Positions 1-64,000 of a stretch of DNA of 64,000 nt are shown in pieces. Below the pieces are notes generated by a model. It was not told the origin of the DNA and did no database searches. It saw only the letters and a program-made list of their open reading frames with translations. The translations under genes and the position numbers were made by a program. Source of the DNA: Hyphococcus sp. (lineage in GTDB: Bacteria > Pseudomonadota > Alphaproteobacteria > Caulobacterales > Parvularculaceae); assembly GCA_021776375.1 (NCBI GenBank), contig JAJFGA010000010.1, positions 1 through 64,000 on the forward strand. Direction: 5' to 3'. How positions within the stretch are numbered: the first letter of the stretch is position 1; the number at the start of each line of letters is the position of its first letter.

Positions 1-25
1 CGGTAAAAGCGGGCTTTCGCTAAAG

Positions 26-40
26 TTAATAGCAGGTTAA
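26..40. promoter_or_regulatory. CtrA-type box
   Basis: A perfect TTAA-N7-TTAA motif: TTAA at 26-29 and TTAA at 37-40 with exactly seven bases between. This is the full CtrA recognition site known from Caulobacter. It ends 24 bases before the GTG start at 65, so phosphorylated CtrA bound here would most likely affect the gene downstream. The motif is seen directly; the regulation is inferred. A second perfect copy lies in the putative oriC. Confidence 0.6.
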
Positions 41-64
41 TCTATCTGGTCTGAGGGAGATTAA

Positions 65-1975
65 GTGTGGGGCCCGGTCATGGCTGACGGATCGCCGAAA
101 ATATTCAAACGACGGTCGATGGCCGCCTATGCGGAGGACGCCGACCCGCGCTTTGCAAGCGCGCCGGACCGGTTTGCCGACAAGGATAATGGCAAACGCA
201 AAGCCACTTTTGGCGACAAGCCCAAACCCCCCGCTAAGATTGCTTTCACCGGCGAGGAGTGGGGGTTCGGATATCAGGCAGCCTCTAAATTCATCAATAT
301 TGCGAGACATCGCGGCACAGTGCCCGACGCCGGTTTCGGCGCAATGGACAATGTGCGCGTTGAGCGCGAATTTGAAGAGGCCAGCAAAAATAACGCGTTT
401 GATTACAATGCGCCGGTCACGCAGCCCTTGCGCACAAAAGAACAAGCGCTCATGGCGGTTCAACAGGGAACGGCGGACTTTGCGCTCGTTCCGTTTTATA
501 ATCCGTATGCGGGCTATGATTACGAAGCGCTGCGCGCTGTCTCCAGCCTCGCCCGTATGCGCGGCATCCAACAAGTCGAGGCGACGGACCATTTTTGCCT
601 CGCCGTTCATGAATCACAGCTTTACGACATAGTGCAGTCATCCCACCCAGGCACTGGATTTTCCTCGCTACAGCGGCGGGTTCGCAAATCCTGGGGCGCG
701 ACCGATTCAGATAGCGGCAACCAGCCTGGCGACGATTATAATGGCGAGGCCCCGCGCGCTGGCCTGCCGATTGACATGGCCGACCAAAAATTAATCCGTG
801 ACCGGATTGATGTTGTGTTTGCCGGCCCCGAGGCGGCGCGGCGCTGCAAATCCAAACTCGATGGCATGCGCGCTATTGGCGTTGAAACCAAAGAAATGCC
901 GCTCACCATAGAGCCCCATCGCGAACTCGCGCGGTTGGCGCGCTCAACGATAAACACGTCCCGCCAGACAAATACGGTCTTCGATCCGATCACCGGCGAC
1001 ACCCGCCACTTTTCCACCCTTGGCGCGGAAGCGCAAAGCGGTAGCCTGTTTGCCATGGCGTTGCCGTATGAAGTCGCCATGCGCTCGTCCGACTATGTCA
1101 TCATCGATCACAATATCGACGACGCACCGCCCTTGAAGACGCGGTTTATGGTGGTTGAAAACAATCCGGACCATTCCCTTTACGAAGACAAGTACCGCAC
1201 AACCGACGCCAAAACAGGCTACTGGACGAAACGCCTGGCGGCGGTCGCAAACCCAACCGGCGCCTTCGGCCAGGGCTTTATGAATATGCTCGGCTATGTC
1301 GCTGCGACTTTGGCGGTGGTCATGATTGTCGCCGGCTTTTATGGGGTCAGCGCCGCGTCATATGCGGCGCTTGAGTTGCCTGCAGCGCTGTCGTGGCTCT
1401 CCTCTTTAACATCGACCGGCATGATGCTGCTTGGCGGCGGGCTGGCCTTTGCAGCGTTCATGCTGCTCTCGGTACAGAATACCGGCTCGCGGGGCGTGCG
1501 CGTCATGTTCTTGTTTCGCCGGGACAAAACGGCCGCCTCGATTGGCGACATTGAAAACTTCCTGCGCAACTATGGCGTCCGCCACACTGTTGTGCGCCTG
1601 GACGAGGACAGTGATGCGAAGTCGCCGGCCGCCGTAATCTTGGACGTCGAATTTTTCCCGGAAGACTTTAGCTACGGTCCCATTAAAGCGGTAACTAAGC
1701 GCATGCGTGGCTCAGTCGTTAACGGCGCGCTCAAGAAGGCTTTTCAACGCTGGAAAAACCGCGGCGTCACTATTCTTGCGGCGATGCCATTTGAGGCTGA
1801 CCAGGCACAATTGCCCAAGCACACCCCGCGCCGCTGGTGGAACGAAGCAGTCGGCGCATGGGCAGCGGATTTTACCGAGACAATGTTTATCCGTCTCTCA
1901 CGGGTGCTATTCTTCTATGTGCTGCCAGCCTTTGGAATTGGTTTTCTGGTGTGGAAGCTTCTCCTTAACGGCTAA
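65..1975 (+). CDS. Membrane-embedded prephenate dehydratase/ACT-like protein
   Basis: A 636-residue protein that I do not recognise as a named family. Residues about 58-365 resemble the prephenate dehydratase fold: an opening FTGEEWGFGYQAA stretch, ADFALVPFYNPYAG in place of the VPIENS motif, AGPEAARRC in place of the SHPQAL..C motif, and the catalytic-type KTRF at 358-361. Two transmembrane helices follow (about 409-427 and 452-472). An ACT-like region covers about 478-577 and lacks the GAL and ESRP phenylalanine-binding motifs, and a last membrane helix sits near 613-633. A GAGGGAG ribosome site just upstream favours the GTG at 65 over the ATG at 80. It may be a real enzyme or a ligand-sensing derivative. 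A CtrA box lies upstream. The domain reading is from motif recognition only. Confidence 0.7.
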   Translation: MWGPVMADGSPKIFKRRSMAAYAEDADPRFASAPDRFADKDNGKRKATFGDKPKPPAKIAFTGEEWGFGYQAASKFINIARHRGTVPDAGFGAMDNVRVEREFEEASKNNAFDYNAPVTQPLRTKEQALMAVQQGTADFALVPFYNPYAGYDYEALRAVSSLARMRGIQQVEATDHFCLAVHESQLYDIVQSSHPGTGFSSLQRRVRKSWGATDSDSGNQPGDDYNGEAPRAGLPIDMADQKLIRDRIDVVFAGPEAARRCKSKLDGMRAIGVETKEMPLTIEPHRELARLARSTINTSRQTNTVFDPITGDTRHFSTLGAEAQSGSLFAMALPYEVAMRSSDYVIIDHNIDDAPPLKTRFMVVENNPDHSLYEDKYRTTDAKTGYWTKRLAAVANPTGAFGQGFMNMLGYVAATLAVVMIVAGFYGVSAASYAALELPAALSWLSSLTSTGMMLLGGGLAFAAFMLLSVQNTGSRGVRVMFLFRRDKTAASIGDIENFLRNYGVRHTVVRLDEDSDAKSPAAVILDVEFFPEDFSYGPIKAVTKRMRGSVVNGALKKAFQRWKNRGVTILAAMPFEADQAQLPKHTPRRWWNEAVGAWAADFTETMFIRLSRVLFFYVLPAFGIGFLVWKLLLNG

Positions 1976-1988
1976 GGCTGCCGCGCGG

Positions 1989-2546
1989 TCAGGATTTATT
2001 CGGCTTGGTCGTTTTCAAAAATAGATAAACCGCGCCGCTGCCGCCATGGCGCGGGTGAGCGGCGCTGGCGCGGATGATGTGTTGGCGGAAGGCGTCTTCC
2101 AACAGCCAGTCGCGCAATTTTGCCTGTAAGACGCCGCCGGTTTTACGCCCGGCGATCGTACGTGCGCCCTTACCGGTAATCACCAACACGCAACGATGGC
2201 CGCGCCGGCGCGCCTCCAGCAAAAACCCATAAAGCGCCGCCCGCGCCGAAGCCTGATTATGCCCATGCAGATCAAACGTTGCATCGATGGGGAGGCGGCC
2301 GCGGCTGGCATGCCGGTCGAGCCGCGGGTCGCCGGCGGAAAATGCGTCCTGCGAGGTGCTTTGTGTGCGCCGCTCCGCAAGCGCCGCCGACGAGCGATGC
2401 GGCAAGGACGATATCCCGGTCAAACCGCCAGCCAGGCTTGTCGGCGGGCTTGCCTTATCCACGCCCGGCCGCCGCAACGGCGCGACATCGCGAACCGTGC
2501 GGCGCCACAGGTCATCTTCGCCCCGGCTCAGCCTGCGCCGGCTCAT
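1989..2546 (-). CDS. Smr/MutS2-domain protein
   Basis: A 185-residue protein with a basic, low-complexity N-terminal half and a C-terminal Smr domain (about 86-180). The Smr signature is visible as LHGH at 93-96 and TGKG at 124-127. Smr domains are small endonuclease or nucleic-acid-binding modules; the stand-alone proteobacterial form is linked to RNA or DNA cleavage, but its role here is unknown. The start ATG overlaps the mltA stop codon (ATGA), so the two are translationally coupled in a tim44-mltA-smr run that is conserved in alphaproteobacteria. Confidence 0.85.
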   Translation of the reverse strand: MSRRRLSRGEDDLWRRTVRDVAPLRRPGVDKASPPTSLAGGLTGISSLPHRSSAALAERRTQSTSQDAFSAGDPRLDRHASRGRLPIDATFDLHGHNQASARAALYGFLLEARRRGHRCVLVITGKGARTIAGRKTGGVLQAKLRDWLLEDAFRQHIIRASAAHPRHGGSGAVYLFLKTTKPNKS

Positions 2547-3904
2547 CGCTCGGATCGCCGGGGAAGCCTGTCGGCAACGCTGCGCGGGACAAGTACATAC
2601 ATTTCACCGCGCGCCTTCATCGCCCCGGCGACCGCGCCAGCGCCCTTGCCGGTTCCCCAAAAAACATCGCCACGCACCGGACCGCGAATGGCGCCGCCTG
2701 TATCTTGCGCCACCATAAGGCGGCGAAGGGGCTTGGGCCCGACACCATCAACCGGCTCAATATCGATCCACACCGGCGCCCCCAGCGCATGATAGCGACG
2801 GTCGACGGCAAGGCTTCTTTGCGGCGTCAGCGCCACGCCTTGCGCACCAGGCGGGCCGAGATCGCGTTCCGGCGGACCGAGTTCGCGAAAAAACACATAA
2901 GATGCATTTTCCTCACGCAGCGCGCGCGCCTTATCCGCGCCGGAGCCGGCAAGCCATCCACGGATCGACGGCATCGAGATATCTTCAAGCGGCATAATCT
3001 CGCGTTCAACCATAACCCGCCCGATGGACGTATAGGCATGTCCGTTTTGCCCGTCATAGCCCACGCGCATTTCACCGCCATCCTTAAATCGCAACCGCCC
3101 TGAGCCCTGTATCTGGAGGAAAAACAAATCATCGGCGGCAAGCCAAGCGATCGGCGCAGCGGCGCCGTTCAGCGCACCCTGATTGATCGCCTTGCGGTCC
3201 GCATAAGGAACAAGCTGGCGCCCCGCCAGCTTTCCTGCAATGCGCTGCCCCGATAGCTCCTCGCGGAAGACGCCAAGATCGACTTCAATAAGATCGCCCG
3301 GACGCCGAAAAACCGGTGTTGTAAACACCTTTCCGGGCGTTCGGGCGGCGTCATAAATCGGCTCAAAATAGCCTGTGAACAGGCCTGTTTCCTCGATTTT
3401 CGGCCCCTTACGGCGGATCGGGCTATCCGGCAGGGGCGGGCGATATTGAAGGATTTGCACCGGCTGGAAATTATTTTCAAAGAACACCCGAAAGGCGCCG
3501 CGCTTAACCGACAGATCCGAGTAATAGCGACTATTGATCTCCCCTGCCTCTTCACATGGCCTGCGCCAATCCCCCACCGATCCTGCAAGCGTTAAATTCT
3601 GAAACCGGTCGCCAAGGTATTCTTGCGGGTTCGCCGCTTCAGACGGATCGCGCGCCAGGAGCGCTTCGCACGACCTTAAAAAGGCGGCGAAAGCCGGTAG
3701 AGAGTCATCTTGTTGCCAATCGCGAAGCTGGTAAAAATCAGCGAGCCGAAAGTCGATGCCCGGCGCACCATAGGCTGCATCAACGTGCCGCCTGTCATAG
3801 AACGGCGCAACGATCCCGCTGAACACAAGGAAGCCGGCGAGCAGCGCAAAAATTGTGCTGGCGAGCAAAGCCGCTCTGATTTGGATATGGTTCGGTATGA
3901 ACAA
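2543..3904 (-). CDS. mltA: Membrane-bound lytic murein transglycosylase A
   Basis: A 453-residue MltA homologue that cleaves the beta-1,4 bond between MurNAc and GlcNAc in peptidoglycan and forms 1,6-anhydro ends. An N-terminal hydrophobic segment (about 11-33) acts as a signal or membrane anchor; there is no clear lipobox. The middle holds the MltA barrel (ETGLFTGYFEPIYD), and the C-terminus has the 3D domain with VAQDTGGAI and GDVFWG, which contains the expected catalytic aspartate. It lies between tim44 and smr. The AmpG-like permease at 44.7-46.4 kb could import its anhydro-muropeptide products. Confidence 0.93.
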   Translation of the reverse strand: MFIPNHIQIRAALLASTIFALLAGFLVFSGIVAPFYDRRHVDAAYGAPGIDFRLADFYQLRDWQQDDSLPAFAAFLRSCEALLARDPSEAANPQEYLGDRFQNLTLAGSVGDWRRPCEEAGEINSRYYSDLSVKRGAFRVFFENNFQPVQILQYRPPLPDSPIRRKGPKIEETGLFTGYFEPIYDAARTPGKVFTTPVFRRPGDLIEVDLGVFREELSGQRIAGKLAGRQLVPYADRKAINQGALNGAAAPIAWLAADDLFFLQIQGSGRLRFKDGGEMRVGYDGQNGHAYTSIGRVMVEREIMPLEDISMPSIRGWLAGSGADKARALREENASYVFFRELGPPERDLGPPGAQGVALTPQRSLAVDRRYHALGAPVWIDIEPVDGVGPKPLRRLMVAQDTGGAIRGPVRGDVFWGTGKGAGAVAGAMKARGEMYVLVPRSVADRLPRRSER

Positions 3905-3936
3905 GTTTCAGCGTTCTCACAATTGACGCTGAAAAG

Positions 3937-4005
3937 TCTAGAGCGCCGGGCGAAAAAGTGGAAACCGGTTTTTCGTGTAATCCGGCGCGCAACAAAGAAT
4001 CTAGA
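3937..4005. repeat. RIME/REP-like palindromic element
   Basis: An intergenic palindrome bounded by TCTAGA at both ends (3937-3942 and 4000-4005). The inner arms GCGCCGG (3943-3949) and CCGGCGC (3982-3988) and a central CGAAAAA / TTTTTCG pair flank an AAACCGGTTT core. The GCGAAAAAGTGGAAACCGG text is typical of small palindromic repeats scattered in alphaproteobacterial genomes. A related, more degenerate copy lies at about 50123-50178. Confidence 0.6.
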
Positions 4006-4040
4006 CCATGGGCGATACTTCTTAATCGCCTGATGGTCTA
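4002..4040 (-). terminator. Hairpin after tim44
   Basis: Inverted repeat immediately after the tim44 stop: TAGACCAT plus GGCGAT on one side (4002-4016) and ATCGCC plus ATGGTCTA on the other (4024-4039). On the minus strand it is followed by a T-rich stretch. It overlaps the edge of the palindromic repeat, so the repeat may have supplied the terminator. Confidence 0.5.
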
Positions 4041-4682
4041 GGCCGCGCCGCCTGTCGCGACAAGAATCCAGTTGGGGTCTCGGCTTGAGCGTTTCTTTGA
4101 AAAGGTCCAGCGATCCTTAACCAGCTCAATCCGGTTCGGGTCCCCGTCAACCACATTGCCCTCTTTATCGCGGGTAACGCGCACCTGGTTGGAGGTAAAC
4201 TCTGTGGTCGCCCGCATCCGGCCCTGATCAACCTGACTATCAACGATGGCGGCATGATCAACGCCGATAAATTTGAGATCAGCACTCTGGCCAGCTTCCT
4301 CGCGCGCCACGACTGCAAGCTTGAAAGCATCGTATACAGAATCGCTGAGATAGGCGCGGATAGACCGCAGATCGCCGGAGGCAAAAGCTTCAACAATCAT
4401 CTCATAGGCCGCCTGTGCGCCGGCGAGATATTCAGATTCACTAAATTCCGGCTCAGCCTCGCGCAGCACCCGCGCATTGGTCGATACCGGCGCCGGCGGC
4501 GCTTCATCGCCATGTTGAGCCTCGTCCGCATCATCGGCCTGGCGCTCACTCGCGCTCGCCTTCGCCTGCAAGCCGTCTACATCATGGCGCTGCTCATGGC
4601 CTGAGCGCGTACCCATCACCGACATCAGCCGAAATAGGATAAAGGCCGTAAGGCCGGCGAAGAAAAGAAGAACTGGATCCAT
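4038..4682 (-). CDS. Tim44-like domain protein
   Basis: A 214-residue protein with one N-terminal membrane helix (about 4-20), an acidic charged linker, and a C-terminal Tim44-like domain from about residue 80 (SEYLAGAQAAYEMIVEAFASGD..). The family is related to mitochondrial TIM44, which tethers Hsp70 to the import channel. The bacterial version is inner-membrane anchored and its role is not settled. It is transcribed in the same direction as mltA and smr and divergently from fxsA. Confidence 0.85.
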   Translation of the reverse strand: MDPVLLFFAGLTAFILFRLMSVMGTRSGHEQRHDVDGLQAKASASERQADDADEAQHGDEAPPAPVSTNARVLREAEPEFSESEYLAGAQAAYEMIVEAFASGDLRSIRAYLSDSVYDAFKLAVVAREEAGQSADLKFIGVDHAAIVDSQVDQGRMRATTEFTSNQVRVTRDKEGNVVDGDPNRIELVKDRWTFSKKRSSRDPNWILVATGGAA

Positions 4683-4767
4683 ATCTGGTCGATTTTACAC
4701 TGAAAAATCTTAAAAATGCGCGAGCCCTTCTTATATAGGGTGGAAATTGCGGGAAACACCACAGCTT

Positions 4768-5166
4768 ATGTTTTTTATCCTTCTGATAGTGTTCGTTTTA
4801 GGCCCGATTGCCGAAATTTACGTACTTCTGGCCGCCGGCTCGGCATTTGGGGTTTTACCGGTCGTCGGCGCCTGTCTGGCGACGGCGCTTATCGGCGGCT
4901 GGATTATCCGGATGCAGGGCCTAACGGCGCTCGAAAATGCCCGCCGGGAGCTGGGAGAGGGCAGGCCGCCGGTAGCCGCCGCCCTCGATGGCGCCCTGTT
5001 GGTCGTTGCAGCGCCATTCCTGATGACGCCCGGCTTTCTGACGGACGCAGTAGGCTTTGCCTTGCTGGCGCCGCCTATCCGCCAGCTTATTGGGCGAATG
5101 GCCCTGCGGGAAATCAAGCGCCGCATAGGCCGTGGCGATGCGACAATAACCATCCACCGGCCATAG
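4768..5166 (+). CDS. fxsA: FxsA family membrane protein
   Basis: A 132-residue FxsA-type protein, counted from the ATG at 4768; an upstream in-frame TTG at 4747 would add seven residues, but the family normally begins MFF. It starts with a hydrophobic helix (MFFILLIVFVLGPIAEIYVL), has a glycine-rich central membrane pair and a basic cytoplasmic tail. FxsA of E. coli affects exclusion of phage T7 when overproduced; its normal role is unknown. It is divergent from tim44 and lies upstream of secB. Confidence 0.88.
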   Translation: MFFILLIVFVLGPIAEIYVLLAAGSAFGVLPVVGACLATALIGGWIIRMQGLTALENARRELGEGRPPVAAALDGALLVVAAPFLMTPGFLTDAVGFALLAPPIRQLIGRMALREIKRRIGRGDATITIHRP

Positions 5167-5252
5167 AACTCTGAGTGAAAAGCAGGCGCCGGGTTGCAGG
5201 CGGCGGGGTCGGCGTGTAAAGAGCGCGCTTCGTAAAATGAGACGGTGACGCA

Positions 5253-5747
5253 ATGTCTGAAACGCCCGAAGACCCAAACCAAACCCCAACTGGAGAACCA
5301 GGCAATAACGGCCCGTCATTTGCTGTCCTTACCCAGTACCTCAAAGACATGTCCTTTGAGAATCCGAATGCGCCGGCGAGCTTTCAGACCAGTTCCCCGC
5401 CCCAGATGGAAGTCAATGTTGACGTTGAGGGGCGACCGCTGGCGCAGGACCAATATGAAGTTGAGCTAACCGCGTCAGCGCGCGCAACACGCGACGACAA
5501 AGTGGTATTTGTCGTTGAGGCGTCTTACGCTGGTGTTTTTGAAATCAAGAACCTGCCGCGTGAACAGCTCGAAATGGCGATGCTGGTTGAGTGCCCGCGG
5601 CTTTTATTCCCATTTATGCGCCAGATTATTGCTGATGCGACACGCAACGGAAATTATCCACCCTTGATGTTGGAGCCGATAGACTTCATGGGGATATTTC
5701 TCGCCAATAAAGACCGCGCACAAAGCAACGCCGCCGGACAAGCCTAA
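5253..5747 (+). CDS. secB: Protein-export chaperone SecB
   Basis: A 164-residue SecB homologue, a tetrameric cytoplasmic chaperone that keeps presecretory proteins unfolded and hands them to SecA. The family core starts at PSFAVLTQYLKDMSFENPNAP; the FVVEASYAGVFEI and CPRLLFPFMRQIIADATRNGNYPPLMLEPIDF stretches are typical, here naming about 15 and 31 residues without further detail. The N-terminal 20 residues are a variable acidic extension. It is convergent with dnaQ, five bases apart. Confidence 0.95.
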   Translation: MSETPEDPNQTPTGEPGNNGPSFAVLTQYLKDMSFENPNAPASFQTSSPPQMEVNVDVEGRPLAQDQYEVELTASARATRDDKVVFVVEASYAGVFEIKNLPREQLEMAMLVECPRLLFPFMRQIIADATRNGNYPPLMLEPIDFMGIFLANKDRAQSNAAGQA

Positions 5748-5752
5748 GCCCA

Positions 5753-6469
5753 TTACTCTGCGGGCGTGCGCCACAAACTCTCGGCGCCAAGATCGGCCAA
5801 AAAAGCTTCGTGTGCGTCCTTTTCTTCCTCGGTAATCCGCGGAGCCAATGGCGCTGGACGCGCGCGCGCCTGGCGCGATAGCCCCGTGCCATTGGCGGCC
5901 CTGTCGCCGTCGCCATTTTCGTCGCGCGCGAAATTCAGCCCTGCCTGAGCGCCGCCGGTCAACTCAATATAAACTTCGGCGAGGAGCCTGGAATCGAGAA
6001 GCGCGCCGTGCCCATCGCGTTTGCGCTCATCGGTGTCGATACTAAAGCGCCCACAAAGCGCATCAAGGCTCGCCGGGGCGCCGGGAAACTTTCGCCGCGC
6101 AAGAAGCAGCGTATCAACGAGCTTATTGCCCAGCACTGGCAGGCCCGCCGCCTTTAGCTCCGCTTGCAGGAAGGGCATATCGAAGCCGGCGCCATTATGG
6201 GCGACCAGCTCAGCCTTACCGATAAACGCGCAAAAAGCGGGTGCAACTTTTTCATCCGCGAAACTCGGCTTGTCCGCAAGAAACGCTTGTGAGAGGCCAT
6301 GAACCCGGAACGCACCATCCGGCATGTCACGTTCCGGATTGACGTAGATGTGGAAATTTCTCCCCGTCACCGCACCATTGACCAGCTCAATCGCCCCGAT
6401 CTCGACAATCCGGTGGCCTTCGGAAAACTTAAACCCTGTGGTTTCTAGATCGAATACAACCTGACGCAT
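5753..6469 (-). CDS. dnaQ: DNA polymerase III epsilon subunit
   Basis: A 238-residue proofreading 3'-5' exonuclease. All three exonuclease motifs are visible: VFDLETTGF (Exo I, Asp and Glu), HNGAGFDMPFL (Exo II), and HGALLDSRLLAEVY (Exo III-epsilon, His and Asp). The C-terminal tail is the region that binds the polymerase alpha subunit. In most relatives dnaQ follows coaE directly; here coaE is about 35 kb away, on the other side of the putative oriC. That displacement is discussed as a finding. Confidence 0.95.
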   Translation of the reverse strand: MRQVVFDLETTGFKFSEGHRIVEIGAIELVNGAVTGRNFHIYVNPERDMPDGAFRVHGLSQAFLADKPSFADEKVAPAFCAFIGKAELVAHNGAGFDMPFLQAELKAAGLPVLGNKLVDTLLLARRKFPGAPASLDALCGRFSIDTDERKRDGHGALLDSRLLAEVYIELTGGAQAGLNFARDENGDGDRAANGTGLSRQARARPAPLAPRITEEEKDAHEAFLADLGAESLWRTPAE

Positions 6470-6488
6470 GTGACCTCGTACCCCGAAT

Positions 6489-9194
6489 TTATTCTGCAGG
6501 AGGAAAGAGCGTGGTCTTCACCTGGGCTGCGAGCCCACGCAACGTAAACGGCTTTTGAATATACTCGGCGCCGTCGATGACGTCGAGCTGTTCACGAACG
6601 GCAGATTCGGCATAGGCCGACATGAAAATTACTTTTGCCTTAAGACCAAGTTGCTCGCGCGCCTCAGAGACAAACGACGGCCCGTCGAGAACGTTCATCA
6701 TGACATCGGAGATGACTAGGTCAAAATCGACGCCTTCTTCCTCAAGGATTTCAAGCGCGTCCTCACCGTCCTCAGCAACGGTGATTTCATAGCCGCAGTC
6801 GGTGAGGGTGGCGGCGACGAAGGTGCGCACGGAATCCTCGTCTTCGACAATCAAGATCCGCCCGGCGCCGGTCAAGTCTTGTGACTGGCTGGGCGCAACC
6901 GCGGCGACATCTACTTTTTCTTCTACGGCGCCAGTATAAGCAGGCAGGTATATACTGAAAACCGCACCACCGCCGTCGCGATTGGCGAGCGCGATGGCGC
7001 CATCCATTTGCCGGATAATTCCGTAAACCGTGGAAAGGCCGAGCCCAGTGCCTTTTCCTGATTCTTTGGTTGTAAAAAATGGATCGAAAATTTTCGCTGC
7101 AATTTCCGGCGACACGCCGGGCCCCATATCGGCGACCTCAATCAAAACATAGTCCTGCTCGCTAAGGCCAGGGATGTTCAACGCCTTGATGTCATCGGCT
7201 GGAATATTCTCAGTCCGGATCGTCAGCGCCCCCCCTCCCGGGCCCATTGCATCGCGCGCATTGACCGCAAGGTTCATAATCGCGGTTTCCAGCTGGTACC
7301 GGTCAACCTTCACCAGCGGCAACGCCCTGCCATTGATAAGCTCAAAGCGAACCTTCTCTCCAATTGCGCGGGTGAGAAAGCGGGAGAAGTCTCGCAATAT
7401 CTCTGTTACGGACAGAACTTCGCGCTTCAGCGTTTGCTTGCGCGAAAATGCGAGTAGCTGTTTTGTTGTGTTGGCGGCGCGCTGCGCGTTCTCGCGGATC
7501 TGCACAAGCTCGGTGTAGGACGGATCGCCCGCCGGATGTTTCAACATCAATCGTTCGCACTGGCCCAGAACGACTTGCAGGTAATTGTTGAAATCATGCG
7601 CAACATTGCTGGCGACCTCGCCGATGCCGCGCAGTTTCTGGTCTTGCGCATAGCCTTCTTCCATGCGCTTGCGGTCGGTAATATCGACGGAATAAAGAAG
7701 GGTTTTGCGCACGCCATAAGCGCCGCGCTTGCGCCGCACAGGGCGCGGATAGATCGCAAATGTCCGCGCCTCAACGCCGGTCCCGATGGTTGTTTCAATG
7801 GGCGTCAGCGCCGTGCCGGCCTTGCCTTTGCGCCTGACTTCAGCGGCGATTTCATCAAGCGCAGCCTGGCTCAAAAGTTTCGCCAGGGGCGTATTTTTCT
7901 TGGCGCCGCCAAACACGTCCGTAAACGCCTTATTGGCTTGCGTTACACGTCCTTCGCGATTGATCTCACCTTCGACAATGGCGATCCCGAACGGCGATTC
8001 AGAGATATCGCCTGAGAGCGTCACCTCTTCAACCTCATCGGCGGCTTCGTCGATAATTAATTCAACGCAAGCAAAACCCTCGCCGACGCCGCCGCGCCGA
8101 AAAGCGACAAAAGCGCCGTCAATAGGGTCAGCGTCATGTCTGCGGATCAGCGCCGGCAGCTGGGCTCGGTCAAGCCGCCATAGTGAACGCACAAGGTCGG
8201 CTGTCTCCCCCAAGACAACATCATCGATATGGCAAATGGCGCCGCGCGCTACGCCGAGCGCCTCGCGCATAGCGGCGTTGGCCCACGGGATCTGTCCTGA
8301 CTTTTCGAGCGCCAGCACCGGCCGCGGGAAATCAGCATAGGCCGATGCCAGAACATCGTGTTTTTCTTCATCAACTGGCAATTCACGCAACCGCCAGGCG
8401 ACATGATCATCCTCACCGCGAATAGGACGCACACTGACCTCAAACCGACGCCGCTTGCCGCCTCCCTCAAGTCCCATAAGCTGGTAGATAACCTCCTCGG
8501 CCGGCTCCCCGCCCTTTGCGGCGCGGCAGAGGCGGAAAACTTTGGTTGCTTCTGCGCCCTGCTGGGCGAAGAACCGGTCGATGCGCGGCGGCAGCCCGGC
8601 CGGACCTGTGACGCTGGCCTCTTTTGCAAGATGAAAATAGGCGCGGTTGGCATAGGTGACGACACCGTCGCGACGAGTGACAAGGCGCGCATCCTGATCG
8701 GCGTCGAGAACACGCTCAGCCAAGCCTAGCGCACCTAGAATATCAGCCCCCGCCAGCTCGGCGACATCTGAAGAAGATTTGCCGCTGGCGCGCCGCAACA
8801 TCGCCCCGGACAACAATATCGGCGAGAACCTGCTTTTAGCGGCGGCCACAACAAACAGCGCAACGATCAACACCAATATGCCCGCAAGCACCAGAGCCGG
8901 ACCAGTCACCTCCGCGGAGGACAGAACATAATAGACAACGGCGGTGAGGCCGACAAATATGCACCCCCATAGAAGCCAGAAGGTGGCGACATGGACAATG
9001 CCGCCGCTGGCGGCGTCTGGTTCGGCCGGTTTCGTTTTCTTGGCCGCCGCCTCGTCCAACAACGCGATGATTTCCGCCGGCGTATGCGGGCGGCTTGCGG
9101 GTGTCGGTGCCTTGGTCAAATCAGCGGCTGCCGCTTTTTCGGCGGAGGGTTTCCCTGATTGGGGTGGGCGTTTTGATGAGGACGCACTCGGCAC
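6489..9194 (-). CDS. cckA: Cell-cycle hybrid histidine kinase CckA
   Basis: A 901-residue hybrid kinase. It has an Ala/Pro-rich N-terminus, two membrane helices (about 70-92 and 98-118), PAS-like regions (about 160-510), a HisKA domain with [10 protein letters not shown] (His534), an HATPase domain with [11 protein letters not shown] and [12 protein letters not shown], and a C-terminal receiver (about 778-895) with phospho-acceptor Asp830 in DLVISD. This is the CckA architecture. CckA passes phosphate through ChpT to CtrA and can also act as a phosphatase. The start is GTG. The presence of CckA fits the two CtrA boxes in this window. Confidence 0.92.
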
Positions 9195-9488
9195 GAGGGA
9201 CTTGTCTCCAGGAGGTCAGGTGATTCGAATCTGTTATTATGGCGGGCTTTGCTAGGCGAAGCCACTGAGCTTTATGGCTTTATTGGTCTGGTTTTCCGCA
9301 GCCTCGCAAGCCCGCTGGGTTTGTCTCTGGCTGCCTTTGCAGGTTTTGGCTAAATCCAGATCGTGACCATTGAAAACAGCCCGCTTGGCCCTACTTCGTT
9401 GCTGTCTGAGCCTTCTGTTATGGATGACCCGGCGGCGTGGTGTGGCGCCGTTGTAAATCCTTATACTGAATAGCAACGGGAATTACGA

Positions 9489-10412
9489 TTGGCTAAGAAA
9501 CTGGGACTGGTCTTGGGATCCGGTGCGGCGCGTGGCTGGGCTCATGTCGGTGTTTTGCGCGGCCTGAAAGAGATCGGCGTGGAACCGGATATCATCGCCG
9601 GTTGCTCAGTCGGCGCGCTGGTCGGCGGCACCTATGTGATCGGCGCGCTTGATGAATTCGAAAGTTGGGCGCGCGAGCTAAAGCCGCTTTCGGCGCTGGA
9701 ACGCTTCACCCTAAAAGTCCATCGCGGCGGGTTGATTGATACCGCGCCCGCCTTCAATGCTTTCCGAGGCCATGACAAAAATATCGAGGATTTGACGGTG
9801 AAATTCGCTGCGGTCGCCGCCGATCTTGCGACTGGCGAAGAGGTTGCGATTACTACCGGCTCAGTGATCGATGCGGCCCGCGCATCAAGCGCAATCCCGG
9901 TGATCTTCCATTCCGTTCAGCACGGGGGCCGCTGGCTCGTCGATGGTGCTCTGGCCAATCCCGCGCCAGTCTCGCATGCGCGCGCCATGGGCGCCGACAT
10001 CGTCCTTTCCGTCGATCTAAACGCTGTCCCCCGCGTCCTCGACCGCTTCGGCGCCGCGATCGCAAAACCCGCCGCCATCACCGCCGCGCCGGCGCCAAAG
10101 CCTGGCCTTAGCGGAGCTGTCGCAAAGCTGATCGAGGACACGCGCGGCGGTGTCCGGCGACAATTTGACCTCGCTAAAGCCCGCGCTGACGCCGCGCCAC
10201 ATCTGTTCGAGACAGCTTATGCGGCGGCCGATATCTTCCAAATGCACCTTGCCCGCGCCAGAGCGCGAACGGACCCGCCGGATATTTTACTGCGCCCGGA
10301 TATGCGCGATGCGATGCCGACATCATTCGACCGCGCTGATGAATTTATCGAAGAGGGTCGCAAGGCGCTGCAAGACGTACGCGGCGAGCTGGAAACGCTG
10401 CTGGAGCGCTGA
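9489..10412 (+). CDS. Patatin-like phospholipase (RssA/NTE type)
   Basis: A 307-residue cytoplasmic lipid acyl hydrolase. The oxyanion-hole motif GSGAARG is at 10-16, the nucleophile motif GCSVG at 38-42 (Ser40), and the DGA motif at Asp152, giving a complete Ser-Asp dyad. The start is a TTG preceded by AACGGGAA. The 294 bases upstream hold only the divergent promoters for this gene and cckA; a TATACT hexamer at 9462-9467 could be the -10 element. The substrate cannot be told from the sequence. Confidence 0.88.
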   Translation: MAKKLGLVLGSGAARGWAHVGVLRGLKEIGVEPDIIAGCSVGALVGGTYVIGALDEFESWARELKPLSALERFTLKVHRGGLIDTAPAFNAFRGHDKNIEDLTVKFAAVAADLATGEEVAITTGSVIDAARASSAIPVIFHSVQHGGRWLVDGALANPAPVSHARAMGADIVLSVDLNAVPRVLDRFGAAIAKPAAITAAPAPKPGLSGAVAKLIEDTRGGVRRQFDLAKARADAAPHLFETAYAAADIFQMHLARARARTDPPDILLRPDMRDAMPTSFDRADEFIEEGRKALQDVRGELETLLER

Positions 10413-10496
10413 TTAGTCATTGAAAATTACGTATACGGAAAAACTATCGTCGTTGACGCCGAGCTTTATCTGTGCGCAGTCAATTTCCAGGACCAC

Positions 10497-10844
10497 TCAC
10501 AGAATGTTCAGCACAGCCTCAGGCGGACGGCCGATGGCGGCCTTGGCGCCGTTCACGACAATTGGCCGTTCAATCAAGACCGGATTGTCGACCATCGCCT
10601 TAATGACCACGGTGTCCGGTTTGGAAATATCGCCAAGCCCCAACTCTTTATACGCCGCCTCGCCGGTGCGAATGAGGCCGCGCGCGCCAACGCCAAGCTT
10701 GGCGACAATGGCTGTTAGCTCACTCACGGAGGGTGGGTTTTCGAGATAATGAACAACGTGCGGCTTCACGCCCTTGCCCTCCAGTAGCGCCAGCGTCTGG
10801 CGCGATTTGGAGCAGCGCGGATTGTGGTAAATCGTAACGCCCAT
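10497..10844 (-). CDS. arsC: ArsC-family arsenate reductase
   Basis: A 115-residue glutaredoxin-coupled arsenate reductase family protein. The active-site cysteine is in YHNPRCSKSRQTL at the N-terminus. The C-terminal half has the IVVNGAKAAIGRPPEAVL stretch of true ArsC rather than the Spx/YffB branch. It reduces arsenate to arsenite with glutathione and glutaredoxin. No arsenite pump or ArsR is next to it, so the arsenic role is by family only. It is 13 bases downstream of the response regulator gene and co-directional with it. Confidence 0.85.
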   Translation of the reverse strand: MGVTIYHNPRCSKSRQTLALLEGKGVKPHVVHYLENPPSVSELTAIVAKLGVGARGLIRTGEAAYKELGLGDISKPDTVVIKAMVDNPVLIERPIVVNGAKAAIGRPPEAVLNIL

Positions 10845-10857
10845 AAGGTTGTCGTCC

Positions 10858-11547
10858 TTATTGCGCCAGCCGATAGCCGCCGCTTTCGGTCAGCAGGATC
10901 GTCGCATTTGAGGGGTCCGGCTCGATTTTTTGACGCAACCGATAGACATGGGTCTCAAGCGTGTGGGTCGTGACGCCAGAATTATAACCCCACACTTCGT
11001 CAAGCAACACATCACGCGTCACCGGCTTGCCGCCAGCGCGATAAAGGAATTTTAAAATCGAGGTTTCCTTCTCGGTCAGCCGGATTTTTTTATCTTCCGC
11101 CGTAACCAGCATCTTCACCGCCGGACGGAATTCATACGGGCCGACTTTAAAAATCGCATCTTCGCTTTGCTCATGGCTACGCATATGCGCGCGCACCCGC
11201 GCCAGAAGAACCCCGAATTTGAACGGCTTGACCACATAATCATTGGCCCCGGCTTCGAGCCCGAGAATCGTGTCGGCGTCAGAATCGGCGCCAGTCAGCA
11301 TAATGATCGGCGACTTAAACCCGTTTTTGCGCATCACCCGACAGGCCTCACGCCCGTCCATGTCGGGCAGACCAACATCGAGCAGCATCAAGTCGATATG
11401 CGCCTCCTCCTTCACCCGCTCGATCGCCGTATTGGCGTCCGGTACAGGCTCGATCGCATATTCGTCGTGAAGTTTGAATTGGTCGATCAAGGTTTCGGTC
11501 AAAAGCTCGTCGTCATCAACGAGAAGAATTCGTTTGGCCCGCGTCAT
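10858..11547 (-). CDS. OmpR-family response regulator, CenR-like
   Basis: A winged-helix response regulator of about 229 residues. The receiver has the acidic pair in LLVDDDE, the phospho-acceptor in LMLLDVGLPDMDG, and PFKFGVLLARVRAH at its end. The C-terminal domain has the OmpR-type VWGYNSGVTTHTLETHVYRLRQKIE recognition region. The start is placed at MTRAKR (11547); an in-frame ATG six codons upstream is possible. The position near yggS and leuS matches that of the essential cell-envelope regulator CenR in Caulobacter, but no partner kinase gene is adjacent, so the CenR identity is inferred from synteny. Confidence 0.85.
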   Translation of the reverse strand: MTRAKRILLVDDDELLTETLIDQFKLHDEYAIEPVPDANTAIERVKEEAHIDLMLLDVGLPDMDGREACRVMRKNGFKSPIIMLTGADSDADTILGLEAGANDYVVKPFKFGVLLARVRAHMRSHEQSEDAIFKVGPYEFRPAVKMLVTAEDKKIRLTEKETSILKFLYRAGGKPVTRDVLLDEVWGYNSGVTTHTLETHVYRLRQKIEPDPSNATILLTESGGYRLAQ

Positions 11548-11763
11548 AGTGTTAGGTCCAATCATCTTTATCTTGGCAGCGGTTTTCTTAGCCCGTTCCA
11601 GTGCAAATGGAATTCACATCCACGATAGGCTTTCGTTACTCAGTGTGAAGCAGAATTAATCCAAAATCCAAAAAAAGCCGCGCCCTAACCTGGTCACGAG
11701 CGCAGCGAGCAACAAGTCTTCGGGTGAGATATTTCACTCTGGAAGGGTTTTGCCCGCTACAAA

Positions 11764-12441
11764 TCAAGGGCGGGGCCCAAATATGCCCGTACCTATCCGT
11801 ACAGAGCTCGCGCCAAGCTGCGCGGCAATCACATAATCAGCGCTCATGCCCATGCTTAGCTCAGCAAGGTTGTTACGCGCAGCGATTTTAGCCAACAGCG
11901 CAAAATATGGCGATGGGCCTTCGTCCGCTGGCGGAATGCACATCAGCCCATCTATCGTCAGCCCATACTGCTCATGGCAGAGCGTCAGAAAGGCGTCCGC
12001 CTCGCGCGGCGCTACGCCCGCCTTCTGGTCTTCTTCGCCAATATTGACCTGCACCAGCAACTTCAGGCGGCGGCCTTGTTTTTCCATCTCCTGCGCCAGT
12101 GCGCGGGCAATTTTCGGCCGGTCCACTGTTTCGATCACGTCGAATAACCGCACAGCGTCCGCCGCTTTGTTCGATTGCAAAGGGCCTATCAGCCGCAACT
12201 CAATATCTGGAAACTGCCCTCGCAGGGCCGGCCATTTCTCCTGCGCCTCTTGCACACGATTTTCACCAAAAACCCGCTGGCCGGCGGCTAGAGCCAGCAA
12301 AATGCGCTCCGGGTTTTGCTTTTTCGTGACCGCCGTGATGGTTACAGCGTCGCCCTTGCGGCCAGCCTCTTTGAGCGCGCTATTGAGTTCTTCGTTAATG
12401 GCTCGAAGATTGGCGGCGGGGTCGATAGAATTAGGGCTCAC
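11764..12441 (-). CDS. YggS-type PLP homeostasis protein
   Basis: A pyridoxal-phosphate-binding protein of about 225 residues, single-domain alanine-racemase-like barrel. The PLP lysine lies in AVTKKQ, followed by RVFGENRVQEAQEKWP, LIGPLQSNKA, and LSMGMSADYVIAAQLGASSVRIGTGIFG. YggS proteins balance free PLP and affect amino-acid metabolism. The start is uncertain: GTG at 12441 gives the usual N-terminus, while a TTG at 12474 would add 11 residues. It is divergent from the ThiE-like gene. Confidence 0.9.
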   Translation of the reverse strand: MSPNSIDPAANLRAINEELNSALKEAGRKGDAVTITAVTKKQNPERILLALAAGQRVFGENRVQEAQEKWPALRGQFPDIELRLIGPLQSNKAADAVRLFDVIETVDRPKIARALAQEMEKQGRRLKLLVQVNIGEEDQKAGVAPREADAFLTLCHEQYGLTIDGLMCIPPADEGPSPYFALLAKIAARNNLAELSMGMSADYVIAAQLGASSVRIGTGIFGPRP

Positions 12442-12483
12442 GGAGACAGGACCACTTTGAAAAAACCTAGACAAAACGCAGAT

Positions 12484-13077
12484 ATGCGCTGTGCAAAACT
12501 AGCCGCCGCCGCTGAAAGCCTCAAACAGACGTCAGGCGTCAACGGCGCGGCATTTTGTCTGGCTTTTCTCACTGATCGCGCGCGCGCGCCAGAGCCGGAA
12601 ATCATCATTGGCGCACTACCGCCGGGCGCGGCTGTCATCTTGCGCGATTATGATGCCCCGCATCGCACCGCGCTGGCGCAAAATCTGAAAGCCCTGTGCA
12701 CGGCGCGCGACGTCCTGTTTCTGGTCGGCGCCGATCCTGCCCTTGCCGATACTATTGGCGCGGATGGCGTCCATTTTCCGTCCTGGACAAATATCCTCTC
12801 GACGCCGGGGAAAATTACCACGACCGCCTGTCATTCAGCGCGGGAGCTAGAGGCCGCCGCCGCCGCTGGCGCGCAATTGGCGTTTTTATCGCCTGCCTTC
12901 GCTACGCAAAGCCACCCCGATAGCGAGCCGCTTGGCGTAGCGTTGTTTACATCTATCGCCCGCACATCCCCTTTGCCGGTGCTGGCGCTTGGCGGTGTTG
13001 ACGAGACCAACGCTGCTCGCCTCACCGGGCGCAACGTCACTGGCCTTGCGGCAATCAGCGCCTTTTTGCCGAGTTAA
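12484..13077 (+). CDS. Thiamine-phosphate-synthase-like protein
   Basis: A ThiE/TenI-fold barrel protein of about 197 residues (FLTDRARAPEPE, GADGVHFP, TACHSARELEAAAAAGAQ, LSPAFATQSHP, VLALGGVDETNAARL). ThiE joins hydroxymethylpyrimidine diphosphate and thiazole phosphate. This version is short and keeps the TACHS, SPxF and ALGG motifs. No other thi genes are near, so it may be a scavenging or regulatory paralogue. An in-frame TTG at 12457, behind an AGGA site, is an alternative start. It overlaps the convergent VOC gene by four bases. Confidence 0.75.
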   Translation: MRCAKLAAAAESLKQTSGVNGAAFCLAFLTDRARAPEPEIIIGALPPGAAVILRDYDAPHRTALAQNLKALCTARDVLFLVGADPALADTIGADGVHFPSWTNILSTPGKITTTACHSARELEAAAAAGAQLAFLSPAFATQSHPDSEPLGVALFTSIARTSPLPVLALGGVDETNAARLTGRNVTGLAAISAFLPS

Positions 13078-13535
13078 TCTTGTGCCTCAACTAGCATCCA
13101 AACGCCGAGAACATTTCCAGATGGGTCGCGAAAGTGGAAGCGCCTGCCGCCAGGAAATTCGTGGCGCTCAATCACCTCGCCGCCAGCTTCAACAACCTGC
13201 TTCTCCGATGTCTCAAGGTCATCTGCATAAAGAATGATTAGCGTGCTGCCCTTTACTGGCGCCTCACCGCCGCGTATGCCGCCCTCAACACCAGCCCCGG
13301 AAAAACTTACATAGTCCGGGCCCCAATCCTGAAACTCCCAGCCAAACGCTGCAGCATAGAATTTCTTGGCCGCACTTAAATCTTCTGCAGCAAATTCTAC
13401 ATAATCAATGTGATTGTTTGTGCGGGTCACGACGACGTCCTCCGATGGATTAAGGCTCGTCTCATGTTGAGCGCCACAACCTGCAAGCGCAATCACAAAA
13501 CTGGCCATCAATGTTTTTGATGTGCTTTTCATCAT
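13074..13535 (-). CDS. VOC/glyoxalase-fold lipoprotein
   Basis: A protein of about 153 residues. A signal peptide with lipobox LAGC (ASFVIALAGCGAQ) is followed by one vicinal-oxygen-chelate domain: HIDYVEFAAEDLSAAKKFYAAAFGWEF, DYVSFSGAG, and FRDPSGNVLGVW. VOC proteins bind a metal and act as glyoxalases, dioxygenases or resistance proteins. A lipid-anchored envelope version is unusual and its substrate is unknown. Two adjacent ATG codons (13535 and 13532) are possible starts. It lies downstream of the porin terminator. Confidence 0.8.
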   Translation of the reverse strand: MMKSTSKTLMASFVIALAGCGAQHETSLNPSEDVVVTRTNNHIDYVEFAAEDLSAAKKFYAAAFGWEFQDWGPDYVSFSGAGVEGGIRGGEAPVKGSTLIILYADDLETSEKQVVEAGGEVIERHEFPGGRRFHFRDPSGNVLGVWMLVEAQD

Positions 13536-13561
13536 CCATCCCAAAAAGATACGGCTCAAAA

Positions 13562-13594
13562 GAAAAACGGGATGGCGCAAAGGCCATCCCGGTT
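13562..13594 (-). terminator. Rho-independent terminator of the porin gene
   Basis: A perfect 9-bp stem, CGGGATGGC (13568-13576) and GCCATCCCG (13583-13591), with a 6-base loop. On the minus strand it is followed by five T residues (13563-13567 read in reverse). It lies between the porin stop and the VOC start and should end porin transcription. Confidence 0.85.
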
Positions 13595-13629
13595 CAGTAT
13601 CCCCTCTAAGCTTTAGGCGCTTAGAGTTT

Positions 13630-14847
13630 TTAAAACTTGATCGAGCTTTCGATCACAACCGTGGTGGCCTCTTCCGGGCCCCCTGCGGCAATAGGTTTTG
13701 TGGATTCAACATATTGGGCGGCGGCGCCGATGGTTATGCCGCGCCTCAGCACATAGGTAACACCGGCCTGTGCTGTCTGCGTATCCTGAAATAGTGTCGG
13801 GTCAAGCGGGTTGGGGCCGATCGCATTGGCTTCCGATTGGCCATAGCCAAACATTAATCCCCAGTCCCCTCTGTCTTCACCGGTTTGGAAGGTGATGCCG
13901 GCGTCAAAGGCGAGGTAAGCGTCGTCGTTGACGGTAGCGAGTCCGGAGTTGGTGGTTTTCACGGAGCCGCCGAGAGTAATGCCGCGATAAGCGAGGTTTA
14001 ATCCAACGGAATAAGCCTCGTAATCATCATAGGCCGGCAACGCCGCCACGGTATCCTCATCGGCCGTCACATAGCTGGCGCCAACACCGAGCAGAAGTCG
14101 GTCGTTACCCAGCGTGATCGGTTTTTGGTAATAGAGCGCCGCTTCTACTGCATCCTCCCATCGCGAGGACTCCGTCAGCATAGTTCCGTCCGGTGAAATC
14201 AGGAACCCGGATTCCGGCGCGCATAGGCGGTCTCCACAATTACGCAAGGACGGCGAGTAGGAGACCCCAAGCTGCAAGCCGCCAAGGGCGCCGCCCAATA
14301 AATTTGCCGGCGGCATATAGGTAATCTTTGTCGAATAGCCGGTGAAATCATTCACTGTGTGAACGTCGTTCAGGCCAGACAGGTCCGTTCGCCAATCATT
14401 AACATTGGTCGCACTGAAAATTGTTGGTGAGGTGACGGCAAGCGCGCGGGCGACGCCGCGATCGCGGCCAACAATAACCTGGCCGAAACTGCCGCGCGCA
14501 TAAGCGTAAGCGCCTTGCAAATAAGCATCGCTACCGAGCGGCGCGATACCGCGCGGACCACCAATCAGAAGGCTCGAAAAACGTCCACCGCCAAAACCCT
14601 GGTCGGGCTGGTCCGCATCGAGACGGCCCTCTACTACGGCGCCAATTTCAACGCCGTTATCAAGGATGGTCGACCCCTTAACGGCGATTTCCGCATTGGC
14701 GTCCGCTTTAGCATCACCCTCGGTCACGCCGGCGACGACACTGGCTTCGCCTGAAACTTCAATTTCAACCGGATCGGCGGCATAGGCGGCGCCGACGGTC
14801 AAAGCCGCAGCACTCACGCTCAAAAATGCCATCCGTAGAACGGTCAT
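13630..14847 (-). CDS. Outer-membrane porin
   Basis: A 405-residue beta-barrel porin of the alphaproteobacterial gram-negative porin family. A Sec signal peptide ends in GAAYA (about residue 23). Then come alternating amphipathic strands (EIEVSGEASVVAGV, VIVGRDRGVARA, LGVGASYVTADE, RRGITIGAAAQYVES) and a C-terminal phenylalanine in SSIKF, the BAM recognition signal. It should allow passive diffusion of small hydrophilic solutes. It is a single-gene unit with its own terminator. Confidence 0.85.
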   Translation of the reverse strand: MTVLRMAFLSVSAAALTVGAAYAADPVEIEVSGEASVVAGVTEGDAKADANAEIAVKGSTILDNGVEIGAVVEGRLDADQPDQGFGGGRFSSLLIGGPRGIAPLGSDAYLQGAYAYARGSFGQVIVGRDRGVARALAVTSPTIFSATNVNDWRTDLSGLNDVHTVNDFTGYSTKITYMPPANLLGGALGGLQLGVSYSPSLRNCGDRLCAPESGFLISPDGTMLTESSRWEDAVEAALYYQKPITLGNDRLLLGVGASYVTADEDTVAALPAYDDYEAYSVGLNLAYRGITLGGSVKTTNSGLATVNDDAYLAFDAGITFQTGEDRGDWGLMFGYGQSEANAIGPNPLDPTLFQDTQTAQAGVTYVLRRGITIGAAAQYVESTKPIAAGGPEEATTVVIESSIKF

Positions 14848-15239
14848 AGCTCAATCTCTATCAGCGGCCTGCCTCCATCAGCAGTATTAAGCCGCGCCAC
14901 GCTTCAAACGATTGCCCCGTCAACCGTTCGAACAAAACTTAAATTTCCGCCAGAAACCGCGATTATGCGATTTTCGCCAGAAAGCCCCACGCAACGCCCC
15001 TCGGTCCGCCGGCCGCTACCGTAAAACCTTGCCTAATTTGCGACACTGTTTAACGGCATAAAGTTAACAGCTTTATGACCTACAGGGATAATGGCGCCCG
15101 AAATTGGAAGGTTCAAGCGTTCTGGCCGCACCTGCGTTGTCTAATTGCGCGGTTGTGGTAGGAAAGCCACGAAATCGGGCCCGCCTGGGTCGTTTACCCC
15201 GCTTGCCCCGTTAACCAAGACAGAATTGGAATATCGACC
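14848..15239. other. Intergenic region between porin and DUF3576 gene
   Basis: A 392-base divergent intergenic stretch with no convincing gene. A good vegetative promoter for the rightward operon sits at 15064-15092 and is listed separately. Two TTAA tetramers near 15050-15067 are ten bases apart, so they do not form a CtrA box. I see no RNA structure that I can name. Confidence 0.5.
15064..15092 (+). promoter_or_regulatory. Sigma-70-like promoter for DUF3576-leuS
   Basis: TTAACA at 15064-15069 (five of six to the -35 consensus), a 17-base spacer, and GATAAT at 15087-15092 (five of six to the -10 consensus). Transcription would start near 15099, leaving a leader of about 140 bases before the DUF3576 start at 15240. 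Confidence 0.55.
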
Positions 15240-15710
15240 ATGACGCGTGAAAAAGCCCCCTTTTTCAAAGTGCTAGCCCTTGCCAGCGCAGCTTTGTCGC
15301 TGGCTGCCTGTGGCGGCGGAAAAGGGCTTGCCGATAGCCGCAACGCCTCGCTGCCATCCTATTCAACCGGCAAAGGCGCTCAGGCCACCACCGTGAACCG
15401 TTATTTATGGGCCGCCTCGCTTGAAACCCTTGATTTTCTGCCGATCTTTTCTGCGGATCCGATTGCCGGCCTGATTATTTCCGATTGGTACAGCAACCCT
15501 GAATCTCCAAGCGAACGTTTCAAGACGACGGTCTATATTCTCGACAGCGCGCTGCGCGCTGACGCTTTGCGGGTCTCGGTGTTTCGCCAGACCCGCGCCG
15601 AGGGCGCAGACTGGACCGACGCCGCCGTTAACCCGGCGACCGGGCGGGAAATCGAAAATGCTATCCTCACGCGGGCGCGCCAGTTGCGGCTAAACATCCT
15701 CGACGACTGA
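15240..15710 (+). CDS. DUF3576 lipoprotein
   Basis: A 156-residue protein with a lipoprotein signal (LSLAACGGG, lipid-modified Cys near residue 23) followed by the DUF3576 domain (VNRYLWAASLETLDFLPIFSADPI, ISDWYSNPESPSERFK). The family is restricted to alphaproteobacteria and commonly precedes leuS; its role is unknown, probably in the envelope. It is followed by a strong hairpin and then leuS. Confidence 0.85.
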   Translation: MTREKAPFFKVLALASAALSLAACGGGKGLADSRNASLPSYSTGKGAQATTVNRYLWAASLETLDFLPIFSADPIAGLIISDWYSNPESPSERFKTTVYILDSALRADALRVSVFRQTRAEGADWTDAAVNPATGREIENAILTRARQLRLNILDD

Positions 15711-15717
15711 GACAGTA

Positions 15718-15764
15718 GGGGCTAGGGAGTGGGGATTGGCGATGATATCGCTAATTCCAGCCCC
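15718..15764. terminator. Large hairpin before leuS
   Basis: A long stem: positions 15732-15743 pair with 15747-15758 over 12 base pairs, two of them G-U, with a 3-base loop. An outer pairing of GGGGCT (15718-15723) with AGCCCC (15759-15764) extends it across an 8-base bulge. It ends 31 bases before the leuS start. No T-run follows, so it may be an attenuator or mRNA-stability element rather than a full terminator. Confidence 0.45.
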
Positions 15765-15795
15765 CTCCAATCCCTAACGAATAATCCTATCTGTC

Positions 15796-18399
15796 ATGTC
15801 CCGTTACAATCCAAAAGAAGCCGAACCGAAATGGCAGGCCCGCTGGCAAGCGGCCGGCGCATTTAATGCCGGCACCGGCAGCGGCAAACCGAAATACTAT
15901 GTGCTTGAGATGTTTCCCTATCCGTCGGGGCGCATCCATATTGGCCATGTGCGCAATTACGCCATGGGCGATGTTATTGCGCGCTATAAAAAAGCCGCCG
16001 GTTTTAACGTTCTCCACCCGATGGGCTGGGACGCCTTCGGTATGCCCGCCGAAAACGCAGCAATGCAGACCGGGTCACACCCACGCGATTGGACATACTC
16101 CAATATCGACATCATGCGCAGTCAGCTCAAACAGATGGGGCTGTCGATAGACTGGTCGCGTGAATTCGCGACTTGCGATCCGGAATATTATGTCCATCAG
16201 CAGCGGTTGTTTCTTGCGTTCTGGAAGCATGGCTTTGCCTATCGCAAGGAAAGTTCCGTCAATTGGGACCCAGTCGACAACACCGTTCTCGCCAACGAAC
16301 AGGTGATTGACGGCAAGGGTTGGCGGTCGGGCGCGGCGGTGGAACGGCGCAAGCTCTCGCAGTGGTTTTTGAAGATCACCGATGCGGCCGACGACCTTCT
16401 AGCTGCTCTCGATGATGGGCGTCTTGCCGGCTGGCCGGACAATGTTCGCACCATGCAACGCAACTGGATTGGCAAGTCAAACGGCTTGGCCATGAAGTTC
16501 CGTTTTGCCGCCGCAACGACTGTGGAAGAGGGCGCCAACACCAACGCGCCGCCATCCGGGTTTGAAGACGGTATAGAAATTTTCACGACCCGACCGGACA
16601 CGCTTTTTGGCGCCAGCTTCATCGCTATCGCACCAGATCATCCCCTGGCGATGCATTATGCTGAGCACGATTCCGACTTGCGCGACTTCATCAGCGATTG
16701 CCAAAAACTCGGCACCTCCGAAGAGGTGATCGAGAAGGCGGAAAAGCGTGGCCACAAACTTAATGTCGAAATGAGCCACCCGTTCGACGATCGGCGCCTA
16801 CCAGTCTATGTCGCCAATTTCGTTCTGATGCAGTACGGAACCGGCGCGATCTTCGGTTGCCCCTCAGGCGACCAGCGCGACCTCGATTTCGCCCACAAGT
16901 ATGGCCTGGCCATACCGCCCGTGGTGCTGCCGCCTGAGGCTGACGCTAAGACATTCAAGATTGAAACTGAGGCCTATACCGGGCCAGGCACGCTCTTCAA
17001 CTCCGGGTTTCTCGACGGTATGACAACCGAGGAGGCGATTGCTGCGGCGACGGCCAAAATCGAGGATATGGGGCTGGGCAAGGGGATGACGCAATATCGC
17101 CTTCGCGATTGGGGCGTTTCACGTCAGCGTTATTGGGGCTGTCCGATCCCGGCGATCCATTGCGAGCAATGCGGCATTGTTGCGGTTCCGGCAGCGGATT
17201 TGCCGGTGAGATTGCCTGCGGAGGCGGATTTTTCCGAGCCCGGAAACCCGCTCGACCGGCACCCGACCTGGAAACATGTGAGCTGTCCCAACTGCGGCGG
17301 TAAGGCGCGGCGCGAGACCGACACGTTTGACACGTTCGTTGATTCCTCATGGTATTTCGCGCGTTTTGCGGCGCCTGATCCGGACAAGCCCATCGACAAA
17401 GGCGCCGCCGATTACTGGATGCCGGTCGATCAATATATTGGCGGCGTCGAACACGCGATCTTGCATCTTCTTTATGCGCGTTATTTCACTCGGATGATGA
17501 AGGCTTGCGGATACCTGTCCGTAGACGAACCATTTGCGAACTTGTTTACACAAGGCATGGTGGTGCACGAAACCTATCGTGACGAAGCTGACGAATGGCT
17601 TTTGCCGGAAGAGGTGGTTATTGAGAAAGGCGCCGCCCGGCGCGCTGACAATGGCGCGCCTGTTTCCATCGGCCCTATCGAAAAAATGTCGAAATCAAAA
17701 AAGAACGTCGTCTCTCCTGAAGCTATCGCGGAAACCTATGGCGCGGATGCGGCGCGCTGGTTCATGCTGTCAGATTCGCCTCCTGAACGCGATGTGGAAT
17801 GGACCGATTCCGGCGTTGAAGGCGCCTGGAAATTGATCAATCGCATCTGGGATGCGGTCTCGCCGGCGGAAGGTCTGCTCAAAAACGTCGATCTTTCCAA
17901 CCCCGCTGCTGACGACGCCGACAAGCCGTTGCGCCAGACGACCCACGCGACGATCGCCGGCGTCACCGACGACATTGAAAACTTCCGCTTCAACAAGGCG
18001 ATTGCACGGATCTATGAATTCATGAATGCGCTGAAAAAGAACGCAGCATCAAGCGATTGGGCCCGCGCGGAAGCCTTATCGGCGCTGACGCAGCTGGCAG
18101 CGCCATTTACCCCGCACCTTGCCGAAGAATGCTGGGAAACGCTGGGCGGCGAGGGCCTCGTCTGCAATGCGCCCTGGCCGCAAGCCGATCCAGAGCTTCT
18201 CGCCAGGGACAGCGTCATTCTAGGGCTGCAGGTCAACGGCAAGCGCCGGGGCGAGCTTGAGGTCGCCGCAGACGCCGATAATGAAGCTGTTGAGAAAGCG
18301 GCCTTGTCCGATGAGGCCGTAAAGCGTCATATTGAGGGCAAGACAGTCCGCAAGGTCGTTGTCGTGCCCGGGCGGATCGTCAATATCGTTGCGAATTAG
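15796..18399 (+). CDS. leuS: Leucyl-tRNA synthetase
   Basis: A full-length (867-residue) bacterial LeuRS, a class I synthetase that attaches leucine to tRNA-Leu. The HIGH motif is at 48-51 (PSGRIHIGH) and KMSKS at about 630-634 (EKMSKSKKN). The CP1 editing domain contains [13 protein letters not shown]. The zinc-binding pattern has CEQCG and CPNCGG. The anticodon-binding domain ends with [12 protein letters not shown]. It is followed by lptE and holA in a conserved essential operon. Confidence 0.97.
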
Positions 18400-18409
18400 G
18401 AGGCGGATT

Positions 18410-19036
18410 GTGGGACAGAAAAAAGCCGGCCTTTTATTCGTTGTAATCGCTGGCTGTCTGGCGCTTGCCGGATGCGGCTTCAAACCGATTTACGCAATCT
18501 CCGAAGACGGCGCCGCACCGCTCAACCAGCGCATCGCTATCGGCGCCGTAAGCGCACCGGAAGAAATTCAGCCGATGATCGTCGGCGCCCTTACCGATCG
18601 TATGGCCAAAAAAAACGGTGAGAAAGCGGATTATGAATTAACCGTCAGCGCAAAAGAAATAGCTGAGCGGCTAGCGGTTCAAATTGATGCTACCGTCACA
18701 CGATATAATTACCGCCTCAATGCAAATTATGCCCTTTTGGATTTGCGCACCGGCAAGAAAACGACTGGCCGCGCCAAAGCCGTCACCTCCTACAATATTG
18801 TTAGTTCACAATATTCAACGCTGTTTGCCGAGCGCGCCGCCCGGGAAAAGGCCGCTCGCTCACTTGCCGAAGAAATTGAGCGCGACCTCCTGCTTCAGCT
18901 TATAGATGCTCCTGATGCAGATGATGGCGACGCCATCGCTTCTGAGGAAAACGGGTCTGAAACGACGCTTGAGGATACAGCCAGTGTGCCGCCGGAGCCG
19001 GAAATCGATACAATCTACTTCATAGAAGATAACTAA
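18410..19036 (+). CDS. lptE: LPS-assembly lipoprotein LptE
   Basis: A 208-residue lipoprotein that plugs the LptD barrel and helps insert lipopolysaccharide into the outer membrane. A lipobox LALAGC is followed by GFKPIYAI. The middle carries the LptE fold (ISVSAKEIAERLAVQIDATVTRYNY-like region, about 105-130) and the C-terminus is an acidic tail. The GTG at 18410 has an AGGAGG site just upstream at the leuS stop; longer in-frame starts lie inside leuS. Its stop overlaps the holA start. Confidence 0.88.
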   Translation: MGQKKAGLLFVVIAGCLALAGCGFKPIYAISEDGAAPLNQRIAIGAVSAPEEIQPMIVGALTDRMAKKNGEKADYELTVSAKEIAERLAVQIDATVTRYNYRLNANYALLDLRTGKKTTGRAKAVTSYNIVSSQYSTLFAERAAREKAARSLAEEIERDLLLQLIDAPDADDGDAIASEENGSETTLEDTASVPPEPEIDTIYFIEDN

Positions 19037-20091
19037 TGGCAGCCCTTAAAGGTCGCGCAATTAAGAGCTTTCTCGCTGGGCGCGACAAAACGGTTGGCGC
19101 GATCTTGATTTACGGCCCCGACAGCGGGCTGGTGCGCGAGCGCTCCGATAGGCTGGCGCGATTCATTGTCGAGGATTTCAAAGACCCGTTTAATTTTATC
19201 GAGCTTACCGACGCCGATATCAAAGCCGAGCCTGGCCGGATTGGCGACGAGGCAGCGGCGCTGTCGTTCACCGGCGGCGAGCGGGTGGTCCGCTTACGCA
19301 CGAGCGGCGAGACATCGGCGAAATCCGTAGCGGCATTTATCGGCGACCTTGATGCGGGCCATGTTAGACCCAACGGAGTTGTCCTTATCGAGGCGGGCGA
19401 ATTACCGCCCCGGTCTGGGCTTCGAAAGGCCTTTGAGAGGGCGAAAAAAGCCGCCGCATTGCCATGCTATGTTGATGGCCCGGCCGATGTTCGTGACATG
19501 GCGGTCGCCGCCGCAAGCGCGGAAGACCTTCGCTTTGACGGCGACGCGCTTGACCTCGTCGTTGCGATACTCGGTGAGGATCATGGCGTCTCGCGCGCGG
19601 AAATAGGCAAGTTGATTGTCTATAAAGGCCCCAAAGGTCTGCGTTCCGGGCCCGGAACCATCAGTCTTGAAGACGTCAGAGCCTCACTAGTATCAGGGCT
19701 CGGCGATGCACTGGATGACACCGCCGGCGCCGCCGCTGACGGCAATCCAGCCCGGCTTGCTACCGCGCTCCACAAAGCTGCGACCGCTGGCGTCGCCCCG
19801 ATCAGCCTGTTACGCGCGCTACAACGCCAGTTCTCACGCCTTAAAGCGGCGTCAGGGAATGTCGAGCGCGGCGAGAGCGCCGCCAGCGCGATGAAGAAAC
19901 TGCGCCCGCCAGTATTCTTCGCCGAGCAGCGCGCCTTTGAAGCCAGGCTCTATAAGTGGCGCGGCGCAAAGCTCGATAAAGCGCTTCGTATGCTGATTGA
20001 TACTGAGTTCGAGGCTAAGACTACCGGCGCACCGCAACGCGAACTGGTAGAGCGCGCGGCCCTGCGCCTGGCGATGATGGCCGGGCGTTAA
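19036..20091 (+). CDS. holA: DNA polymerase III delta subunit
   Basis: A 351-residue clamp-loader delta subunit, which opens the beta sliding clamp. It has the typical start KGRAIKSFLAGRDKTVGAILIYGPDSGLVRERSDRL in the first 45 residues, a degenerate AAA+ domain without a Walker A lysine motif, and a C-terminal helical collar (LRALQRQFSRL, AFEARLYKWRGAKLDKALRML). The ATG overlaps the lptE stop (TAATG). It converges with and overlaps the GNAT gene by four bases. Confidence 0.92.
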   Translation: MAALKGRAIKSFLAGRDKTVGAILIYGPDSGLVRERSDRLARFIVEDFKDPFNFIELTDADIKAEPGRIGDEAAALSFTGGERVVRLRTSGETSAKSVAAFIGDLDAGHVRPNGVVLIEAGELPPRSGLRKAFERAKKAAALPCYVDGPADVRDMAVAAASAEDLRFDGDALDLVVAILGEDHGVSRAEIGKLIVYKGPKGLRSGPGTISLEDVRASLVSGLGDALDDTAGAAADGNPARLATALHKAATAGVAPISLLRALQRQFSRLKAASGNVERGESAASAMKKLRPPVFFAEQRAFEARLYKWRGAKLDKALRMLIDTEFEAKTTGAPQRELVERAALRLAMMAGR

Positions 20092-20717
20092 CGCTGTGGT
20101 TGATACAACATTATCCAGTTATCAAAGCCACCGCCTTTGCTGTCCAAGACCCGTCTGTCATCGACGACGACAAACCCTAACCCTTTGTAGAATTTAACAT
20201 TTTCAGCCTTTTGCGTGGTCAGTGACGCCAGCGTATTGGATGCGTCAACACGGGTATGCAACTCCGCCCGCAACACCTCAGAACCAAGGCCCTTTCCGCG
20301 CGCTTCTGGCGCCACAACCATATTATTTAAGTACCAACTCTCGCGACCGTCCAGGACCGCAACTCGCCGCGATTCAATCTGCTCAACGACATGCAGCATG
20401 CGGCGGAATGCAGGTACTCCGTGTAGGAACGGCATGACGAGGAAGCCATATTGTGCAAGTTTTACGAGATTTGCTGTTGGCGCAGACGGCGGATGCCAAA
20501 ACCCCATGGCCGCGATAGACCTATCAGCGGCGCGCTTGCCAAAGCTGACGCCAACATCAAACTGAGCATTGAGATTGGCGCGCATCAGCCATTCAAGTTT
20601 GCGGCGCCGCGTCTCATCATCAGGATAGATATAAACATGCGCCGGGTTATCGAAAAATGCATCGGCCAAAAGCTGCGCTGCCGCTGATTGATGCGGATGC
20701 CCTATAACGTCCGACAT
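20088..20717 (-). CDS. GNAT-family N-acetyltransferase
   Basis: A 209-residue acetyltransferase. The acetyl-CoA-binding A motif is VVAPEARGKGLGSEVLRAEL (about 132-151), and the C-terminal NVKFYKGLGFVVVDD matches GNAT motif B. The N-terminus (AAAQLLADAFFDNPAHVYIYPDDE) is typical of a subgroup with no assigned substrate. It sits between holA and parB, on the parB strand, 10 bases past the parB stop. Confidence 0.85.
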   Translation of the reverse strand: MSDVIGHPHQSAAAQLLADAFFDNPAHVYIYPDDETRRRKLEWLMRANLNAQFDVGVSFGKRAADRSIAAMGFWHPPSAPTANLVKLAQYGFLVMPFLHGVPAFRRMLHVVEQIESRRVAVLDGRESWYLNNMVVAPEARGKGLGSEVLRAELHTRVDASNTLASLTTQKAENVKFYKGLGFVVVDDRRVLDSKGGGFDNWIMLYQPQR

Positions 20718-20727
20718 TGACGCCGCG

Positions 20728-21648
20728 TCAAACCCCGGCGCCCATCAACCGTCGGCAGATATCGTCGAGCTGATCAAGAGTGAGGTATTTAACGCTCAGC
20801 GACCCGGCGCCTTTCGCGGAATGGTCGATCACGACATCGAGGCCTAATATGGCCGAGAGATCGCGTTCCAGGGCGCGCGTGTCAGCGTCTTTTCTGCCGC
20901 CTGAAGGCTTTGATTTAACACTACTTTTTGCCTCACTGGCCGACTGCTGGGCGGTCGTGGCGGGGGCGCTCGCGCGGACCAGCTTTTCCGTCTCACGCAC
21001 CGACAGGCCCTCACGCAACACCCGCGCACAGGCCCCATCAGGATCGGCGGACGCGAGCAGCGCGCGCGCATGCCCCATGGTAATCTCACCGGCAGCGAGC
21101 GCTTCGTGGGCGCGTCTCGGCAGCTTTAACAGTCGCATCATATTGGCGACGTGGCTGCGCGACTTGCCAACCGTGCGGGCGATGTCGTCCTGGGTGCGGC
21201 CATAGGTTTCGGCCAGGCGGGCGTAAGCGTTCGCCTCTTCAATCGGACCGAGATCGACGCGCTGGACATTTTCAACCAATGCGATCTCTGCCGCCTCAAC
21301 ATCCGTCAGCTCACGGACTACTACCGGAACGGTATGAAGCCGCGCGCGTTGCGCCGCCCGCCAGCGCCGCTCGCCAGCGACAATTTCGTAACTGTCGCCC
21401 CCGCGCGGCCGCACCAATATAGGTTGCAAAAGTCCGCACGCCTTAATCGAGGCGGCAAGCTCTTCTATGGCGTCTTTATCAAAAACCTGGCGCGGCTGGT
21501 CGGCATTGGCGCTCAGGTATTCGATTGGCAATTCACGTTTTGGCTCGTCGGCAGGGGCAGGCGCTTCAGGCCGGATATCACCCAGAAGCGCGTCGAGGCC
21601 TCGACCTAAGCCCTTGCTTTGGTTCCGTTTTTTTGCAGTTACAGCCAT
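20728..21648 (-). CDS. parB: Chromosome-partitioning protein ParB
   Basis: A 306-residue ParB, a CTP-dependent clamp that loads at parS and spreads on DNA. The N-terminus GLGRGLDALLGD is the ParA-interacting region. GERRWRAAQRA is the conserved arginine patch of the CTPase domain, SRSHVANMMRLLKLP is the helix-turn-helix for parS, and the C-terminus is the dimerisation domain. The ATG at 21648 has a GGAG site at proper spacing; a further-upstream start would run into parA. Its target sites lie in rsmG, mnmG and mnmE. Confidence 0.95.
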   Translation of the reverse strand: MAVTAKKRNQSKGLGRGLDALLGDIRPEAPAPADEPKRELPIEYLSANADQPRQVFDKDAIEELAASIKACGLLQPILVRPRGGDSYEIVAGERRWRAAQRARLHTVPVVVRELTDVEAAEIALVENVQRVDLGPIEEANAYARLAETYGRTQDDIARTVGKSRSHVANMMRLLKLPRRAHEALAAGEITMGHARALLASADPDGACARVLREGLSVRETEKLVRASAPATTAQQSASEAKSSVKSKPSGGRKDADTRALERDLSAILGLDVVIDHSAKGAGSLSVKYLTLDQLDDICRRLMGAGV

Positions 21649-21662
21649 ATTCATATCTCCCC

Positions 21663-22472
21663 TCAAGCGGCTTGCGGTCGCGCACGTTCGCGTTGGATAA
21701 CTTCCGAGGCGAGCTGGATATAGGCCTGGCTGCCAGGACATTTCAGATCATAAAGCAGCGCCGGTTTGCCATGGCTCGGCGCTTCGGAAATCCGCACATT
21801 ACGCGGGATCACGGTCTTGTAGACCTTATCCTTCAGATGGCCTCGGACATCGTCCTCCACCTGATTAGTGAGATTGTTTCGCCTGTCATGCATGGTCAAA
21901 ACAATACCCTGAAGCTCAAGTCGGGAATTAATCCGCTCACGAATGGTGTCGATAGTACGTAAAATCTGTGATAAGCCTTCAAGCGCAAAAAATTCACATT
22001 GCAGCGGAATGATCACAGCATCTGCCGCCGCCAGCGCGTTTACGGTCAGCAAACTTAAAGAGGGCGGGCAGTCGATCAGCACGTAAGAGACCGGATCGCC
22101 GCCGGCGGACTGTCGATATTCTTCGATCGCATCGGCCAGCCGGTAATGGCGCCGGTCCGCATCGATGAGTTCAATTTCTGCACCCGCAAGATCAACGCCG
22201 GCGGGCGCCAGCGACAACCCCGGAATATCGGTATCGGTCACCGCCGCCTCGAGACGATATTCCCCGCCGAGAACGTCATAGGTGGTCACGCCGCGATCGG
22301 CCGCGCGGACGCCAAGCCCGGTGGAGGCGTTTCCCTGTGGATCAAGGTCGATCAACAAAACCCGTTCGCCAACGGCCGCCAGCGCAGTAGCGAGGTTAAT
22401 CGCCGTGGTCGTCTTGCCGACGCCGCCCTTCTGGTTGGCAATCGCAAGGATCCGGGGGGAGCTAGCGGTCAT
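21663..22472 (-). CDS. parA: Chromosome-partitioning ATPase ParA
   Basis: A 269-residue Walker-type ATPase that forms the nucleoid-bound gradient pulling ParB-parS complexes. The deviant Walker A is KGGVGKTT at 15-22 with the signature Lys15, Walker A' is LLIDLDPQGNAST, and Walker B is YVLIDCPPSL. The TGLGV stretch and C-terminal helices match chromosomal ParA/Soj. It overlaps rsmG by 11 bases, so rsmG-parA-parB are coupled. Confidence 0.96.
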   Translation of the reverse strand: MTASSPRILAIANQKGGVGKTTTAINLATALAAVGERVLLIDLDPQGNASTGLGVRAADRGVTTYDVLGGEYRLEAAVTDTDIPGLSLAPAGVDLAGAEIELIDADRRHYRLADAIEEYRQSAGGDPVSYVLIDCPPSLSLLTVNALAAADAVIIPLQCEFFALEGLSQILRTIDTIRERINSRLELQGIVLTMHDRRNNLTNQVEDDVRGHLKDKVYKTVIPRNVRISEAPSHGKPALLYDLKCPGSQAYIQLASEVIQRERARPQAA

Positions 22473-23091
22473 GAGCGGGCTTTAGGTTTCCGATTTCCAA
22501 AATGGTCGCGCCGGGATCAGTAATGCTGCGATGGCGTATGACCTCCATATGCCAAGATTTAGTAGCTTGGGTCAATTCATCCGCAACATCTTGTCCTTTT
22601 AGTAAGAAATACCGGGTGCTTTTGCCCGCAATTCCATGGCCATAGCGGAGTAATTTATCAAGCCGGGCGAGGGCCCGCGCAGTGATGATATCGGGTGGTG
22701 AGGGGAGGGCCGCCGCCTCAATGCGCGCCGGTATGACTTTGAGGTTATCGAGCCCCATCGCCTCGCCTGCCGCCACGAGAAACGCCGCCTTTTTGCCGGT
22801 TGATTCAATCAATGTGACGTGTACGTCCTTTTCCGCCAACATTGCCGCCAGAATAAGGCCGGGAAATCCGGCCCCGGAACCAAGGTCAGCAATGGTTTTA
22901 ACTCCCGTCGGCAAGAGCGGGATAATCTGCGCGCTATCAAGGTAGTGCCTGTGCCAGCGGTCTTTGATGGTTGAGCGGGCGATAAGATTGTGCCGCGAAC
23001 ACCAGTCGAGCAATACCGCGTCCATGGCTTTCAACCGTTCAAGTGTTTCACGTGAAACATTGGCGGCGGCGGCGAATTCTTCAGGCGTCAC
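22462..23091 (-). CDS. rsmG: 16S rRNA (guanine-527-N7) methyltransferase
   Basis: A 209-residue RsmG (GidB) that methylates G527 of 16S rRNA with S-adenosylmethionine. The SAM-binding motif is IADLGSGAGFPGL, preceded by LLDWCSRHNLIARSTIKDRWHRHYLDSAQ (about 27-55) and followed by ITARALARLDKLL. Near the N-terminus, residues NVSRETLERLK are encoded by a perfect parS site (23044-23059). Loss of RsmG gives low-level streptomycin resistance in other bacteria. Confidence 0.95.
   Translation of the reverse strand: MTPEEFAAAANVSRETLERLKAMDAVLLDWCSRHNLIARSTIKDRWHRHYLDSAQIIPLLPTGVKTIADLGSGAGFPGLILAAMLAEKDVHVTLIESTGKKAAFLVAAGEAMGLDNLKVIPARIEAAALPSPPDIITARALARLDKLLRYGHGIAGKSTRYFLLKGQDVADELTQATKSWHMEVIRHRSITDPGATILEIGNLKPAHDR
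23044..23059. other. parS site 1 (in rsmG)
   Basis: A perfect 16-bp palindrome TGTTTCACGTGAAACA, the universal chromosomal parS sequence bound by ParB. It lies in the 5' part of rsmG, where it encodes VSRET. Confidence 0.95.
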
Positions 23092-23103
23092 GCTACTCTC
23101 CGC

Positions 23104-25017
23104 TTATCCTGCCGCTCGGGCTTTATTCTTTTTCACCCAAGCCAGCAAAAGCGCTAGCGCCGCAGGCGTCACCCCTTCGATACGGCCAGCCTGACCCAGC
23201 GTCGCCGGGCGCGCCGCAATCAGCTTGGCGCGGACTTCGTTGGATAGCCCTTTAATCGCTGCATAGTCGAGACCGGTCGGAAGCTGCAGGCTCTCATCCT
23301 TCTTGAAGGCGACAATGTCGGCCTCCTGACGGTGGAGATAACCGGAGTAGAGCGCATCGAATTCAATTTGCTCGGCAATCGCCGGGGCCATGCCGCCCAG
23401 TTGCGGCCAGATGCCGATAAGCTCGTCAAGCGCAATCCCGGGCAGGGCTAATAGATCGACCACTGAACGGCGTCGACCATCCTGATTAATTTTAAGCCCG
23501 TATTTTGCCGCTGCATTGGGCGTCAGCGTCGTCTCCTTCGCCCACCTGCGCGCCTTGTCAAGCGCCGATTGCTTCGTGTGAAACGCGCGCGCGCGCGAAG
23601 CGCTGACGATGCCGGCCTCAATACCGCTCGGCGTTAGCCTCTGGTCGGCATTATCGGCCCGCAGGGTCAGGCGGTATTCCGCCCGACTGGTAAACATCCG
23701 ATAGGGCTCGGTGACCCCATGGGTGGTGAGATCGTCAATCATCACGCCAATATAGGCCTCAGATCGGTCGAGGCTGAATGGCGCGGCGTCCGCGACAAGC
23801 CTTGCTGCATTGACGCCGGCCATCAGGCCCTGCGCGGCCGCCTCTTCATACCCTGTGGTGCCGTTGATTTGTCCAGCGAGGAACAGTCCGCCCAATGCCC
23901 TCACCTCAAGCGCCTGGGTGAGGGCGCGCGGATCGACATAATCATATTCAATCGCATAGCCATAGCGAATGACCTCCGCACGTTCCAGACCCGGGATGGT
24001 CTTCAGGAACGCCGCCTGAACATCTTCCGGCAGCGACGTCGAAATCCCGTTGGGATAGACCGTCGCCTGGTCCAGACCTTCCGGCTCAAGAAATATCTGG
24101 TGGCTGTCGCGCTCGGCAAAGCGCACAACCTTGTCCTCAATCGATGGGCAGTAGCGCGGGCCGCGTCCGGAGATGCCGCCGCCATAAATGGCAGATTTTT
24201 CGATATTGTCTGCGATAATTTGATGCGTGGCTTTTGTTGTCCCAGTCACGCCGCAGGCGATCTGTGGCACAGAAATCTCGTCCGTCATAAATGAGAAGGG
24301 AACCGGCCGGTCGTCAGCCGGCTGCATATCGAGGCTTGCCCAGTCGATGGTCTCGCCGTTCAGCCGGGCAGGGGTGCCGGTCTTCAGGCGGCCCATTTTA
24401 AGACCCATCGCATATAGCCGGTCCGACAACCCCAATGCCGGAGGCTCGACACCGCCCCATGTCCGGTCGGCGGCTCTCGAATTGGCCCGCCCAGCGGCGA
24501 TACGGCGATCGCCAATATGGATGACGCCTTTAAGGAAGGTGCCAGTGGTCAGGACCACGGCCCCGGCGCGGAGCAGTGTCCCATTAGCGGTTACGACACC
24601 GGTAACCTTCGGCGCACCATTTGTTTCACGTGAAACATCGAGGTCTTCGACTGAGACTGCAGCAATCTCGAGGTTTTCAACCGCGCCAAGCAGGGCTTGC
24701 ATGGTTTCGCGGTAGAGTCGGCGGTCGGCCTGAGCTCTGGGGCCGCGCACCGCAGGGCCTTTAGAGCGGTTCAGCATTCGGAACTGTATGCCTGCACGGT
24801 CAATTACCTGCGCCATCAGCCCGTCCAGCGCATCAATCTCGCGTACCAGATGGCCCTTTCCGAGACCACCAATGGCCGGGTTGCAGGACATTTCGCCGAT
24901 TGTGTCGATGCGGTGGGTCGCCAGTAGCGTCTTGGCGCCAGCACGCGCCGCCGCTGCCGCGGCTTCACACCCAGCGTGCCCGCCTCCGATCACAATGACG
25001 TCGTAACTTTTGGCCAT
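23104..25017 (-). CDS. mnmG: tRNA uridine 5-carboxymethylaminomethyl modification subunit MnmG
   Basis: A 637-residue FAD-dependent protein (GidA) that works with MnmE to modify U34 in certain tRNAs. The FAD-binding [10 protein letters not shown] motif starts at residue 9. [16 protein letters not shown] and the RGPRAQADR region are family marks, as is the C-terminal helical domain ([25 protein letters not shown]). VSRETNG near residue 141 is a parS-encoded insert. The start ATG at 25017 gives the normal N-terminus [16 protein letters not shown]; the longer reading frame upstream is not needed. Confidence 0.96.
24622..24637. other. parS site 2 (in mnmG)
   Basis: A second perfect TGTTTCACGTGAAACA, inside mnmG, where it encodes VSRET. 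It is about 1.58 kb from site 1. Confidence 0.95.
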
Positions 25018-25193
25018 ATCGCCGCCCATATAGGCCGGGGCCGGAGCGAATGCATCCCCTTTCGGGCCCACGCCAGCCTGTCGCGGCTAATTTTACAAAT
25101 TGGAAAGGATTGAGCCGGTAGGGCCGCCTCGGCATGGGGGCTGCAAAGACCCTTCCATCAATAAAGGGGGAATCGATCTCTGTGGGACATCTT

Positions 25194-25475
25194 ATGAACG
25201 ATTCAAAAATAGTAACCGCGTCACATACACAATTACCCAGGCATAAGCCGCAAGCGTTTGGGCAAGAAACACTAGCTGCCGACAAGCTGGAGGATATGCG
25301 TGTGAAGCGCATGTTGGCCCGGCGGCTGGCGGAGAAAGCCAAAAACTATGAGCGGGCCGCCGCCAAGCTTGAAATTCGCGGTGATGGCGACGCCGCAGAG
25401 GTCCTGCACCGGGCGGCGGACAGGTTGCGCCACATCACCGCCAAACCGGCCCGGAACCTTAATCCATCGGGCTGA
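25194..25475 (+). CDS. Small hypothetical protein
   Basis: A possible 93-residue protein that I do not recognise. It has an ATG preceded by GGGA at six bases. The C-terminal half is strongly helical and charged (KLEDMRVKRMLARRLAEKAK, YERAAAKLEI, AAEVLHRAADRLRHI) and could form a helical hairpin. It is the only gene on the plus strand in the partition cluster and fills the gap between mnmG and mnmE. Upstream in-frame starts exist at 25182 and 25134. The amino-acid composition looks coding, but with no family match I keep confidence moderate. Confidence 0.45.
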   Translation: MNDSKIVTASHTQLPRHKPQAFGQETLAADKLEDMRVKRMLARRLAEKAKNYERAAAKLEIRGDGDAAEVLHRAADRLRHITAKPARNLNPSG

Positions 25476-25519
25476 AAGCGAAATTTCGGGAAAAACTGAG
25501 ATCCACAAGCGCGTCCGCA

Positions 25520-26905
25520 TTATTTCCCGATGCAGAAACTCGAAAAAATCTCGCCGAGAACGTCCTCGACACCAACCGCGCCGGTAATCCCACCGAGCGC
25601 CCGCACCGCAAGGCGGGCATCCTCGGCGGCCAGTTCCGGAGCCGTCTCAATATGCGCCTCCGCGCGGGAGAGCGCATTCATGGCGTCTTCGGCCGCTTTG
25701 ACGTGGCGTGCGCGGGTGAGGGCGGGACCGTCACCACCAATTGCCGGACCGGCAACGCTTTGTGTCAGCGCCGCCAGGAACTCCGTCATACCTGCGCCGG
25801 TCTTTGCTGAGACGGTGTGCTCGTGAAACGCTGAATCCCCCTCGCAACCGGCGCCGCTGGCAATATCGGCTTTGTTCCATATGAGGAAGTCGCCGGGCTG
25901 TAACAGCGCCAACGTTTCACGGGGAACGTTTTCATCGTCGCCGGCAATTAGTGTTTCACGTGAAACACATTGCGCTCCGTCAACTACCAAGATGCGAATA
26001 TCGGCGGCCCCAGCGCGGGCGCGAGCGCGCGCAATACCTTCCCGTTCAATATCGTCAGCGGTCGTTTGTCTAAGGCCCGCCGTATCGGCGAGCGTCACAA
26101 CAACTCCGCCAAGGTCGAGACGTGTCTCAACAATATCTCTGGTAGTGCCTGGCGCCTCATTAACGATTGCAACGTCAGATCCGGCAAGCGCATTCAACAG
26201 AGACGACTTGCCGGCATTGGGCGGTCCAATGATCGCCGTCATGACGCCCTCCCGAATAGTCCGTGCACGTCCCGAATTGAGAATGAAAGCGGAGAGCTCG
26301 CGCTTCAGTGCGGCGATGGCCGGCGCCGCGCGGGCGGCGACGGCTGCCGGAACGCCGCCCTCATCTGGGAAATCGATATCGGCTTCAAGCGGCGCCAATG
26401 TCTCTAAAATGAGCTTTCTCCAGCCTTCGGCAACAGCCGATAATTGCCCTTCCAGCTGACCCAAAGCCTGCGTTCTTTGTCGGGTCGTTTCGGAATCGAT
26501 AAGATCGGCCAGAGCCTCTGCCTGAGCAAGGTCCAGCTTGGCGTTCTTTAGGGCTCGATAGGTAAATTCACCCGCTTCCGCCGGCCGGGCGCCGAGCGCC
26601 GACAACGCCTCATAAAGCGCCATCTCCACTGCGCGGGCGCCATGAAGGTGGAACTCGGCAACATCCTCGCCGGTAAAGCTTGCTGGCGATTTAAAAAGTA
26701 TGGCCAATCCGTGATCAATCACCACGCCGTCCGAAGGCGCACGCAAAGCGACCAGTTTCGGGTCGCGGACTTTAGTCCGTTTACCAATTAACTTATTGGC
26801 GATTGTGTGAGATTTCGGACCCGACAACCGGAACACCGCAACGCCCGCCTTGCCGGCGCCGGAGGCGCGCGCGTAAATGGTGTCACTGAAGACAGAAGTC
26901 GTCAT
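25520..26905 (-). CDS. mnmE: tRNA modification GTPase MnmE
   Basis: A 461-residue MnmE (TrmE). An N-terminal folate-binding domain comes first, then a helical domain, then an inserted G domain with G1 GPPNAGKSSLLN, TTRDIVE, DTAGL and WNKAD, and the C-terminal CIGK whose cysteine is essential. It dimerises and works with MnmG on U34 of tRNA. Two short insertions in the G domain, CVSRETL and NVPRETL, are encoded by a perfect and a degenerate parS site. Confidence 0.96.
   Translation of the reverse strand: MTTSVFSDTIYARASGAGKAGVAVFRLSGPKSHTIANKLIGKRTKVRDPKLVALRAPSDGVVIDHGLAILFKSPASFTGEDVAEFHLHGARAVEMALYEALSALGARPAEAGEFTYRALKNAKLDLAQAEALADLIDSETTRQRTQALGQLEGQLSAVAEGWRKLILETLAPLEADIDFPDEGGVPAAVAARAAPAIAALKRELSAFILNSGRARTIREGVMTAIIGPPNAGKSSLLNALAGSDVAIVNEAPGTTRDIVETRLDLGGVVVTLADTAGLRQTTADDIEREGIARARARAGAADIRILVVDGAQCVSRETLIAGDDENVPRETLALLQPGDFLIWNKADIASGAGCEGDSAFHEHTVSAKTGAGMTEFLAALTQSVAGPAIGGDGPALTRARHVKAAEDAMNALSRAEAHIETAPELAAEDARLAVRALGGITGAVGVEDVLGEIFSSFCIGK
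25913..25928. other. Degenerate parS-like site (in mnmE)
   Basis: The sequence CGTTTCACGGGGAACG matches the parS palindrome at 12 of 16 positions and keeps the GTTTCACG core. It encodes VPRET, 23 bases from the perfect site 3. It is either a weakened parS or a duplicate of the neighbouring site. Confidence 0.5.
25952..25967. other. parS site 3 (in mnmE)
   Basis: A third perfect TGTTTCACGTGAAACA, inside mnmE, encoding VSRET. The three sites span about 2.9 kb and lie about 13-16 kb from the putative oriC. Confidence 0.95.
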
Positions 26906-26946
26906 AATTGCGCCGAGGGCAGAAATATAAAACTAGTCCCTAATCC

Positions 26947-27183
26947 CTATTTACCCTTCCCCATCGCCGCGCCGACCAGGGTTTGAAATTGCTCCAGACC
27001 CTTGCCGCCCATATTCGCCCAGGCCGCAATCAACTTTTCGGGATCGGCCAGCGTATCGAGGTTTTCTTTTGCCTTCTTGGCCATTTCGTCCATGACCATT
27101 TTATTGAGCGGTTCAACATCCGGCATCCCGACAAAGGCGCGCGCTTCCTGGGGTGTGCATTCTACATTAATGGTCAGTTTCAT
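26947..27183 (-). CDS. DUF6489 family protein
   Basis: A 78-residue protein beginning MKLTINVECTPQEARAFVGMPDV. This matches a small alphaproteobacterial family (DUF6489) of unknown function, short and cytoplasmic, with a C-terminal glycine-rich tail. It lies immediately upstream of mnmE on the same strand, 41 bases away, so co-transcription is likely. Confidence 0.75.
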   Translation of the reverse strand: MKLTINVECTPQEARAFVGMPDVEPLNKMVMDEMAKKAKENLDTLADPEKLIAAWANMGGKGLEQFQTLVGAAMGKGK

Positions 27184-27260
27184 TGGCGCGTCTCCTCACG
27201 TCTGGCTTGAAGCGGAGGCGAGATATAGCCTAAATCAACAGCGTACAACAGCCTCTCGAC

Positions 27261-28256
27261 CTAATAGATCTGCCTCGTTGCCTGACAGGAAACGCCGAGA
27301 TAAGTATGCGCCGCGTCGCCCTCAAAAAGTGCCTGGAATTCATCAGTGGGCCGCCTCGCAGTACGCCCTGACCCCTCCTCGCCGGCATAGAACGCATATT
27401 CGTGGGCCCAACCCGGCACCCGGCTTTGCCGACGAACAAGCCGCGCCTCACCGGGTCCGACAACACACAAGACGCCGGTGTCGCGGTCATGTAATGCCGC
27501 CCCCGCGCGCAGCCAGCAAGATGGCCTGAACGAACCCACTTCATCCGTACAGTAACTTATAGCCGTCTCCTGACGAGCAAACATATGGGCCTCGGCGAGC
27601 ATCAGGCTGGCGTCGGCAAAGGCGCGGCTACGCCGCCATTGTGTCGTTGATGCAATCGCCTGATCGAGCGCCTCGTCAGCGCGACCAAGCGCGTAAAGCG
27701 CATCTTCTGCATCATGTGTCGCCCTTTTATGCGCCCGCAAAGCATAATCGAGCGCACCCTTGGCGTCTTCGATTTCTTCCGCCGTCGCCTCGGCGTCACC
27801 CAGCACATAACGTGCTTTATTGATGGCGTTACTCTGATAGCCCGCCTGACTGCTGGCCGTATCATAGGCCGACTGAGCGGCGTCACGGTCCAGCACCAAC
27901 GCATATATCCGCCGCCCGGAGAGATACCCGCCTAGAAAAGCCGGTTCCACATCAAGGCTGCACACCCCACGATAAACGCTCCCGTCACGGCCGAAACCGT
28001 AGCCGCCTTCATCGGTGCAAAGCCGCGCCAACGCCGCCTTGCGCCCATCCATGTAAGCGCGCGTATCGACAGCAACCCCGAACTTCGCACATCGCGCCGC
28101 GCGCTCATCGGCTGCAGCTTCGAGCAAACCGGCGGCGCCGTCTTCAAACCCGGCAGCGTACCAGTTTCCAGCCAGGCACTCTCTTTCGCTCATGATCTGC
28201 GTGGCGCAACCGCCAAGCCCGGCCGTCGCTATCAACAGGAATAGAATATTTCGCAT
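27261..28256 (-). CDS. DUF2799 lipoprotein
   Basis: A 331-residue protein. A lipoprotein signal with GLGGC (Cys near residue 17) leads into a DUF2799 region (ECLAGNWYAAGFEDGAAG, DTRAYMDGRKAALARLC, GYLSGRRIYAL). A long helical middle (about 130-215, rich in Ala, Asp, Glu, Arg) could be a coiled coil, and a cysteine-containing C-terminal part follows. It is predicted to be in the periplasm or at the outer membrane. Function unknown. It is divergent from the oxidoreductase gene. Confidence 0.75.
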   Translation of the reverse strand: MRNILFLLIATAGLGGCATQIMSERECLAGNWYAAGFEDGAAGLLEAAADERAARCAKFGVAVDTRAYMDGRKAALARLCTDEGGYGFGRDGSVYRGVCSLDVEPAFLGGYLSGRRIYALVLDRDAAQSAYDTASSQAGYQSNAINKARYVLGDAEATAEEIEDAKGALDYALRAHKRATHDAEDALYALGRADEALDQAIASTTQWRRSRAFADASLMLAEAHMFARQETAISYCTDEVGSFRPSCWLRAGAALHDRDTGVLCVVGPGEARLVRRQSRVPGWAHEYAFYAGEEGSGRTARRPTDEFQALFEGDAAHTYLGVSCQATRQIY

Positions 28257-28403
28257 GCAATAGGCCCCACCACGTCTACATTAACGCCAAACATGTCCGC
28301 AGTTCGCGCCATCGTCAACGCACAGAACGGCGCGCGCAACAAGTAGTTCAGTTGCGCTCAGGGCGGGATTGCCGTTAAACCGAAAATGATTGCGAGGACG
28401 CCC

Positions 28404-29387
28404 ATGACCAAAACCAAGATCAAAGCCGTCTTTATCGAAGCCCATGGCGGGCCGGAAGCATTCACTCTTCGCGACCACGATTTACCGCCACCAGCCGCTG
28501 GTGAGATACGCGTGCGCCATAGCGCTATCGGCTTGAATTTTATTGATATTTACCAGCGCACCGGGCTCTATCCTGTAGCCCTGCCGGCAATCCTTGGCTG
28601 TGAGGCCGCCGGTGTCGTCGAGGCTGTCGGCGACGGCGTTGACGGCTTCATTGCAGGAGACCGTGTCGCCTATTTCTCCACCGGCGGGGCCTATGCGCTG
28701 GCCGCCAACGTCTCTGCGGCAATCGCTGCAAGAATCCCGGATGGCGTATCCGATGAAATCGCTGCGGCAGTGTTCTTAAAAGGCATGACGGCGGAGATGC
28801 TGGTCCGGCAAGTTTTCGCGCTGACCGCCGATCATGCCTGCCTCATCCATGCAGCCGCTGGCGGCGTCGGCACGCTGCTTTGTCAGTGGGCGCGCCATAT
28901 TGGCGCGCGGACCATCGCCGTAGTCGGCTCGGAAGAAAAGGCAGCGTCAGCAAAAGATAATGGCGCTGACGATGTTATAGTTCGTGCACACACAAAATCC
29001 ATTTCAAATGACGTACGGCGACTGACCGAAGGCCGCGGCGTGGATGTGGTATACGACTCGGTCGGAGCCGCGACCTTCCAGGCGTCGCTCGACGCTCTCG
29101 CCATGCGTGGTCACATGGTCACTTATGGCAATGCGTCCGGCCCGGTTCCGGCGGTAGAGCCGCTTGATCTATGCCGGCGCGGCTCAATAACGCTGACACG
29201 GCCAACGCTGTTTCACTACGCAACCCCGGACCGGTTGCCGAAAATGGCCGCAACGTTGTTCGACCTCATCGTCGAGGGCGCACTGACACCAAGGATCGGC
29301 CATCATTTCAAACTCGACGAAATCAGCGCCGCGCATACACTCCTGGAAAGCGGAAAGAGCGTCGGCGCTATTGTTTTGAAGCCGTAA
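28404..29387 (+). CDS. NADPH:quinone oxidoreductase (zinc-free MDR)
   Basis: A protein of about 327 residues in the medium-chain dehydrogenase/reductase superfamily, quinone-reductase branch. It has IGLNFIDIYQRTGLYP near the start, AAAGGVGTLLCQWARHIGA as the NADPH Rossmann loop, and VDVVYDSVGAATFQ. Zinc ligands are absent. It reduces quinones with one or two electrons from NADPH. The ATG at 28404 has GAGGA five bases before it; the ATG at 28386 lacks one. It is 17 bases ahead of the GDPD gene. Confidence 0.9.
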   Translation: MTKTKIKAVFIEAHGGPEAFTLRDHDLPPPAAGEIRVRHSAIGLNFIDIYQRTGLYPVALPAILGCEAAGVVEAVGDGVDGFIAGDRVAYFSTGGAYALAANVSAAIAARIPDGVSDEIAAAVFLKGMTAEMLVRQVFALTADHACLIHAAAGGVGTLLCQWARHIGARTIAVVGSEEKAASAKDNGADDVIVRAHTKSISNDVRRLTEGRGVDVVYDSVGAATFQASLDALAMRGHMVTYGNASGPVPAVEPLDLCRRGSITLTRPTLFHYATPDRLPKMAATLFDLIVEGALTPRIGHHFKLDEISAAHTLLESGKSVGAIVLKP

Positions 29388-29404
29388 CAACAAAGGCAAT
29401 ATAT

Positions 29405-30361
29405 ATGCTTAAATGGGTGCTTATCGCTTCGGCTGGCCTGTTGGCGGCTTGTGGCAATAATAGCGGAGAGCCAGCAACGAGCGGCGACCAACACTCGTTC
29501 AAAGGCTGGACCGTCGCACCCAAAGGGAGCCTCAACGACTTCTTTGAGTGCCTGGAAGCCGAAGGCGTCACACTCCTCTCAGCTCATCGCGGCGGGCCCT
29601 ATCCCGGCTATCCGGAAAACGCGGCGGAGACCATGGCCGAGATATTGACTGCCGTTCCAACACTCATGGAAATCGATGTCGCAACATCGTCTGACGGCGT
29701 TCTCTATCTTATGCATGACGAAACGCTTGACCGCACCACCACCGGAACCGGGCCGGCGGACGCGCTTGCCTGGAGCGAGATCGCAAAACTCCGCCTTGAG
29801 GACGAAGATGGGAGCCAAACTGACTTCGCGCCGCCGCAGTTTTCTAAAGTCTTGCGATGGGCCAAAGGTCGGACGATTTTACAGGTCGATTTCAAGCCCT
29901 CGACGCATTATGAAGATGTCATTGCCGAAATTAATAATCAGGGTGCGGAGGGTGAAGTAATTTTGATCGCTTACACCTTGGCGTCTGCAACCAAACTTCA
30001 CCGCCTCGCGCCAGAGATGATGGTTTCTCTCGGGATCAACTCCCAATCCGAGCTCAACGGAGCGGTCGCCGCCGGCATTCCGTCTGACCGGCTGATGGGC
30101 TTTACCGGCATAGAGGCGCCGCGCCCACGCCTGTTCTCAACACTCAACGCCCGCGATGTCGAGGTGATTTTCGGCACGCTTGGCGGCGGTGCATCCATTG
30201 ATAATGATATTGCACGCTCTGGCGACGAGGCGCGCTACGCCAAGATTGCCGCCGCGGGCGTCGACATAATTGCTACCGACCGCCCGAAACAAGCGCACGC
30301 CGCCCTCGTCAAGGCCGGCCGGGCGCCGGAAAATAGTGCTTGCGGTATTTCCCGAAGCTAA
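29405..30361 (+). CDS. Glycerophosphodiester phosphodiesterase family lipoprotein
   Basis: A 318-residue lipoprotein (lipobox LLAAC) of the GDPD family, which hydrolyses glycerophosphodiesters to glycerol-3-phosphate and an alcohol. The catalytic set is visible: SAHRGGPYPGYPENA, LMEIDV, and MHDETLDRTT; then VDFKPS and a C-terminal DIIATDRP. The lipid anchor suggests an envelope enzyme that salvages phospholipid head groups. It is probably co-transcribed with the quinone reductase and convergent with the MATE gene. Confidence 0.85.
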   Translation: MLKWVLIASAGLLAACGNNSGEPATSGDQHSFKGWTVAPKGSLNDFFECLEAEGVTLLSAHRGGPYPGYPENAAETMAEILTAVPTLMEIDVATSSDGVLYLMHDETLDRTTTGTGPADALAWSEIAKLRLEDEDGSQTDFAPPQFSKVLRWAKGRTILQVDFKPSTHYEDVIAEINNQGAEGEVILIAYTLASATKLHRLAPEMMVSLGINSQSELNGAVAAGIPSDRLMGFTGIEAPRPRLFSTLNARDVEVIFGTLGGGASIDNDIARSGDEARYAKIAAAGVDIIATDRPKQAHAALVKAGRAPENSACGISRS

Positions 30362-30395
30362 TGCTTTTGTCGTCGAAGACGGCGCGCACACATCA

Positions 30396-31805
30396 TCAGC
30401 CTCGCGGCGACGATAAAGGCGGCGTTGGACGCGGACGCATCAATGGCGTTTTCCAGCCCCTTTCCGGGTCGGCGCGCCCGGTTGCGTAATCATCAATGAG
30501 CCGGAAGCCAAGCCATAACGCCAGCAACGCAAAGAAAATCCCGCCTATCGCCTGACCAACCAGGACGCCGGGCGCGCCCGCCCAATTCGCCCCAAGCCAC
30601 ACAAATGGCGCAACCCCAATTGTGTTCTTCCCCCAATTCAACATTGTCGACCATATCGGTCGGTTGAGGTTATTGAAGACAGCATTGGTCACAAATAACA
30701 TGCCGTTAAAAAAGAACAGCGGCGTGACGATGGCTGCAAACCAGAAAATCAGTATACGTCCGTCTTCCAACAGCCCAAACTGAGCGGCGATGACGCCATA
30801 AAGTAAAAACAACGCCGCCCATATACCAAGCGTGTAGGCGCCGGTGAATATAACCGCCTTACGCAACGTTTCGCGCACTCGTGGGAAATTGCCGGCGCCA
30901 AAATTTTGCCCAACAATCGGCCCAACCGCCCCGGAAAGCGCGAAAATCACGCAAAATGTGAGCGGTGTCAGCCGGGCAATCACCGCATATCCCGCCACCG
31001 TCGCGTCGCCAAAGGGCGCAATCGCACGCATTACAATCGCAGCGCCAACCGGCGTCGCCACATTGGTCAACACCGCCGGTATGGTGATAGCAAATATCGG
31101 TGCGAGGTGTTGGCGAAACCGGGCCGCATCGAAAGGCGCAAAGCCGCCATAATGGCGTATTACCGGATAGAGCGCGGTCGCCAACATCACAAACCGTGCA
31201 GCAACCGATGCATAGGCGGCGCCGTCAAGACCAAGCGACAAACCGAAGATCAATATCGGATCAAGAACCGCGTTAACCGCCCCTGAGGCGAGCGTAGCGT
31301 TCATCGCCCGTCGCGCATCTCCATGCGCGCGCAGCAGCCCGGAACATACCATGGCCATTGCCGAGACCGGCAGGGCCGGCACGACAATGCGCAAATACCG
31401 TGTCGCTAAATCCTTGGTCTCACCCGCGGCGCCTAGCAATTCCAGCAGCGCCGGCGCCGCGACCCAGAAGGCGATGGCAATCACGCTCGCCAAAAAAACT
31501 GAGACCACAGCCACGCTGATAGCGATGCGCCTTGCGTCTTCCTCCTCGCCGCGGCCGATGCGCTGCGCCGCCAGCGCACTCATCGCAATCATAAAACCAA
31601 TAGTGACCGAAATATTGAAAAAGATGAGTGTGCCGGCAAAGCCAACCGCCGCCGCCAGTTCTTTTTGCCCGAGCAGGGAAATGAAGTAGAGGTCGACAAA
31701 ATCAACCAGGAAAATCGCCACAAGCCCGGCGCTCGCAGAAAGCGACATGACGGTAATGTGGCGCATCAAGTCGCCGTCGAGAAATTTCGCTTTCTTTGGG
31801 ATCAA
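30396..31805 (-). CDS. MATE-family efflux transporter
   Basis: A 469-residue transporter with about 12 membrane helices in two MatE repeats. Visible marks are SLSASAGLVAIFLVDFVDLYFISLLG, AAVGFAGTLIFF, and GAVGPIVGQNFGAGN in the second half. MATE pumps exchange drugs or metabolites for Na+ or H+. Substrate unknown. The Pro-rich C-terminal tail is not part of the domain. It is convergent with the GDPD gene. Confidence 0.88.
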   Translation of the reverse strand: MIPKKAKFLDGDLMRHITVMSLSASAGLVAIFLVDFVDLYFISLLGQKELAAAVGFAGTLIFFNISVTIGFMIAMSALAAQRIGRGEEEDARRIAISVAVVSVFLASVIAIAFWVAAPALLELLGAAGETKDLATRYLRIVVPALPVSAMAMVCSGLLRAHGDARRAMNATLASGAVNAVLDPILIFGLSLGLDGAAYASVAARFVMLATALYPVIRHYGGFAPFDAARFRQHLAPIFAITIPAVLTNVATPVGAAIVMRAIAPFGDATVAGYAVIARLTPLTFCVIFALSGAVGPIVGQNFGAGNFPRVRETLRKAVIFTGAYTLGIWAALFLLYGVIAAQFGLLEDGRILIFWFAAIVTPLFFFNGMLFVTNAVFNNLNRPIWSTMLNWGKNTIGVAPFVWLGANWAGAPGVLVGQAIGGIFFALLALWLGFRLIDDYATGRADPERGWKTPLMRPRPTPPLSSPRG

Positions 31806-31954
31806 GCCGGCCGGTCCTGTAAAAGATCGTCCAGCGCTTATGCCTTATCCAGCATCGTTACTCCATACGCCGCCCATATGATCCGCGCCGCAAGCAGCTC
31901 ACAATATTGTGTGGCGGCGTAATGGCGGGTTGCTATCAGCATGAATAGAATTTC

Positions 31955-32287
31955 TCAGGGCTGCTTAATAAACTCCAGCCCAGCCTCGCCCTTATCGCGC
32001 CAGACGACTTTTGCGTTAAGCGGTTCGGATAATGGGCTAAGACGAATGCAGACTTCGTCTGGCAGATTTTCCGCACCAATAGCGGAAATCAAACAACCCT
32101 TATCACTCACATTACGGGTGATACATTCGATCACGGAGTGATTTCTCAAAATCAACTTGGCGTTTTTAAATGCCGCCGCCCGGCCCTTCTCCCGCTTGTC
32201 GTTGGGGTCGGATACGATCTCACGTGGCGTAATCTTGGCGGACTTTGTCACGCGTTTGCCAAAGCTTGGTTTTGCCGGAGCCGACAT
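31955..32287 (-). CDS. PilZ domain protein
   Basis: A 110-residue single PilZ domain: KRVTKSAKI, then NAKLILRNHSVIECITRNVSDKGCLI and VVWRDKGEAGLEFI. PilZ domains bind cyclic di-GMP through an RxxxR and a D/NxSxxG motif; here NVSDKG keeps the second, while the RxxxR near the start is not clear. It could be a c-di-GMP effector. A near-CtrA site (TTAA-N7-CTAA, 32370-32384) lies about 83 bases upstream. Confidence 0.75.
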   Translation of the reverse strand: MSAPAKPSFGKRVTKSAKITPREIVSDPNDKREKGRAAAFKNAKLILRNHSVIECITRNVSDKGCLISAIGAENLPDEVCIRLSPLSEPLNAKVVWRDKGEAGLEFIKQP

Positions 32288-32380
32288 CGCGGGGCCCTTT
32301 CATATGGACGATATTTTGACGTTTCAGAGTAAATCGAAGGTTAACAATCGGTTGCCCCGGACCCGCAACTTAACACCCCC

Positions 32381-32998
32381 CTAATCAACCCGGGCGCAGG
32401 CCTTTTTCCAGGCTTCACGGGCCGTTACGCGCTTGAAATAGGCGTTTGTTTTGTCTCCCATGAGCGCCCCGTTCTTCGTAATCTTTACCAGAAAAAGCGG
32501 ATAGATAACTGAGATATCCGCTAGCGAAAACGCATCCAATAAGTAGCCGTCATCGCTCAAATTCGCTTCGATAAAATCAAGGCAGTTTTTGGTCTCTTTT
32601 TCCGCCCATTTTTTCATCGCCGGTATGCGTTGTTCCTCCGGCAAAAGAGCTGTTTGCCCTATCAGCATGTTGATGTAACCGCCCATGCCCGCCTCGCCAA
32701 AATGCAACCATTGCAGGTAGCGCCCATAATCGCTGTCATCCGGGCGCCGTGTTAACCGTCCGTCTGCGTATTTATTTGCCACATATTCAATCATCGCCAC
32801 CGATTCAACGATGCGCTCATCGCCGTCAAACATCACCGGCGTCTTTCCAAGCGGGTTCAGCGCCAGAAATTCCGGCGCCTTCAGTTTCTCCCGGTCCATC
32901 GGGCGGGTTTCAATGTCCGCATCTACGCCTAGCTCTTCGAGAGCCCATAAAACCCGTAGTGATCGCGTATTTGGAAAATGGAATAGTTTCAACGTCAT
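32381..32998 (-). CDS. Glutathione S-transferase
   Basis: A GST of about 205 residues, beta/zeta-like in sequence. The N-terminal thioredoxin fold starts LKLFHFPNTRSLRVLWALEELG, with the NPLGKTPVM cis-proline loop and ERIVESVAMIEYVANKY. The C-terminal helical domain has YLLDAFSLADISVIYPLFL. It conjugates glutathione to electrophiles or acts as a peroxidase. The start is placed at MTLKLF (32998); the longer frame has no family match. Confidence 0.9.
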   Translation of the reverse strand: MTLKLFHFPNTRSLRVLWALEELGVDADIETRPMDREKLKAPEFLALNPLGKTPVMFDGDERIVESVAMIEYVANKYADGRLTRRPDDSDYGRYLQWLHFGEAGMGGYINMLIGQTALLPEEQRIPAMKKWAEKETKNCLDFIEANLSDDGYLLDAFSLADISVIYPLFLVKITKNGALMGDKTNAYFKRVTAREAWKKACARVD

Positions 32999-33163
32999 TG
33001 CGCGCCGCCTTTTTTGATGTCTGCGCTTTATATCACCACAGACCAACACGCCCAGACAAAACAGCAGCGCTCCAGGCCCGTGACCGCACTATCGCTGACC
33101 ACACCGGTAGATTAAGGTGAAGAGCCGCAAGCAAGGCGGACACGGACATAAAAAGGCCCCGAC

Positions 33164-34978
33164 ATGTCAAACTTTCCGCGACGCCCCCCCTCCCTTCGCA
33201 ATATCCTCGCCGCCGCCTGTGCAGCATCTCTGGCGTTTAGCGCTGGCCCGGCCGCGCTGGCTGAAGAGGCCGCAGCGAGGCAGGACATTGGACCTGGCGG
33301 CCGCCCGGTCGGTGAAAGCTGGTCGCGCAGCCCGGTTTTCGCTGCCAGTGGCATCGCCGCCACCGCGCACCCGCTTGCCACTCAGACCGCGATAGAGATA
33401 TTGAAAAAGGGCGGCAGCGCAGTCGATGCGGCAATTGCAACCAACGCCGTTCTAGGCCTGATGGAGCCGACCGGAAATGGCATCGGCGGCGACCTTTTTG
33501 CTATTGTGTGGGATCCAAAAACAAAAAAACTCTATGGCCTCAACGGATCAGGCCGCTCGCCTATGGGGCGCTCACTTGAGCAAACAATTGAACGATCCGC
33601 CGCCATCGTCGGCGCGGGAAACGGCATTCCGCCCTTAGGCCATCTGCCGGTCACAGTACCAGGAACGGTCGACGCCTGGTTTGAGCTGCATGAAAAGTTT
33701 GGCAGACTTTCAATGCGCCAAAACCTCAAGCCCGCAATCGATTACGCCAAGAACGGTTTTCCGGTCTCGCCGGTTATCGCGATGTATCTGGCTAGAAATG
33801 AAGCGGGGTTTGCCTCCCGCGAAGACATGATAAGCGAATACGAAAACGCCAAGACAACTTACTTTTCTGATGGCCCGCCAAAGGCAGGAGAGGTTTTTCG
33901 CAATCCGGATCTTGCCCGCACGCTTAATGTGGTCGCCAAAAAGGGCCGCAAGGGTTTTTATAAAGGAAAGATCGCCCGCACCATCGATGCTTATATGAAG
34001 CGCATCGGCGGCGATCTACGCTATGAGGATTTCGCCGCACATAAGAGCCAATGGGTAGACCCGGATTGCGTTGATTATCGCGGTTATGACGTGTGCGAAT
34101 TACCGCCCAACAGTCAGGGCTTTGCCGCTCTGCAAATGCTCAACATACTGAAAAACGTTGACCTGACACAATGGTCGCGCGGCTCCGCCGAGGTTCTTCA
34201 TTATATCGTTGAGTCCAAACGGCTTGCCTTTGAAGATGTCGCGCGGTTCTACGCCGATCCGGACTTCTCCGACATTCCTGCGGACTGGCTGCTGTCTGAC
34301 CAATATGGGCGCGAACTTTTTGACCGCATTGATCCCGCTCGCGCGATGACGGCGCCGCATGAACTTATTGAGGACAAACTAGAAGGGCCGGGCGACACCA
34401 CCTATTTCACGGTTGCCGACGCCGACGGCATGATGGTCTCGCTCATTCAGTCGAACTATCGCGGTATGGGCTCCGGCCTCGTGCCTGACGGCCTCGGCTT
34501 TATGCTGCAGGATCGCGGCGAGCTTTTCTCGCTCGACCCAAACCACCCAAACGCCTACGCCCCCGGCAAGCGGCCGTTCCACACCATCATTCCGGCCTTC
34601 GTCATGAAAGACGGAGCACCATATATGTCATTCGGCCTAATGGGCGGGGCGATGCAGCCGCAAGGCCATGTTCAGGTCCTGATCAACATCATCGACTACC
34701 ATATGAATGTTCAAGAAGCCGGCGACGCTGCGCGCATCAATCATACGGGCGGGCGCCATCCAACCGGCATAGATCTCGACCCCGTCGGCCGCCTTGATGT
34801 TGAGCCCGGCATTCCGCCAGCGACAATCAAACAGCTTGAGGCGATGGGACACAGCGTTAACGTTGTCGATAACGGCATTGTCTTTGGCGGCTATGAGGCG
34901 ATCATTCGCGACCCGGAGACCGGCGTTTATGTCGGGGCGACGGAAATGCGCAAAGACGGTTCGGTCAGCGGGTATTGA
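33164..34978 (+). CDS. ggt: Gamma-glutamyltransferase
   Basis: A 604-residue Ggt precursor with an N-terminal signal sequence (about 1-33). It processes itself at the Thr of the DTTYFTVAD motif (Thr412-Thr413), giving large and small subunits, and transfers or hydrolyses gamma-glutamyl groups from glutathione in the periplasm. GGSAVDAAIATNAVLGLMEP and the GLMGGAMQPQGHVQ region are family marks. It may supply cysteine and glutamate from glutathione; the GST gene next to it uses glutathione too. Confidence 0.93.
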   Translation: MSNFPRRPPSLRNILAAACAASLAFSAGPAALAEEAAARQDIGPGGRPVGESWSRSPVFAASGIAATAHPLATQTAIEILKKGGSAVDAAIATNAVLGLMEPTGNGIGGDLFAIVWDPKTKKLYGLNGSGRSPMGRSLEQTIERSAAIVGAGNGIPPLGHLPVTVPGTVDAWFELHEKFGRLSMRQNLKPAIDYAKNGFPVSPVIAMYLARNEAGFASREDMISEYENAKTTYFSDGPPKAGEVFRNPDLARTLNVVAKKGRKGFYKGKIARTIDAYMKRIGGDLRYEDFAAHKSQWVDPDCVDYRGYDVCELPPNSQGFAALQMLNILKNVDLTQWSRGSAEVLHYIVESKRLAFEDVARFYADPDFSDIPADWLLSDQYGRELFDRIDPARAMTAPHELIEDKLEGPGDTTYFTVADADGMMVSLIQSNYRGMGSGLVPDGLGFMLQDRGELFSLDPNHPNAYAPGKRPFHTIIPAFVMKDGAPYMSFGLMGGAMQPQGHVQVLINIIDYHMNVQEAGDAARINHTGGRHPTGIDLDPVGRLDVEPGIPPATIKQLEAMGHSVNVVDNGIVFGGYEAIIRDPETGVYVGATEMRKDGSVSGY

Positions 34979-34990
34979 GCGGCGCGTCGT

Positions 34991-35803
34991 TTACAGCTTG
35001 AAAACCCGCCTGGCTGTTTGCGCCAGAAACTTGGCTTTTGTTTCTTCGTCCAACCCCAGGCCGTCCAGCCGTTTCAGGCACCGGGAAGGTGACAGCATCG
35101 GATAATTGGTGCCGAACATGACCCGGTCTTTGCCCTCTCCCTTCATAAACGAGACAAAGCTTTCCGGTAGTCGGTGAAGCGCATAAGCGCTTGTATCCAC
35201 ATAGAAGTTTTCAAATTTGTGGGTCAGCGATACGACCTCGTCAAGCCATGGAAAACCGACATGACCGGCAACAATGCTCAGTTCTGGAAAGTCGAGCAGA
35301 ACATCTTCAAGATAGGGAATGAGCCGCCCGGTTTCCGACCGCCTTAAGGGTCCGGTATGGCCAATCTGTGTGCAGAACGGCAGGCCCTCATCAACGCAAG
35401 CGGTATATATCGGGTAATAGCGCCGATCATTCGGCGGTAGATCCCACAGCCACGGCACAATCCGTACGCCAACAAATTTACCGGTCTTAGCGCGGGCCCG
35501 GATTTCCCTGACGGCGCCCATGGGGTCGTTCAGGTCCGTCGACATAAGCCCTTTCAGGCGGCCCGGGGCTGCATCGGTCGCCGCCTCAACATCGTCATTC
35601 GAAATTAAATCACCGCCAGGTCCGCACCAGGCGGAAATCAGCGATGTCGAAACACCCGCCGCATCCATCTCTGCGATCAGTGCTTCAGGTTTAGGGATGG
35701 GTGGGTCGTCACTTTGGCTGGTCCAGCGCAACAACGTCGCTAGCCAAGGCTCGCGCATAAAGCGCACCGTCGGCAGCTGCGCCCAAACATCGATGATCTC
35801 CAT
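34991..35803 (-). CDS. Amidohydrolase-2 family protein
   Basis: A metal-dependent hydrolase of about 270 residues, in the ACMSD/amidohydrolase-2 group. It has EIIDVWAQLPT at the N-terminus (the usual HxH is altered to V-W-A), GLMSTDLNDPMGAVREI, TQIGHTGPL, IVAGHVGFPWLDE, and MFGTNYPML near the C-terminus. Members decarboxylate or hydrolyse aromatic or carboxylic substrates. Loss of the first histidine pair would reduce metal binding, so activity needs checking. The ATG at 35803 has an AGGA site five bases upstream. Confidence 0.75.
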   Translation of the reverse strand: MEIIDVWAQLPTVRFMREPWLATLLRWTSQSDDPPIPKPEALIAEMDAAGVSTSLISAWCGPGGDLISNDDVEAATDAAPGRLKGLMSTDLNDPMGAVREIRARAKTGKFVGVRIVPWLWDLPPNDRRYYPIYTACVDEGLPFCTQIGHTGPLRRSETGRLIPYLEDVLLDFPELSIVAGHVGFPWLDEVVSLTHKFENFYVDTSAYALHRLPESFVSFMKGEGKDRVMFGTNYPMLSPSRCLKRLDGLGLDEETKAKFLAQTARRVFKL

Positions 35804-35885
35804 CACAATCCTCGCTTTATCAACGAAGGTTATGGTCCGCCGCCCGCATGCGCTGTGCAACGGTTTTGTGCAGCATGTGCTGCAA

Positions 35886-37157
35886 TCAAGTGTTCATCGA
35901 GTCGAAGAAGTCTTGATTGGTTTTGGTTTGTTTGAGTTTGTCGATAAGGAATTCTATTGAGTCCGAAACCCCCATGGGCGACAGAATGCGGCGCAGAACA
36001 AATATTTTCTGCAGCTGTGCTGGCGGCGTGATGAGGTCTTCTTTCCTCGTGCCGGATTTGGCGATGTCAATCGCCGGATAGGTCCGCTTGTCGGCAACCT
36101 TGCGGTCGAGGATCAGTTCGGCGTTGCCGGTGCCTTTGAATTCCTCAAAGATCACCTCGTCCATCTTCGATCCGGTCTCGATCAACGCGGTTGCGATAAT
36201 TGTCAGCGACCCACCCTCTTCAATATTGCGCGCGGCGCCGAAAAAGCGTTTCGGCCGCTGCAACGCATTGGCGTCTACGCCGCCGGTAAGGACCTTGCCA
36301 GAGGATGGCACCACGGTGTTGTAAGCCCTGCCGAGCCGGGTGATGGAATCGAGCAGGATCACCACATCGCGGCCATGCTCAACCAGGCGCTTGGCTTTCT
36401 CGATCACCATTTCCGCAACCTGAACGTGGCGTGTCGCCGGCTCGTCAAAGGTCGAGGAGACAACCTCGCCTCTCACCGAGCGCTGCATATCCGTCACCTC
36501 TTCCGGCCGCTCATCAATAAGCAGCACGATGAGATAGGCTTCAGGATGGTTTTCCGCGATGGAGTGCGCGATGTTTTGAAGAATAACCGTCTTACCGGTT
36601 CGTGGCGGCGCTGTGATCAGGGCGCGTTGGCCTTTGCCCAGCGGCGCAACAAGATCGATCACCCGCGCGGTCAGGTCTTTCGCTTTTTCCGACATAACTT
36701 CCATGTTGAACCGCTCTTCCGGATAGAGCGGTGTCAGATTATCAAAATGGACTTTGTGGCGGGCTTTTTCAGGGTTCTCAAAATTGATCGTCGCAACCTG
36801 CAACAGCGCAAAATAGCGCTCGCCATCCTTGGGGCTGCGGATTTCACCGATGACTGTGTCGCCGGTGCGCAACGCAAAACGGCGGATCTGGTTTGGCGAG
36901 ACGTAAATATCATCCGGCCCCGCGAGATAGTTGGCCTCCGGCGAGCGCAGGAAACCAAAGCCGTCCGACAAAACCTCCAGCACGCCGCCGGCAGAAATTT
37001 CTACGTCGTGATCCGCCAGCTCTTTAAGGATCGAAAACAGCATGTCCTGCTTACGCATTGTCGATGCGTTCTCAACCTCCAGCTCTTCTGCGAAAGCCAA
37101 GAGCTCGGCAGGTGACTTCTGCTTCAGCTCGTCGAGCGTCATTTTTTCAGGCAACAT
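35886..37157 (-). CDS. rho: Transcription termination factor Rho
   Basis: A 423-residue RNA-dependent helicase that ends transcription. The N-terminal Rho_N domain is [20 protein letters not shown], followed by the RNA-binding cold-shock domain ([13 protein letters not shown]). The ATPase has Walker [12 protein letters not shown], Walker [12 protein letters not shown], and the C-terminal [10 protein letters not shown]-like region. The start is placed at 37157 by homology; the frame upstream runs through the leader. It lies downstream of hemJ and hemE as in many relatives. Confidence 0.97.
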
Positions 37158-37282
37158 GGAAGACCTCAGTCGGAAAATGCCCGCACGGAACCGGCGGGGG
37201 CAAAAGGCTAAATAAGAAAATGGCGGCGGCGCGGCGGCGGCAGTAAAGCCAGCCTTGCGCCCGAGAAGGGAACGTTGCCCTA

Positions 37283-37310
37283 GATATAGGGCGATGCAAC
37301 ACAACGTCAA
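37283..37310 (-). promoter_or_regulatory. Sigma-70-like promoter of rho
   Basis: On the minus strand, TTGACG (37310-37305) is followed by a 16-base spacer and TATATC (37288-37283). An inverted repeat GCCCTA-GATA-TAGGGC (37277-37292) overlaps the -10 element and could be an operator. The predicted leader to the rho start is about 120 bases long. Confidence 0.5.
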
Positions 37311-37334
37311 TCCACGATGATAAAAGACCGCAGA

Positions 37335-37784
37335 CTAAACCGGCTTTATGATCACCAGAATGACAATTACAATCAAGAGGATAAACGGAGCTTCGTTGAT
37401 GATGCGCCAGAATCTCTCGCTGCGCGGTCGCTCGCCAGCCTCGAATTTACGCCGGGAGGCGGCGTAAAAGCCGTGAATGGCTGACATTGCCACCACCAGC
37501 GTCAGCTTGATGTGCAGCCATGTCCCCGAAAGTAGGGCCGGATTGGCAATCAGCATCAATATACCAAGCACCCAGACGGCAATCATCGCAGGATTGATAA
37601 TCCCCTTGAGCAGCCGGCGCTCCATTTGAACGAAGTAGCGCTCCGCCTCACCCCTCTTTTCCGACTTGTGGTGGTAAATAAAAAGCCGCGGCAAATACAT
37701 CATGCCAGCCATCCAGGCGATTACCGCGATCAGATGAACCGCCTTAATCCATAAATAGTACTCAGCCAAGGCCGGGCCCATCAT
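37335..37784 (-). CDS. hemJ: Protoporphyrinogen IX oxidase HemJ
   Basis: A 149-residue HemJ (YfeX-unrelated, DUF2269/CopD-like) membrane protein with four helices. It oxidises protoporphyrinogen IX in most alphaproteobacteria that lack HemY and HemG. The conserved His in YLWIKAVHLIAVIAWMAGM and the helix GIINPAMIAVWVLGILMLI are typical. Its start overlaps the hemE stop by four bases, so the two heme-pathway genes are coupled. Confidence 0.93.
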   Translation of the reverse strand: MMGPALAEYYLWIKAVHLIAVIAWMAGMMYLPRLFIYHHKSEKRGEAERYFVQMERRLLKGIINPAMIAVWVLGILMLIANPALLSGTWLHIKLTLVVAMSAIHGFYAASRRKFEAGERPRSERFWRIINEAPFILLIVIVILVIIKPV

Positions 37785-38815
37785 TCCGCTCCGCGCAGAT
37801 GGCGCACCAACGCTGCTACGTTTTCTGGCGGTGTCTCTGGCGTAAATCCGTGGCCGAGGTTGAAAATATAAGGAACGTCGCTGAATATTTTCAGCAAGTT
37901 ATCTGCGGCCCGTTTCATCTCTTCGCCGCCCTTAATCACCACCAGCGGATCAAGCCCGCCTTGAACCGTGGTATGGCCGCTTAAATAACCGCGCGCCCAG
38001 GCTGGGTTCATACCGTAATCAATGCTCAGCCCATCGCATGTCGCCAGCATTGCATATTCAGCCGCTTTTTCACCCACCCCCTTAGGAAACAAAATCACCG
38101 GCGTTTCCGGGTGGGCTTTTTTAACTCCTTGCGCAATTTTATTGAGCGGCCCTACCGAGACTGCATTCAAGACAGGCCACGGTAGTCCTCCAGCCCAGGT
38201 ATCGAACAATTGCACCGCATCTGCGCCGGCCTCGATCTGTGCATTCAAATAGTCAATTGTTATCTCAGAGAGGAGATCAATCAGGGTCTTCAAAAATGCC
38301 GGGTCGCGGTAATACCACTCGCGAAGCGCCGCCGGGTCACGCATCGACTGACCCGCCAGCATATAGGTTGCCACCGTCCAAGGCGCCCCAGCAAAGCCGA
38401 TCAACGCTTTTGTCGGATCAAGCGCGGCTCTGGTTCTGCGCACCGTTTCAAACACCGGTGCGAGGGTTTTCAAAACATCTTGCCTACGAAACCGGTCAAT
38501 ATTCTCAGGCGTTATCACCGGAGCAAGCCGCGGTCCTTCACCTTCACCAAACGTCAGGTTCTGGCCCATCGCATCCGGGATCAACAAGATGTCAGCAAAC
38601 AAGATTGCCGCATCAAGATCAAACCGGCGGATCGGTTGCAGCGTCACTTCGCTGGCAAGCTCCGGATTAAAACACAGCTCCAGAAACGAGCCGGCTTTCG
38701 TGCGCAGCTTACGGTATTCCGGAAGATAACGCCCCGCCTGCCGCATAAACCAAACCGGCGGTATGGCCTGCACCTCTCCGGCAAGGGCGCTAAGAAATTT
38801 TGATTGTCGTGTCAT
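37781..38815 (-). CDS. hemE: Uroporphyrinogen decarboxylase
   Basis: A 344-residue HemE that removes four carboxyl groups from uroporphyrinogen III to give coproporphyrinogen III. PPVWFMRQAGRYLPEY is the substrate-binding arginine motif, LFADILLIPDAMG the catalytic Asp region, and GFAGAPWTVATYML is conserved. It is the leftmost gene next to the putative oriC and faces away from it, exactly as hemE does in Caulobacter. Confidence 0.97.
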   Translation of the reverse strand: MTRQSKFLSALAGEVQAIPPVWFMRQAGRYLPEYRKLRTKAGSFLELCFNPELASEVTLQPIRRFDLDAAILFADILLIPDAMGQNLTFGEGEGPRLAPVITPENIDRFRRQDVLKTLAPVFETVRRTRAALDPTKALIGFAGAPWTVATYMLAGQSMRDPAALREWYYRDPAFLKTLIDLLSEITIDYLNAQIEAGADAVQLFDTWAGGLPWPVLNAVSVGPLNKIAQGVKKAHPETPVILFPKGVGEKAAEYAMLATCDGLSIDYGMNPAWARGYLSGHTTVQGGLDPLVVIKGGEEMKRAADNLLKIFSDVPYIFNLGHGFTPETPPENVAALVRHLRGAE

Positions 38816-38854
38816 CGGATGATTTTTTACCTATTAACTTTTCATAAAGGAATC

Positions 38855-38869
38855 TTAATAAAGGATTAA
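38855..38869. promoter_or_regulatory. CtrA box in oriC
   Basis: Perfect TTAA-N7-TTAA (TTAA at 38855-38858 and 38866-38869). A half-type site (TTAA-N7-TAAA) precedes it at 38834-38848. In Caulobacter, CtrA bound at such sites blocks initiation. Confidence 0.7.
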
Positions 38870-38915
38870 TTTAAAGAAGGACCGTGGATTTAGGGGATAA
38901 CAGGCAAGCGCTTCT

Positions 38916-38924
38916 TCATCCACA
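38916..38924 (+). promoter_or_regulatory. DnaA box
   Basis: TCATCCACA, one mismatch from the TTATCCACA consensus, within the putative oriC. Confidence 0.6.
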
Positions 38925-39033
38925 ATAAGCACCTTAAAGACTCACAGTTATTTGCGCAGGGAATATATTTTCAACGCCATGGTGAAAAGAGAGTTAAGCC
39001 CTTAAAATCATGTTACCAGCGGCAAATAGACCC

Positions 39034-39042
39034 TATGGATAA
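39034..39042 (-). promoter_or_regulatory. DnaA box
   Basis: TATGGATAA, that is TTATCCATA on the minus strand, one mismatch from TTATCCACA. It faces the opposite way to the box at 38916. Confidence 0.6.
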
Positions 39043-39200
39043 CCCAAAAATTCCAGACGGCGGTGATATAGCGAAGCCGCAAAGCTGCCCAGGTTAGTTT
39101 TTCTATTTCCCCTGGGCGCCAGCGCGGTAGGACTTTGGGGTTATTAACAGCCAAAATTCAACACTCGCGAAACAGATCAGTTTTCCCTTATAGTTCCCCA

Positions 39201-40079
39201 ATGTCTCAACCCGCACCAGACGCTGACACAGAACAGAAAACCGCGCGCAAAACCCCGCCGCTGGCGACGTTTTTTCATGTTCACCTGGTCTCCGATTCAA
39301 CCGGCGAGACATTGAATGCGATGTTGAAAGCGACCGCCTCGCAATTTGTTGCGGCCAAGCCTTTGGAACATATTTATGCGCTGGTGCGCTCCGCCGGGCA
39401 GATGGAAAAAACCCTGGCCGAGATCGAAGCCTCTCCGGGCATCGTGCTATATACAGTTATTAACCCGGAATTGCGTCGGCTCCTGGAGATCCGCTGCAGC
39501 GAATTGCAAACTCCGGCGATTTCTATTCTTGACCCGCTATTGAACGCCTTTACCGATTATCTGGGGCTTGAGCAGTCCCATCAGCGCGGTGCTCAGCACC
39601 AACTGGATGAGAAATACTTCAAGCGCATTGCAGCGCTTGATTACACGCTCTCCCATGATGACGGGCAGATGGTGTGGGACCTTGAGCCGGCCGATGTCGT
39701 GTTGGTCGGGGTTAGCCGCACCTCGAAAACACCAACATGCATGTATCTCGCAAACCGTGGCGTGAAGGCGGCGAATGTGCCGCTGATACCGACCTCAGAC
39801 CCGCCGCCGGAATTGTTTACATTACGAAAGCCGCTGGTTGTCGGTTTGGTCGCAAGCCCGGAGCGCCTCGCTCAAATTCGCAAAAGCCGTCTTGGCGGCC
39901 TTAACGCCGCTGGCGTCGCTGAAGAATATTCCGACCATGATTTGATCCGGGCTGAGGTGCTTCGCGCCAAGCGCCTTTGTGCCAAACATCGCTGGCCAGT
40001 GATCGATGTGACGCGCAAATCTGTGGAGGAAACCGCCGCTGCCATTCTCACCAAACTCTCTGCGCGCCAAAACCAATGA
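39201..40079 (+). CDS. ppsR: Pyruvate phosphate dikinase / PEP synthase regulatory protein
   Basis: A 292-residue DUF299 bifunctional kinase/pyrophosphorylase. It controls PEP synthase or PPDK by ADP-dependent phosphorylation and Pi-dependent dephosphorylation of a threonine next to the catalytic His. FHVHLVSDSTGETL is the family start and VLVGVSRTSKTPTCMYLA holds the P-loop. The ATG at 39201 gives the usual N-terminus. It begins at the right edge of the putative oriC and reads away from it; its stop overlaps the maf start. Confidence 0.93.
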   Translation: MSQPAPDADTEQKTARKTPPLATFFHVHLVSDSTGETLNAMLKATASQFVAAKPLEHIYALVRSAGQMEKTLAEIEASPGIVLYTVINPELRRLLEIRCSELQTPAISILDPLLNAFTDYLGLEQSHQRGAQHQLDEKYFKRIAALDYTLSHDDGQMVWDLEPADVVLVGVSRTSKTPTCMYLANRGVKAANVPLIPTSDPPPELFTLRKPLVVGLVASPERLAQIRKSRLGGLNAAGVAEEYSDHDLIRAEVLRAKRLCAKHRWPVIDVTRKSVEETAAAILTKLSARQNQ

Positions 40080-40678
40080 ACGCCGCACCACAAATCATTC
40101 TGGCGTCCGGCAGCGCAATCCGCGCCAATATTTTACGCGGCGCTGGCGTCTCATTCGAGATAACAAAGCCTAATGTTGATGAGGCGGTCATCAAAACCGA
40201 AGCCGTCGGCGCGGGCAGAACGCTGGAGCAAATGGCGATGATGCTGGCGGAAGCAAAAGCCCTTGATGTCGCCAAAACCACGGACGCTATCGTCATCGGC
40301 GCGGACCAGATTCTGGAATTTGAAGGCCGCGCCTATGACAAGCCGCAAGACATGGGCGAGGCGCGGACGCGCCTCGCGGAAATGGCGGGCGCAACCCATA
40401 CGCTGATCAATGCGGTGGCGATTGCAAGACAGGGCCGCATCATCTGGCGGAATCTTGAGCGCCCAAAGCTTTGTTTGCGGGATTTGACTGAGACGGAAAT
40501 CATCGCCTATCTCGCCGCTGCGGGGCCTGAAATTTTAACCAGCGTCGGCGCTTATCAGATTGAAGGCATTGGGGCGCGGTTGTTTGAAACAATAGACGGA
40601 GATTATTTCTCGGTCCTTGGCCTTTGTCTATTTCCTGTCCTCGACTGTCTGCGCCGCGAAGGCGCGCTGGCGTTTTAA
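40076..40678 (+). CDS. maf: Maf-family nucleotide pyrophosphatase
   Basis: A 200-residue Maf protein. The N-terminal motif ILASGSAIRANIL and ADQILEFEGRAYDKPQDM are conserved. Maf enzymes hydrolyse non-canonical or modified nucleoside triphosphates (dTTP, UTP, m7GTP) and may limit mutations or act in division arrest. The ATG overlaps the ppsR stop, and the aroE ATG follows one base after the maf stop. It belongs to the ppsR-maf-aroE-coaE operon. Confidence 0.92.
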   Translation: MNAAPQIILASGSAIRANILRGAGVSFEITKPNVDEAVIKTEAVGAGRTLEQMAMMLAEAKALDVAKTTDAIVIGADQILEFEGRAYDKPQDMGEARTRLAEMAGATHTLINAVAIARQGRIIWRNLERPKLCLRDLTETEIIAYLAAAGPEILTSVGAYQIEGIGARLFETIDGDYFSVLGLCLFPVLDCLRREGALAF

Positions 40679-40679
40679 T

Positions 40680-41522
40680 ATGGAGAAAAAACCAATTCTT
40701 GCCGGCGTTATCGGATCGCCCGCCGCCCACTCCTTGTCCCCACTCATACACACGATCTGGGCGCATCGTGCGCAAATAGACGGCTACTATGTGCCGATCG
40801 AGGTTCCCGCATCCTATGACGAATTCTCCCGAGCGATGGACGCGCTAAAAACGATCGGCTTTGCCGGCGTGAATGTGACGATACCGCATAAAGAAAACGC
40901 GTTGCGCTATAGCGACAAATCGAGTGACCTTGCCCCCAGAGTTGGTGCGGCAAACATGCTGACTTTCACCGACGATGGTTCCTATGCAGAAAATTCAGAT
41001 GTTACAGGGTTTGAAAAAGCCGTGAAAAGCGCAGCGCCGGATTTATCAACCAAAGGCGCCTGTCTCGTCCTCGGCGCCGGCGGCGCATCGCGCGCGATCA
41101 TTGTTGCTCTGCAAAACCTTGGCGCGGACAATATTTTTATTACAAATCGAACCGAAGAAAAAGCCGCTGCCTTGGCGGAAAAATTCGGCTTGAAAGCCGT
41201 TTCCTGGGCGCAGCGCAAGGGCGCCGTTGAAAGTGCGGAGCTTATCGTCAACACAACCAGTCTCGGCATGAGCGGGCAACCGCCACTTGAATTGGACGGC
41301 GCCAAAATAAAATCCGGCGCGGTCGTTGCCGATATTGTTTACACACCACTGGAAACGCCGTTCTTGAAGCTTGCGAGAGACGCAGGCAACCCTGGCGTTA
41401 ATGGCCTGACGATGTTGATGCATCAGGCGGCGCCTGGTTTTCGCGCCTGGTTTGGCGGTGCGGCCGAAGTCGATGAGGCTTTGCGAGCTGCACTGGTCGG
41501 TGAGCTAGAAAGGCGGCGATGA
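40680..41522 (+). CDS. aroE: Shikimate dehydrogenase
   Basis: A 280-residue NADPH-dependent enzyme converting 3-dehydroshikimate to shikimate in aromatic amino-acid synthesis. GVIGSPAAHSLSPLIH binds the substrate, VNVTIPHKENA carries the catalytic Lys, LGAGGASRAI is the NADPH loop, and NGLTMLMHQA is the C-terminal motif. It overlaps the coaE start. The prephenate-dehydratase-like protein at the left end belongs to the same general pathway but is not in the operon. Confidence 0.95.
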   Translation: MEKKPILAGVIGSPAAHSLSPLIHTIWAHRAQIDGYYVPIEVPASYDEFSRAMDALKTIGFAGVNVTIPHKENALRYSDKSSDLAPRVGAANMLTFTDDGSYAENSDVTGFEKAVKSAAPDLSTKGACLVLGAGGASRAIIVALQNLGADNIFITNRTEEKAAALAEKFGLKAVSWAQRKGAVESAELIVNTTSLGMSGQPPLELDGAKIKSGAVVADIVYTPLETPFLKLARDAGNPGVNGLTMLMHQAAPGFRAWFGGAAEVDEALRAALVGELERRR

Positions 41523-42121
41523 TGATCAAAATCGGCCTTACCGGCTCTATCGGTATGGGAAAGTCGACCGTCGCAAAGATGTTTGGTGGTTTCGGCGCGG
41601 CCGTGTGGGATGCAGACGCCGCGGTTCACCGGATGTATCAGCGCGGGGGCGCAGCCGTTGAGCCGGTAAGCGCGCTCTTTCCTGACGTGATTATAGGCGG
41701 CGCTGTAGACCGCCGGCGGCTGGCGTCCGTGGCGCTTGGCGCGCCTGCGAGCCTCCAAAAACTCGAAGCGGTGGTACACCCGCTTGTCGCCGCCGACAGA
41801 GAGGCGTTTATGACTGCCGCGGCGCATGCCGGCGTGGTGGCCGTGGTTTTGGATATTCCGCTGTTGTTTGAAAACGGTACGGAGAAATTCTTTGATGTTA
41901 TTGTTGTTGTCAGCGCGCCAGCCGATGTGCAGCGCACACGAGCGCTAGCGCGCCCGGGGATGAGCAATGAGAAGTTCGCCGCAATTCTCGCAGAGCAAAT
42001 GCCGGATGCGGAAAAACGTGACAAAGCCGACTATGTAATTTCAACGGATCAATCGCTAGAAGCGACGCGGGCGGATGTTGGACGAGTATATGAAAAAATT
42101 ATGGCGCGGGCGAAACCTTAA
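41519..42121 (+). CDS. coaE: Dephospho-CoA kinase
   Basis: A 200-residue P-loop kinase, the last step of CoA synthesis. Walker A is GLTGSIGMGKSTV; DADAAVH and VVLDIPLLFENG are conserved. Adjacent ATG codons at 41519 and 41522 are both possible. In most relatives dnaQ follows immediately; here a dienelactone hydrolase gene on the opposite strand overlaps its 3' end by 23 bases, which marks a rearrangement junction. Confidence 0.95.
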   Translation: MMIKIGLTGSIGMGKSTVAKMFGGFGAAVWDADAAVHRMYQRGGAAVEPVSALFPDVIIGGAVDRRRLASVALGAPASLQKLEAVVHPLVAADREAFMTAAAHAGVVAVVLDIPLLFENGTEKFFDVIVVVSAPADVQRTRALARPGMSNEKFAAILAEQMPDAEKRDKADYVISTDQSLEATRADVGRVYEKIMARAKP

Positions 42122-42974
42122 TCCGCTCCAGAAACGCCACATAGCGCGCCATAGCATCATCAGCATATTGTTTATTATACCAATCACCATAATCAGGTTC
42201 TGGAAATGGGTCATCGAACACATGTTCAGCATCAGGATAAACCATCAAGTCAATTGGTTCGCCAGCGCGTTTTCTGTCCTCGAAATAAGAAATGCATTGA
42301 TCGGCGTCGACGATAGTGTCGCTACCGGCAATTAAAGCCAAAACGTCCGGATGGCTGCGCCATTGACGGAGCCGTGATAGCGCGCCTGGACCGCAATAGG
42401 GATAAAACAAAAGCGCGCCGCGGATCTCCGGTGGGTTTTCATCAGTGTGCTTAAGGCCTGCCGGCCAGTGGTGCTTAAAGTCCATAGTCATATAATCCAT
42501 CACCGACCAGCCGCCATGGGACCAGCCAGCAAGGATGATGTGGTTGGCGTCAAGCCGCGCATCAGCTTCGGCTAAGTGAACGGCCGCCAACACGTCGCCG
42601 GCACGCTCCTGACCGAGCAACGCCTTGCCCTGACAAACAATATCGAGTGCGCTTTCGCGCGAATAACCGCGCGGACCCGTGCTATCGACAATCATTGCCG
42701 CATAGCCAGCGCGGTTGGCGACATCCGCCCACTGACGATGGTGCGGCACATTGATGCCGGCGCAGCCGTGAAACTGAAGAACCACCGGATAAGGCGCTGC
42801 GCCCTTCTCAGGAATGTGTATTTCAACCGCATCCTTGATCAGTTTGATGCGGTCTTCCAAAGATATCTTCGAGACTTTGCTTGCGGCCAATGCCAGCATC
42901 ATCGGCTCGCGCTTCCATGCGAGCGTCGCAGCGGCGACAGCGATGAGGATGACACTATAATGCCAAAGCTTCAT
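42099..42974 (-). CDS. Dienelactone-hydrolase-family protein
   Basis: A 291-residue alpha/beta hydrolase with an N-terminal signal/anchor helix (about 3-20). The nucleophile is in LAGWSHGGWS, with FHGCAG as oxyanion region, VDADQCI, and PDAEHVF holding the late Asp/His. Members hydrolyse cyclic esters or act on varied esters. The N-terminal helix suggests membrane or periplasmic location. It overlaps the 3' end of coaE tail to tail. Confidence 0.82.
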   Translation of the reverse strand: MKLWHYSVILIAVAAATLAWKREPMMLALAASKVSKISLEDRIKLIKDAVEIHIPEKGAAPYPVVLQFHGCAGINVPHHRQWADVANRAGYAAMIVDSTGPRGYSRESALDIVCQGKALLGQERAGDVLAAVHLAEADARLDANHIILAGWSHGGWSVMDYMTMDFKHHWPAGLKHTDENPPEIRGALLFYPYCGPGALSRLRQWRSHPDVLALIAGSDTIVDADQCISYFEDRKRAGEPIDLMVYPDAEHVFDDPFPEPDYGDWYNKQYADDAMARYVAFLERIKVSPAP

Positions 42975-42986
42975 CGGTGGGCTGCC

Positions 42987-43985
42987 TTATAAGAGGCCGG
43001 ATTTCTCCGCCAGTGCTTTTAATGACTGCGCCGGCCGCGCGCCGAAATGGCTGATAACTTCGCTAGCCGCGAGTGAACCGATAGCCCCTGCCTGTTGTAA
43101 AGAAAACCCGCGCGCGAGACCGAACAAGAGGCCAGCGGCGTAGCCGTCGCCGGCGCCAGTGGTGTCTTCCAGCGCTTCCGGCTTTATTGCCGTCACCTCA
43201 ACCACATCGCCCTCGCGAGGGATCAAGAGCGATCCTTTCTCCGAGCGCGTAACCGCCGTCAGCGGACACAATTGCCGCGCCTTTTCCGCAATGACGTTTA
43301 AGTCTTCGCTACCAAACAGGGCCGCCGCCTCAACATCATTGGCGAGGAGAATATCGACATGGCCAGAAATAAAATCGGTGAGGACGGAGGCTTGGCGTTC
43401 AACCACGCTTGCATCCGACAAGGTTAGCGCCCCGCGTTTGCCGTTTGCTTTTGCAAGCGCGCAAGCCGAAACAAACGCCTCGCGTGCGATCGGTTGCTCA
43501 AACAGATAGCCTTCAAAAAACGTAATCTGCGCACGTTTGATCTGCGCCTCATCGACATCGTCGGGAGAAACATACCCGGCAGCGCCAAGGAATGTCGACA
43601 TCGAACGCTGTGCGTCCGGCGTGACATTAATCAGGCAACGCCCGGTTTCTGGTCCGTCCTTTAGCGGCGCGGTGTCGAATTCCACGCCGAGGGCGCGAAG
43701 GTCATGCCGGAAAATCTCGCCGAGTTCGTCATTGGCGACCTTGCCGATAAACCCACCCTTGCCGCCAAGCGAGGCGATGCAGGCAATAGAATTGGCCGCC
43801 GAGCCGCCGGAAATTTCAATCGCAGCCGCCATGTCGGCGTAAATATCGCGCGCCTTGCTTTCATCAATCAGGATCATCCCGCCCTTGGGGATATCGTGCG
43901 CCGCCAAGAATGCGTCGTCGGCTTTGGCCAGAACATCGACAATTGCGTTGCCGACGCCGATGACGTCGAGTTGTGATCCGCTCAT
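42987..43985 (-). CDS. Adenosine kinase-like PfkB sugar kinase
   Basis: A 332-residue ribokinase-superfamily enzyme, closest in pattern to bacterial adenosine kinase: VIGVGNAIVDVLA, GGSAANSIACIASLGGKGGFIGKV, and the ATP/catalytic DTTGAGDGYAAGLLFGLARG. It phosphorylates adenosine (or a related nucleoside) to the monophosphate. The ATG at 43985 has GAGGG upstream; the much longer frame is not coding. It is 12 bases from the hydrolase gene. Confidence 0.88.
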   Translation of the reverse strand: MSGSQLDVIGVGNAIVDVLAKADDAFLAAHDIPKGGMILIDESKARDIYADMAAAIEISGGSAANSIACIASLGGKGGFIGKVANDELGEIFRHDLRALGVEFDTAPLKDGPETGRCLINVTPDAQRSMSTFLGAAGYVSPDDVDEAQIKRAQITFFEGYLFEQPIAREAFVSACALAKANGKRGALTLSDASVVERQASVLTDFISGHVDILLANDVEAAALFGSEDLNVIAEKARQLCPLTAVTRSEKGSLLIPREGDVVEVTAIKPEALEDTTGAGDGYAAGLLFGLARGFSLQQAGAIGSLAASEVISHFGARPAQSLKALAEKSGLL

Positions 43986-44199
43986 GAAATTCCCTCGCGA
44001 ACTTGTCGCCAAGCTTGAAGTTAATAAAGCAGCGCTTATAGAAAGCGCCCCTCGCCGGCGCAAGGGATGCTCACACGCAAGGCCGGTCCGGCAAGACTGC
44101 AGCGCTGCTGTCTGATTATTAACCCAAACATGGTGTTGATGGCGCTGGCGGGGGTGGCTACCGTCGCCGGCCCGGCCAGCCAATGGGTAGAAAAGCGCT

Positions 44200-44598
44200 A
44201 TGAGTATGTCAGAGACGCCAGCGATGTATCGGAAGTCAGGATTACCGCTGACGCTAGCGATGCTCGTGGGGCTACTGTTTCTTACAGCATGCGCATCGAC
44301 AGACGAGAGTTCGCCTCTGACAATTGCCGGTCCCACGGCACCGCCAGAGCCAGTATTTCGACTGAACGAGGTTTTAGGGGCCGCCCCGGCGACGCTTGAC
44401 GCCCGGCTTGGCGCTCCCGCCTTGACGCGCCGCGAGGGCGACGGTGAGTATCGCCGCTACAGTCTGTCGACATGTACGTTGATTGTTATTCTCTACCCGG
44501 ATGATGCGGGCGTGGTGCGTGCTGCCCATGTCGATGCTGCAGCGCTGACCTCAGACGATGAAAAACCAAACATTGAGGCCTGCTTAGCGGCAGGTTAA
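44200..44598 (+). CDS. Small hypothetical lipoprotein
   Basis: A 132-residue protein. The signal peptide ends at a lipobox (LFLTAC). The mature part has a repeated pattern seen in small alphaproteobacterial envelope lipoproteins: RLNEVLGAAPATLDARLGAPALTRREGDGEYRRY-like (here residues about 52-85), then CTLIVILYPDD. This resembles BamE/SmpA-like DARLG-x-P motifs, but that is only a suggestion. Function unknown. Alternative starts at 44206 and 44224 are possible. Confidence 0.65.
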   Translation: MSMSETPAMYRKSGLPLTLAMLVGLLFLTACASTDESSPLTIAGPTAPPEPVFRLNEVLGAAPATLDARLGAPALTRREGDGEYRRYSLSTCTLIVILYPDDAGVVRAAHVDAAALTSDDEKPNIEACLAAG

Positions 44599-44626
44599 GG
44601 CGTGATCAGGAAATAGCGGATAGATG

Positions 44627-44700
44627 TTTTATGATTCAATCATGTGACCATAAACAACCTGAAGCAGGATACGACCCAATCAAATAGAACCCTGCTCTAG
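44627..44700. repeat. Small palindromic intergenic repeat
   Basis: A stretch with GATTCAATCATGTGACCATAA, an internal AGCAGG/CCTGCT inverted pair (near 44662 and 44691) and the terminal CTGCTCTAG. This form of element, CTAGAGCAGG...CCTGCT, is common in alphaproteobacteria. It runs into the ampG stop codon and may serve as its transcription end. It is a different type from those at 3937 and 50123. Confidence 0.5.
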
Positions 44701-46376
44701 AATGCTTCTGTTTTGTTGTTAGCGCGCGCCTGGCGCATCCATTCCAGCGCTGAAGCGATAACAGCGACCAACCCAAAGGCGGCCGTTAAGTAAAATACGT
44801 AAGCAAAGCCGCGAATTTCCACCAGCTCGCCAACCGCACCCCGCCCTAGCGAGCCAAGCAGAAACCCTAATGAGGCGAGCAGCGCATACTGCACGGCAGC
44901 GTATTTTTTATTCACGATCGATGAAAGGTAAACGACGATCGCGGCGCTGGCGAAACCAACGGCGAGATTTTCCGCCGCAATGACAAGCATCAGCCGCGCT
45001 AAGGCGTCATTGACAGTAACGTCAAGGCTCAGAAAATTGGCGAGCGGCTGCATGAAACCAAACAGGCCATAAAGATGCGTTGCGGCCATAAAAGCATCAG
45101 TGTATGCGCCGCCAAGAGCTAAATCTGCAAATAATAAGTTGGTTGCTGCGGCGAGCACTGCGCCAGCAAACAAACAAGGCATCCTTCCGATCTTGAGGAT
45201 CGCCGCGCCGCCAACGCCGATCCCAACGAAAGTCATCAACGCCCCGAACAGCTTCGATGCGACCGCAACTTCGTCGAGCGTGTGCCCGAGGGCGCCATAG
45301 TTTTCGCCGAGATAGAACGGATAGGCGAAAGCGCCCCAAATCAGATCGGTAAACCGATAGGATAAGACAAGAACAAGCACCAGGATTGAAGCAACGCCGA
45401 GGCGGCTGATGATGTCAGCCAGGGGCGTCAAAACAGAGCCATAAAGCGCATCAAATATTTTTTGTCCGGGCCAAGCTTTTAGGGCGGATGGTTGCGGCGT
45501 TCCTTTGCCGGTCAGATAAAGCATGAGTGCGGCGGCGATTGCGGGCGCTATAATCGATGCAACAATGATCAAAGGTCCTGTCTGGCGCGTGAAAACCCTG
45601 GCGTTGGCCTGGTCCGGAGCGCTAAGCGCGAAGGCCATAAACCCGAAAAGGGCGGCGAAGGACCACGCCCAACCTAAAATAACCGGCGTCAAGGCGAGAT
45701 TGCGCCAGAGCGGCGGCGGCGCGGCGCCGAGCGTTCGGTCACGTTCGGCGATCTTGCTGTCAGCCGCAACAAAAACACCACTGACCGCGGCGGCCATGAG
45801 AAATGTCAGTACAACGAAGGTATTATTCCAGCCAATGCGCGCAGCAAAAATTAAAGCCCCCGCTCCGCCGAGGATGACCGACATTCGATAACCAAGCTGG
45901 TAGACAGCGGACAACAAATCAACGGTAATTTCCTCATCCGCCACCTCAATACGCCAGGCGTCGATCAAAACATCCTGTGAGGCGGACGCAAAAGTGCAGA
46001 CCACGGCGGCAATCGCGATGTAGCCGATCTGCGATGCCGGGCTGAGGGTAGAAATCGCGAGCAAGGCTGCAAGAATGACGGCCTGCAACAGCAAGATAGT
46101 TGCGCGGCGTTGGCCCATGCTAAAAATTTTGGGGGTCGGGGCGCGGTCGATCGCGGGCGACCACAAAAACTTGAAACTGTAGATAATGATGATCCACGAG
46201 AATACGCCGATCGTTGCGACGGAAATGTTCTCGTTGGTAAACCAGGCGTTGAGCGTGCCTGTGATCAATACGTAAGGCAGCCCCGCAGCGAAGCCGAGCA
46301 CGAACATCGCCCCGGTTTTTCTTTTACCGAGCGCACGGAAGAGGTCGCCCCACGCATATTTTTTTGACGCCGACAT
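44697..46376 (-). CDS. ampG: AmpG-like muropeptide permease
   Basis: A 559-residue major-facilitator protein with about 14 helices. It starts KRKTGAMFVLGFAAGLPYVLITGTLNAWF, typical of AmpG, and continues with SFKFLWSPAIDR and ASQDVLIDAWRIE. AmpG imports GlcNAc-anhydroMurNAc peptides released by lytic transglycosylases such as the MltA encoded at 2.5-3.9 kb. Larger than the E. coli form, with an extended central loop. Confidence 0.9.
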   Translation of the reverse strand: MSASKKYAWGDLFRALGKRKTGAMFVLGFAAGLPYVLITGTLNAWFTNENISVATIGVFSWIIIIYSFKFLWSPAIDRAPTPKIFSMGQRRATILLLQAVILAALLAISTLSPASQIGYIAIAAVVCTFASASQDVLIDAWRIEVADEEITVDLLSAVYQLGYRMSVILGGAGALIFAARIGWNNTFVVLTFLMAAAVSGVFVAADSKIAERDRTLGAAPPPLWRNLALTPVILGWAWSFAALFGFMAFALSAPDQANARVFTRQTGPLIIVASIIAPAIAAALMLYLTGKGTPQPSALKAWPGQKIFDALYGSVLTPLADIISRLGVASILVLVLVLSYRFTDLIWGAFAYPFYLGENYGALGHTLDEVAVASKLFGALMTFVGIGVGGAAILKIGRMPCLFAGAVLAAATNLLFADLALGGAYTDAFMAATHLYGLFGFMQPLANFLSLDVTVNDALARLMLVIAAENLAVGFASAAIVVYLSSIVNKKYAAVQYALLASLGFLLGSLGRGAVGELVEIRGFAYVFYLTAAFGLVAVIASALEWMRQARANNKTEAF

Positions 46377-46439
46377 AGTTTTCTCAGCCCTTTATAGACC
46401 GAAAAGGCTAGGGGAGTTTTCCGTCAGAATAAAGGCGGT

Positions 46440-48338
46440 TCATGATGCGACGGAGAAATCGCTTTTTGCGCCGCCCCATTTTTCGATTACGGCGATGAGT
46501 TGGTCCGGCTCAAAAGGTTTGGAAATAAAGTCATCCATACCCGCTGCGACGCATTTTTGGCGGTCGGACGCCATCGCATTGGCGGTGAGCGCGATGATTG
46601 GTACGCGCGCGTTTCGGCTTTCAAGCTTGCGGATGCGCCGCGCCGCCATCAGACCGTCAATCTCGGGCATGTGCATATCCATCAGGACGACGTCATAATT
46701 GCCGCGCTCCAGCGCCCCCACCGCATCGCCGCCATTGACGGCAACGTCAACTTTGTGGCCAGCGCGCTTGATGATCGCCGTCGCTAACACGGCGTTTATC
46801 TGATTGTCTTCTGCAAGCAGAATGTTGAAGACCGCCTTGGGCTCTGTAGCATCAGCACGCGGCGGCGGCGCCGCCGGCGCAGTTCTCGCGGGCTTGCCCG
46901 CAAGCTGGTCATAAAGTGAGGCCTGACGAATCGGCTTGATAAAATATCCCTCAAACCCGGCCTCGCGCAACTCGCCAATACGGTCGCGGGTCAAGGGAGA
47001 AAGCATCACAAAAGACCGACTGACGGCCCGCGCCAATGACGTAGCGCCTTCGCTTGCAAGATAGATATCGCAAAGCAAAATAGCATTTTGATTTTCATCA
47101 ATGGCCTGATGCGCCTCGCGCGCTGAGCAGGCGCAGAAAACGTTTTTTACGCCGATGCTTTGAAGTTGTAATTCGAGGCTGCGCTGCAGAACCGGCGACC
47201 GGGTCGCAATAATGACGGGCGCGTCTAGGGGCGGCCGCTCGGCTTGTTGCTCTTCATCATAGTCAAAATCGACTTCAAACGAAAAGGTGCTGCCGACGCC
47301 GGCGGTGCTGTCAATGGTGATGTCGCCCTGCATGGCGCGAACAATTTTTTGCGCAATTGAGAGCCCGAGCCCGGTTCCCTCTTTTCTCTTATCTGCGTCT
47401 GAATCGGCTTGTGAGAACTCGTCAAAGATCCTCGCCCGCATTTTTCCGGGAATGCCGATGCCGGTGTCGCGCACATCCACTCTCACGGTTGCGGTGGCGG
47501 CGTCTTTTTTGACAAGGTGGGCTTCGATACTGACGCCGCCGCTGTCGGTAAATTTGACACCGTTGCCGGTGAGGTTGATCAGCACCTGGCGTAAACGCGC
47601 TTCATCGCCGAACAATGTCGCCGGAATGTTTTCATCAATATAAGCAGTGATCTCGACGCCTTTATCCGCCGCCCGCGGAGAGAGAAGCTCTGCAACGCCC
47701 TGGATCAGGGAGAACGGACAAAATGCTTGCGCGTCAAGTTCAAGCTTGCCGGCGTCGATCTTTGCGTAGTCCAGAAGGTCATTGATCAGCGCGAGCAGTG
47801 CGGCGCCGGATTCGCGCACCGATTCTGCGTATGCGCGTTGGTTCGGCTCTAGCACAGTGTCGAGCAGCAAGCCGGTCATGCCGATGATGCCGTTCAGGGG
47901 GGTGCGCATCTCGTGGCTCATCGTCGCCAGGAACTGCATTCTGGCGGCGCTGTTGGCGTTGGGGCCAGCGGCTTCCGGGCCATTGAGGGGGTCGGTTCGG
48001 GAGCTCACTCCGCGATCTCGCGTGAGACCGTCATCATCCGTATCCGAAGGGTCTATGGCGACGCCGGCGTAAAGCCTTTCACCGGCGCTTAAAACGCTTT
48101 CTTCCCAATCGATAATCAGATCACGCGTGCCGACTTGCGCCGATGTTCTATAAGCTGCTGGCGCGCCCCGGCTGGCGGCATGGTTGCCAGGAGCGAAGGC
48201 TTGCCCGAGCCATTTTTCCGGCGGCGCTGTGAACAGTCGCGCAAATGCGCGCGAGACAAAGCGTATCGCACCATCGCGATCGCACACAACAATCAGTTCA
48301 CGGATGTGACGAGGATCGCCACGATCGCTTGCACGCAT
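46440..48338 (-). CDS. Hybrid histidine kinase with pseudo-receiver and receiver
   Basis: A 632-residue soluble hybrid kinase with no membrane helix. A PAS-like region comes first (about 13-85), then HisKA with [11 protein letters not shown] (His142), HATPase ([25 protein letters not shown]), and two receiver-like domains. The first ([15 protein letters not shown]) lacks the acidic pair and is probably a pseudo-receiver. The second ([28 protein letters not shown]) is complete. The output partner is unknown. Confidence 0.88.
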
Positions 48339-48423
48339 ATTTAAACCATTCCCTAGGTGGTGATGGCCAATTATGGGAGCGCGGCTTTGAAAAAGAGTTG
48401 AGAGGCGTAGTTAATAAAGACGG

Positions 48424-49956
48424 TTAAACCGCTGTTGCAATTTGAGATAATGATAAGGCGACTGCACCCTCACGACGGCGATAGCTTACGGCTTCGGCGA
48501 TGTGGCGGCGCTTAACGCCGGCGGCGCCATCAAGATCAGCGAGCGTGCGGGCGACGCGCTTTATTCTTGTATAGGCTCTGGCCGAAAGACCGAGCGCTTC
48601 TGCGGCGCGCGACAATAGCGCGGCGCCCTGCACATCCGGTTCGGCGGCTTGTGTCAGTGCTGCGTCGCTCAGCGCCGCGTTGGTGGCGCCCGATCGCGAT
48701 ATTTGCGCTTCGCGCGCCGCGGCGACGCGCGCGGCGACCGTTGCCGTGGTCTCGCCGTTTGCCGGTGCAGCGAGATCACCCGGGGTCACCGCTGGCAGCG
48801 CGACGGTCAAATCCATCCGGTCAAGCAACGGTCCGGAAATGCGCGATTGATAAACTTCTTCGCAATTTGGGCCGCGCCCGCAGGCGCGTCCGCTCGCCCG
48901 GCCATAGCCGCAACGGCACGGGTTCATCGCCGCAATCAACTGGAAGCGCGCCGGATAGCGGACATGGAAATTGGCGCGGGCGATCAAGACGTCGCCGGTC
49001 TCCAGCGGCGCGCGCAAACTGTCCAGCACGGGGGCTGAAAATTCCGGCATTTCGTCGAGAAAAAGGACCCCGTGATGGGCAAGCGAGGCCTCGCCCGGCT
49101 TGGCGCGAATGCCGCCGCCAATCATCGCCGCCATCGAAGCGGAATGGTGCGGCGCACGGTAGGGGCGCATTCGGGTCAGCCGCCCGTTTTCCAACAGCCC
49201 GGCAAGCGACTGAACCATCGAGACTTCAAGCATTTCCGCCGGGGTTAGGGGTGGCAACAGCCCGGCAAGGCGTGCCGCCAGCATCGATTTACCGGCCCCT
49301 GGTGGACCAACCATGAGGAGATTATGACCGCCCGCGGCGGCGATCTCGAGCGCGCGCTTGGCGGTTTCTTGGCCCCGCACGTCAATAAAGTCGGCGACCG
49401 GCGCCGGCGCCTCAAGCGCGCCCGGTTCCGGCTTTGAAAGGATTTGCGTACCCTTGAAATGATTGACCAGCTGGATCAGTGATTTCGGGGCAATAATATC
49501 CGCCTCTCCGCCGGCCCAGGCCGCCTCGGCGCCGCTGGCGGATGGGCAGATCAGACCGAGCCCAAGCGCATTTGCCGACACCGCCGCCGGCAGAGCGCCG
49601 GCGACCGGCGCAATCGAGCCGTCGAGCCCAAGTTCGCCCATCACCGCAAAGCCGTCCGCGGCGTCATGGGGCGCTGCGCCCATCTCAATCAGCACCCCGA
49701 GCGCGATGGCGAGGTCATAGTGGCTGCCTTCTTTCGGCAGGTCGGCGGGCGCCAAATTGACGGTGATCCGTTTCGGCGGCATGCCCAGCCCGACCGCTGA
49801 CAATGCGGCGCGAACACGCTCTTTCGCCTCCGAAACCGCCTTGTCCGGTAAACCGACAATGGCGAAGGCGGGCTTGCCGCCGGTGAGCTGCACCTGAACC
49901 GTCACCGGAGCCGCCTCGACCCCGTGAAATGCGAAAGTAGTAATCTGGGCGACCAT
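48424..49956 (-). CDS. YifB/ComM-family Mg-chelatase-like AAA+ ATPase
   Basis: A protein of about 510 residues. An N-terminal ChlI/Lon-like domain (FHGVEAAPVTVQVQLTGGKPAF, PADLPKEGSHYDLAIALGVL) precedes an AAA+ core with Walker A GPPGAGKSMLA, and a C-terminal ChlI domain (RIKRVARTLADL, IAEAVSYR). ComM is a branch-migration helicase that helps natural transformation in several bacteria. The start is ATG 49956; upstream in-frame codons are not conserved-looking. Confidence 0.9.
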   Translation of the reverse strand: MVAQITTFAFHGVEAAPVTVQVQLTGGKPAFAIVGLPDKAVSEAKERVRAALSAVGLGMPPKRITVNLAPADLPKEGSHYDLAIALGVLIEMGAAPHDAADGFAVMGELGLDGSIAPVAGALPAAVSANALGLGLICPSASGAEAAWAGGEADIIAPKSLIQLVNHFKGTQILSKPEPGALEAPAPVADFIDVRGQETAKRALEIAAAGGHNLLMVGPPGAGKSMLAARLAGLLPPLTPAEMLEVSMVQSLAGLLENGRLTRMRPYRAPHHSASMAAMIGGGIRAKPGEASLAHHGVLFLDEMPEFSAPVLDSLRAPLETGDVLIARANFHVRYPARFQLIAAMNPCRCGYGRASGRACGRGPNCEEVYQSRISGPLLDRMDLTVALPAVTPGDLAAPANGETTATVAARVAAAREAQISRSGATNAALSDAALTQAAEPDVQGAALLSRAAEALGLSARAYTRIKRVARTLADLDGAAGVKRRHIAEAVSYRRREGAVALSLSQIATAV

Positions 49957-50122
49957 AGATTTCCCCGATTTGTCGTTACGCCAGTGAACCATATTGCAGG
50001 CAAAAAGAGAACATTACAAGAACAGAAACAATTAAGCTGCAATCACGGCAGAAATCAGCAGCTATTCACAGCAAATAAGCCAGCCGAGTTGCGGGCCGGG
50101 AAGTTTTGTCACAAGACACTAA

Positions 50123-50178
50123 ACGGATTCCACTTTTTGCGAGCATGCTCTAAGCAAAGAATCAGAAACCTAGAGCGC
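50123..50178. repeat. RIME-like palindromic element
   Basis: A degenerate copy, in the opposite orientation, of the element at 3937-4005. Shared text includes CACTTTTTGCGAGCATGCTC, AGCAAAGAATC and CTAGAGCGCGG. It ends close to the start of the SLOG-SLATT gene at 50186, so it may influence that promoter. Confidence 0.5.
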
Positions 50179-50185
50179 GGACTTC

Positions 50186-52060
50186 ATGACAATCGCCTTA
50201 TCCCCGCCCAAGCCGGTTATGACGTTGCGTGTCGGAGTTACCGGTCACCGCCAGGCTCGTCTGCCGGCCGACCAGTTCGACCGGATTAGCGATCAAATCC
50301 AAATGATACTGGATTTGGCGGCGAAGGGGCTGGCGACAGCATATGCGCAGTATACGGATGACTACGCTGACGATGCGCGCCAATTGTTTTTTGTCAGCGC
50401 GCTTGCCGATGGCGCCGACACGCTTGCCGCCAAGCGGGCCATAGACGCGGGATGGCGCTTATTGGCGCCGCTGCCGTTTTCGAGGGCCAGCTATGCGCGG
50501 GATTTCTCGACAGAGGACCGCGAGCAGTTTGAGGCGCTTTTGAATGAGGCGGACGCTGTCGCCGAGCTTGATGGGTTGCGCATGACGCCGGCGGATGAAG
50601 AGCGGGCTTATCTTCAAGCCGGTCTCGTCACGGTCGATCAGTCTGACATTGTCATCGCCGTCTGGGATGGCAAGGGCGCCCGCGGCGTTGGCGGCACGGC
50701 AATGATAAAGGACGAAGCCTTGTCTTTGGGCAAGCCCGTGATCTGGGTAAACGCCGCGGCCGACAAACCGCCGGTTTTTTTGGCGGCGGAAAAGATTGAG
50801 GGTCCTGCGTCGCCGGAAGCTGTTCATGCAGCTATCGAGGCGGTGGTCGCGCCTCCGCCAAGCAGCGAAATTGAACACGCCTTTTCCGGCGAGAAAACCC
50901 ATGCGCTGGCAGCATATCGGACATTCGCGAGTGAGACAGCGCATCGCTTCAATTACGGGTCGTTTTTTCAATTCTGGGAAAAACTATTCGCCGGCAAATG
51001 GCCATTTAGCGTCAGGCTTACCTGCCCAACGCCGACCGAAGAGATTTTTGACGCGAGCCAATCGACACTGGCGCAAAAACTACAATCGTCAAACCATGAT
51101 CAGCACATTTTTAACAAGCTGATCATCCCGCGCTTTGCCTGGGCCGACCATCTCGCCGTTCATTACGGCAACCTCTATCGTTCTTCCTATTTCTTCAATT
51201 ACCTGTTCGCGGCGGTCGCGGTTTTTCTGGCTTTGTTTGATCTGGTCGCAGGCGGTCTCGGCTTTGGCAGCAAGACGCTTTGGATCGGCAGCGAGGTGGC
51301 GATCATTGTTATGATCCTGATCGTCACCACCGCTGGCAAGCGTGGCCGCTGGCATGAAAAATGGATCGATTACCGTCAGCTTGCGGAGGAACTTCGCCAA
51401 TACCGGCTTTATTACCTGACGCTCGGCCGTGACGCCGGCAGCGACCTTTCTAAAGGCGAGGGAGGCGAGGCCGCCAGTTGGGTTGATTGGTATTTCGCTG
51501 CAACTTGCCGTGAGGCGGGGATGACCTCAGGCGTGTTCGACGCGGCCTCCATCCGCCGCACCGCCGACACCGTTTTGAAAGAGGAAATCACACCGCAAAT
51601 CGCCTATCACGAGAAAAAAGCCGGCACGCTCCATATACTGGAACACCGTCTGCACCATCTTGGTGAATATGCTTTTGGCGCAACGCTGCTGGTTTGCCTG
51701 TTTTATCTCGGTCTCGTTGTCCTCGCCGGCAAGGAGCCGGGCCTGGCGACTTGGGCCTACGAAACCAAGAACGGCGCTAAAGGGGTAGTGACAATGATGA
51801 CCGGGTTCTTGCCCGCGCTCGGGGCGGCGTTTTTTGGTGTCCGGGTGCAGGGCGAATTCGGCTCAACAGCGGAGCGCTCTCACGCCACCGCCGCGCAACT
51901 CAAGACCCTTGCGGAAAAGTTTGAGGCGCTCAGCGCAGCGCAAACGCCGCGCCTGGAAGTCTTGCGCTTGCGGGTTGAAGAAACCGCGCGCGCCATGCTT
52001 ATGGAAAACATGGACTGGCGCATGCTCTATATCTCCAAGCCGTTGAATCTGCCCGGATAG
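50186..52060 (+). CDS. SLOG-SLATT-type membrane protein
   Basis: A 624-residue protein. The N-terminal half (about 12-190) reads as a Rossmann-like SLOG nucleotide-sensing domain: RVGVTGHR at 15-22 and the FFVSALADGADTLAAKRA stretch at about 68-85. The C-terminal half has four membrane helices in two hairpins (about 336-357, 365-384, 497-516, 535-553). A charged WIDYRQLAEELRQYR segment and helical tail match SLATT-type (SLOG-associating two-TM) proteins. Burroughs and colleagues predicted such proteins to be ligand-gated membrane effectors in conflict systems. It lies between yifB (divergent) and the TIR-SUMF1 gene. Family membership is by motif recognition. Confidence 0.75.
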   Translation: MTIALSPPKPVMTLRVGVTGHRQARLPADQFDRISDQIQMILDLAAKGLATAYAQYTDDYADDARQLFFVSALADGADTLAAKRAIDAGWRLLAPLPFSRASYARDFSTEDREQFEALLNEADAVAELDGLRMTPADEERAYLQAGLVTVDQSDIVIAVWDGKGARGVGGTAMIKDEALSLGKPVIWVNAAADKPPVFLAAEKIEGPASPEAVHAAIEAVVAPPPSSEIEHAFSGEKTHALAAYRTFASETAHRFNYGSFFQFWEKLFAGKWPFSVRLTCPTPTEEIFDASQSTLAQKLQSSNHDQHIFNKLIIPRFAWADHLAVHYGNLYRSSYFFNYLFAAVAVFLALFDLVAGGLGFGSKTLWIGSEVAIIVMILIVTTAGKRGRWHEKWIDYRQLAEELRQYRLYYLTLGRDAGSDLSKGEGGEAASWVDWYFAATCREAGMTSGVFDAASIRRTADTVLKEEITPQIAYHEKKAGTLHILEHRLHHLGEYAFGATLLVCLFYLGLVVLAGKEPGLATWAYETKNGAKGVVTMMTGFLPALGAAFFGVRVQGEFGSTAERSHATAAQLKTLAEKFEALSAAQTPRLEVLRLRVEETARAMLMENMDWRMLYISKPLNLPG

Positions 52061-52126
52061 TTTCACCCACCTAGAATTTCGGGCGCCGAAATGCCTAAAC
52101 CCTAGGTTTTTATTGCCAAACTGTAA

Positions 52127-52155
52127 GCCGCAAGGATGCGCCGGATGCTTGCGGC
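52127..52155. other. Intercistronic hairpin
   Basis: Perfect 8-bp arms GCCGCAAG (52127-52134) and CTTGCGGC (52148-52155) with a 13-base loop, in the 167-base gap between the SLOG-SLATT and TIR-SUMF1 genes. No T-run follows, so it may set expression ratio or mRNA processing rather than end transcription. Confidence 0.4.
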
Positions 52156-52227
52156 GCGCAGCAAAAATGCGCCATTTTGCAGTCCGCGCCAGCGGAATAG
52201 GGACGCTAGCGTCATGAGAGCAATCCG

Positions 52228-54261
52228 ATGTCTGTAATTTCCGTTCTACATGCGCCCCTCGATAAAGCCCTCGGCCAGAAAATTGCCGACGCGCTTTCGC
52301 GTTATGGCCATGCGCCGCGCCGCATCAGCGGTGATCCGTATACGGGCGACCTGGCGCTTGCAGACAATGCGGCGATTGTCATCTGGTCGGCGGCGGCGTT
52401 AAAGCTTGTCCGGCTTCATGAACAAGCGCGTGATGCGCTCCGCCGCGGTGCGCTGATTCCTGTAGTGGTTGGGGGAGCGTCAGCGCCGCGGGGGATCGAC
52501 GCGCCGGAGCCGGTGGATCTGTCGGGCTGGTCCGGCGACGACAATGACCCGCGCTGGCGGTTTGTTCTTGATGAGATCAAAATTGCCGCCCAGCGCCAAC
52601 AGCTCGGCGATTCAAACGTCTGGGCTGCGTCCCATGCGGGCCCCGATGTTGTGGATGAGCCCCATCCGGAAGACCCTTCATGGGAAAACCCACCCCTGGG
52701 TGAGGTCGCGTTGGACGATGAGGGGCTGGATATTCCGGCCCTCGACCAGCGCGCTGAAATTATTGAAGCGCGTGAAGATTTCATGCCCCCGCCGGCTCGC
52801 CCGGCGCCGGGAAGTTTTGGCAGAAAATTTAATCCCATGGCGGTTGCTCTGACCGGCGGGCTTGTGATTGGCGCTGTGGCAGGCGCGGCGATCTTGCTGG
52901 CGCCGAGTTTTCTGGCGACGCCAGGGGGCGCTCAGGCCGATGCGGTTAAGACCGCAGCGCCGCCGGAATTGGGCGCATTGGCTTTTGTTCAGCCTTCAGA
53001 TGATTTTAATGTCGCCGATAGCGAAACAACGGGCGCAAACGTTAATGTTGCTGCAGTGCTTAATCTTGATGCTGAGGAAATGCGACTAACGCCGCCTGCC
53101 TTGCGGGAGGCTGACGAGTTGGCGAGTGTTGCGCCAGAGCCTGATGTTGCAGCAGAAGACGCACAAATACTGGAGCTGGCGTCTGCGCTTGGCCTGAGCG
53201 AATACGGCGAGGAAATGTCGACGACGGAAGAGGCCGCGTTGCCGGATGAGATTTCTCCGGAGGATGCAGCCTTAGAGGCGGCGGCCCAAGAAGAGGCGGC
53301 AAAGATAAAGCTGTTTGCAGCCATCGCCCGCGGCAAGCAGGAATTGGCGTCTAACGGCGCCGATGCTGAGGCCCTGCCGGAAGAAGCTGCGCCTGACCTC
53401 GTCGCGCCAGAGGAGACGGCGTCAAACGAGGCTGGGCTCGATATCGTTGCGCCGGATGCGGCGCCGGCTACAAACCAGGCTCCGCCCATTCAAACTTTAA
53501 CGCCGCCGGCTGCCGGCAACGGCTTTAAAGAATGCGCCGATTGCCCGGAAATGGTGCGGCTTGAGGGCGGCGCTTTTCGCATGGGTGCGCCAGGCTCGGA
53601 GCCTGCGCGCCACATTTCCGAAGGCCCGGTGACGCCGGTGTCGATTTCCAAACCCTTCGCTATCGCTGCGACCGAGGTCACCTTCGCACAATGGGATGCT
53701 TGCATTGCCGATGGCGGATGCCGTTATCTGCCGCCGGACCAGGGCTGGGGCCGCGCTGACCGGCCAGCGGTCAATGTTTCGTTTGATGACGCCAAGGCCT
53801 ATGCCGACTGGCTGTCGAAAAAAACCGGCGAGACTTACCGGCTGCCAAGCGAGGCGGAGTGGGAATATGCAGCGCGGGCGGGAAGCAGAGGTCCGTTCGC
53901 CATCGGCGCGAGCCTGTCGTCAGCAACCGCGAACTACAATGCGTTTTATGCTTATGGCGGGACTAAGGGTGAATACCGCAAGCGGACGACGGCGGTAGCG
54001 AGCTTTGCGCCAAATAATTTTGGCCTTTTTGATATGCACGGTAATGTCTGGGAGTGGACCGCAGATTGCTGGGGTGACAGCCATGAGGCTGCGCCGCAGG
54101 ACGGTTCTGCGGCTGTTAGTGGTGATTGCACCCGCCGGGTCCTGAAGGGCGGGGCCTGGAACACCGGCGGCTGGCGCCTGCGCTCAGCCCATCGCATCGG
54201 TAAAACGCGCACTGCGCGCGAATATGACAACGGCTTTCGCGTGGTGCGCGATTTGAACTAG
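52228..54261 (+). CDS. TIR - transmembrane - SUMF1-fold receptor-like protein
   Basis: A 677-residue protein in three parts. Residues 1-120 resemble a TIR domain (SVISVLHAPLDKALGQKIADAL; AAIVIWSAAALKL; Glu65 in LHEQARDAL sits where the catalytic Glu of TIR NADases falls). One helix spans about 205-229, preceded by Arg/Lys, which predicts a cytoplasmic N-terminus. A long acidic, Ala-rich linker (230-430) leads to a C-terminal SUMF1/FGE domain (about 434-677: MVRLEGGAFRMG, YRLPSEAEWEYAARAG, GLFDMHGNVWEWT, GGAWNTGGWRLRSAHR). The catalytic FGE cysteines are missing, so it is likely a binding domain with a lectin-like fold. Its own ribosome site is GAGAG before the ATG. Confidence 0.8.
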   Translation: MSVISVLHAPLDKALGQKIADALSRYGHAPRRISGDPYTGDLALADNAAIVIWSAAALKLVRLHEQARDALRRGALIPVVVGGASAPRGIDAPEPVDLSGWSGDDNDPRWRFVLDEIKIAAQRQQLGDSNVWAASHAGPDVVDEPHPEDPSWENPPLGEVALDDEGLDIPALDQRAEIIEAREDFMPPPARPAPGSFGRKFNPMAVALTGGLVIGAVAGAAILLAPSFLATPGGAQADAVKTAAPPELGALAFVQPSDDFNVADSETTGANVNVAAVLNLDAEEMRLTPPALREADELASVAPEPDVAAEDAQILELASALGLSEYGEEMSTTEEAALPDEISPEDAALEAAAQEEAAKIKLFAAIARGKQELASNGADAEALPEEAAPDLVAPEETASNEAGLDIVAPDAAPATNQAPPIQTLTPPAAGNGFKECADCPEMVRLEGGAFRMGAPGSEPARHISEGPVTPVSISKPFAIAATEVTFAQWDACIADGGCRYLPPDQGWGRADRPAVNVSFDDAKAYADWLSKKTGETYRLPSEAEWEYAARAGSRGPFAIGASLSSATANYNAFYAYGGTKGEYRKRTTAVASFAPNNFGLFDMHGNVWEWTADCWGDSHEAAPQDGSAAVSGDCTRRVLKGGAWNTGGWRLRSAHRIGKTRTAREYDNGFRVVRDLN

Positions 54262-54351
54262 AATTGGACCCAATAGCGGGTCCCAGGCGCGCTAAATGTT
54301 ACCAGTGTTTTAACGGCTGCATTTTTTTATGCCCGCGGGGCCCGGCGCCGG

Positions 54352-54379
54352 TTGCAGCCTTCATTTCTCCTGCTTATAT
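54352..54379 (+). promoter_or_regulatory. Candidate promoter for dnaK
   Basis: TTGCAG (54352-54357), a 16-base spacer and TTATAT (54374-54379) upstream of dnaK. It fits a vegetative or heat-shock type promoter only loosely. The remaining 289 bases between the TIR-SUMF1 stop and dnaK contain no convincing gene. Confidence 0.35.
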
Positions 54380-54550
54380 CCCGCTCGAACGTGTGGGTCG
54401 CCGGAAATGGCGGATCGCGCACAATCTGATGATGATCAAAGGGGCGCGCTTTATTCCGGCGCTTTTCAGGCAAGGGCCGGGGATTTCCCGGCTGACGCCG
54501 ATTGAAGGCTGGAATTTAAAAACGGCGGCTCGCTTAAGGGAGAAGATAAA

Positions 54551-56500
<1,950 letters not shown>

Positions 56501-56525
56501 ACTGGAACGGCCCGTCCCCGCTCAC

Positions 56526-56542
56526 CCCCGCAAAAAGCGGGG
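56526..56542 (+). terminator. Hairpin between dnaK and dnaJ
   Basis: CCCCGC and GCGGGG with a 5-A loop (56526-56542), in the 133-base gap. It probably attenuates read-through so that dnaJ is made in smaller amounts than dnaK; there is no T-run. Confidence 0.4.
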
Positions 56543-56633
56543 CCCGGTGAAGGTTTGGGCTCGCGTATATTGCGTGATGGGGCGGTTTTGAGGGGCGCAA
56601 CGGAATTAGAACCCTGAAAGGGGCCGCGCGATT

Positions 56634-57794
56634 ATGGCGCAACAGTGTTTTTACGAAGTTCTGGGTGTTGAGCGCGGCGCGGACGGCTCGGCGATTAAGT
56701 CTGCCTTCCGTAAGCGTGCGATGAAATACCATCCGGACCGCAATGCGGACAATCCGGACGCAGAACAAAAATTCAAAGAGCTTGGCGAGGCCTACGAAAT
56801 CCTATCCGACGGCCAAAAACGCGCCGCCTATGACCGCTTTGGCCATGCCGCATTTGAAAATGGCGGCGGCCGGGCGAGTAATGGATTTGGCGGCGGCATG
56901 GGCGCGGGCGGCGCAGCGGCCGGTTTCTCAGATATTTTCGATGACATATTTTCCGAATTTATGGGCGGTCAGCGCGGCGGGCGACAGGCCGGCCCCGGCC
57001 GCGGCGCGGACCTTAAATACAATCTCGAAATCAGCCTTGAAGACGCCTTTGGCGGCAAAAAAGCCGAAATCAGCGTGCCAGGCTCGGTCTCTTGCGAGAC
57101 CTGCGAAGGTTCAGGCGCGGCGCCCGGCTCCGGGCCGGTGGCCTGCACTACCTGCAAGGGCGCAGGCCGGGTCCGCATCCAGCAGGGCTTTTTCACGATT
57201 GAACGCACCTGTCCGCACTGCAACGGTGAAGGTCGAATGATTTCTGATCCGTGCACAGACTGTTCCGGGCAGGGCCGCGTGCGCCGCCAGCGCGACCTCT
57301 CGGTCGATATCCCGGCCGGGATAGAAGATGGCACCCGCATAAGGCTTTCCGGCGAGGGCGAGGCCGGCCCGCGCGGCGGACCGGAGGGGGATTTATATAT
57401 CTTCGTTGGCGTCAAAGAGCACGACTTGTTCGAGCGCGACGGCCCCGACCTTTATTGTGCATTCCCGATCCCGATGACCACCGCCGCGCTTGGGGGTGAG
57501 TTTGAAACCCCGACGATTGATGGTGGCCGCGTCAGCATTTCCGTGCCCGAGGGCGCCCAGACCGGCAAGCGTTTCCGCGTGCGCGGACGCGGCATGACGC
57601 AACTCAATTCAAAAGGTCGCGGAGACTTTTACGTAGAAGTCCAGGTCGAAACCCCAACCGGCCTTAACGCGGAACAAAAAGAATTGCTCAAGCAATTCTG
57701 TGAAGCCGGCGGCGGTGAAGACTGCTGCCCGCAATCGCGCGGCTTTTTCGACCGGGCTAAGAATTTCTGGGAAGACGTAACCGACGGGCGGTAG
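56634..57794 (+). CDS. dnaJ: Co-chaperone DnaJ (Hsp40)
   Basis: A 386-residue type I Hsp40. The J domain has YHPDRN with the HPD motif needed to stimulate DnaK; a Gly-rich linker follows. Four CxxCxGxG zinc repeats are visible ([32 protein letters not shown]). The C-terminal peptide-binding domain follows ([20 protein letters not shown]). It is the partner of DnaK just upstream. Confidence 0.97.
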
Positions 57795-57811
57795 GGCATG
57801 CGGTTGACTCC

Positions 57812-58591
57812 ATGACAGACCTTCGCCTCACATCTAGCAACTCTGTCCACGGCGTCCGGCTCCATGAATACAGGATCAACGGCTCTTTTCGTATCCCGCC
57901 CCATATCCACGACAATTTGAAACTCGGATTTCTCATGCGCGGCGCCTATGCGGGCGACGGTGATGAGGGCCTTGAAATGGCCGGCCCGGCGCTTGTCTAT
58001 TACCCATCCCTCACGCGCGCCGGCGCCGCTTTTCATAACACAGCGCAGCACTTTCTTTGGGCCGACATAGACGCCGGCTGGCTTGCGCGGATGGAGTTAT
58101 GTGCACGCCTCCCCGTCAAACCTGGCGTTGTCGCGAATGCGCATATTTTAAAATTGGCGGCGGGGCTGAATGCATCGGCGCTCGGCGCTGGCGATGCAAA
58201 CCCGATGGAGCTGGAAAGCGCCGTTTACGAACTCCTCTCTGCACTGACTGATGGCGCCGAAGATGTTAACGCCCGGCCACACTGGTGGCGCGACGCGCTC
58301 AACATCTTGCACGAGAATGAGAACGCCATAGGTCTCGTGCAAACCGCTGAAGCCTTACAGCTTCACCCCTCCCACCTGGCGCGCGCGTTCAAAGCACATG
58401 CTGGCTGCGCCATCGGTGAATATAGCCGCCGGGTGCGGCTTTCCCGGGCCGCCCACGATCTTGTTCACACAAATAAAACGGTCTCCGACATCGCAGCCGA
58501 GCGCGGTTTTTTTGACCAAAGCCACTTCAACCGTCATTTCAAGCGCGGCTTCGGGTACGCCCCGTCGCAATACCGTATCCTCCGGTCGTAA
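57812..58591 (+). CDS. AraC-family transcriptional regulator
   Basis: A 259-residue regulator. A cupin-like N-terminal sensing domain (about 10-110: VHGVRLHEYRINGSFRIPPHIHDNLKLGFL) is followed by a C-terminal AraC DNA-binding pair of helix-turn-helix motifs (LQLHPSHLARAFKAHAGCAIGEYSRRVRLSRAA..., DIAAERGFFDQSHFNRHFKRGFG, APSQYR). Target unknown; the membrane protein 86 bases downstream is a likely one. A decayed copy of its last codons and of the downstream start lies at 63621-63783. Confidence 0.85.
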   Translation: MTDLRLTSSNSVHGVRLHEYRINGSFRIPPHIHDNLKLGFLMRGAYAGDGDEGLEMAGPALVYYPSLTRAGAAFHNTAQHFLWADIDAGWLARMELCARLPVKPGVVANAHILKLAAGLNASALGAGDANPMELESAVYELLSALTDGAEDVNARPHWWRDALNILHENENAIGLVQTAEALQLHPSHLARAFKAHAGCAIGEYSRRVRLSRAAHDLVHTNKTVSDIAAERGFFDQSHFNRHFKRGFGYAPSQYRILRS

Positions 58592-58677
58592 ACGCAAATT
58601 CCGTACAAGTCCTGCGCATCTCTCGACGCCATTGTTGTGCGCGTCAGTGCGGCTGGCGCGTAGCAATGGAGATAAGC

Positions 58678-59184
58678 ATGGGTGAAGTAATTGGCAGCGC
58701 GAGCAAAGCCGGGCTATGGGGCGGCGTAATAGTGGCGGGGGCGATGGTCGTTTATGCAATTGTTTTGAAAATCATCGGCCAGCAAACGGGGCCATCGACA
58801 ATCGGCTATTATATTGTCTTTCCTGTGGTCCTGTTCGCTGCCATTTTTGTTGCGCGCAACGCCCTTGAAAGCCGGTTATTGACCATGGCGCTGATCTGGA
58901 CCAGCGTCACGGCCGCCGTCAGCGGTGCGGCGCTCTACAATGTCTGGGTTGTCTTTAATTCACGCTTTTTGATCGGCGGGCCGATCCCGCAGCTCGTTGA
59001 GACCTATGAGGCGTACCGTGAGCGCGCCGCCGCAGGAGACGATGTTGCGCAAGAACTTGCTGCGATAGAGGGGTTTATGGCTTCACCCGAACTCTTTGCG
59101 CTCAATGTATTTATTCGCCTGGCCATTTTGTTCGTTCCGGTCTCGGTGGCGTTCGCGCTTATCGTGCGCTTCGTGTTTAAATGA
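58678..59184 (+). CDS. Small membrane protein, DUF4199-like
   Basis: A 168-residue protein with four hydrophobic segments (about 10-32, 43-63, 68-92, and a last at 143-166). It begins MGEVIGSASKAGLWGG; a charged loop of about 30 residues precedes the last helix. It resembles DUF4199-type membrane proteins, but I cannot place it firmly. GGAG six bases before the ATG at 58678 supports this start over the ATG at 58666. It is probably regulated by the AraC gene just upstream. Confidence 0.65.
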   Translation: MGEVIGSASKAGLWGGVIVAGAMVVYAIVLKIIGQQTGPSTIGYYIVFPVVLFAAIFVARNALESRLLTMALIWTSVTAAVSGAALYNVWVVFNSRFLIGGPIPQLVETYEAYRERAAAGDDVAQELAAIEGFMASPELFALNVFIRLAILFVPVSVAFALIVRFVFK

Positions 59185-59316
59185 AGCGTCTGAAACATCA
59201 GCCAGCGGGGCGGTAAGTTAGTACAGCCGCCATCAACAAAACGTGTTGTCGGGCGCAATTGCATACGGGGTAGACCGCCCTAAATCTTGCACGGATAACT
59301 GCAAGGAAGCCCAAAA

Positions 59317-59793
59317 ATGACCACCGAACCCCGCCCGCCTTTACCGCCCTTCACGCTGGAAACGGCGATCCAGAAAACGCGCCTCGCCGAAGACGCCTGG
59401 AACAGCCGCGACGCGAAGCGTGTTTCCCTCGCCTATACGCCGAACAGCCGTTGGCGCAACCGCTCAAGCTTCGTCACTGGGCGCGAGGAGATCGTGGAGT
59501 TCCTCACCGGTAAATGGGAGCGTGAACAGGATTACCGCCTGATCAAGGAGCTTTGGGCGTATACGGACAACCGCCTTTCCGTGCGCTTTCAGTATGAGTA
59601 TCACGACGCGGACAGGAACTGGTTCCGCGCCCATGGCAATGAGCAGTGGGAGTTTGACGAGAGCGGCCTGATGCGAAGGCGCGAAGCGTCGATCAACGAC
59701 GTGCCGATCACCGAGGCTGACCGCAAATTCTATTGGCCGGCGCCGGCGCCGCGTCCGGCGGACTACCCCGGCCTAACTGAACTTGGGCTCTAA
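59317..59793 (+). CDS. DUF1348 / NTF2-like protein
   Basis: A 158-residue protein with the SnoaL/NTF2-like fold, DUF1348 type: [44 protein letters not shown] (about residues 21-64), [33 protein letters not shown]. These small proteins form a cone-shaped pocket, often for small hydrophobic substrates. No catalytic residues can be assigned. Monocistronic in appearance. Confidence 0.8.
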
Positions 59794-59990
59794 CCGTCGT
59801 CGATCGCGCCTGAGGACGGTCATCGGTGACGGCGCTTAAGGCGCCACGCCCTGCCGCAACATCCATCCACTCTGCCGCTTAGGCGATTGACCGCCAATCG
59901 ACATGGGGGCCAGTCTGCGCGCCATTATCCGTCCGCTAAAGTTGCGTAAGACAATCCGCTGGGCGGCATCACTAAGAAAAGGGAATGAAC

Positions 59991-60251
59991 ATGAACAAGT
60001 TTATTTTAGCTGCAGTTGTCGCTGGGGCCGCGCTAGCTGCGCCGGCGCTCGCGAACGAAACAGAGGAGTTTTGTGTCGCTTTCGCTGGAGAACATGATTT
60101 GGGTACGGAGCCATGCGAATGTATTGGCGAAGTGGGCGAGGCAAATTCCGATGTAAAGGGAGCGATCCTCGCGCTTACGAGCCCCGATGAAACTGAAAAC
60201 TGGGATCAGTCGACCAAGGACGCGTTGGCGGGTTGCTTTCCAGAGGCATAG
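59991..60251 (+). CDS. Small secreted cysteine-containing protein
   Basis: A protein of about 86 residues with a clear signal peptide (MNKFILAAVVAGAALAAPALA, cleavage after ALA) and a short acidic mature part of about 65 residues with four cysteines (EFCVAFAG, EPCECIG, AGCFPEA). It could be a small periplasmic disulfide-bonded protein. No family recognised. GGGA before the ATG at 59991 favours it over 59985. Confidence 0.6.
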   Translation: MNKFILAAVVAGAALAAPALANETEEFCVAFAGEHDLGTEPCECIGEVGEANSDVKGAILALTSPDETENWDQSTKDALAGCFPEA

Positions 60252-60263
60252 CAAGCTGTAGCC

Positions 60264-60287
60264 GGTCCCCGGGGATAACCGGGGACC
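60264..60287. terminator. Bidirectional hairpin terminator
   Basis: Perfect 9-bp stem GGTCCCCGG (60264-60272) and CCGGGGACC (60279-60287) with a 6-base loop. It lies between the convergent small secreted protein and MAPEG genes and can end both transcripts, although no long T-run is present. Confidence 0.6.
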
Positions 60288-60310
60288 ATGCCGCACCCTT
60301 TGGATAGAGG

Positions 60311-60709
60311 CTAAAAACCGGCTTTGATGAGTTCAAAGCCAATCATGAACAGGCCGACCATCGCAACGGTCCAGGAGGCGGAGCGAAGAACGGGAATGCC
60401 TATAAAGTAGATCACGGCGAAAGCGGCCCGCCCGGCTAGGAAAACCAGCGCGCCGGCTTGCGTCAGTGATGTCGATATATCTGACAAATGCGCAATCAAA
60501 ATAAGCGGAACGAACATCGCCATGCCCTCCAGGTGATTAGCGACGATGCGGCTTAAGCGCCCCTGCAGGACCGATGGATCGCGGGGCTCGTCTCTTGGCC
60601 CAAGACCCCATTTAAACCCATGCGTTGCAGGCACGAGCCCGCCTTGCACACACAAGAGCGCCAGCAGAAGGGCCGTGACGCCGAAGAGCGCCTGAAACTC
60701 TATAGACAT
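60311..60709 (-). CDS. MAPEG-family membrane protein
   Basis: A 132-residue four-helix membrane protein of the MAPEG family (eicosanoid/glutathione metabolism). FALFGVTALLLAL-like helix 1, QGRLSRIVANHLEGMAMFVPLILIA with the conserved REP-like region replaced by RLSRIVANHLEG, and YFIGIPVLRSASW in helix 4. Members are glutathione-dependent transferases or peroxidases. It is divergent from the HxlR regulator, which is likely to control it. Confidence 0.8.
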   Translation of the reverse strand: MSIEFQALFGVTALLLALLCVQGGLVPATHGFKWGLGPRDEPRDPSVLQGRLSRIVANHLEGMAMFVPLILIAHLSDISTSLTQAGALVFLAGRAAFAVIYFIGIPVLRSASWTVAMVGLFMIGFELIKAGF

Positions 60710-60728
60710 GTCCTAACTCCTTTTTTAT

Positions 60729-60755
60729 TAGTAACTATTAAAAACGTAGTCTATA
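60729..60755. promoter_or_regulatory. Candidate HxlR operator
   Basis: In the 80-base gap between the divergent MAPEG and HxlR genes there is TAGTAACTA (60729-60737), a near-perfect palindrome, and a half-site TAGTCTATA at 60747. HxlR regulators often bind GTA-ACT type palindromes, so this is a plausible autoregulatory site. Confidence 0.4.
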
Positions 60756-60789
60756 GCAAAATTCAATAGCCTGCGATAAAATATTACAC

Positions 60790-61101
60790 ATGAGCGACCG
60801 CCTGCCTCTTTGCCCGATTTCCCGAACTGCGATGATCCTCGGATCGCGCTGGACGGCGCAGATTATCCGCGAGCTTCTCGACCATGGGCCGCGCCGGTTT
60901 CAAGATTTCCAGGACGCGCTTGACGGCATCGCGCCGACAACTTTGTCGAACCGCCTCAAAATGCTGGAGGAAAGCGATGTGGTCGCGCGCGAAATCTACG
61001 AGACGCATCCGCCGCGTGCGGAATATATTTTGACTGCCAAAGGCAAGAAGATGAGCGCGATCATCGGCGCGATGCGCGACTGGGGAGTTAAGTACGGATG
61101 A
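60790..61101 (+). CDS. HxlR-family transcriptional regulator
   Basis: A 103-residue winged-helix protein: CPISRTAMILGSRWTAQIIRELLDHGPRRF, FQDALDGIAPTTLSNRLKMLEESDVV, AEYILTAKGKKM. The Cys in LCPI near the N-terminus matches the redox-sensing Cys of many HxlR proteins. It probably represses the divergent MAPEG gene and its own operon with the DUF3088 gene. Its stop overlaps the next start by four bases. Confidence 0.88.
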   Translation: MSDRLPLCPISRTAMILGSRWTAQIIRELLDHGPRRFQDFQDALDGIAPTTLSNRLKMLEESDVVAREIYETHPPRAEYILTAKGKKMSAIIGAMRDWGVKYG

Positions 61102-61445
61102 ACCGCGATATTATTTTTCTGCTTGCGCCTGGGTTTGAAGATAATGGCCGCCGCGAATATTGCCCGGAATGCGCGGAGGTTTGGGGTGTTCTGAATTACT
61201 TTCCGGCGATCCTCCACGGCCTCGATATTCGCTATCAGCCGATATCGCGGCCGCGCGCGGAGATGGTCGGTATGCTGGGTGCGGATCATCAAAACTGCCC
61301 GACACTGGTTTTGGCTGAAGGCGTTGAGGCGGGCGCGAGTGCGGCTGTCAAAACCGCGAATGGGCAAAGGTTTATCGATAACGCCCGCGACATCGGTAAA
61401 TATTTTGCCCATCGTTACGGTGCTCCGGTTCCTCGCGGGTCGTAA
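61098..61445 (+). CDS. DUF3088 family protein
   Basis: A 115-residue protein matching DUF3088: IIFLLAPGFEDNGRREYCPECAEVWGVLNYFPAI and MLGADHQNCPTLVL. The CPEC pair and thioredoxin-like pattern suggest a thiol function, but this is not proven. It is translationally coupled to the HxlR regulator, which supports a shared role in thiol or electrophile stress with the MAPEG protein. Confidence 0.82.
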   Translation: MNRDIIFLLAPGFEDNGRREYCPECAEVWGVLNYFPAILHGLDIRYQPISRPRAEMVGMLGADHQNCPTLVLAEGVEAGASAAVKTANGQRFIDNARDIGKYFAHRYGAPVPRGS

Positions 61446-61474
61446 AGACCGGTGTTTGCGCCTATGTTGAACCC

Positions 61475-61981
61475 ATGCCTGATAGTGCACGCGATAAATA
61501 CGCAAAGGCGCTGGCGTTTCGCCCGGCCTGTCCGCAAGGTGATGCTTCAATACTGATTGCGTTCGCCCGCGATCTTTATCGCGAAAGTCTTGGCAGTGAT
61601 GCTGGGTTTTGGCATGACTACGGTGCATGCGGAGAAAAATTTCCACTGTGGATCGCCGCCTGCGCCGCTGCCGACCCCGGATTTGCCGCGATGCTTACTG
61701 AAAATGGCGCAGCCATCGGCCTGGTCGTGCTTGGGATGAGCCGGCGTAAAGCGCTCGGGCATGTGCATCATTTCTATGTCGTCCCGGAACGCCGCGGCCA
61801 GGGCTTTGGCGGATTGCTTGATGAATATGCGCGGCGCACGCTTGGTCGCGCCGGAGCGTCGCGGGCGCGGCTCAATGTGGCGCCGCGCAATGAGCGCGCA
61901 ATCCGGTTTTACCTTGCGCAAGGCTGGCAAAAGACACCCCGCACAGCAAGCCGCCTTATCAATATGGAGGTTGCGCTTTAA
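61475..61981 (+). CDS. GNAT-family acetyltransferase
   Basis: A 168-residue acetyltransferase. The acetyl-CoA motif is FYVVPERRGQGFGGLLDEYARRTL (about 107-130), then LNVAPRNERAIRFYLAQGW. Target unknown. It lies between the DUF3088 gene and dapB, reading with both. Confidence 0.85.
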   Translation: MPDSARDKYAKALAFRPACPQGDASILIAFARDLYRESLGSDAGFWHDYGACGEKFPLWIAACAAADPGFAAMLTENGAAIGLVVLGMSRRKALGHVHHFYVVPERRGQGFGGLLDEYARRTLGRAGASRARLNVAPRNERAIRFYLAQGWQKTPRTASRLINMEVAL

Positions 61982-62027
61982 GACTGATGCGTTACCGCTA
62001 AGGGGCTGTTAAAACGAGACTGAGCGA

Positions 62028-62834
62028 ATGCCCAAATCTTCCATTCTTGTCGCCGGCGCCGGCGGGCGCATGGGAAAGGCCGTTGTGGCCGAAGTTTTGC
62101 GCACGCCGGGCGCGGCGCTTGCCGGCGGGTTTGAGCGCCCGGGCGGGCCGGATATCGGCAAGGATATCGGCGTTCTCGCCGGGCTTGATGCGATCGGCCT
62201 CAACGTCGAAAAAGACGCCGCCAGGGGTCTTAAAAAGGCCGCCGCCCTGATTGATTTCACCGCCCCGGCGGCCAGCCTCGCCAACGCAAAAGCGGCGGCC
62301 GAGACCGGCGCCGCGCACATAATCGGCACCACCGGGTTTTCCGCCGATGAAGAGGGTAAGATCGCCGCGCTCGCGGAGAAAATTGCGATCGTCAAATCCG
62401 GCAATATGAGCCTCGGGGTGAACCTCTTAATGGCGCTGGTGGAGGATGCCGCAAGCGCGCTTGGGGATGATTACGATACCGAAATAACTGAGGCGCATCA
62501 TAGGTCTAAGGTCGATGCGCCATCCGGGACGGCGCTGATGCTGGGCGCGGCGGCGGCGCGCGGGCGCGGCGTCCGGCTGGAAGACAAAGCCGCCGGCATT
62601 GACGGGCCCAGGAGCGGTAAGCGCAAGGCCGGCGATATCGGGTTTTCGGTACTGCGCGGCGGCGGCATTATTGGCGAGCATTCAGTCTATTTTGCCGGCG
62701 CGCAGGAGGTGATCACCCTATCCCACAGTGCGATTGACCGTGGCTTGTTCGCCAAAGGCGCCGTAGCGGCCGCACAATGGGCGATTGGCAAACCGCCAGG
62801 GCTTTATTCCATGCGCGATGTTTTGGGGCTCTAG
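62028..62834 (+). CDS. dapB: 4-hydroxy-tetrahydrodipicolinate reductase
   Basis: A 268-residue NAD(P)H-dependent enzyme of the lysine/diaminopimelate pathway. LVAGAGGRMGKAVV is the cofactor motif, IGTTGFS and SGNMSLGVNLLM are conserved, and EAHHRSKVDAPSGTAL carries the catalytic His-Lys region. It gives tetrahydrodipicolinate for lysine and peptidoglycan cross-links. A perfect hairpin follows the stop. Confidence 0.96.
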   Translation: MPKSSILVAGAGGRMGKAVVAEVLRTPGAALAGGFERPGGPDIGKDIGVLAGLDAIGLNVEKDAARGLKKAAALIDFTAPAASLANAKAAAETGAAHIIGTTGFSADEEGKIAALAEKIAIVKSGNMSLGVNLLMALVEDAASALGDDYDTEITEAHHRSKVDAPSGTALMLGAAAARGRGVRLEDKAAGIDGPRSGKRKAGDIGFSVLRGGGIIGEHSVYFAGAQEVITLSHSAIDRGLFAKGAVAAAQWAIGKPPGLYSMRDVLGL

Positions 62835-62845
62835 GCGCGCTTTCA

Positions 62846-62867
62846 GCAAAACCGTGTGCGGTTTTGC
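62846..62867 (+). terminator. Hairpin after dapB
   Basis: GCAAAACCG (62846-62854) pairs with CGGTTTTGC (62859-62867) around a 4-base loop; an outer GCGCTTTC / GAAAGCGC pair (from about 62837 and 62884) encloses it. There is no T-run, but the strength and position suggest a dapB transcription end. Confidence 0.5.
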
Positions 62868-62938
62868 GGTTCGAGTGAGGCGAGAAAGCGCCAACACGAC
62901 AAACAAAACGTAGAAAGCATAGAATTCGAACAACCTCA

Positions 62939-62992
62939 AAGACCTTCCTGAAACCATGACCTGCCAAGGTGGGCCGGAGTTTCAGGGGTCTT
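62939..62992 (+). promoter_or_regulatory. Hairpin overlapping a ribosome binding site
   Basis: AAGACCTTCCTGAAAC (62939-62954) pairs with GTTTCAGGGGTCTT (62979-62992) over 14 pairs with a 2-base bulge; the loop has its own ACCT-GCCA-AGGT mini-hairpin. The right arm contains AGGGG, the ribosome site of the gene starting at 62994, so folding would mask it. Confidence 0.5.
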
Positions 62993-62993
62993 C

Positions 62994-63512
62994 ATGCGCA
63001 CAGAAATAATCGCCGCCGGAGTTATGGTCGCCAGCGCTGTCCTTGGCGTGCGCTATCTCGACATGGCTGCGCCGGAGCCGCAGGCGCGCAACCTCGCGGC
63101 GATGACCGCATCAACGCCAGCATCGCCGCAAAACCAATGGGGCCGCGAAGTGCGTATCGCCGCCTCGCGCGATCACCAGTTTTATGTTGACGCTGAGGTC
63201 AACAGACGCAACGCAAAATTTTTGGTCGATACCGGTGCAAGCTACGTTGCCTTGCGAGACACAGACGCGCGAGAAGCCGGAATATATACATCGCACACAG
63301 ACTATACATATCCAGTGCGCACTGCCAATGGCGAGACGAATGCGGCCTTCGTCACCCTTGATGAGATCGAGATAAACGGTATCCGCGTCGAAGGTGTTAA
63401 AGCCTTCATCCTCCCCGACAACCAGCTCGCAATCAATTTGCTGGGCATGAGCTTTCTATCGCGCATAGAAAGCGTTGAGGCACGCGCCGGAGAGTTGGTG
63501 CTGCGGGGGTAG
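62994..63512 (+). CDS. Retroviral-type aspartic protease, TIGR02281 family
   Basis: A 172-residue single-lobe aspartic protease. An N-terminal membrane/signal helix (about 4-23) leads to a periplasmic domain with the active-site motif FLVDTGASYVAL; the later NLLGMSFLSRIESV is the second family mark. Clan AA proteases work as dimers. Substrate unknown. Its ribosome site is in a strong hairpin. Confidence 0.85.
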   Translation: MRTEIIAAGVMVASAVLGVRYLDMAAPEPQARNLAAMTASTPASPQNQWGREVRIAASRDHQFYVDAEVNRRNAKFLVDTGASYVALRDTDAREAGIYTSHTDYTYPVRTANGETNAAFVTLDEIEINGIRVEGVKAFILPDNQLAINLLGMSFLSRIESVEARAGELVLRG

Positions 63513-63518
63513 CGTCTT

Positions 63519-63638
63519 TTGCGCGCCCCTCCCCGGCAACAAACGATCGGCCCCCGTGTCGTCAACCTTGTATGCTGGTAAGCAAAGCTTGTGATTGAGC
63601 TTGATGGCGATCAGCATCGGCTCGCTCCGTCGCAATAA
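63519..63638 (+). pseudogene. DUF559 endonuclease-like remnant
   Basis: Reading in the frame of 63519, the decoded text runs RQQTIGPRVVNLVCW, a stop (63579-63581), then AKLVIELDGDQHRL and a second stop (63636-63638). This matches the core of DUF559 proteins (VSR-endonuclease-like fold), whose conserved lines are RRQxPIGPYIVDF and KLVIELDGxQH. The fragment lacks both ends and has an internal stop, so it is a dead gene. Confidence 0.75.
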
Positions 63639-63783
63639 TGCGTCCGCCGGCCGTAAACGCAATTTCCGTACAAGGCGTCATCACAGGCCTCGTCAATAGT
63701 GCGCTCGCTATTTCAGATGCGGCGCGTGATGGAGGTGAGTTTTGAGGGCGGTTTTAGGAAGAGCGAGCAAAGCAGGATTAAGC
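63621..63783 (+). pseudogene. Relic copy of the AraC 3' end and DUF4199-like 5' end
   Basis: 63621-63674 matches 58556-58609 (the last codons and trailer of the AraC gene) at 44 of 54 bases. Further on, the frame at 63742 reads LRAVLGRASKAGL, beside MGEVIGSASKAGL at the start of the intact membrane protein, with the GGAG ribosome site in the same place. This is a decayed duplicate of the AraC / membrane-protein junction, joined directly to the DUF559 remnant at about 63621. Confidence 0.75.
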
Positions 63784-63837
63784 GCACCTCACAATTTGAA
63801 GGACAATAAAATATCTACAAAAAGGGAGATAACCAGC

Positions 63838-64000
63838 ATGAAGTTTTTGACGTATTTGTGCTTATACAGCTTAGTTGCTTTGCCGCTAACAGCGGCGGCG
63901 GAAAGCGTGGCTGTTGGAGACAGCCGAGTTAGCGCAATTTTCATTCAGCCTTATGATGCTTCGTTCAAGTATTATTCTGTAAACGAAAAAGATGAGCGCG
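63838..64000 (+). CDS. Secreted protein, cut by the window end
   Basis: The first 54 codons of a gene that runs off the window. An AGGGAGATAACC site precedes the ATG. A signal peptide is clear: MKFLTYLCLYSLVALPLTAAA, with cleavage after AAA, then ESVAVGDSRVSAIFIQPYD. The base composition is more AT-rich than the region, in line with accessory DNA after the pseudogene scar. Function unknown. Confidence 0.7.
   Translation, partial: MKFLTYLCLYSLVALPLTAAAESVAVGDSRVSAIFIQPYDASFKYYSVNEKDER

Follow-up and report, generated by a model that had tools for sequence, protein, structure and literature searches.

The window (the whole 64,000-nucleotide stretch analysed) contains two neighbouring genes that lie on the same strand and are separated by 167 bases. 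The first encodes a SLOG-SLATT membrane protein, P0001, and the second a TIR-TM-SUMF1 protein, P0002. Their features and flanking genes are listed in Table 1.

Table 1 Coordinates of the two genes, of their predicted domains and of the flanking marker genes in the window
Feature	Position	Strand	Remark
comM-like gene (Mg_chelatase family)	48424..49992	-	head-to-head neighbour; marks conserved site
P0001, SLOG-SLATT membrane protein, 624 aa	50186..52060	+	predicted nucleotide-gated membrane effector
SLOG domain of P0001, YpsA-like, residues 12-222	50219..50851	+	predicted to be cytoplasmic
DUF4231/SLATT match in P0001, residues 318-414	51137..51427	+	Pfam 2.4e-6, above cut-off
TM pair 1 of P0001, residues 340-358 and 365-383	51203..51334	+	hydropathy and model helices
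TM pair 2 of P0001, residues 496-514 and 534-552	51671..51841	+	hydropathy and model helices
P0002, TIR-TM-SUMF1 protein, 677 aa	52228..54261	+	predicted membrane receptor/adaptor, TIR catalytically altered
Divergent TIR domain of P0002, residues 1-128	52228..52611	+	fold; orthologues homologous to TIR_2; dN/dS 0.11-0.13
Gln66 codon (CAA) of P0002 at TIR catalytic Glu position	52423..52425	+	
Single TM helix of P0002, residues 206-224	52843..52899	+	GRKF just before
Ala/Glu/Pro-rich linker of P0002, residues 225-428	52900..53511	+	fast-evolving; dN/dS 0.28-0.36 (residues 201-425)
SUMF1/FGE-sulfatase domain of P0002, residues 439-674	53542..54249	+	PvdO is the nearest solved relative
dnaK (HSP70 family)	54551..56500	+	downstream marker, conserved site

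The SLOG domain and four membrane helices that a preliminary description had ascribed to P0001 were confirmed from sequence and structural model. The SLOG domain exhibits the Rossmannoid fold of its YpsA-like class and is similar to nucleotide-binding SLOGs, among them that of ThsA with 3'cADPR; its loop positions are invariant across 37 sequences. With regard to the membrane part, the two TM pairs correspond to the "2TM plus helices" arrangement of SLATT proteins. The Pfam profile PF14015 scored 28.4 bits (cut-off 24.7), and the NCBIfam profile SLATT_1 scored 40.1, just below its cut-off of 41. Neither SIR2 nor macro matches were found in P0001 by profile searches and PADLOC, the latter returning a ShosA match only (E 0.043) and no Ths model. 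We consider it fairly probable that P0001 is a membrane effector which answers a TIR-made nucleotide.

P0002 was likewise found to comprise a TIR-like domain, one membrane helix and a C-terminal SUMF1 domain. The SUMF1/FGE-sulfatase profile matched at 1.2e-56, and PvdO was the closest by sequence among solved structures (6.6e-51). The N-terminal part showed a TIR fold, with CheY-like folds close behind in score. The TIR sequence profile gave 17.4 bits on P0002 itself, which is under the curated cut-off of 28, and four orthologues reached the TIR_2 cut-off. No PADLOC match was obtained for P0002. All six cysteines fall within the SUMF1 part, GRKF precedes the membrane helix and the TIR domain is N-terminal; the orientation proposed earlier, with SUMF1 outside and TIR in the cytoplasm, is compatible with these sequence features.

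In the genus to which the locus belongs (Marinicaulis-like Parvularculaceae), a TIR-SUMF1 gene lies directly downstream on the same strand in 17/17 genomes with a SLOG-SLATT gene, which agrees with the co-occurrence that had been anticipated. Outside the genus, a TIR gene was present within 3.3 kb of SLOG-SLATT at 20 of 26 loci. TIR genes made up 20 of the 134 near ORFs and none of the 134 ORFs farther out at the same loci, the 3.3-kb limit having been chosen after the hits were seen and the 26 loci not being independent of one another. No TIR was found at six outside loci (L122, L129, L130, L133, L134 and L137), two of which, L129 and L134, are truncated at a contig end. Of the eight seeds of the TIR HMM, those taken from L090, L095 and L096 are identical with the partners counted at L118, L125 and L128, which makes the evidence from the latter three loci and from their near-copies L126 and L127 partly circular. 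Pfam TIR_2, run on 12 of the 20 outside partners, passed its cut-off in all 12. The outside partners bear WD40, TPR, propeller, STAND or SIR2 domains in place of SUMF1. Four plasmid records also matched, and each of the three that were opened carried a TIR gene. The remaining match, H2 (Caballeronia SBC1), has the same row values as H1. H4 matches only weakly, at 24.8 per cent identity over 40 per cent of the query, and its TIR, missed by the TIR HMM, is known from annotation only.

The partners are exchangeable on both sides. SLOG-SLATT occurs with TIR-SUMF1 in the genus, with TIR-WD40 in L090 and with TIR-TPR in L091 and L124. A RyR-SLOG protein, present in 5 of the 299 genomes of the order, neighbours a TIR in 5/5 cases, namely TIR-SUMF1 (L092, L093), TIR-WD40 (L094, L155) and TIR-TPR (L156). 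On the RyR-SLOG proteins, the Pfam family TrkA_N passes in L092 only; L094, L155 and one piece of L156 show RyR alone. Given the pairing counts and this swap to RyR-SLOG beside the same TIR types, the functional pairing of a TIR receptor with a SLOG membrane effector is well supported. Many of these TIR receptors are membrane-anchored. The coupling of TIR to SLOG-SLATT, originally proposed for a single locus, thus has strong family-wide backing, and the genes of P0001 and P0002 are very probably functionally coupled.

Within the genus, the pair occupies a fixed chromosomal site between comM and dnaK, and its portrayal as a mobile cassette is therefore unsupported, with the qualification that some SLOG-SLATT relatives sit on mobilizable plasmids. 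Six genus genomes carry TIR-SUMF1 beside comM and lack SLOG-SLATT. TIR-SUMF1 must therefore have a use without SLOG-SLATT, and strict dependence between the two genes, as first envisaged, does not hold. On a comM tree of 20 rows, only two label changes are required for SLOG-SLATT presence, which indicates few independent events, either gains or losses, as the tree is rooted for drawing only. In these genomes, further TIR receptors are likewise found at fixed core sites, namely typA-dnaG/rpoD and Suv3-like helicase/hemB (the names typA, dnaG, rpoD, hemB and comM being assigned by fit to Pfam families).

These fixed sites are what would be expected if the pair served physiology rather than defence, as a core module for envelope or stress sensing in the genus that is perhaps tied to the adjacent dnaK/dnaJ region, its mobile relatives having other uses. 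In line with this, the five window neighbours gave weak partial PADLOC matches or none, phage records yielded no match and viral contigs no close relative. Nevertheless, part of the genus lacks SLOG-SLATT, relatives occur on mobilizable plasmids and, in Parvularcula lutaonensis, inside an extra 5.08-kb stretch that is absent from G049, and TIR and SLOG are described as immune modules (PMC9503650). We regard a physiological role as possible, its chances being distinctly short of even; it concerns purpose and can hold together with the explanation that we prefer below.

P0002 shows a peculiarity in its TIR domain. The position of the catalytic glutamate is residue 66, and not Glu65 as the preliminary description assumed, residue 65 being variable among the linked copies. 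It is occupied by glutamine in 17/17 SLOG-SLATT-linked TIR-SUMF1 copies of the genus and in 5 of 6 first TIR-SUMF1 copies of genus genomes without SLOG-SLATT, and the VWWD/alpha-B stretch is absent from P0002. The catalytic glutamate and BB-loop region expected of a TIR NADase were not recognised in P0002. Outside the genus, the glutamate is retained in 18 of 20 partner TIRs; in the Acidobacteria partners L120 and L123 it is shifted one residue later. According to PMC10022894, the same change in ThsB, E85Q, is a catalytic mutant, and ThsA stimulation required Glu85. From sequence comparison, the catalytic residue appears to have been lost in the genus, and the TIR domain of P0002 is probably not an NADase.

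Although its catalytic position is altered, the domain is under purifying selection, and 16 sequences agree without exception at Gln66 and in the motifs DLSGW and DPRWRF. This conservation, together with strict adjacency on one strand, could be explained by direct contact, whereby the pseudo-TIR of P0002 would bind P0001, at its SLOG domain or its SLATT helices, to open or lock the effector without any nucleotide, as a self-contained outside-to-inside switch. We consider this unlikely, since the SLOG loop positions are invariant and since most outside partners keep the glutamate, which suggests that TIR and SLOG are connected by a nucleotide in this family. Still less probable is a model in which P0002 acts both as receptor and as NADase, its SUMF1 domain binding an outside ligand and its TIR making the nucleotide which gates P0001. 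Gene order, adjacency, topology and the TIR fold would suit such a protein, and intact TIR-SUMF1 proteins do occur beside RyR-SLOG in L092 and L093. However, with Gln66 in every linked copy, the VWWD/alpha-B stretch gone and Glu85 reported as necessary in ThsB (PMC10022894), a role of P0002 as signal maker, as originally suggested, is unsupported. That the two genes are unrelated chance neighbours, as TIR-SUMF1 without SLOG-SLATT at the same site and the intergenic gap might suggest, is strongly disfavoured by their adjacency throughout the genus, by the outside loci and opened plasmid records, and by a pairing that persists while the partner type swaps.

The explanation that we prefer, whose chances we put at close to even, is that the pair represents, at a fixed place on the chromosome, a widespread two-part system of TIR receptors and SLOG-gated membrane effectors, in which P0002 is a catalytically dead receptor or adaptor and the signal comes from other TIRs. 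Another TIR protein of the cell, intact and triggered by its own sensor domain, would produce an ADP-ribose-type nucleotide, which would bind the cytoplasmic SLOG domain of P0001; the two 2TM units of the nucleotide-bound protein would then oligomerise or open, resulting in membrane leak or depolarisation. P0002, with SUMF1 outside and a TIR inside that could no longer cleave NAD+, would most likely act as a receptor or adaptor tuning P0001, either through contacts between its TIR domain and those of active proteins or by keeping a nucleotide bound without turnover.

Intact TIR genes, among them those of a TIR-WD40 and a TIR-TPR protein, are present elsewhere in the same genome (C38), and a TIR_2 gene over the cut-off was found away from the pair site in 15/15 scanned SLOG-SLATT genomes. 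The same is true of 8 of the 9 scanned genus genomes without SLOG-SLATT, so this comparison does not discriminate. TIR-WD40 is missing in 3 of 17 SLOG-SLATT genomes (G007, G013, G020) and found in 2 of 11 without SLOG-SLATT. Because genomes lacking SLOG-SLATT mostly have TIRs too, supply of the signal in trans is proposed only tentatively, at somewhat less than an even chance. A broader and rather unlikely version holds that interchangeable TIR receptors (SUMF1, WD40, TPR and others) and SLOG-gated effectors (SLOG-SLATT, RyR-SLOG) share one ADP-ribose-type signal, as a bacterial counterpart of ADP-ribose-gated channels. This system would have been domesticated into the Marinicaulis-like core chromosome, where the NADase-dead, E-to-Q TIR-SUMF1 would be kept as the effector's dedicated regulator and intact TIRs would signal in trans.

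Should this be true, TIR signalling in bacteria would extend to receptor-like proteins with freely recombined sensors and effectors, the membrane effectors bearing SLOG and RyR modules. Animal TRPM and ryanodine channels carry SLOG-like and RyR domains too. According to a 2026 preprint, phage RyR-domain proteins bind or cleave 2'/3'cADPR (PMC13232231). The conserved Glu-to-Gln TIR would offer a natural test of the role of a TIR after NADase loss.

With regard to known systems, SLOG/SLATT systems were reportedly predicted by Burroughs et al. in 2015, and TRPM2-type ADP-ribose-gated channels are among the closest relatives in kind. Thoeris (ThsB TIR with ThsA SIR2-SLOG or TM-macro) likewise places a TIR protein beside a nucleotide-sensing effector; as described in PMC11204291, one type has SLOG and the other a membrane output. 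The pair is not a Thoeris member: P0001 joins SLOG to SLATT-type TMs without SIR2 or macro and is not of ThsA type, the TIR proteins paired with SLOG-SLATT carry large sensor domains, and the genus-linked TIR lacks the catalytic glutamate of a competent enzyme. In firmicute phages, 2TM SLATT proteins lie beside TIR and are predicted to be ADP-ribose-regulated membrane effectors (PMC9503650); in contrast, P0001 has SLOG fused to two TM pairs, and the TIR partners of its family resemble receptors and are encoded on chromosomes as well as plasmids. In conflict systems, FGE/CLec domains have been put forward as sensors (PMC10907252, PMC7159879). P0002 differs from SUMF1/FGE, PvdO and CLec sensors in the predicted location of SUMF1 outside the membrane, and from the CLec sensors of conflict systems in that its own assembly contains no RVT_1 family reverse transcriptase and hence no sign of a diversity-generating element. 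Finally, the order of outside sensor, one TM and inside TIR that characterises a Toll-like receptor is compatible with P0002, in which the TIR domain is N-terminal.

The pairing of a SLOG-SLATT gene with a TIR-TM-SUMF1 gene, proposed in the preliminary description from sequence alone, was confirmed, and the case that the two function together proved far stronger, since it is repeated within the genus, beyond it and with exchanged partners. P0001, the SLOG-SLATT membrane protein, occurs in 17 of the 28 genomes of its Marinicaulis-like genus, own genome counted, and a homologue of P0002, the TIR-TM-SUMF1 protein, lies directly downstream on the same strand in all 17. Among named records, Marinicaulis and Parvularculaceae MAGs come closest. 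Scanning genome contigs with an alignment of the P0001 family yielded 42 loci, 26 of them outside the genus (Parvularcula, Hyphomonadaceae, sphingomonads, other Alphaproteobacteria, Acidobacteria, Sulfuriferula, Nitrospira and one Granulosicoccaceae bacterium). A TIR ORF was found in 20 of these 26, always within 3.3 kb of SLOG-SLATT; with this limit, chosen after seeing the hits, TIR ORFs account for 20/134 nearer and 0/134 beyond (Fisher 8.9e-7). No TIR was found in L122, L130, L133 and L137, nor in L129 and L134, where contig ends truncate the locus. Of the 20 partners, 12 were run through Pfam, and every one had TIR_2 confirmed, accompanied by WD40, TPR, a BNR/YCF48 propeller, nSTAND1 with HEAT, RHS, a SIR2 preceding the TIR, or nothing recognised. 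P0001 also matched four plasmid records, and the three that were opened all carry a TIR gene close by; both Caballeronia plasmids are typed as mobilizable.

For a common signal, the strongest argument is partner swapping. The family to which the window's genome belongs also has an 842-aa RyR-SLOG protein, which combines two hydrophobic segments near the N-terminus with TrkA_N, RyR and, at the C-terminus, SLOG. It was found in five of 299 genomes surveyed from the order, and P0001 matched its SLOG part each time. All five lie beside a TIR gene carrying the catalytic Glu: TIR-SUMF1 in G029 and G037, TIR-WD40 in G047 and G049, and TIR-TPR, one ORF away, in G059. SLOG-SLATT likewise adjoins TIR-SUMF1, TIR-WD40 and TIR-TPR (with one ORF between in L091), so that each of the three sensors is found with each of the two SLOG proteins, six combinations in total. 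The RyR-SLOG protein looks like a second, candidate SLOG membrane effector, and gene content suggests that these proteins share a signal, probably a nucleotide. In Parvularcula lutaonensis (L090), the TIR-WD40/SLOG-SLATT pair lies in 5.08 kb of additional sequence; the corresponding interval of G049 (L155), measured between the aligned flanks, is about 90 bases long. This indicates that the pair was gained or lost there as a unit. In L091, L156 and L124, a protein of 347-396 aa, exported-looking by eye, is encoded next to TIR-TPR and the SLOG effector or in the gap between them; Pfam gave no match for these three, and they are a possible third component.

Loci and plasmid records, with coordinates where available
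Feature	Locus or record	Coordinates	Remark
TIR-TM-TPR (P0004) and TIR-TM-WD40 (P0003), convergent	L144 (own genome, contig C38)	7166-11445	between typA and dnaG/rpoD; both Glu-bearing
RyR-SLOG gene	L092	4451-6979	TrkA_N present; relatives in L093, L094, L155, L156
347-396 aa protein	L091	6665-7855	
347-396 aa protein	L156	10218-11261	
347-396 aa protein	L124	11722-12801	
Three clustered TIR genes	L164 (G006:C40)	3973-17297	accompanied by conflict-type genes, one of them caspase-like by eye
TIR <= 1.4 kb from SLOG-SLATT	Caballeronia SBC2 plasmid		annotation and HMM
TIR <= 1.4 kb from SLOG-SLATT	Caballeronia Lep1P3 plasmid		annotation only; weak P0001 match
TIR <= 1.4 kb from SLOG-SLATT	Novosphingobium RL4 plasmid (unannotated)		HMM

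Within the genus, the pair occupies a fixed site. Of the 17 loci, 15 have dnaK downstream, either immediately next or beyond as many as about six predicted ORFs; in L071 and L076 it was not found in the fetched stretches. A head-to-head comM, complete or fragmentary, is present in 14 of the 15 loci with an unbroken P0001, the exception being L074 (G012); in G018 and G019, P0001 is broken across contigs. TIR-SUMF1 adjoins comM without P0001 in six genomes of the genus (G002, G004, G008, G022, G025, G027) and likewise in G047 and G053, from another genus of the family. The other five P0001-less genomes (G001, G003, G005, G010, G014) show no complete site in the stretches covered and stand outside this comparison. 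The 20-row comM tree requires two changes of the SLOG-SLATT label, which, together with the fixed site, indicates that the locus was inherited in place. The simplest reading is loss of SLOG-SLATT in one subclade, the tree leaving the direction unfixed. In L065, L071 and L080 (G011, G024, G025), comM is fragmented, and the fragments are separated by transposase-like genes (judged by eye) and others, a pattern suggestive of an element inserting into comM. Variable insertions 3' of TIR-SUMF1 in L067, L069, L070, L073, L074, L076, L082 and L085 consist of either a vWA/YfbK-type gene (by Pfam on the copy in L067) or a gene of 527 aa that by eye looks membrane-type.

With regard to catalysis, the canonical TIR was aligned to BtTir and AbTIR; canonical TIR-SUMF1 relatives (L084, L092, L093) have VWWD and, 12 residues past the strand-end Ser, a Glu. 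P0002 aligns gap-free from this Ser to the LIPV motif, with Gln66 at the Glu place, and the VWWD/alpha-B stretch is missing from it in this alignment. These two features leave the earlier proposal that P0002 is a signal-making receptor unsupported for the window copy. Every one of the 17 SLOG-SLATT-linked copies has Gln at residue 66; residue 65 varies, with E in eight, D in four, K in two, V in two and N in one. In 15 family copies (counting second copies) at loci without SLOG-SLATT, residue 66 is never Glu: it is A in six, Q in five, K in two, L in one and V in one. Two nearby TIR-SUMF1 copies stand at the comM site in L079, L080, L081, L088 and L089; each second copy carries K or A at this place, and Gln is absent there from both copies of L088 and L089. 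The Glu is retained in partner TIRs outside the genus: 17 of the 20 have it with identical spacing, L119 has it correctly placed relative to its own Trp, and in L120 and L123 it comes one residue later. According to PMC10022894, ThsB requires Glu85, and E85Q was among the mutants tested. Compared with four close relatives, the window gives dN/dS values of 0.11-0.13 for the TIR and 0.13-0.15 for SUMF1; against three relatives, dN/dS is 0.14-0.17 for SLOG and 0.05-0.07 for SLATT. The segment after the TIR (0.23-0.42) and the TM-linker part (0.28-0.36) are higher, so the TIR domain is not decaying. A TIR kept under selection yet altered at its catalytic position points to a putative binding or adaptor role.

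A signal could come in trans from intact TIRs elsewhere in the cell, such as P0003 and P0004, whose convergent arrangement recurs in L145, L146 and L147. A TIR_2 scan of 15 of the 17 SLOG-SLATT genomes (G024 and G026 left out) found a TIR above the threshold outside the comM-dnaK site in all 15, and also in 8 of 9 scanned genus genomes without SLOG-SLATT (exception G003); TIR presence is therefore non-discriminating. TIR-WD40 occurs in 14/17 genomes with SLOG-SLATT against 2/11 without, a co-distribution that is suggestive only, as the counts follow few clades. In the three SLOG-SLATT genomes lacking it (G007, G013, G020), a TIR-SUMF1 paralogue that carries the Glu occupies another fixed site. 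Such paralogues adjoin a Suv3-like helicase gene and lie near hemB in L157, L158, L159 and L160, in whose fetched stretches no SLOG was found. Because of the clade structure of the TIR counts, supply in trans is graded as somewhat less likely than not, and we regard it as tentative. A fuller scheme, in which interchangeable TIR receptors and SLOG-gated effectors share one ADP-ribose-type signal and the Marinicaulis-like core locus keeps an NADase-dead TIR-SUMF1 regulator served by intact TIRs in trans, was marked down on the same grounds and seems unlikely in its entirety.

Most likely, judging from the sequences, P0001 would be a membrane effector gated by a TIR signal, and P0002 a conserved NADase-dead receptor or adaptor. 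The pair may serve either phage defence or envelope physiology; fixation on the core chromosome argues for domesticated defence or for physiology. Burroughs 2015, reportedly the founding SLOG/SLATT paper, could already show the exact pairing; among the matches listed, no open-licence paper names it in its title or abstract start. In PMC9503650, SLATT is a predicted membrane effector regulated by ADP-ribose, and TIR genes stand next to 2TM SLATT genes in firmicute phages; parts of PMC7159879 place SLATT beside nucleotide-related effectors, e.g. TIR, in GAP1 systems. According to passages of PMC13232231, phage RyR-domain proteins bind or cleave 2'/3'cADPR, which fits an RyR-SLOG effector beside TIRs. 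In Thoeris, as described in PMC11204291, the partner of the TIR is an effector of either SIR2-SLOG or TM-macro type. In contrast, the P0001-P0002 pair has neither an intact TIR nor a ThsA of known type, and it is thus not classed as Thoeris; what stands of the Thoeris-like label is that the wider SLOG-SLATT/TIR family, by analogy, probably works in the Thoeris manner.
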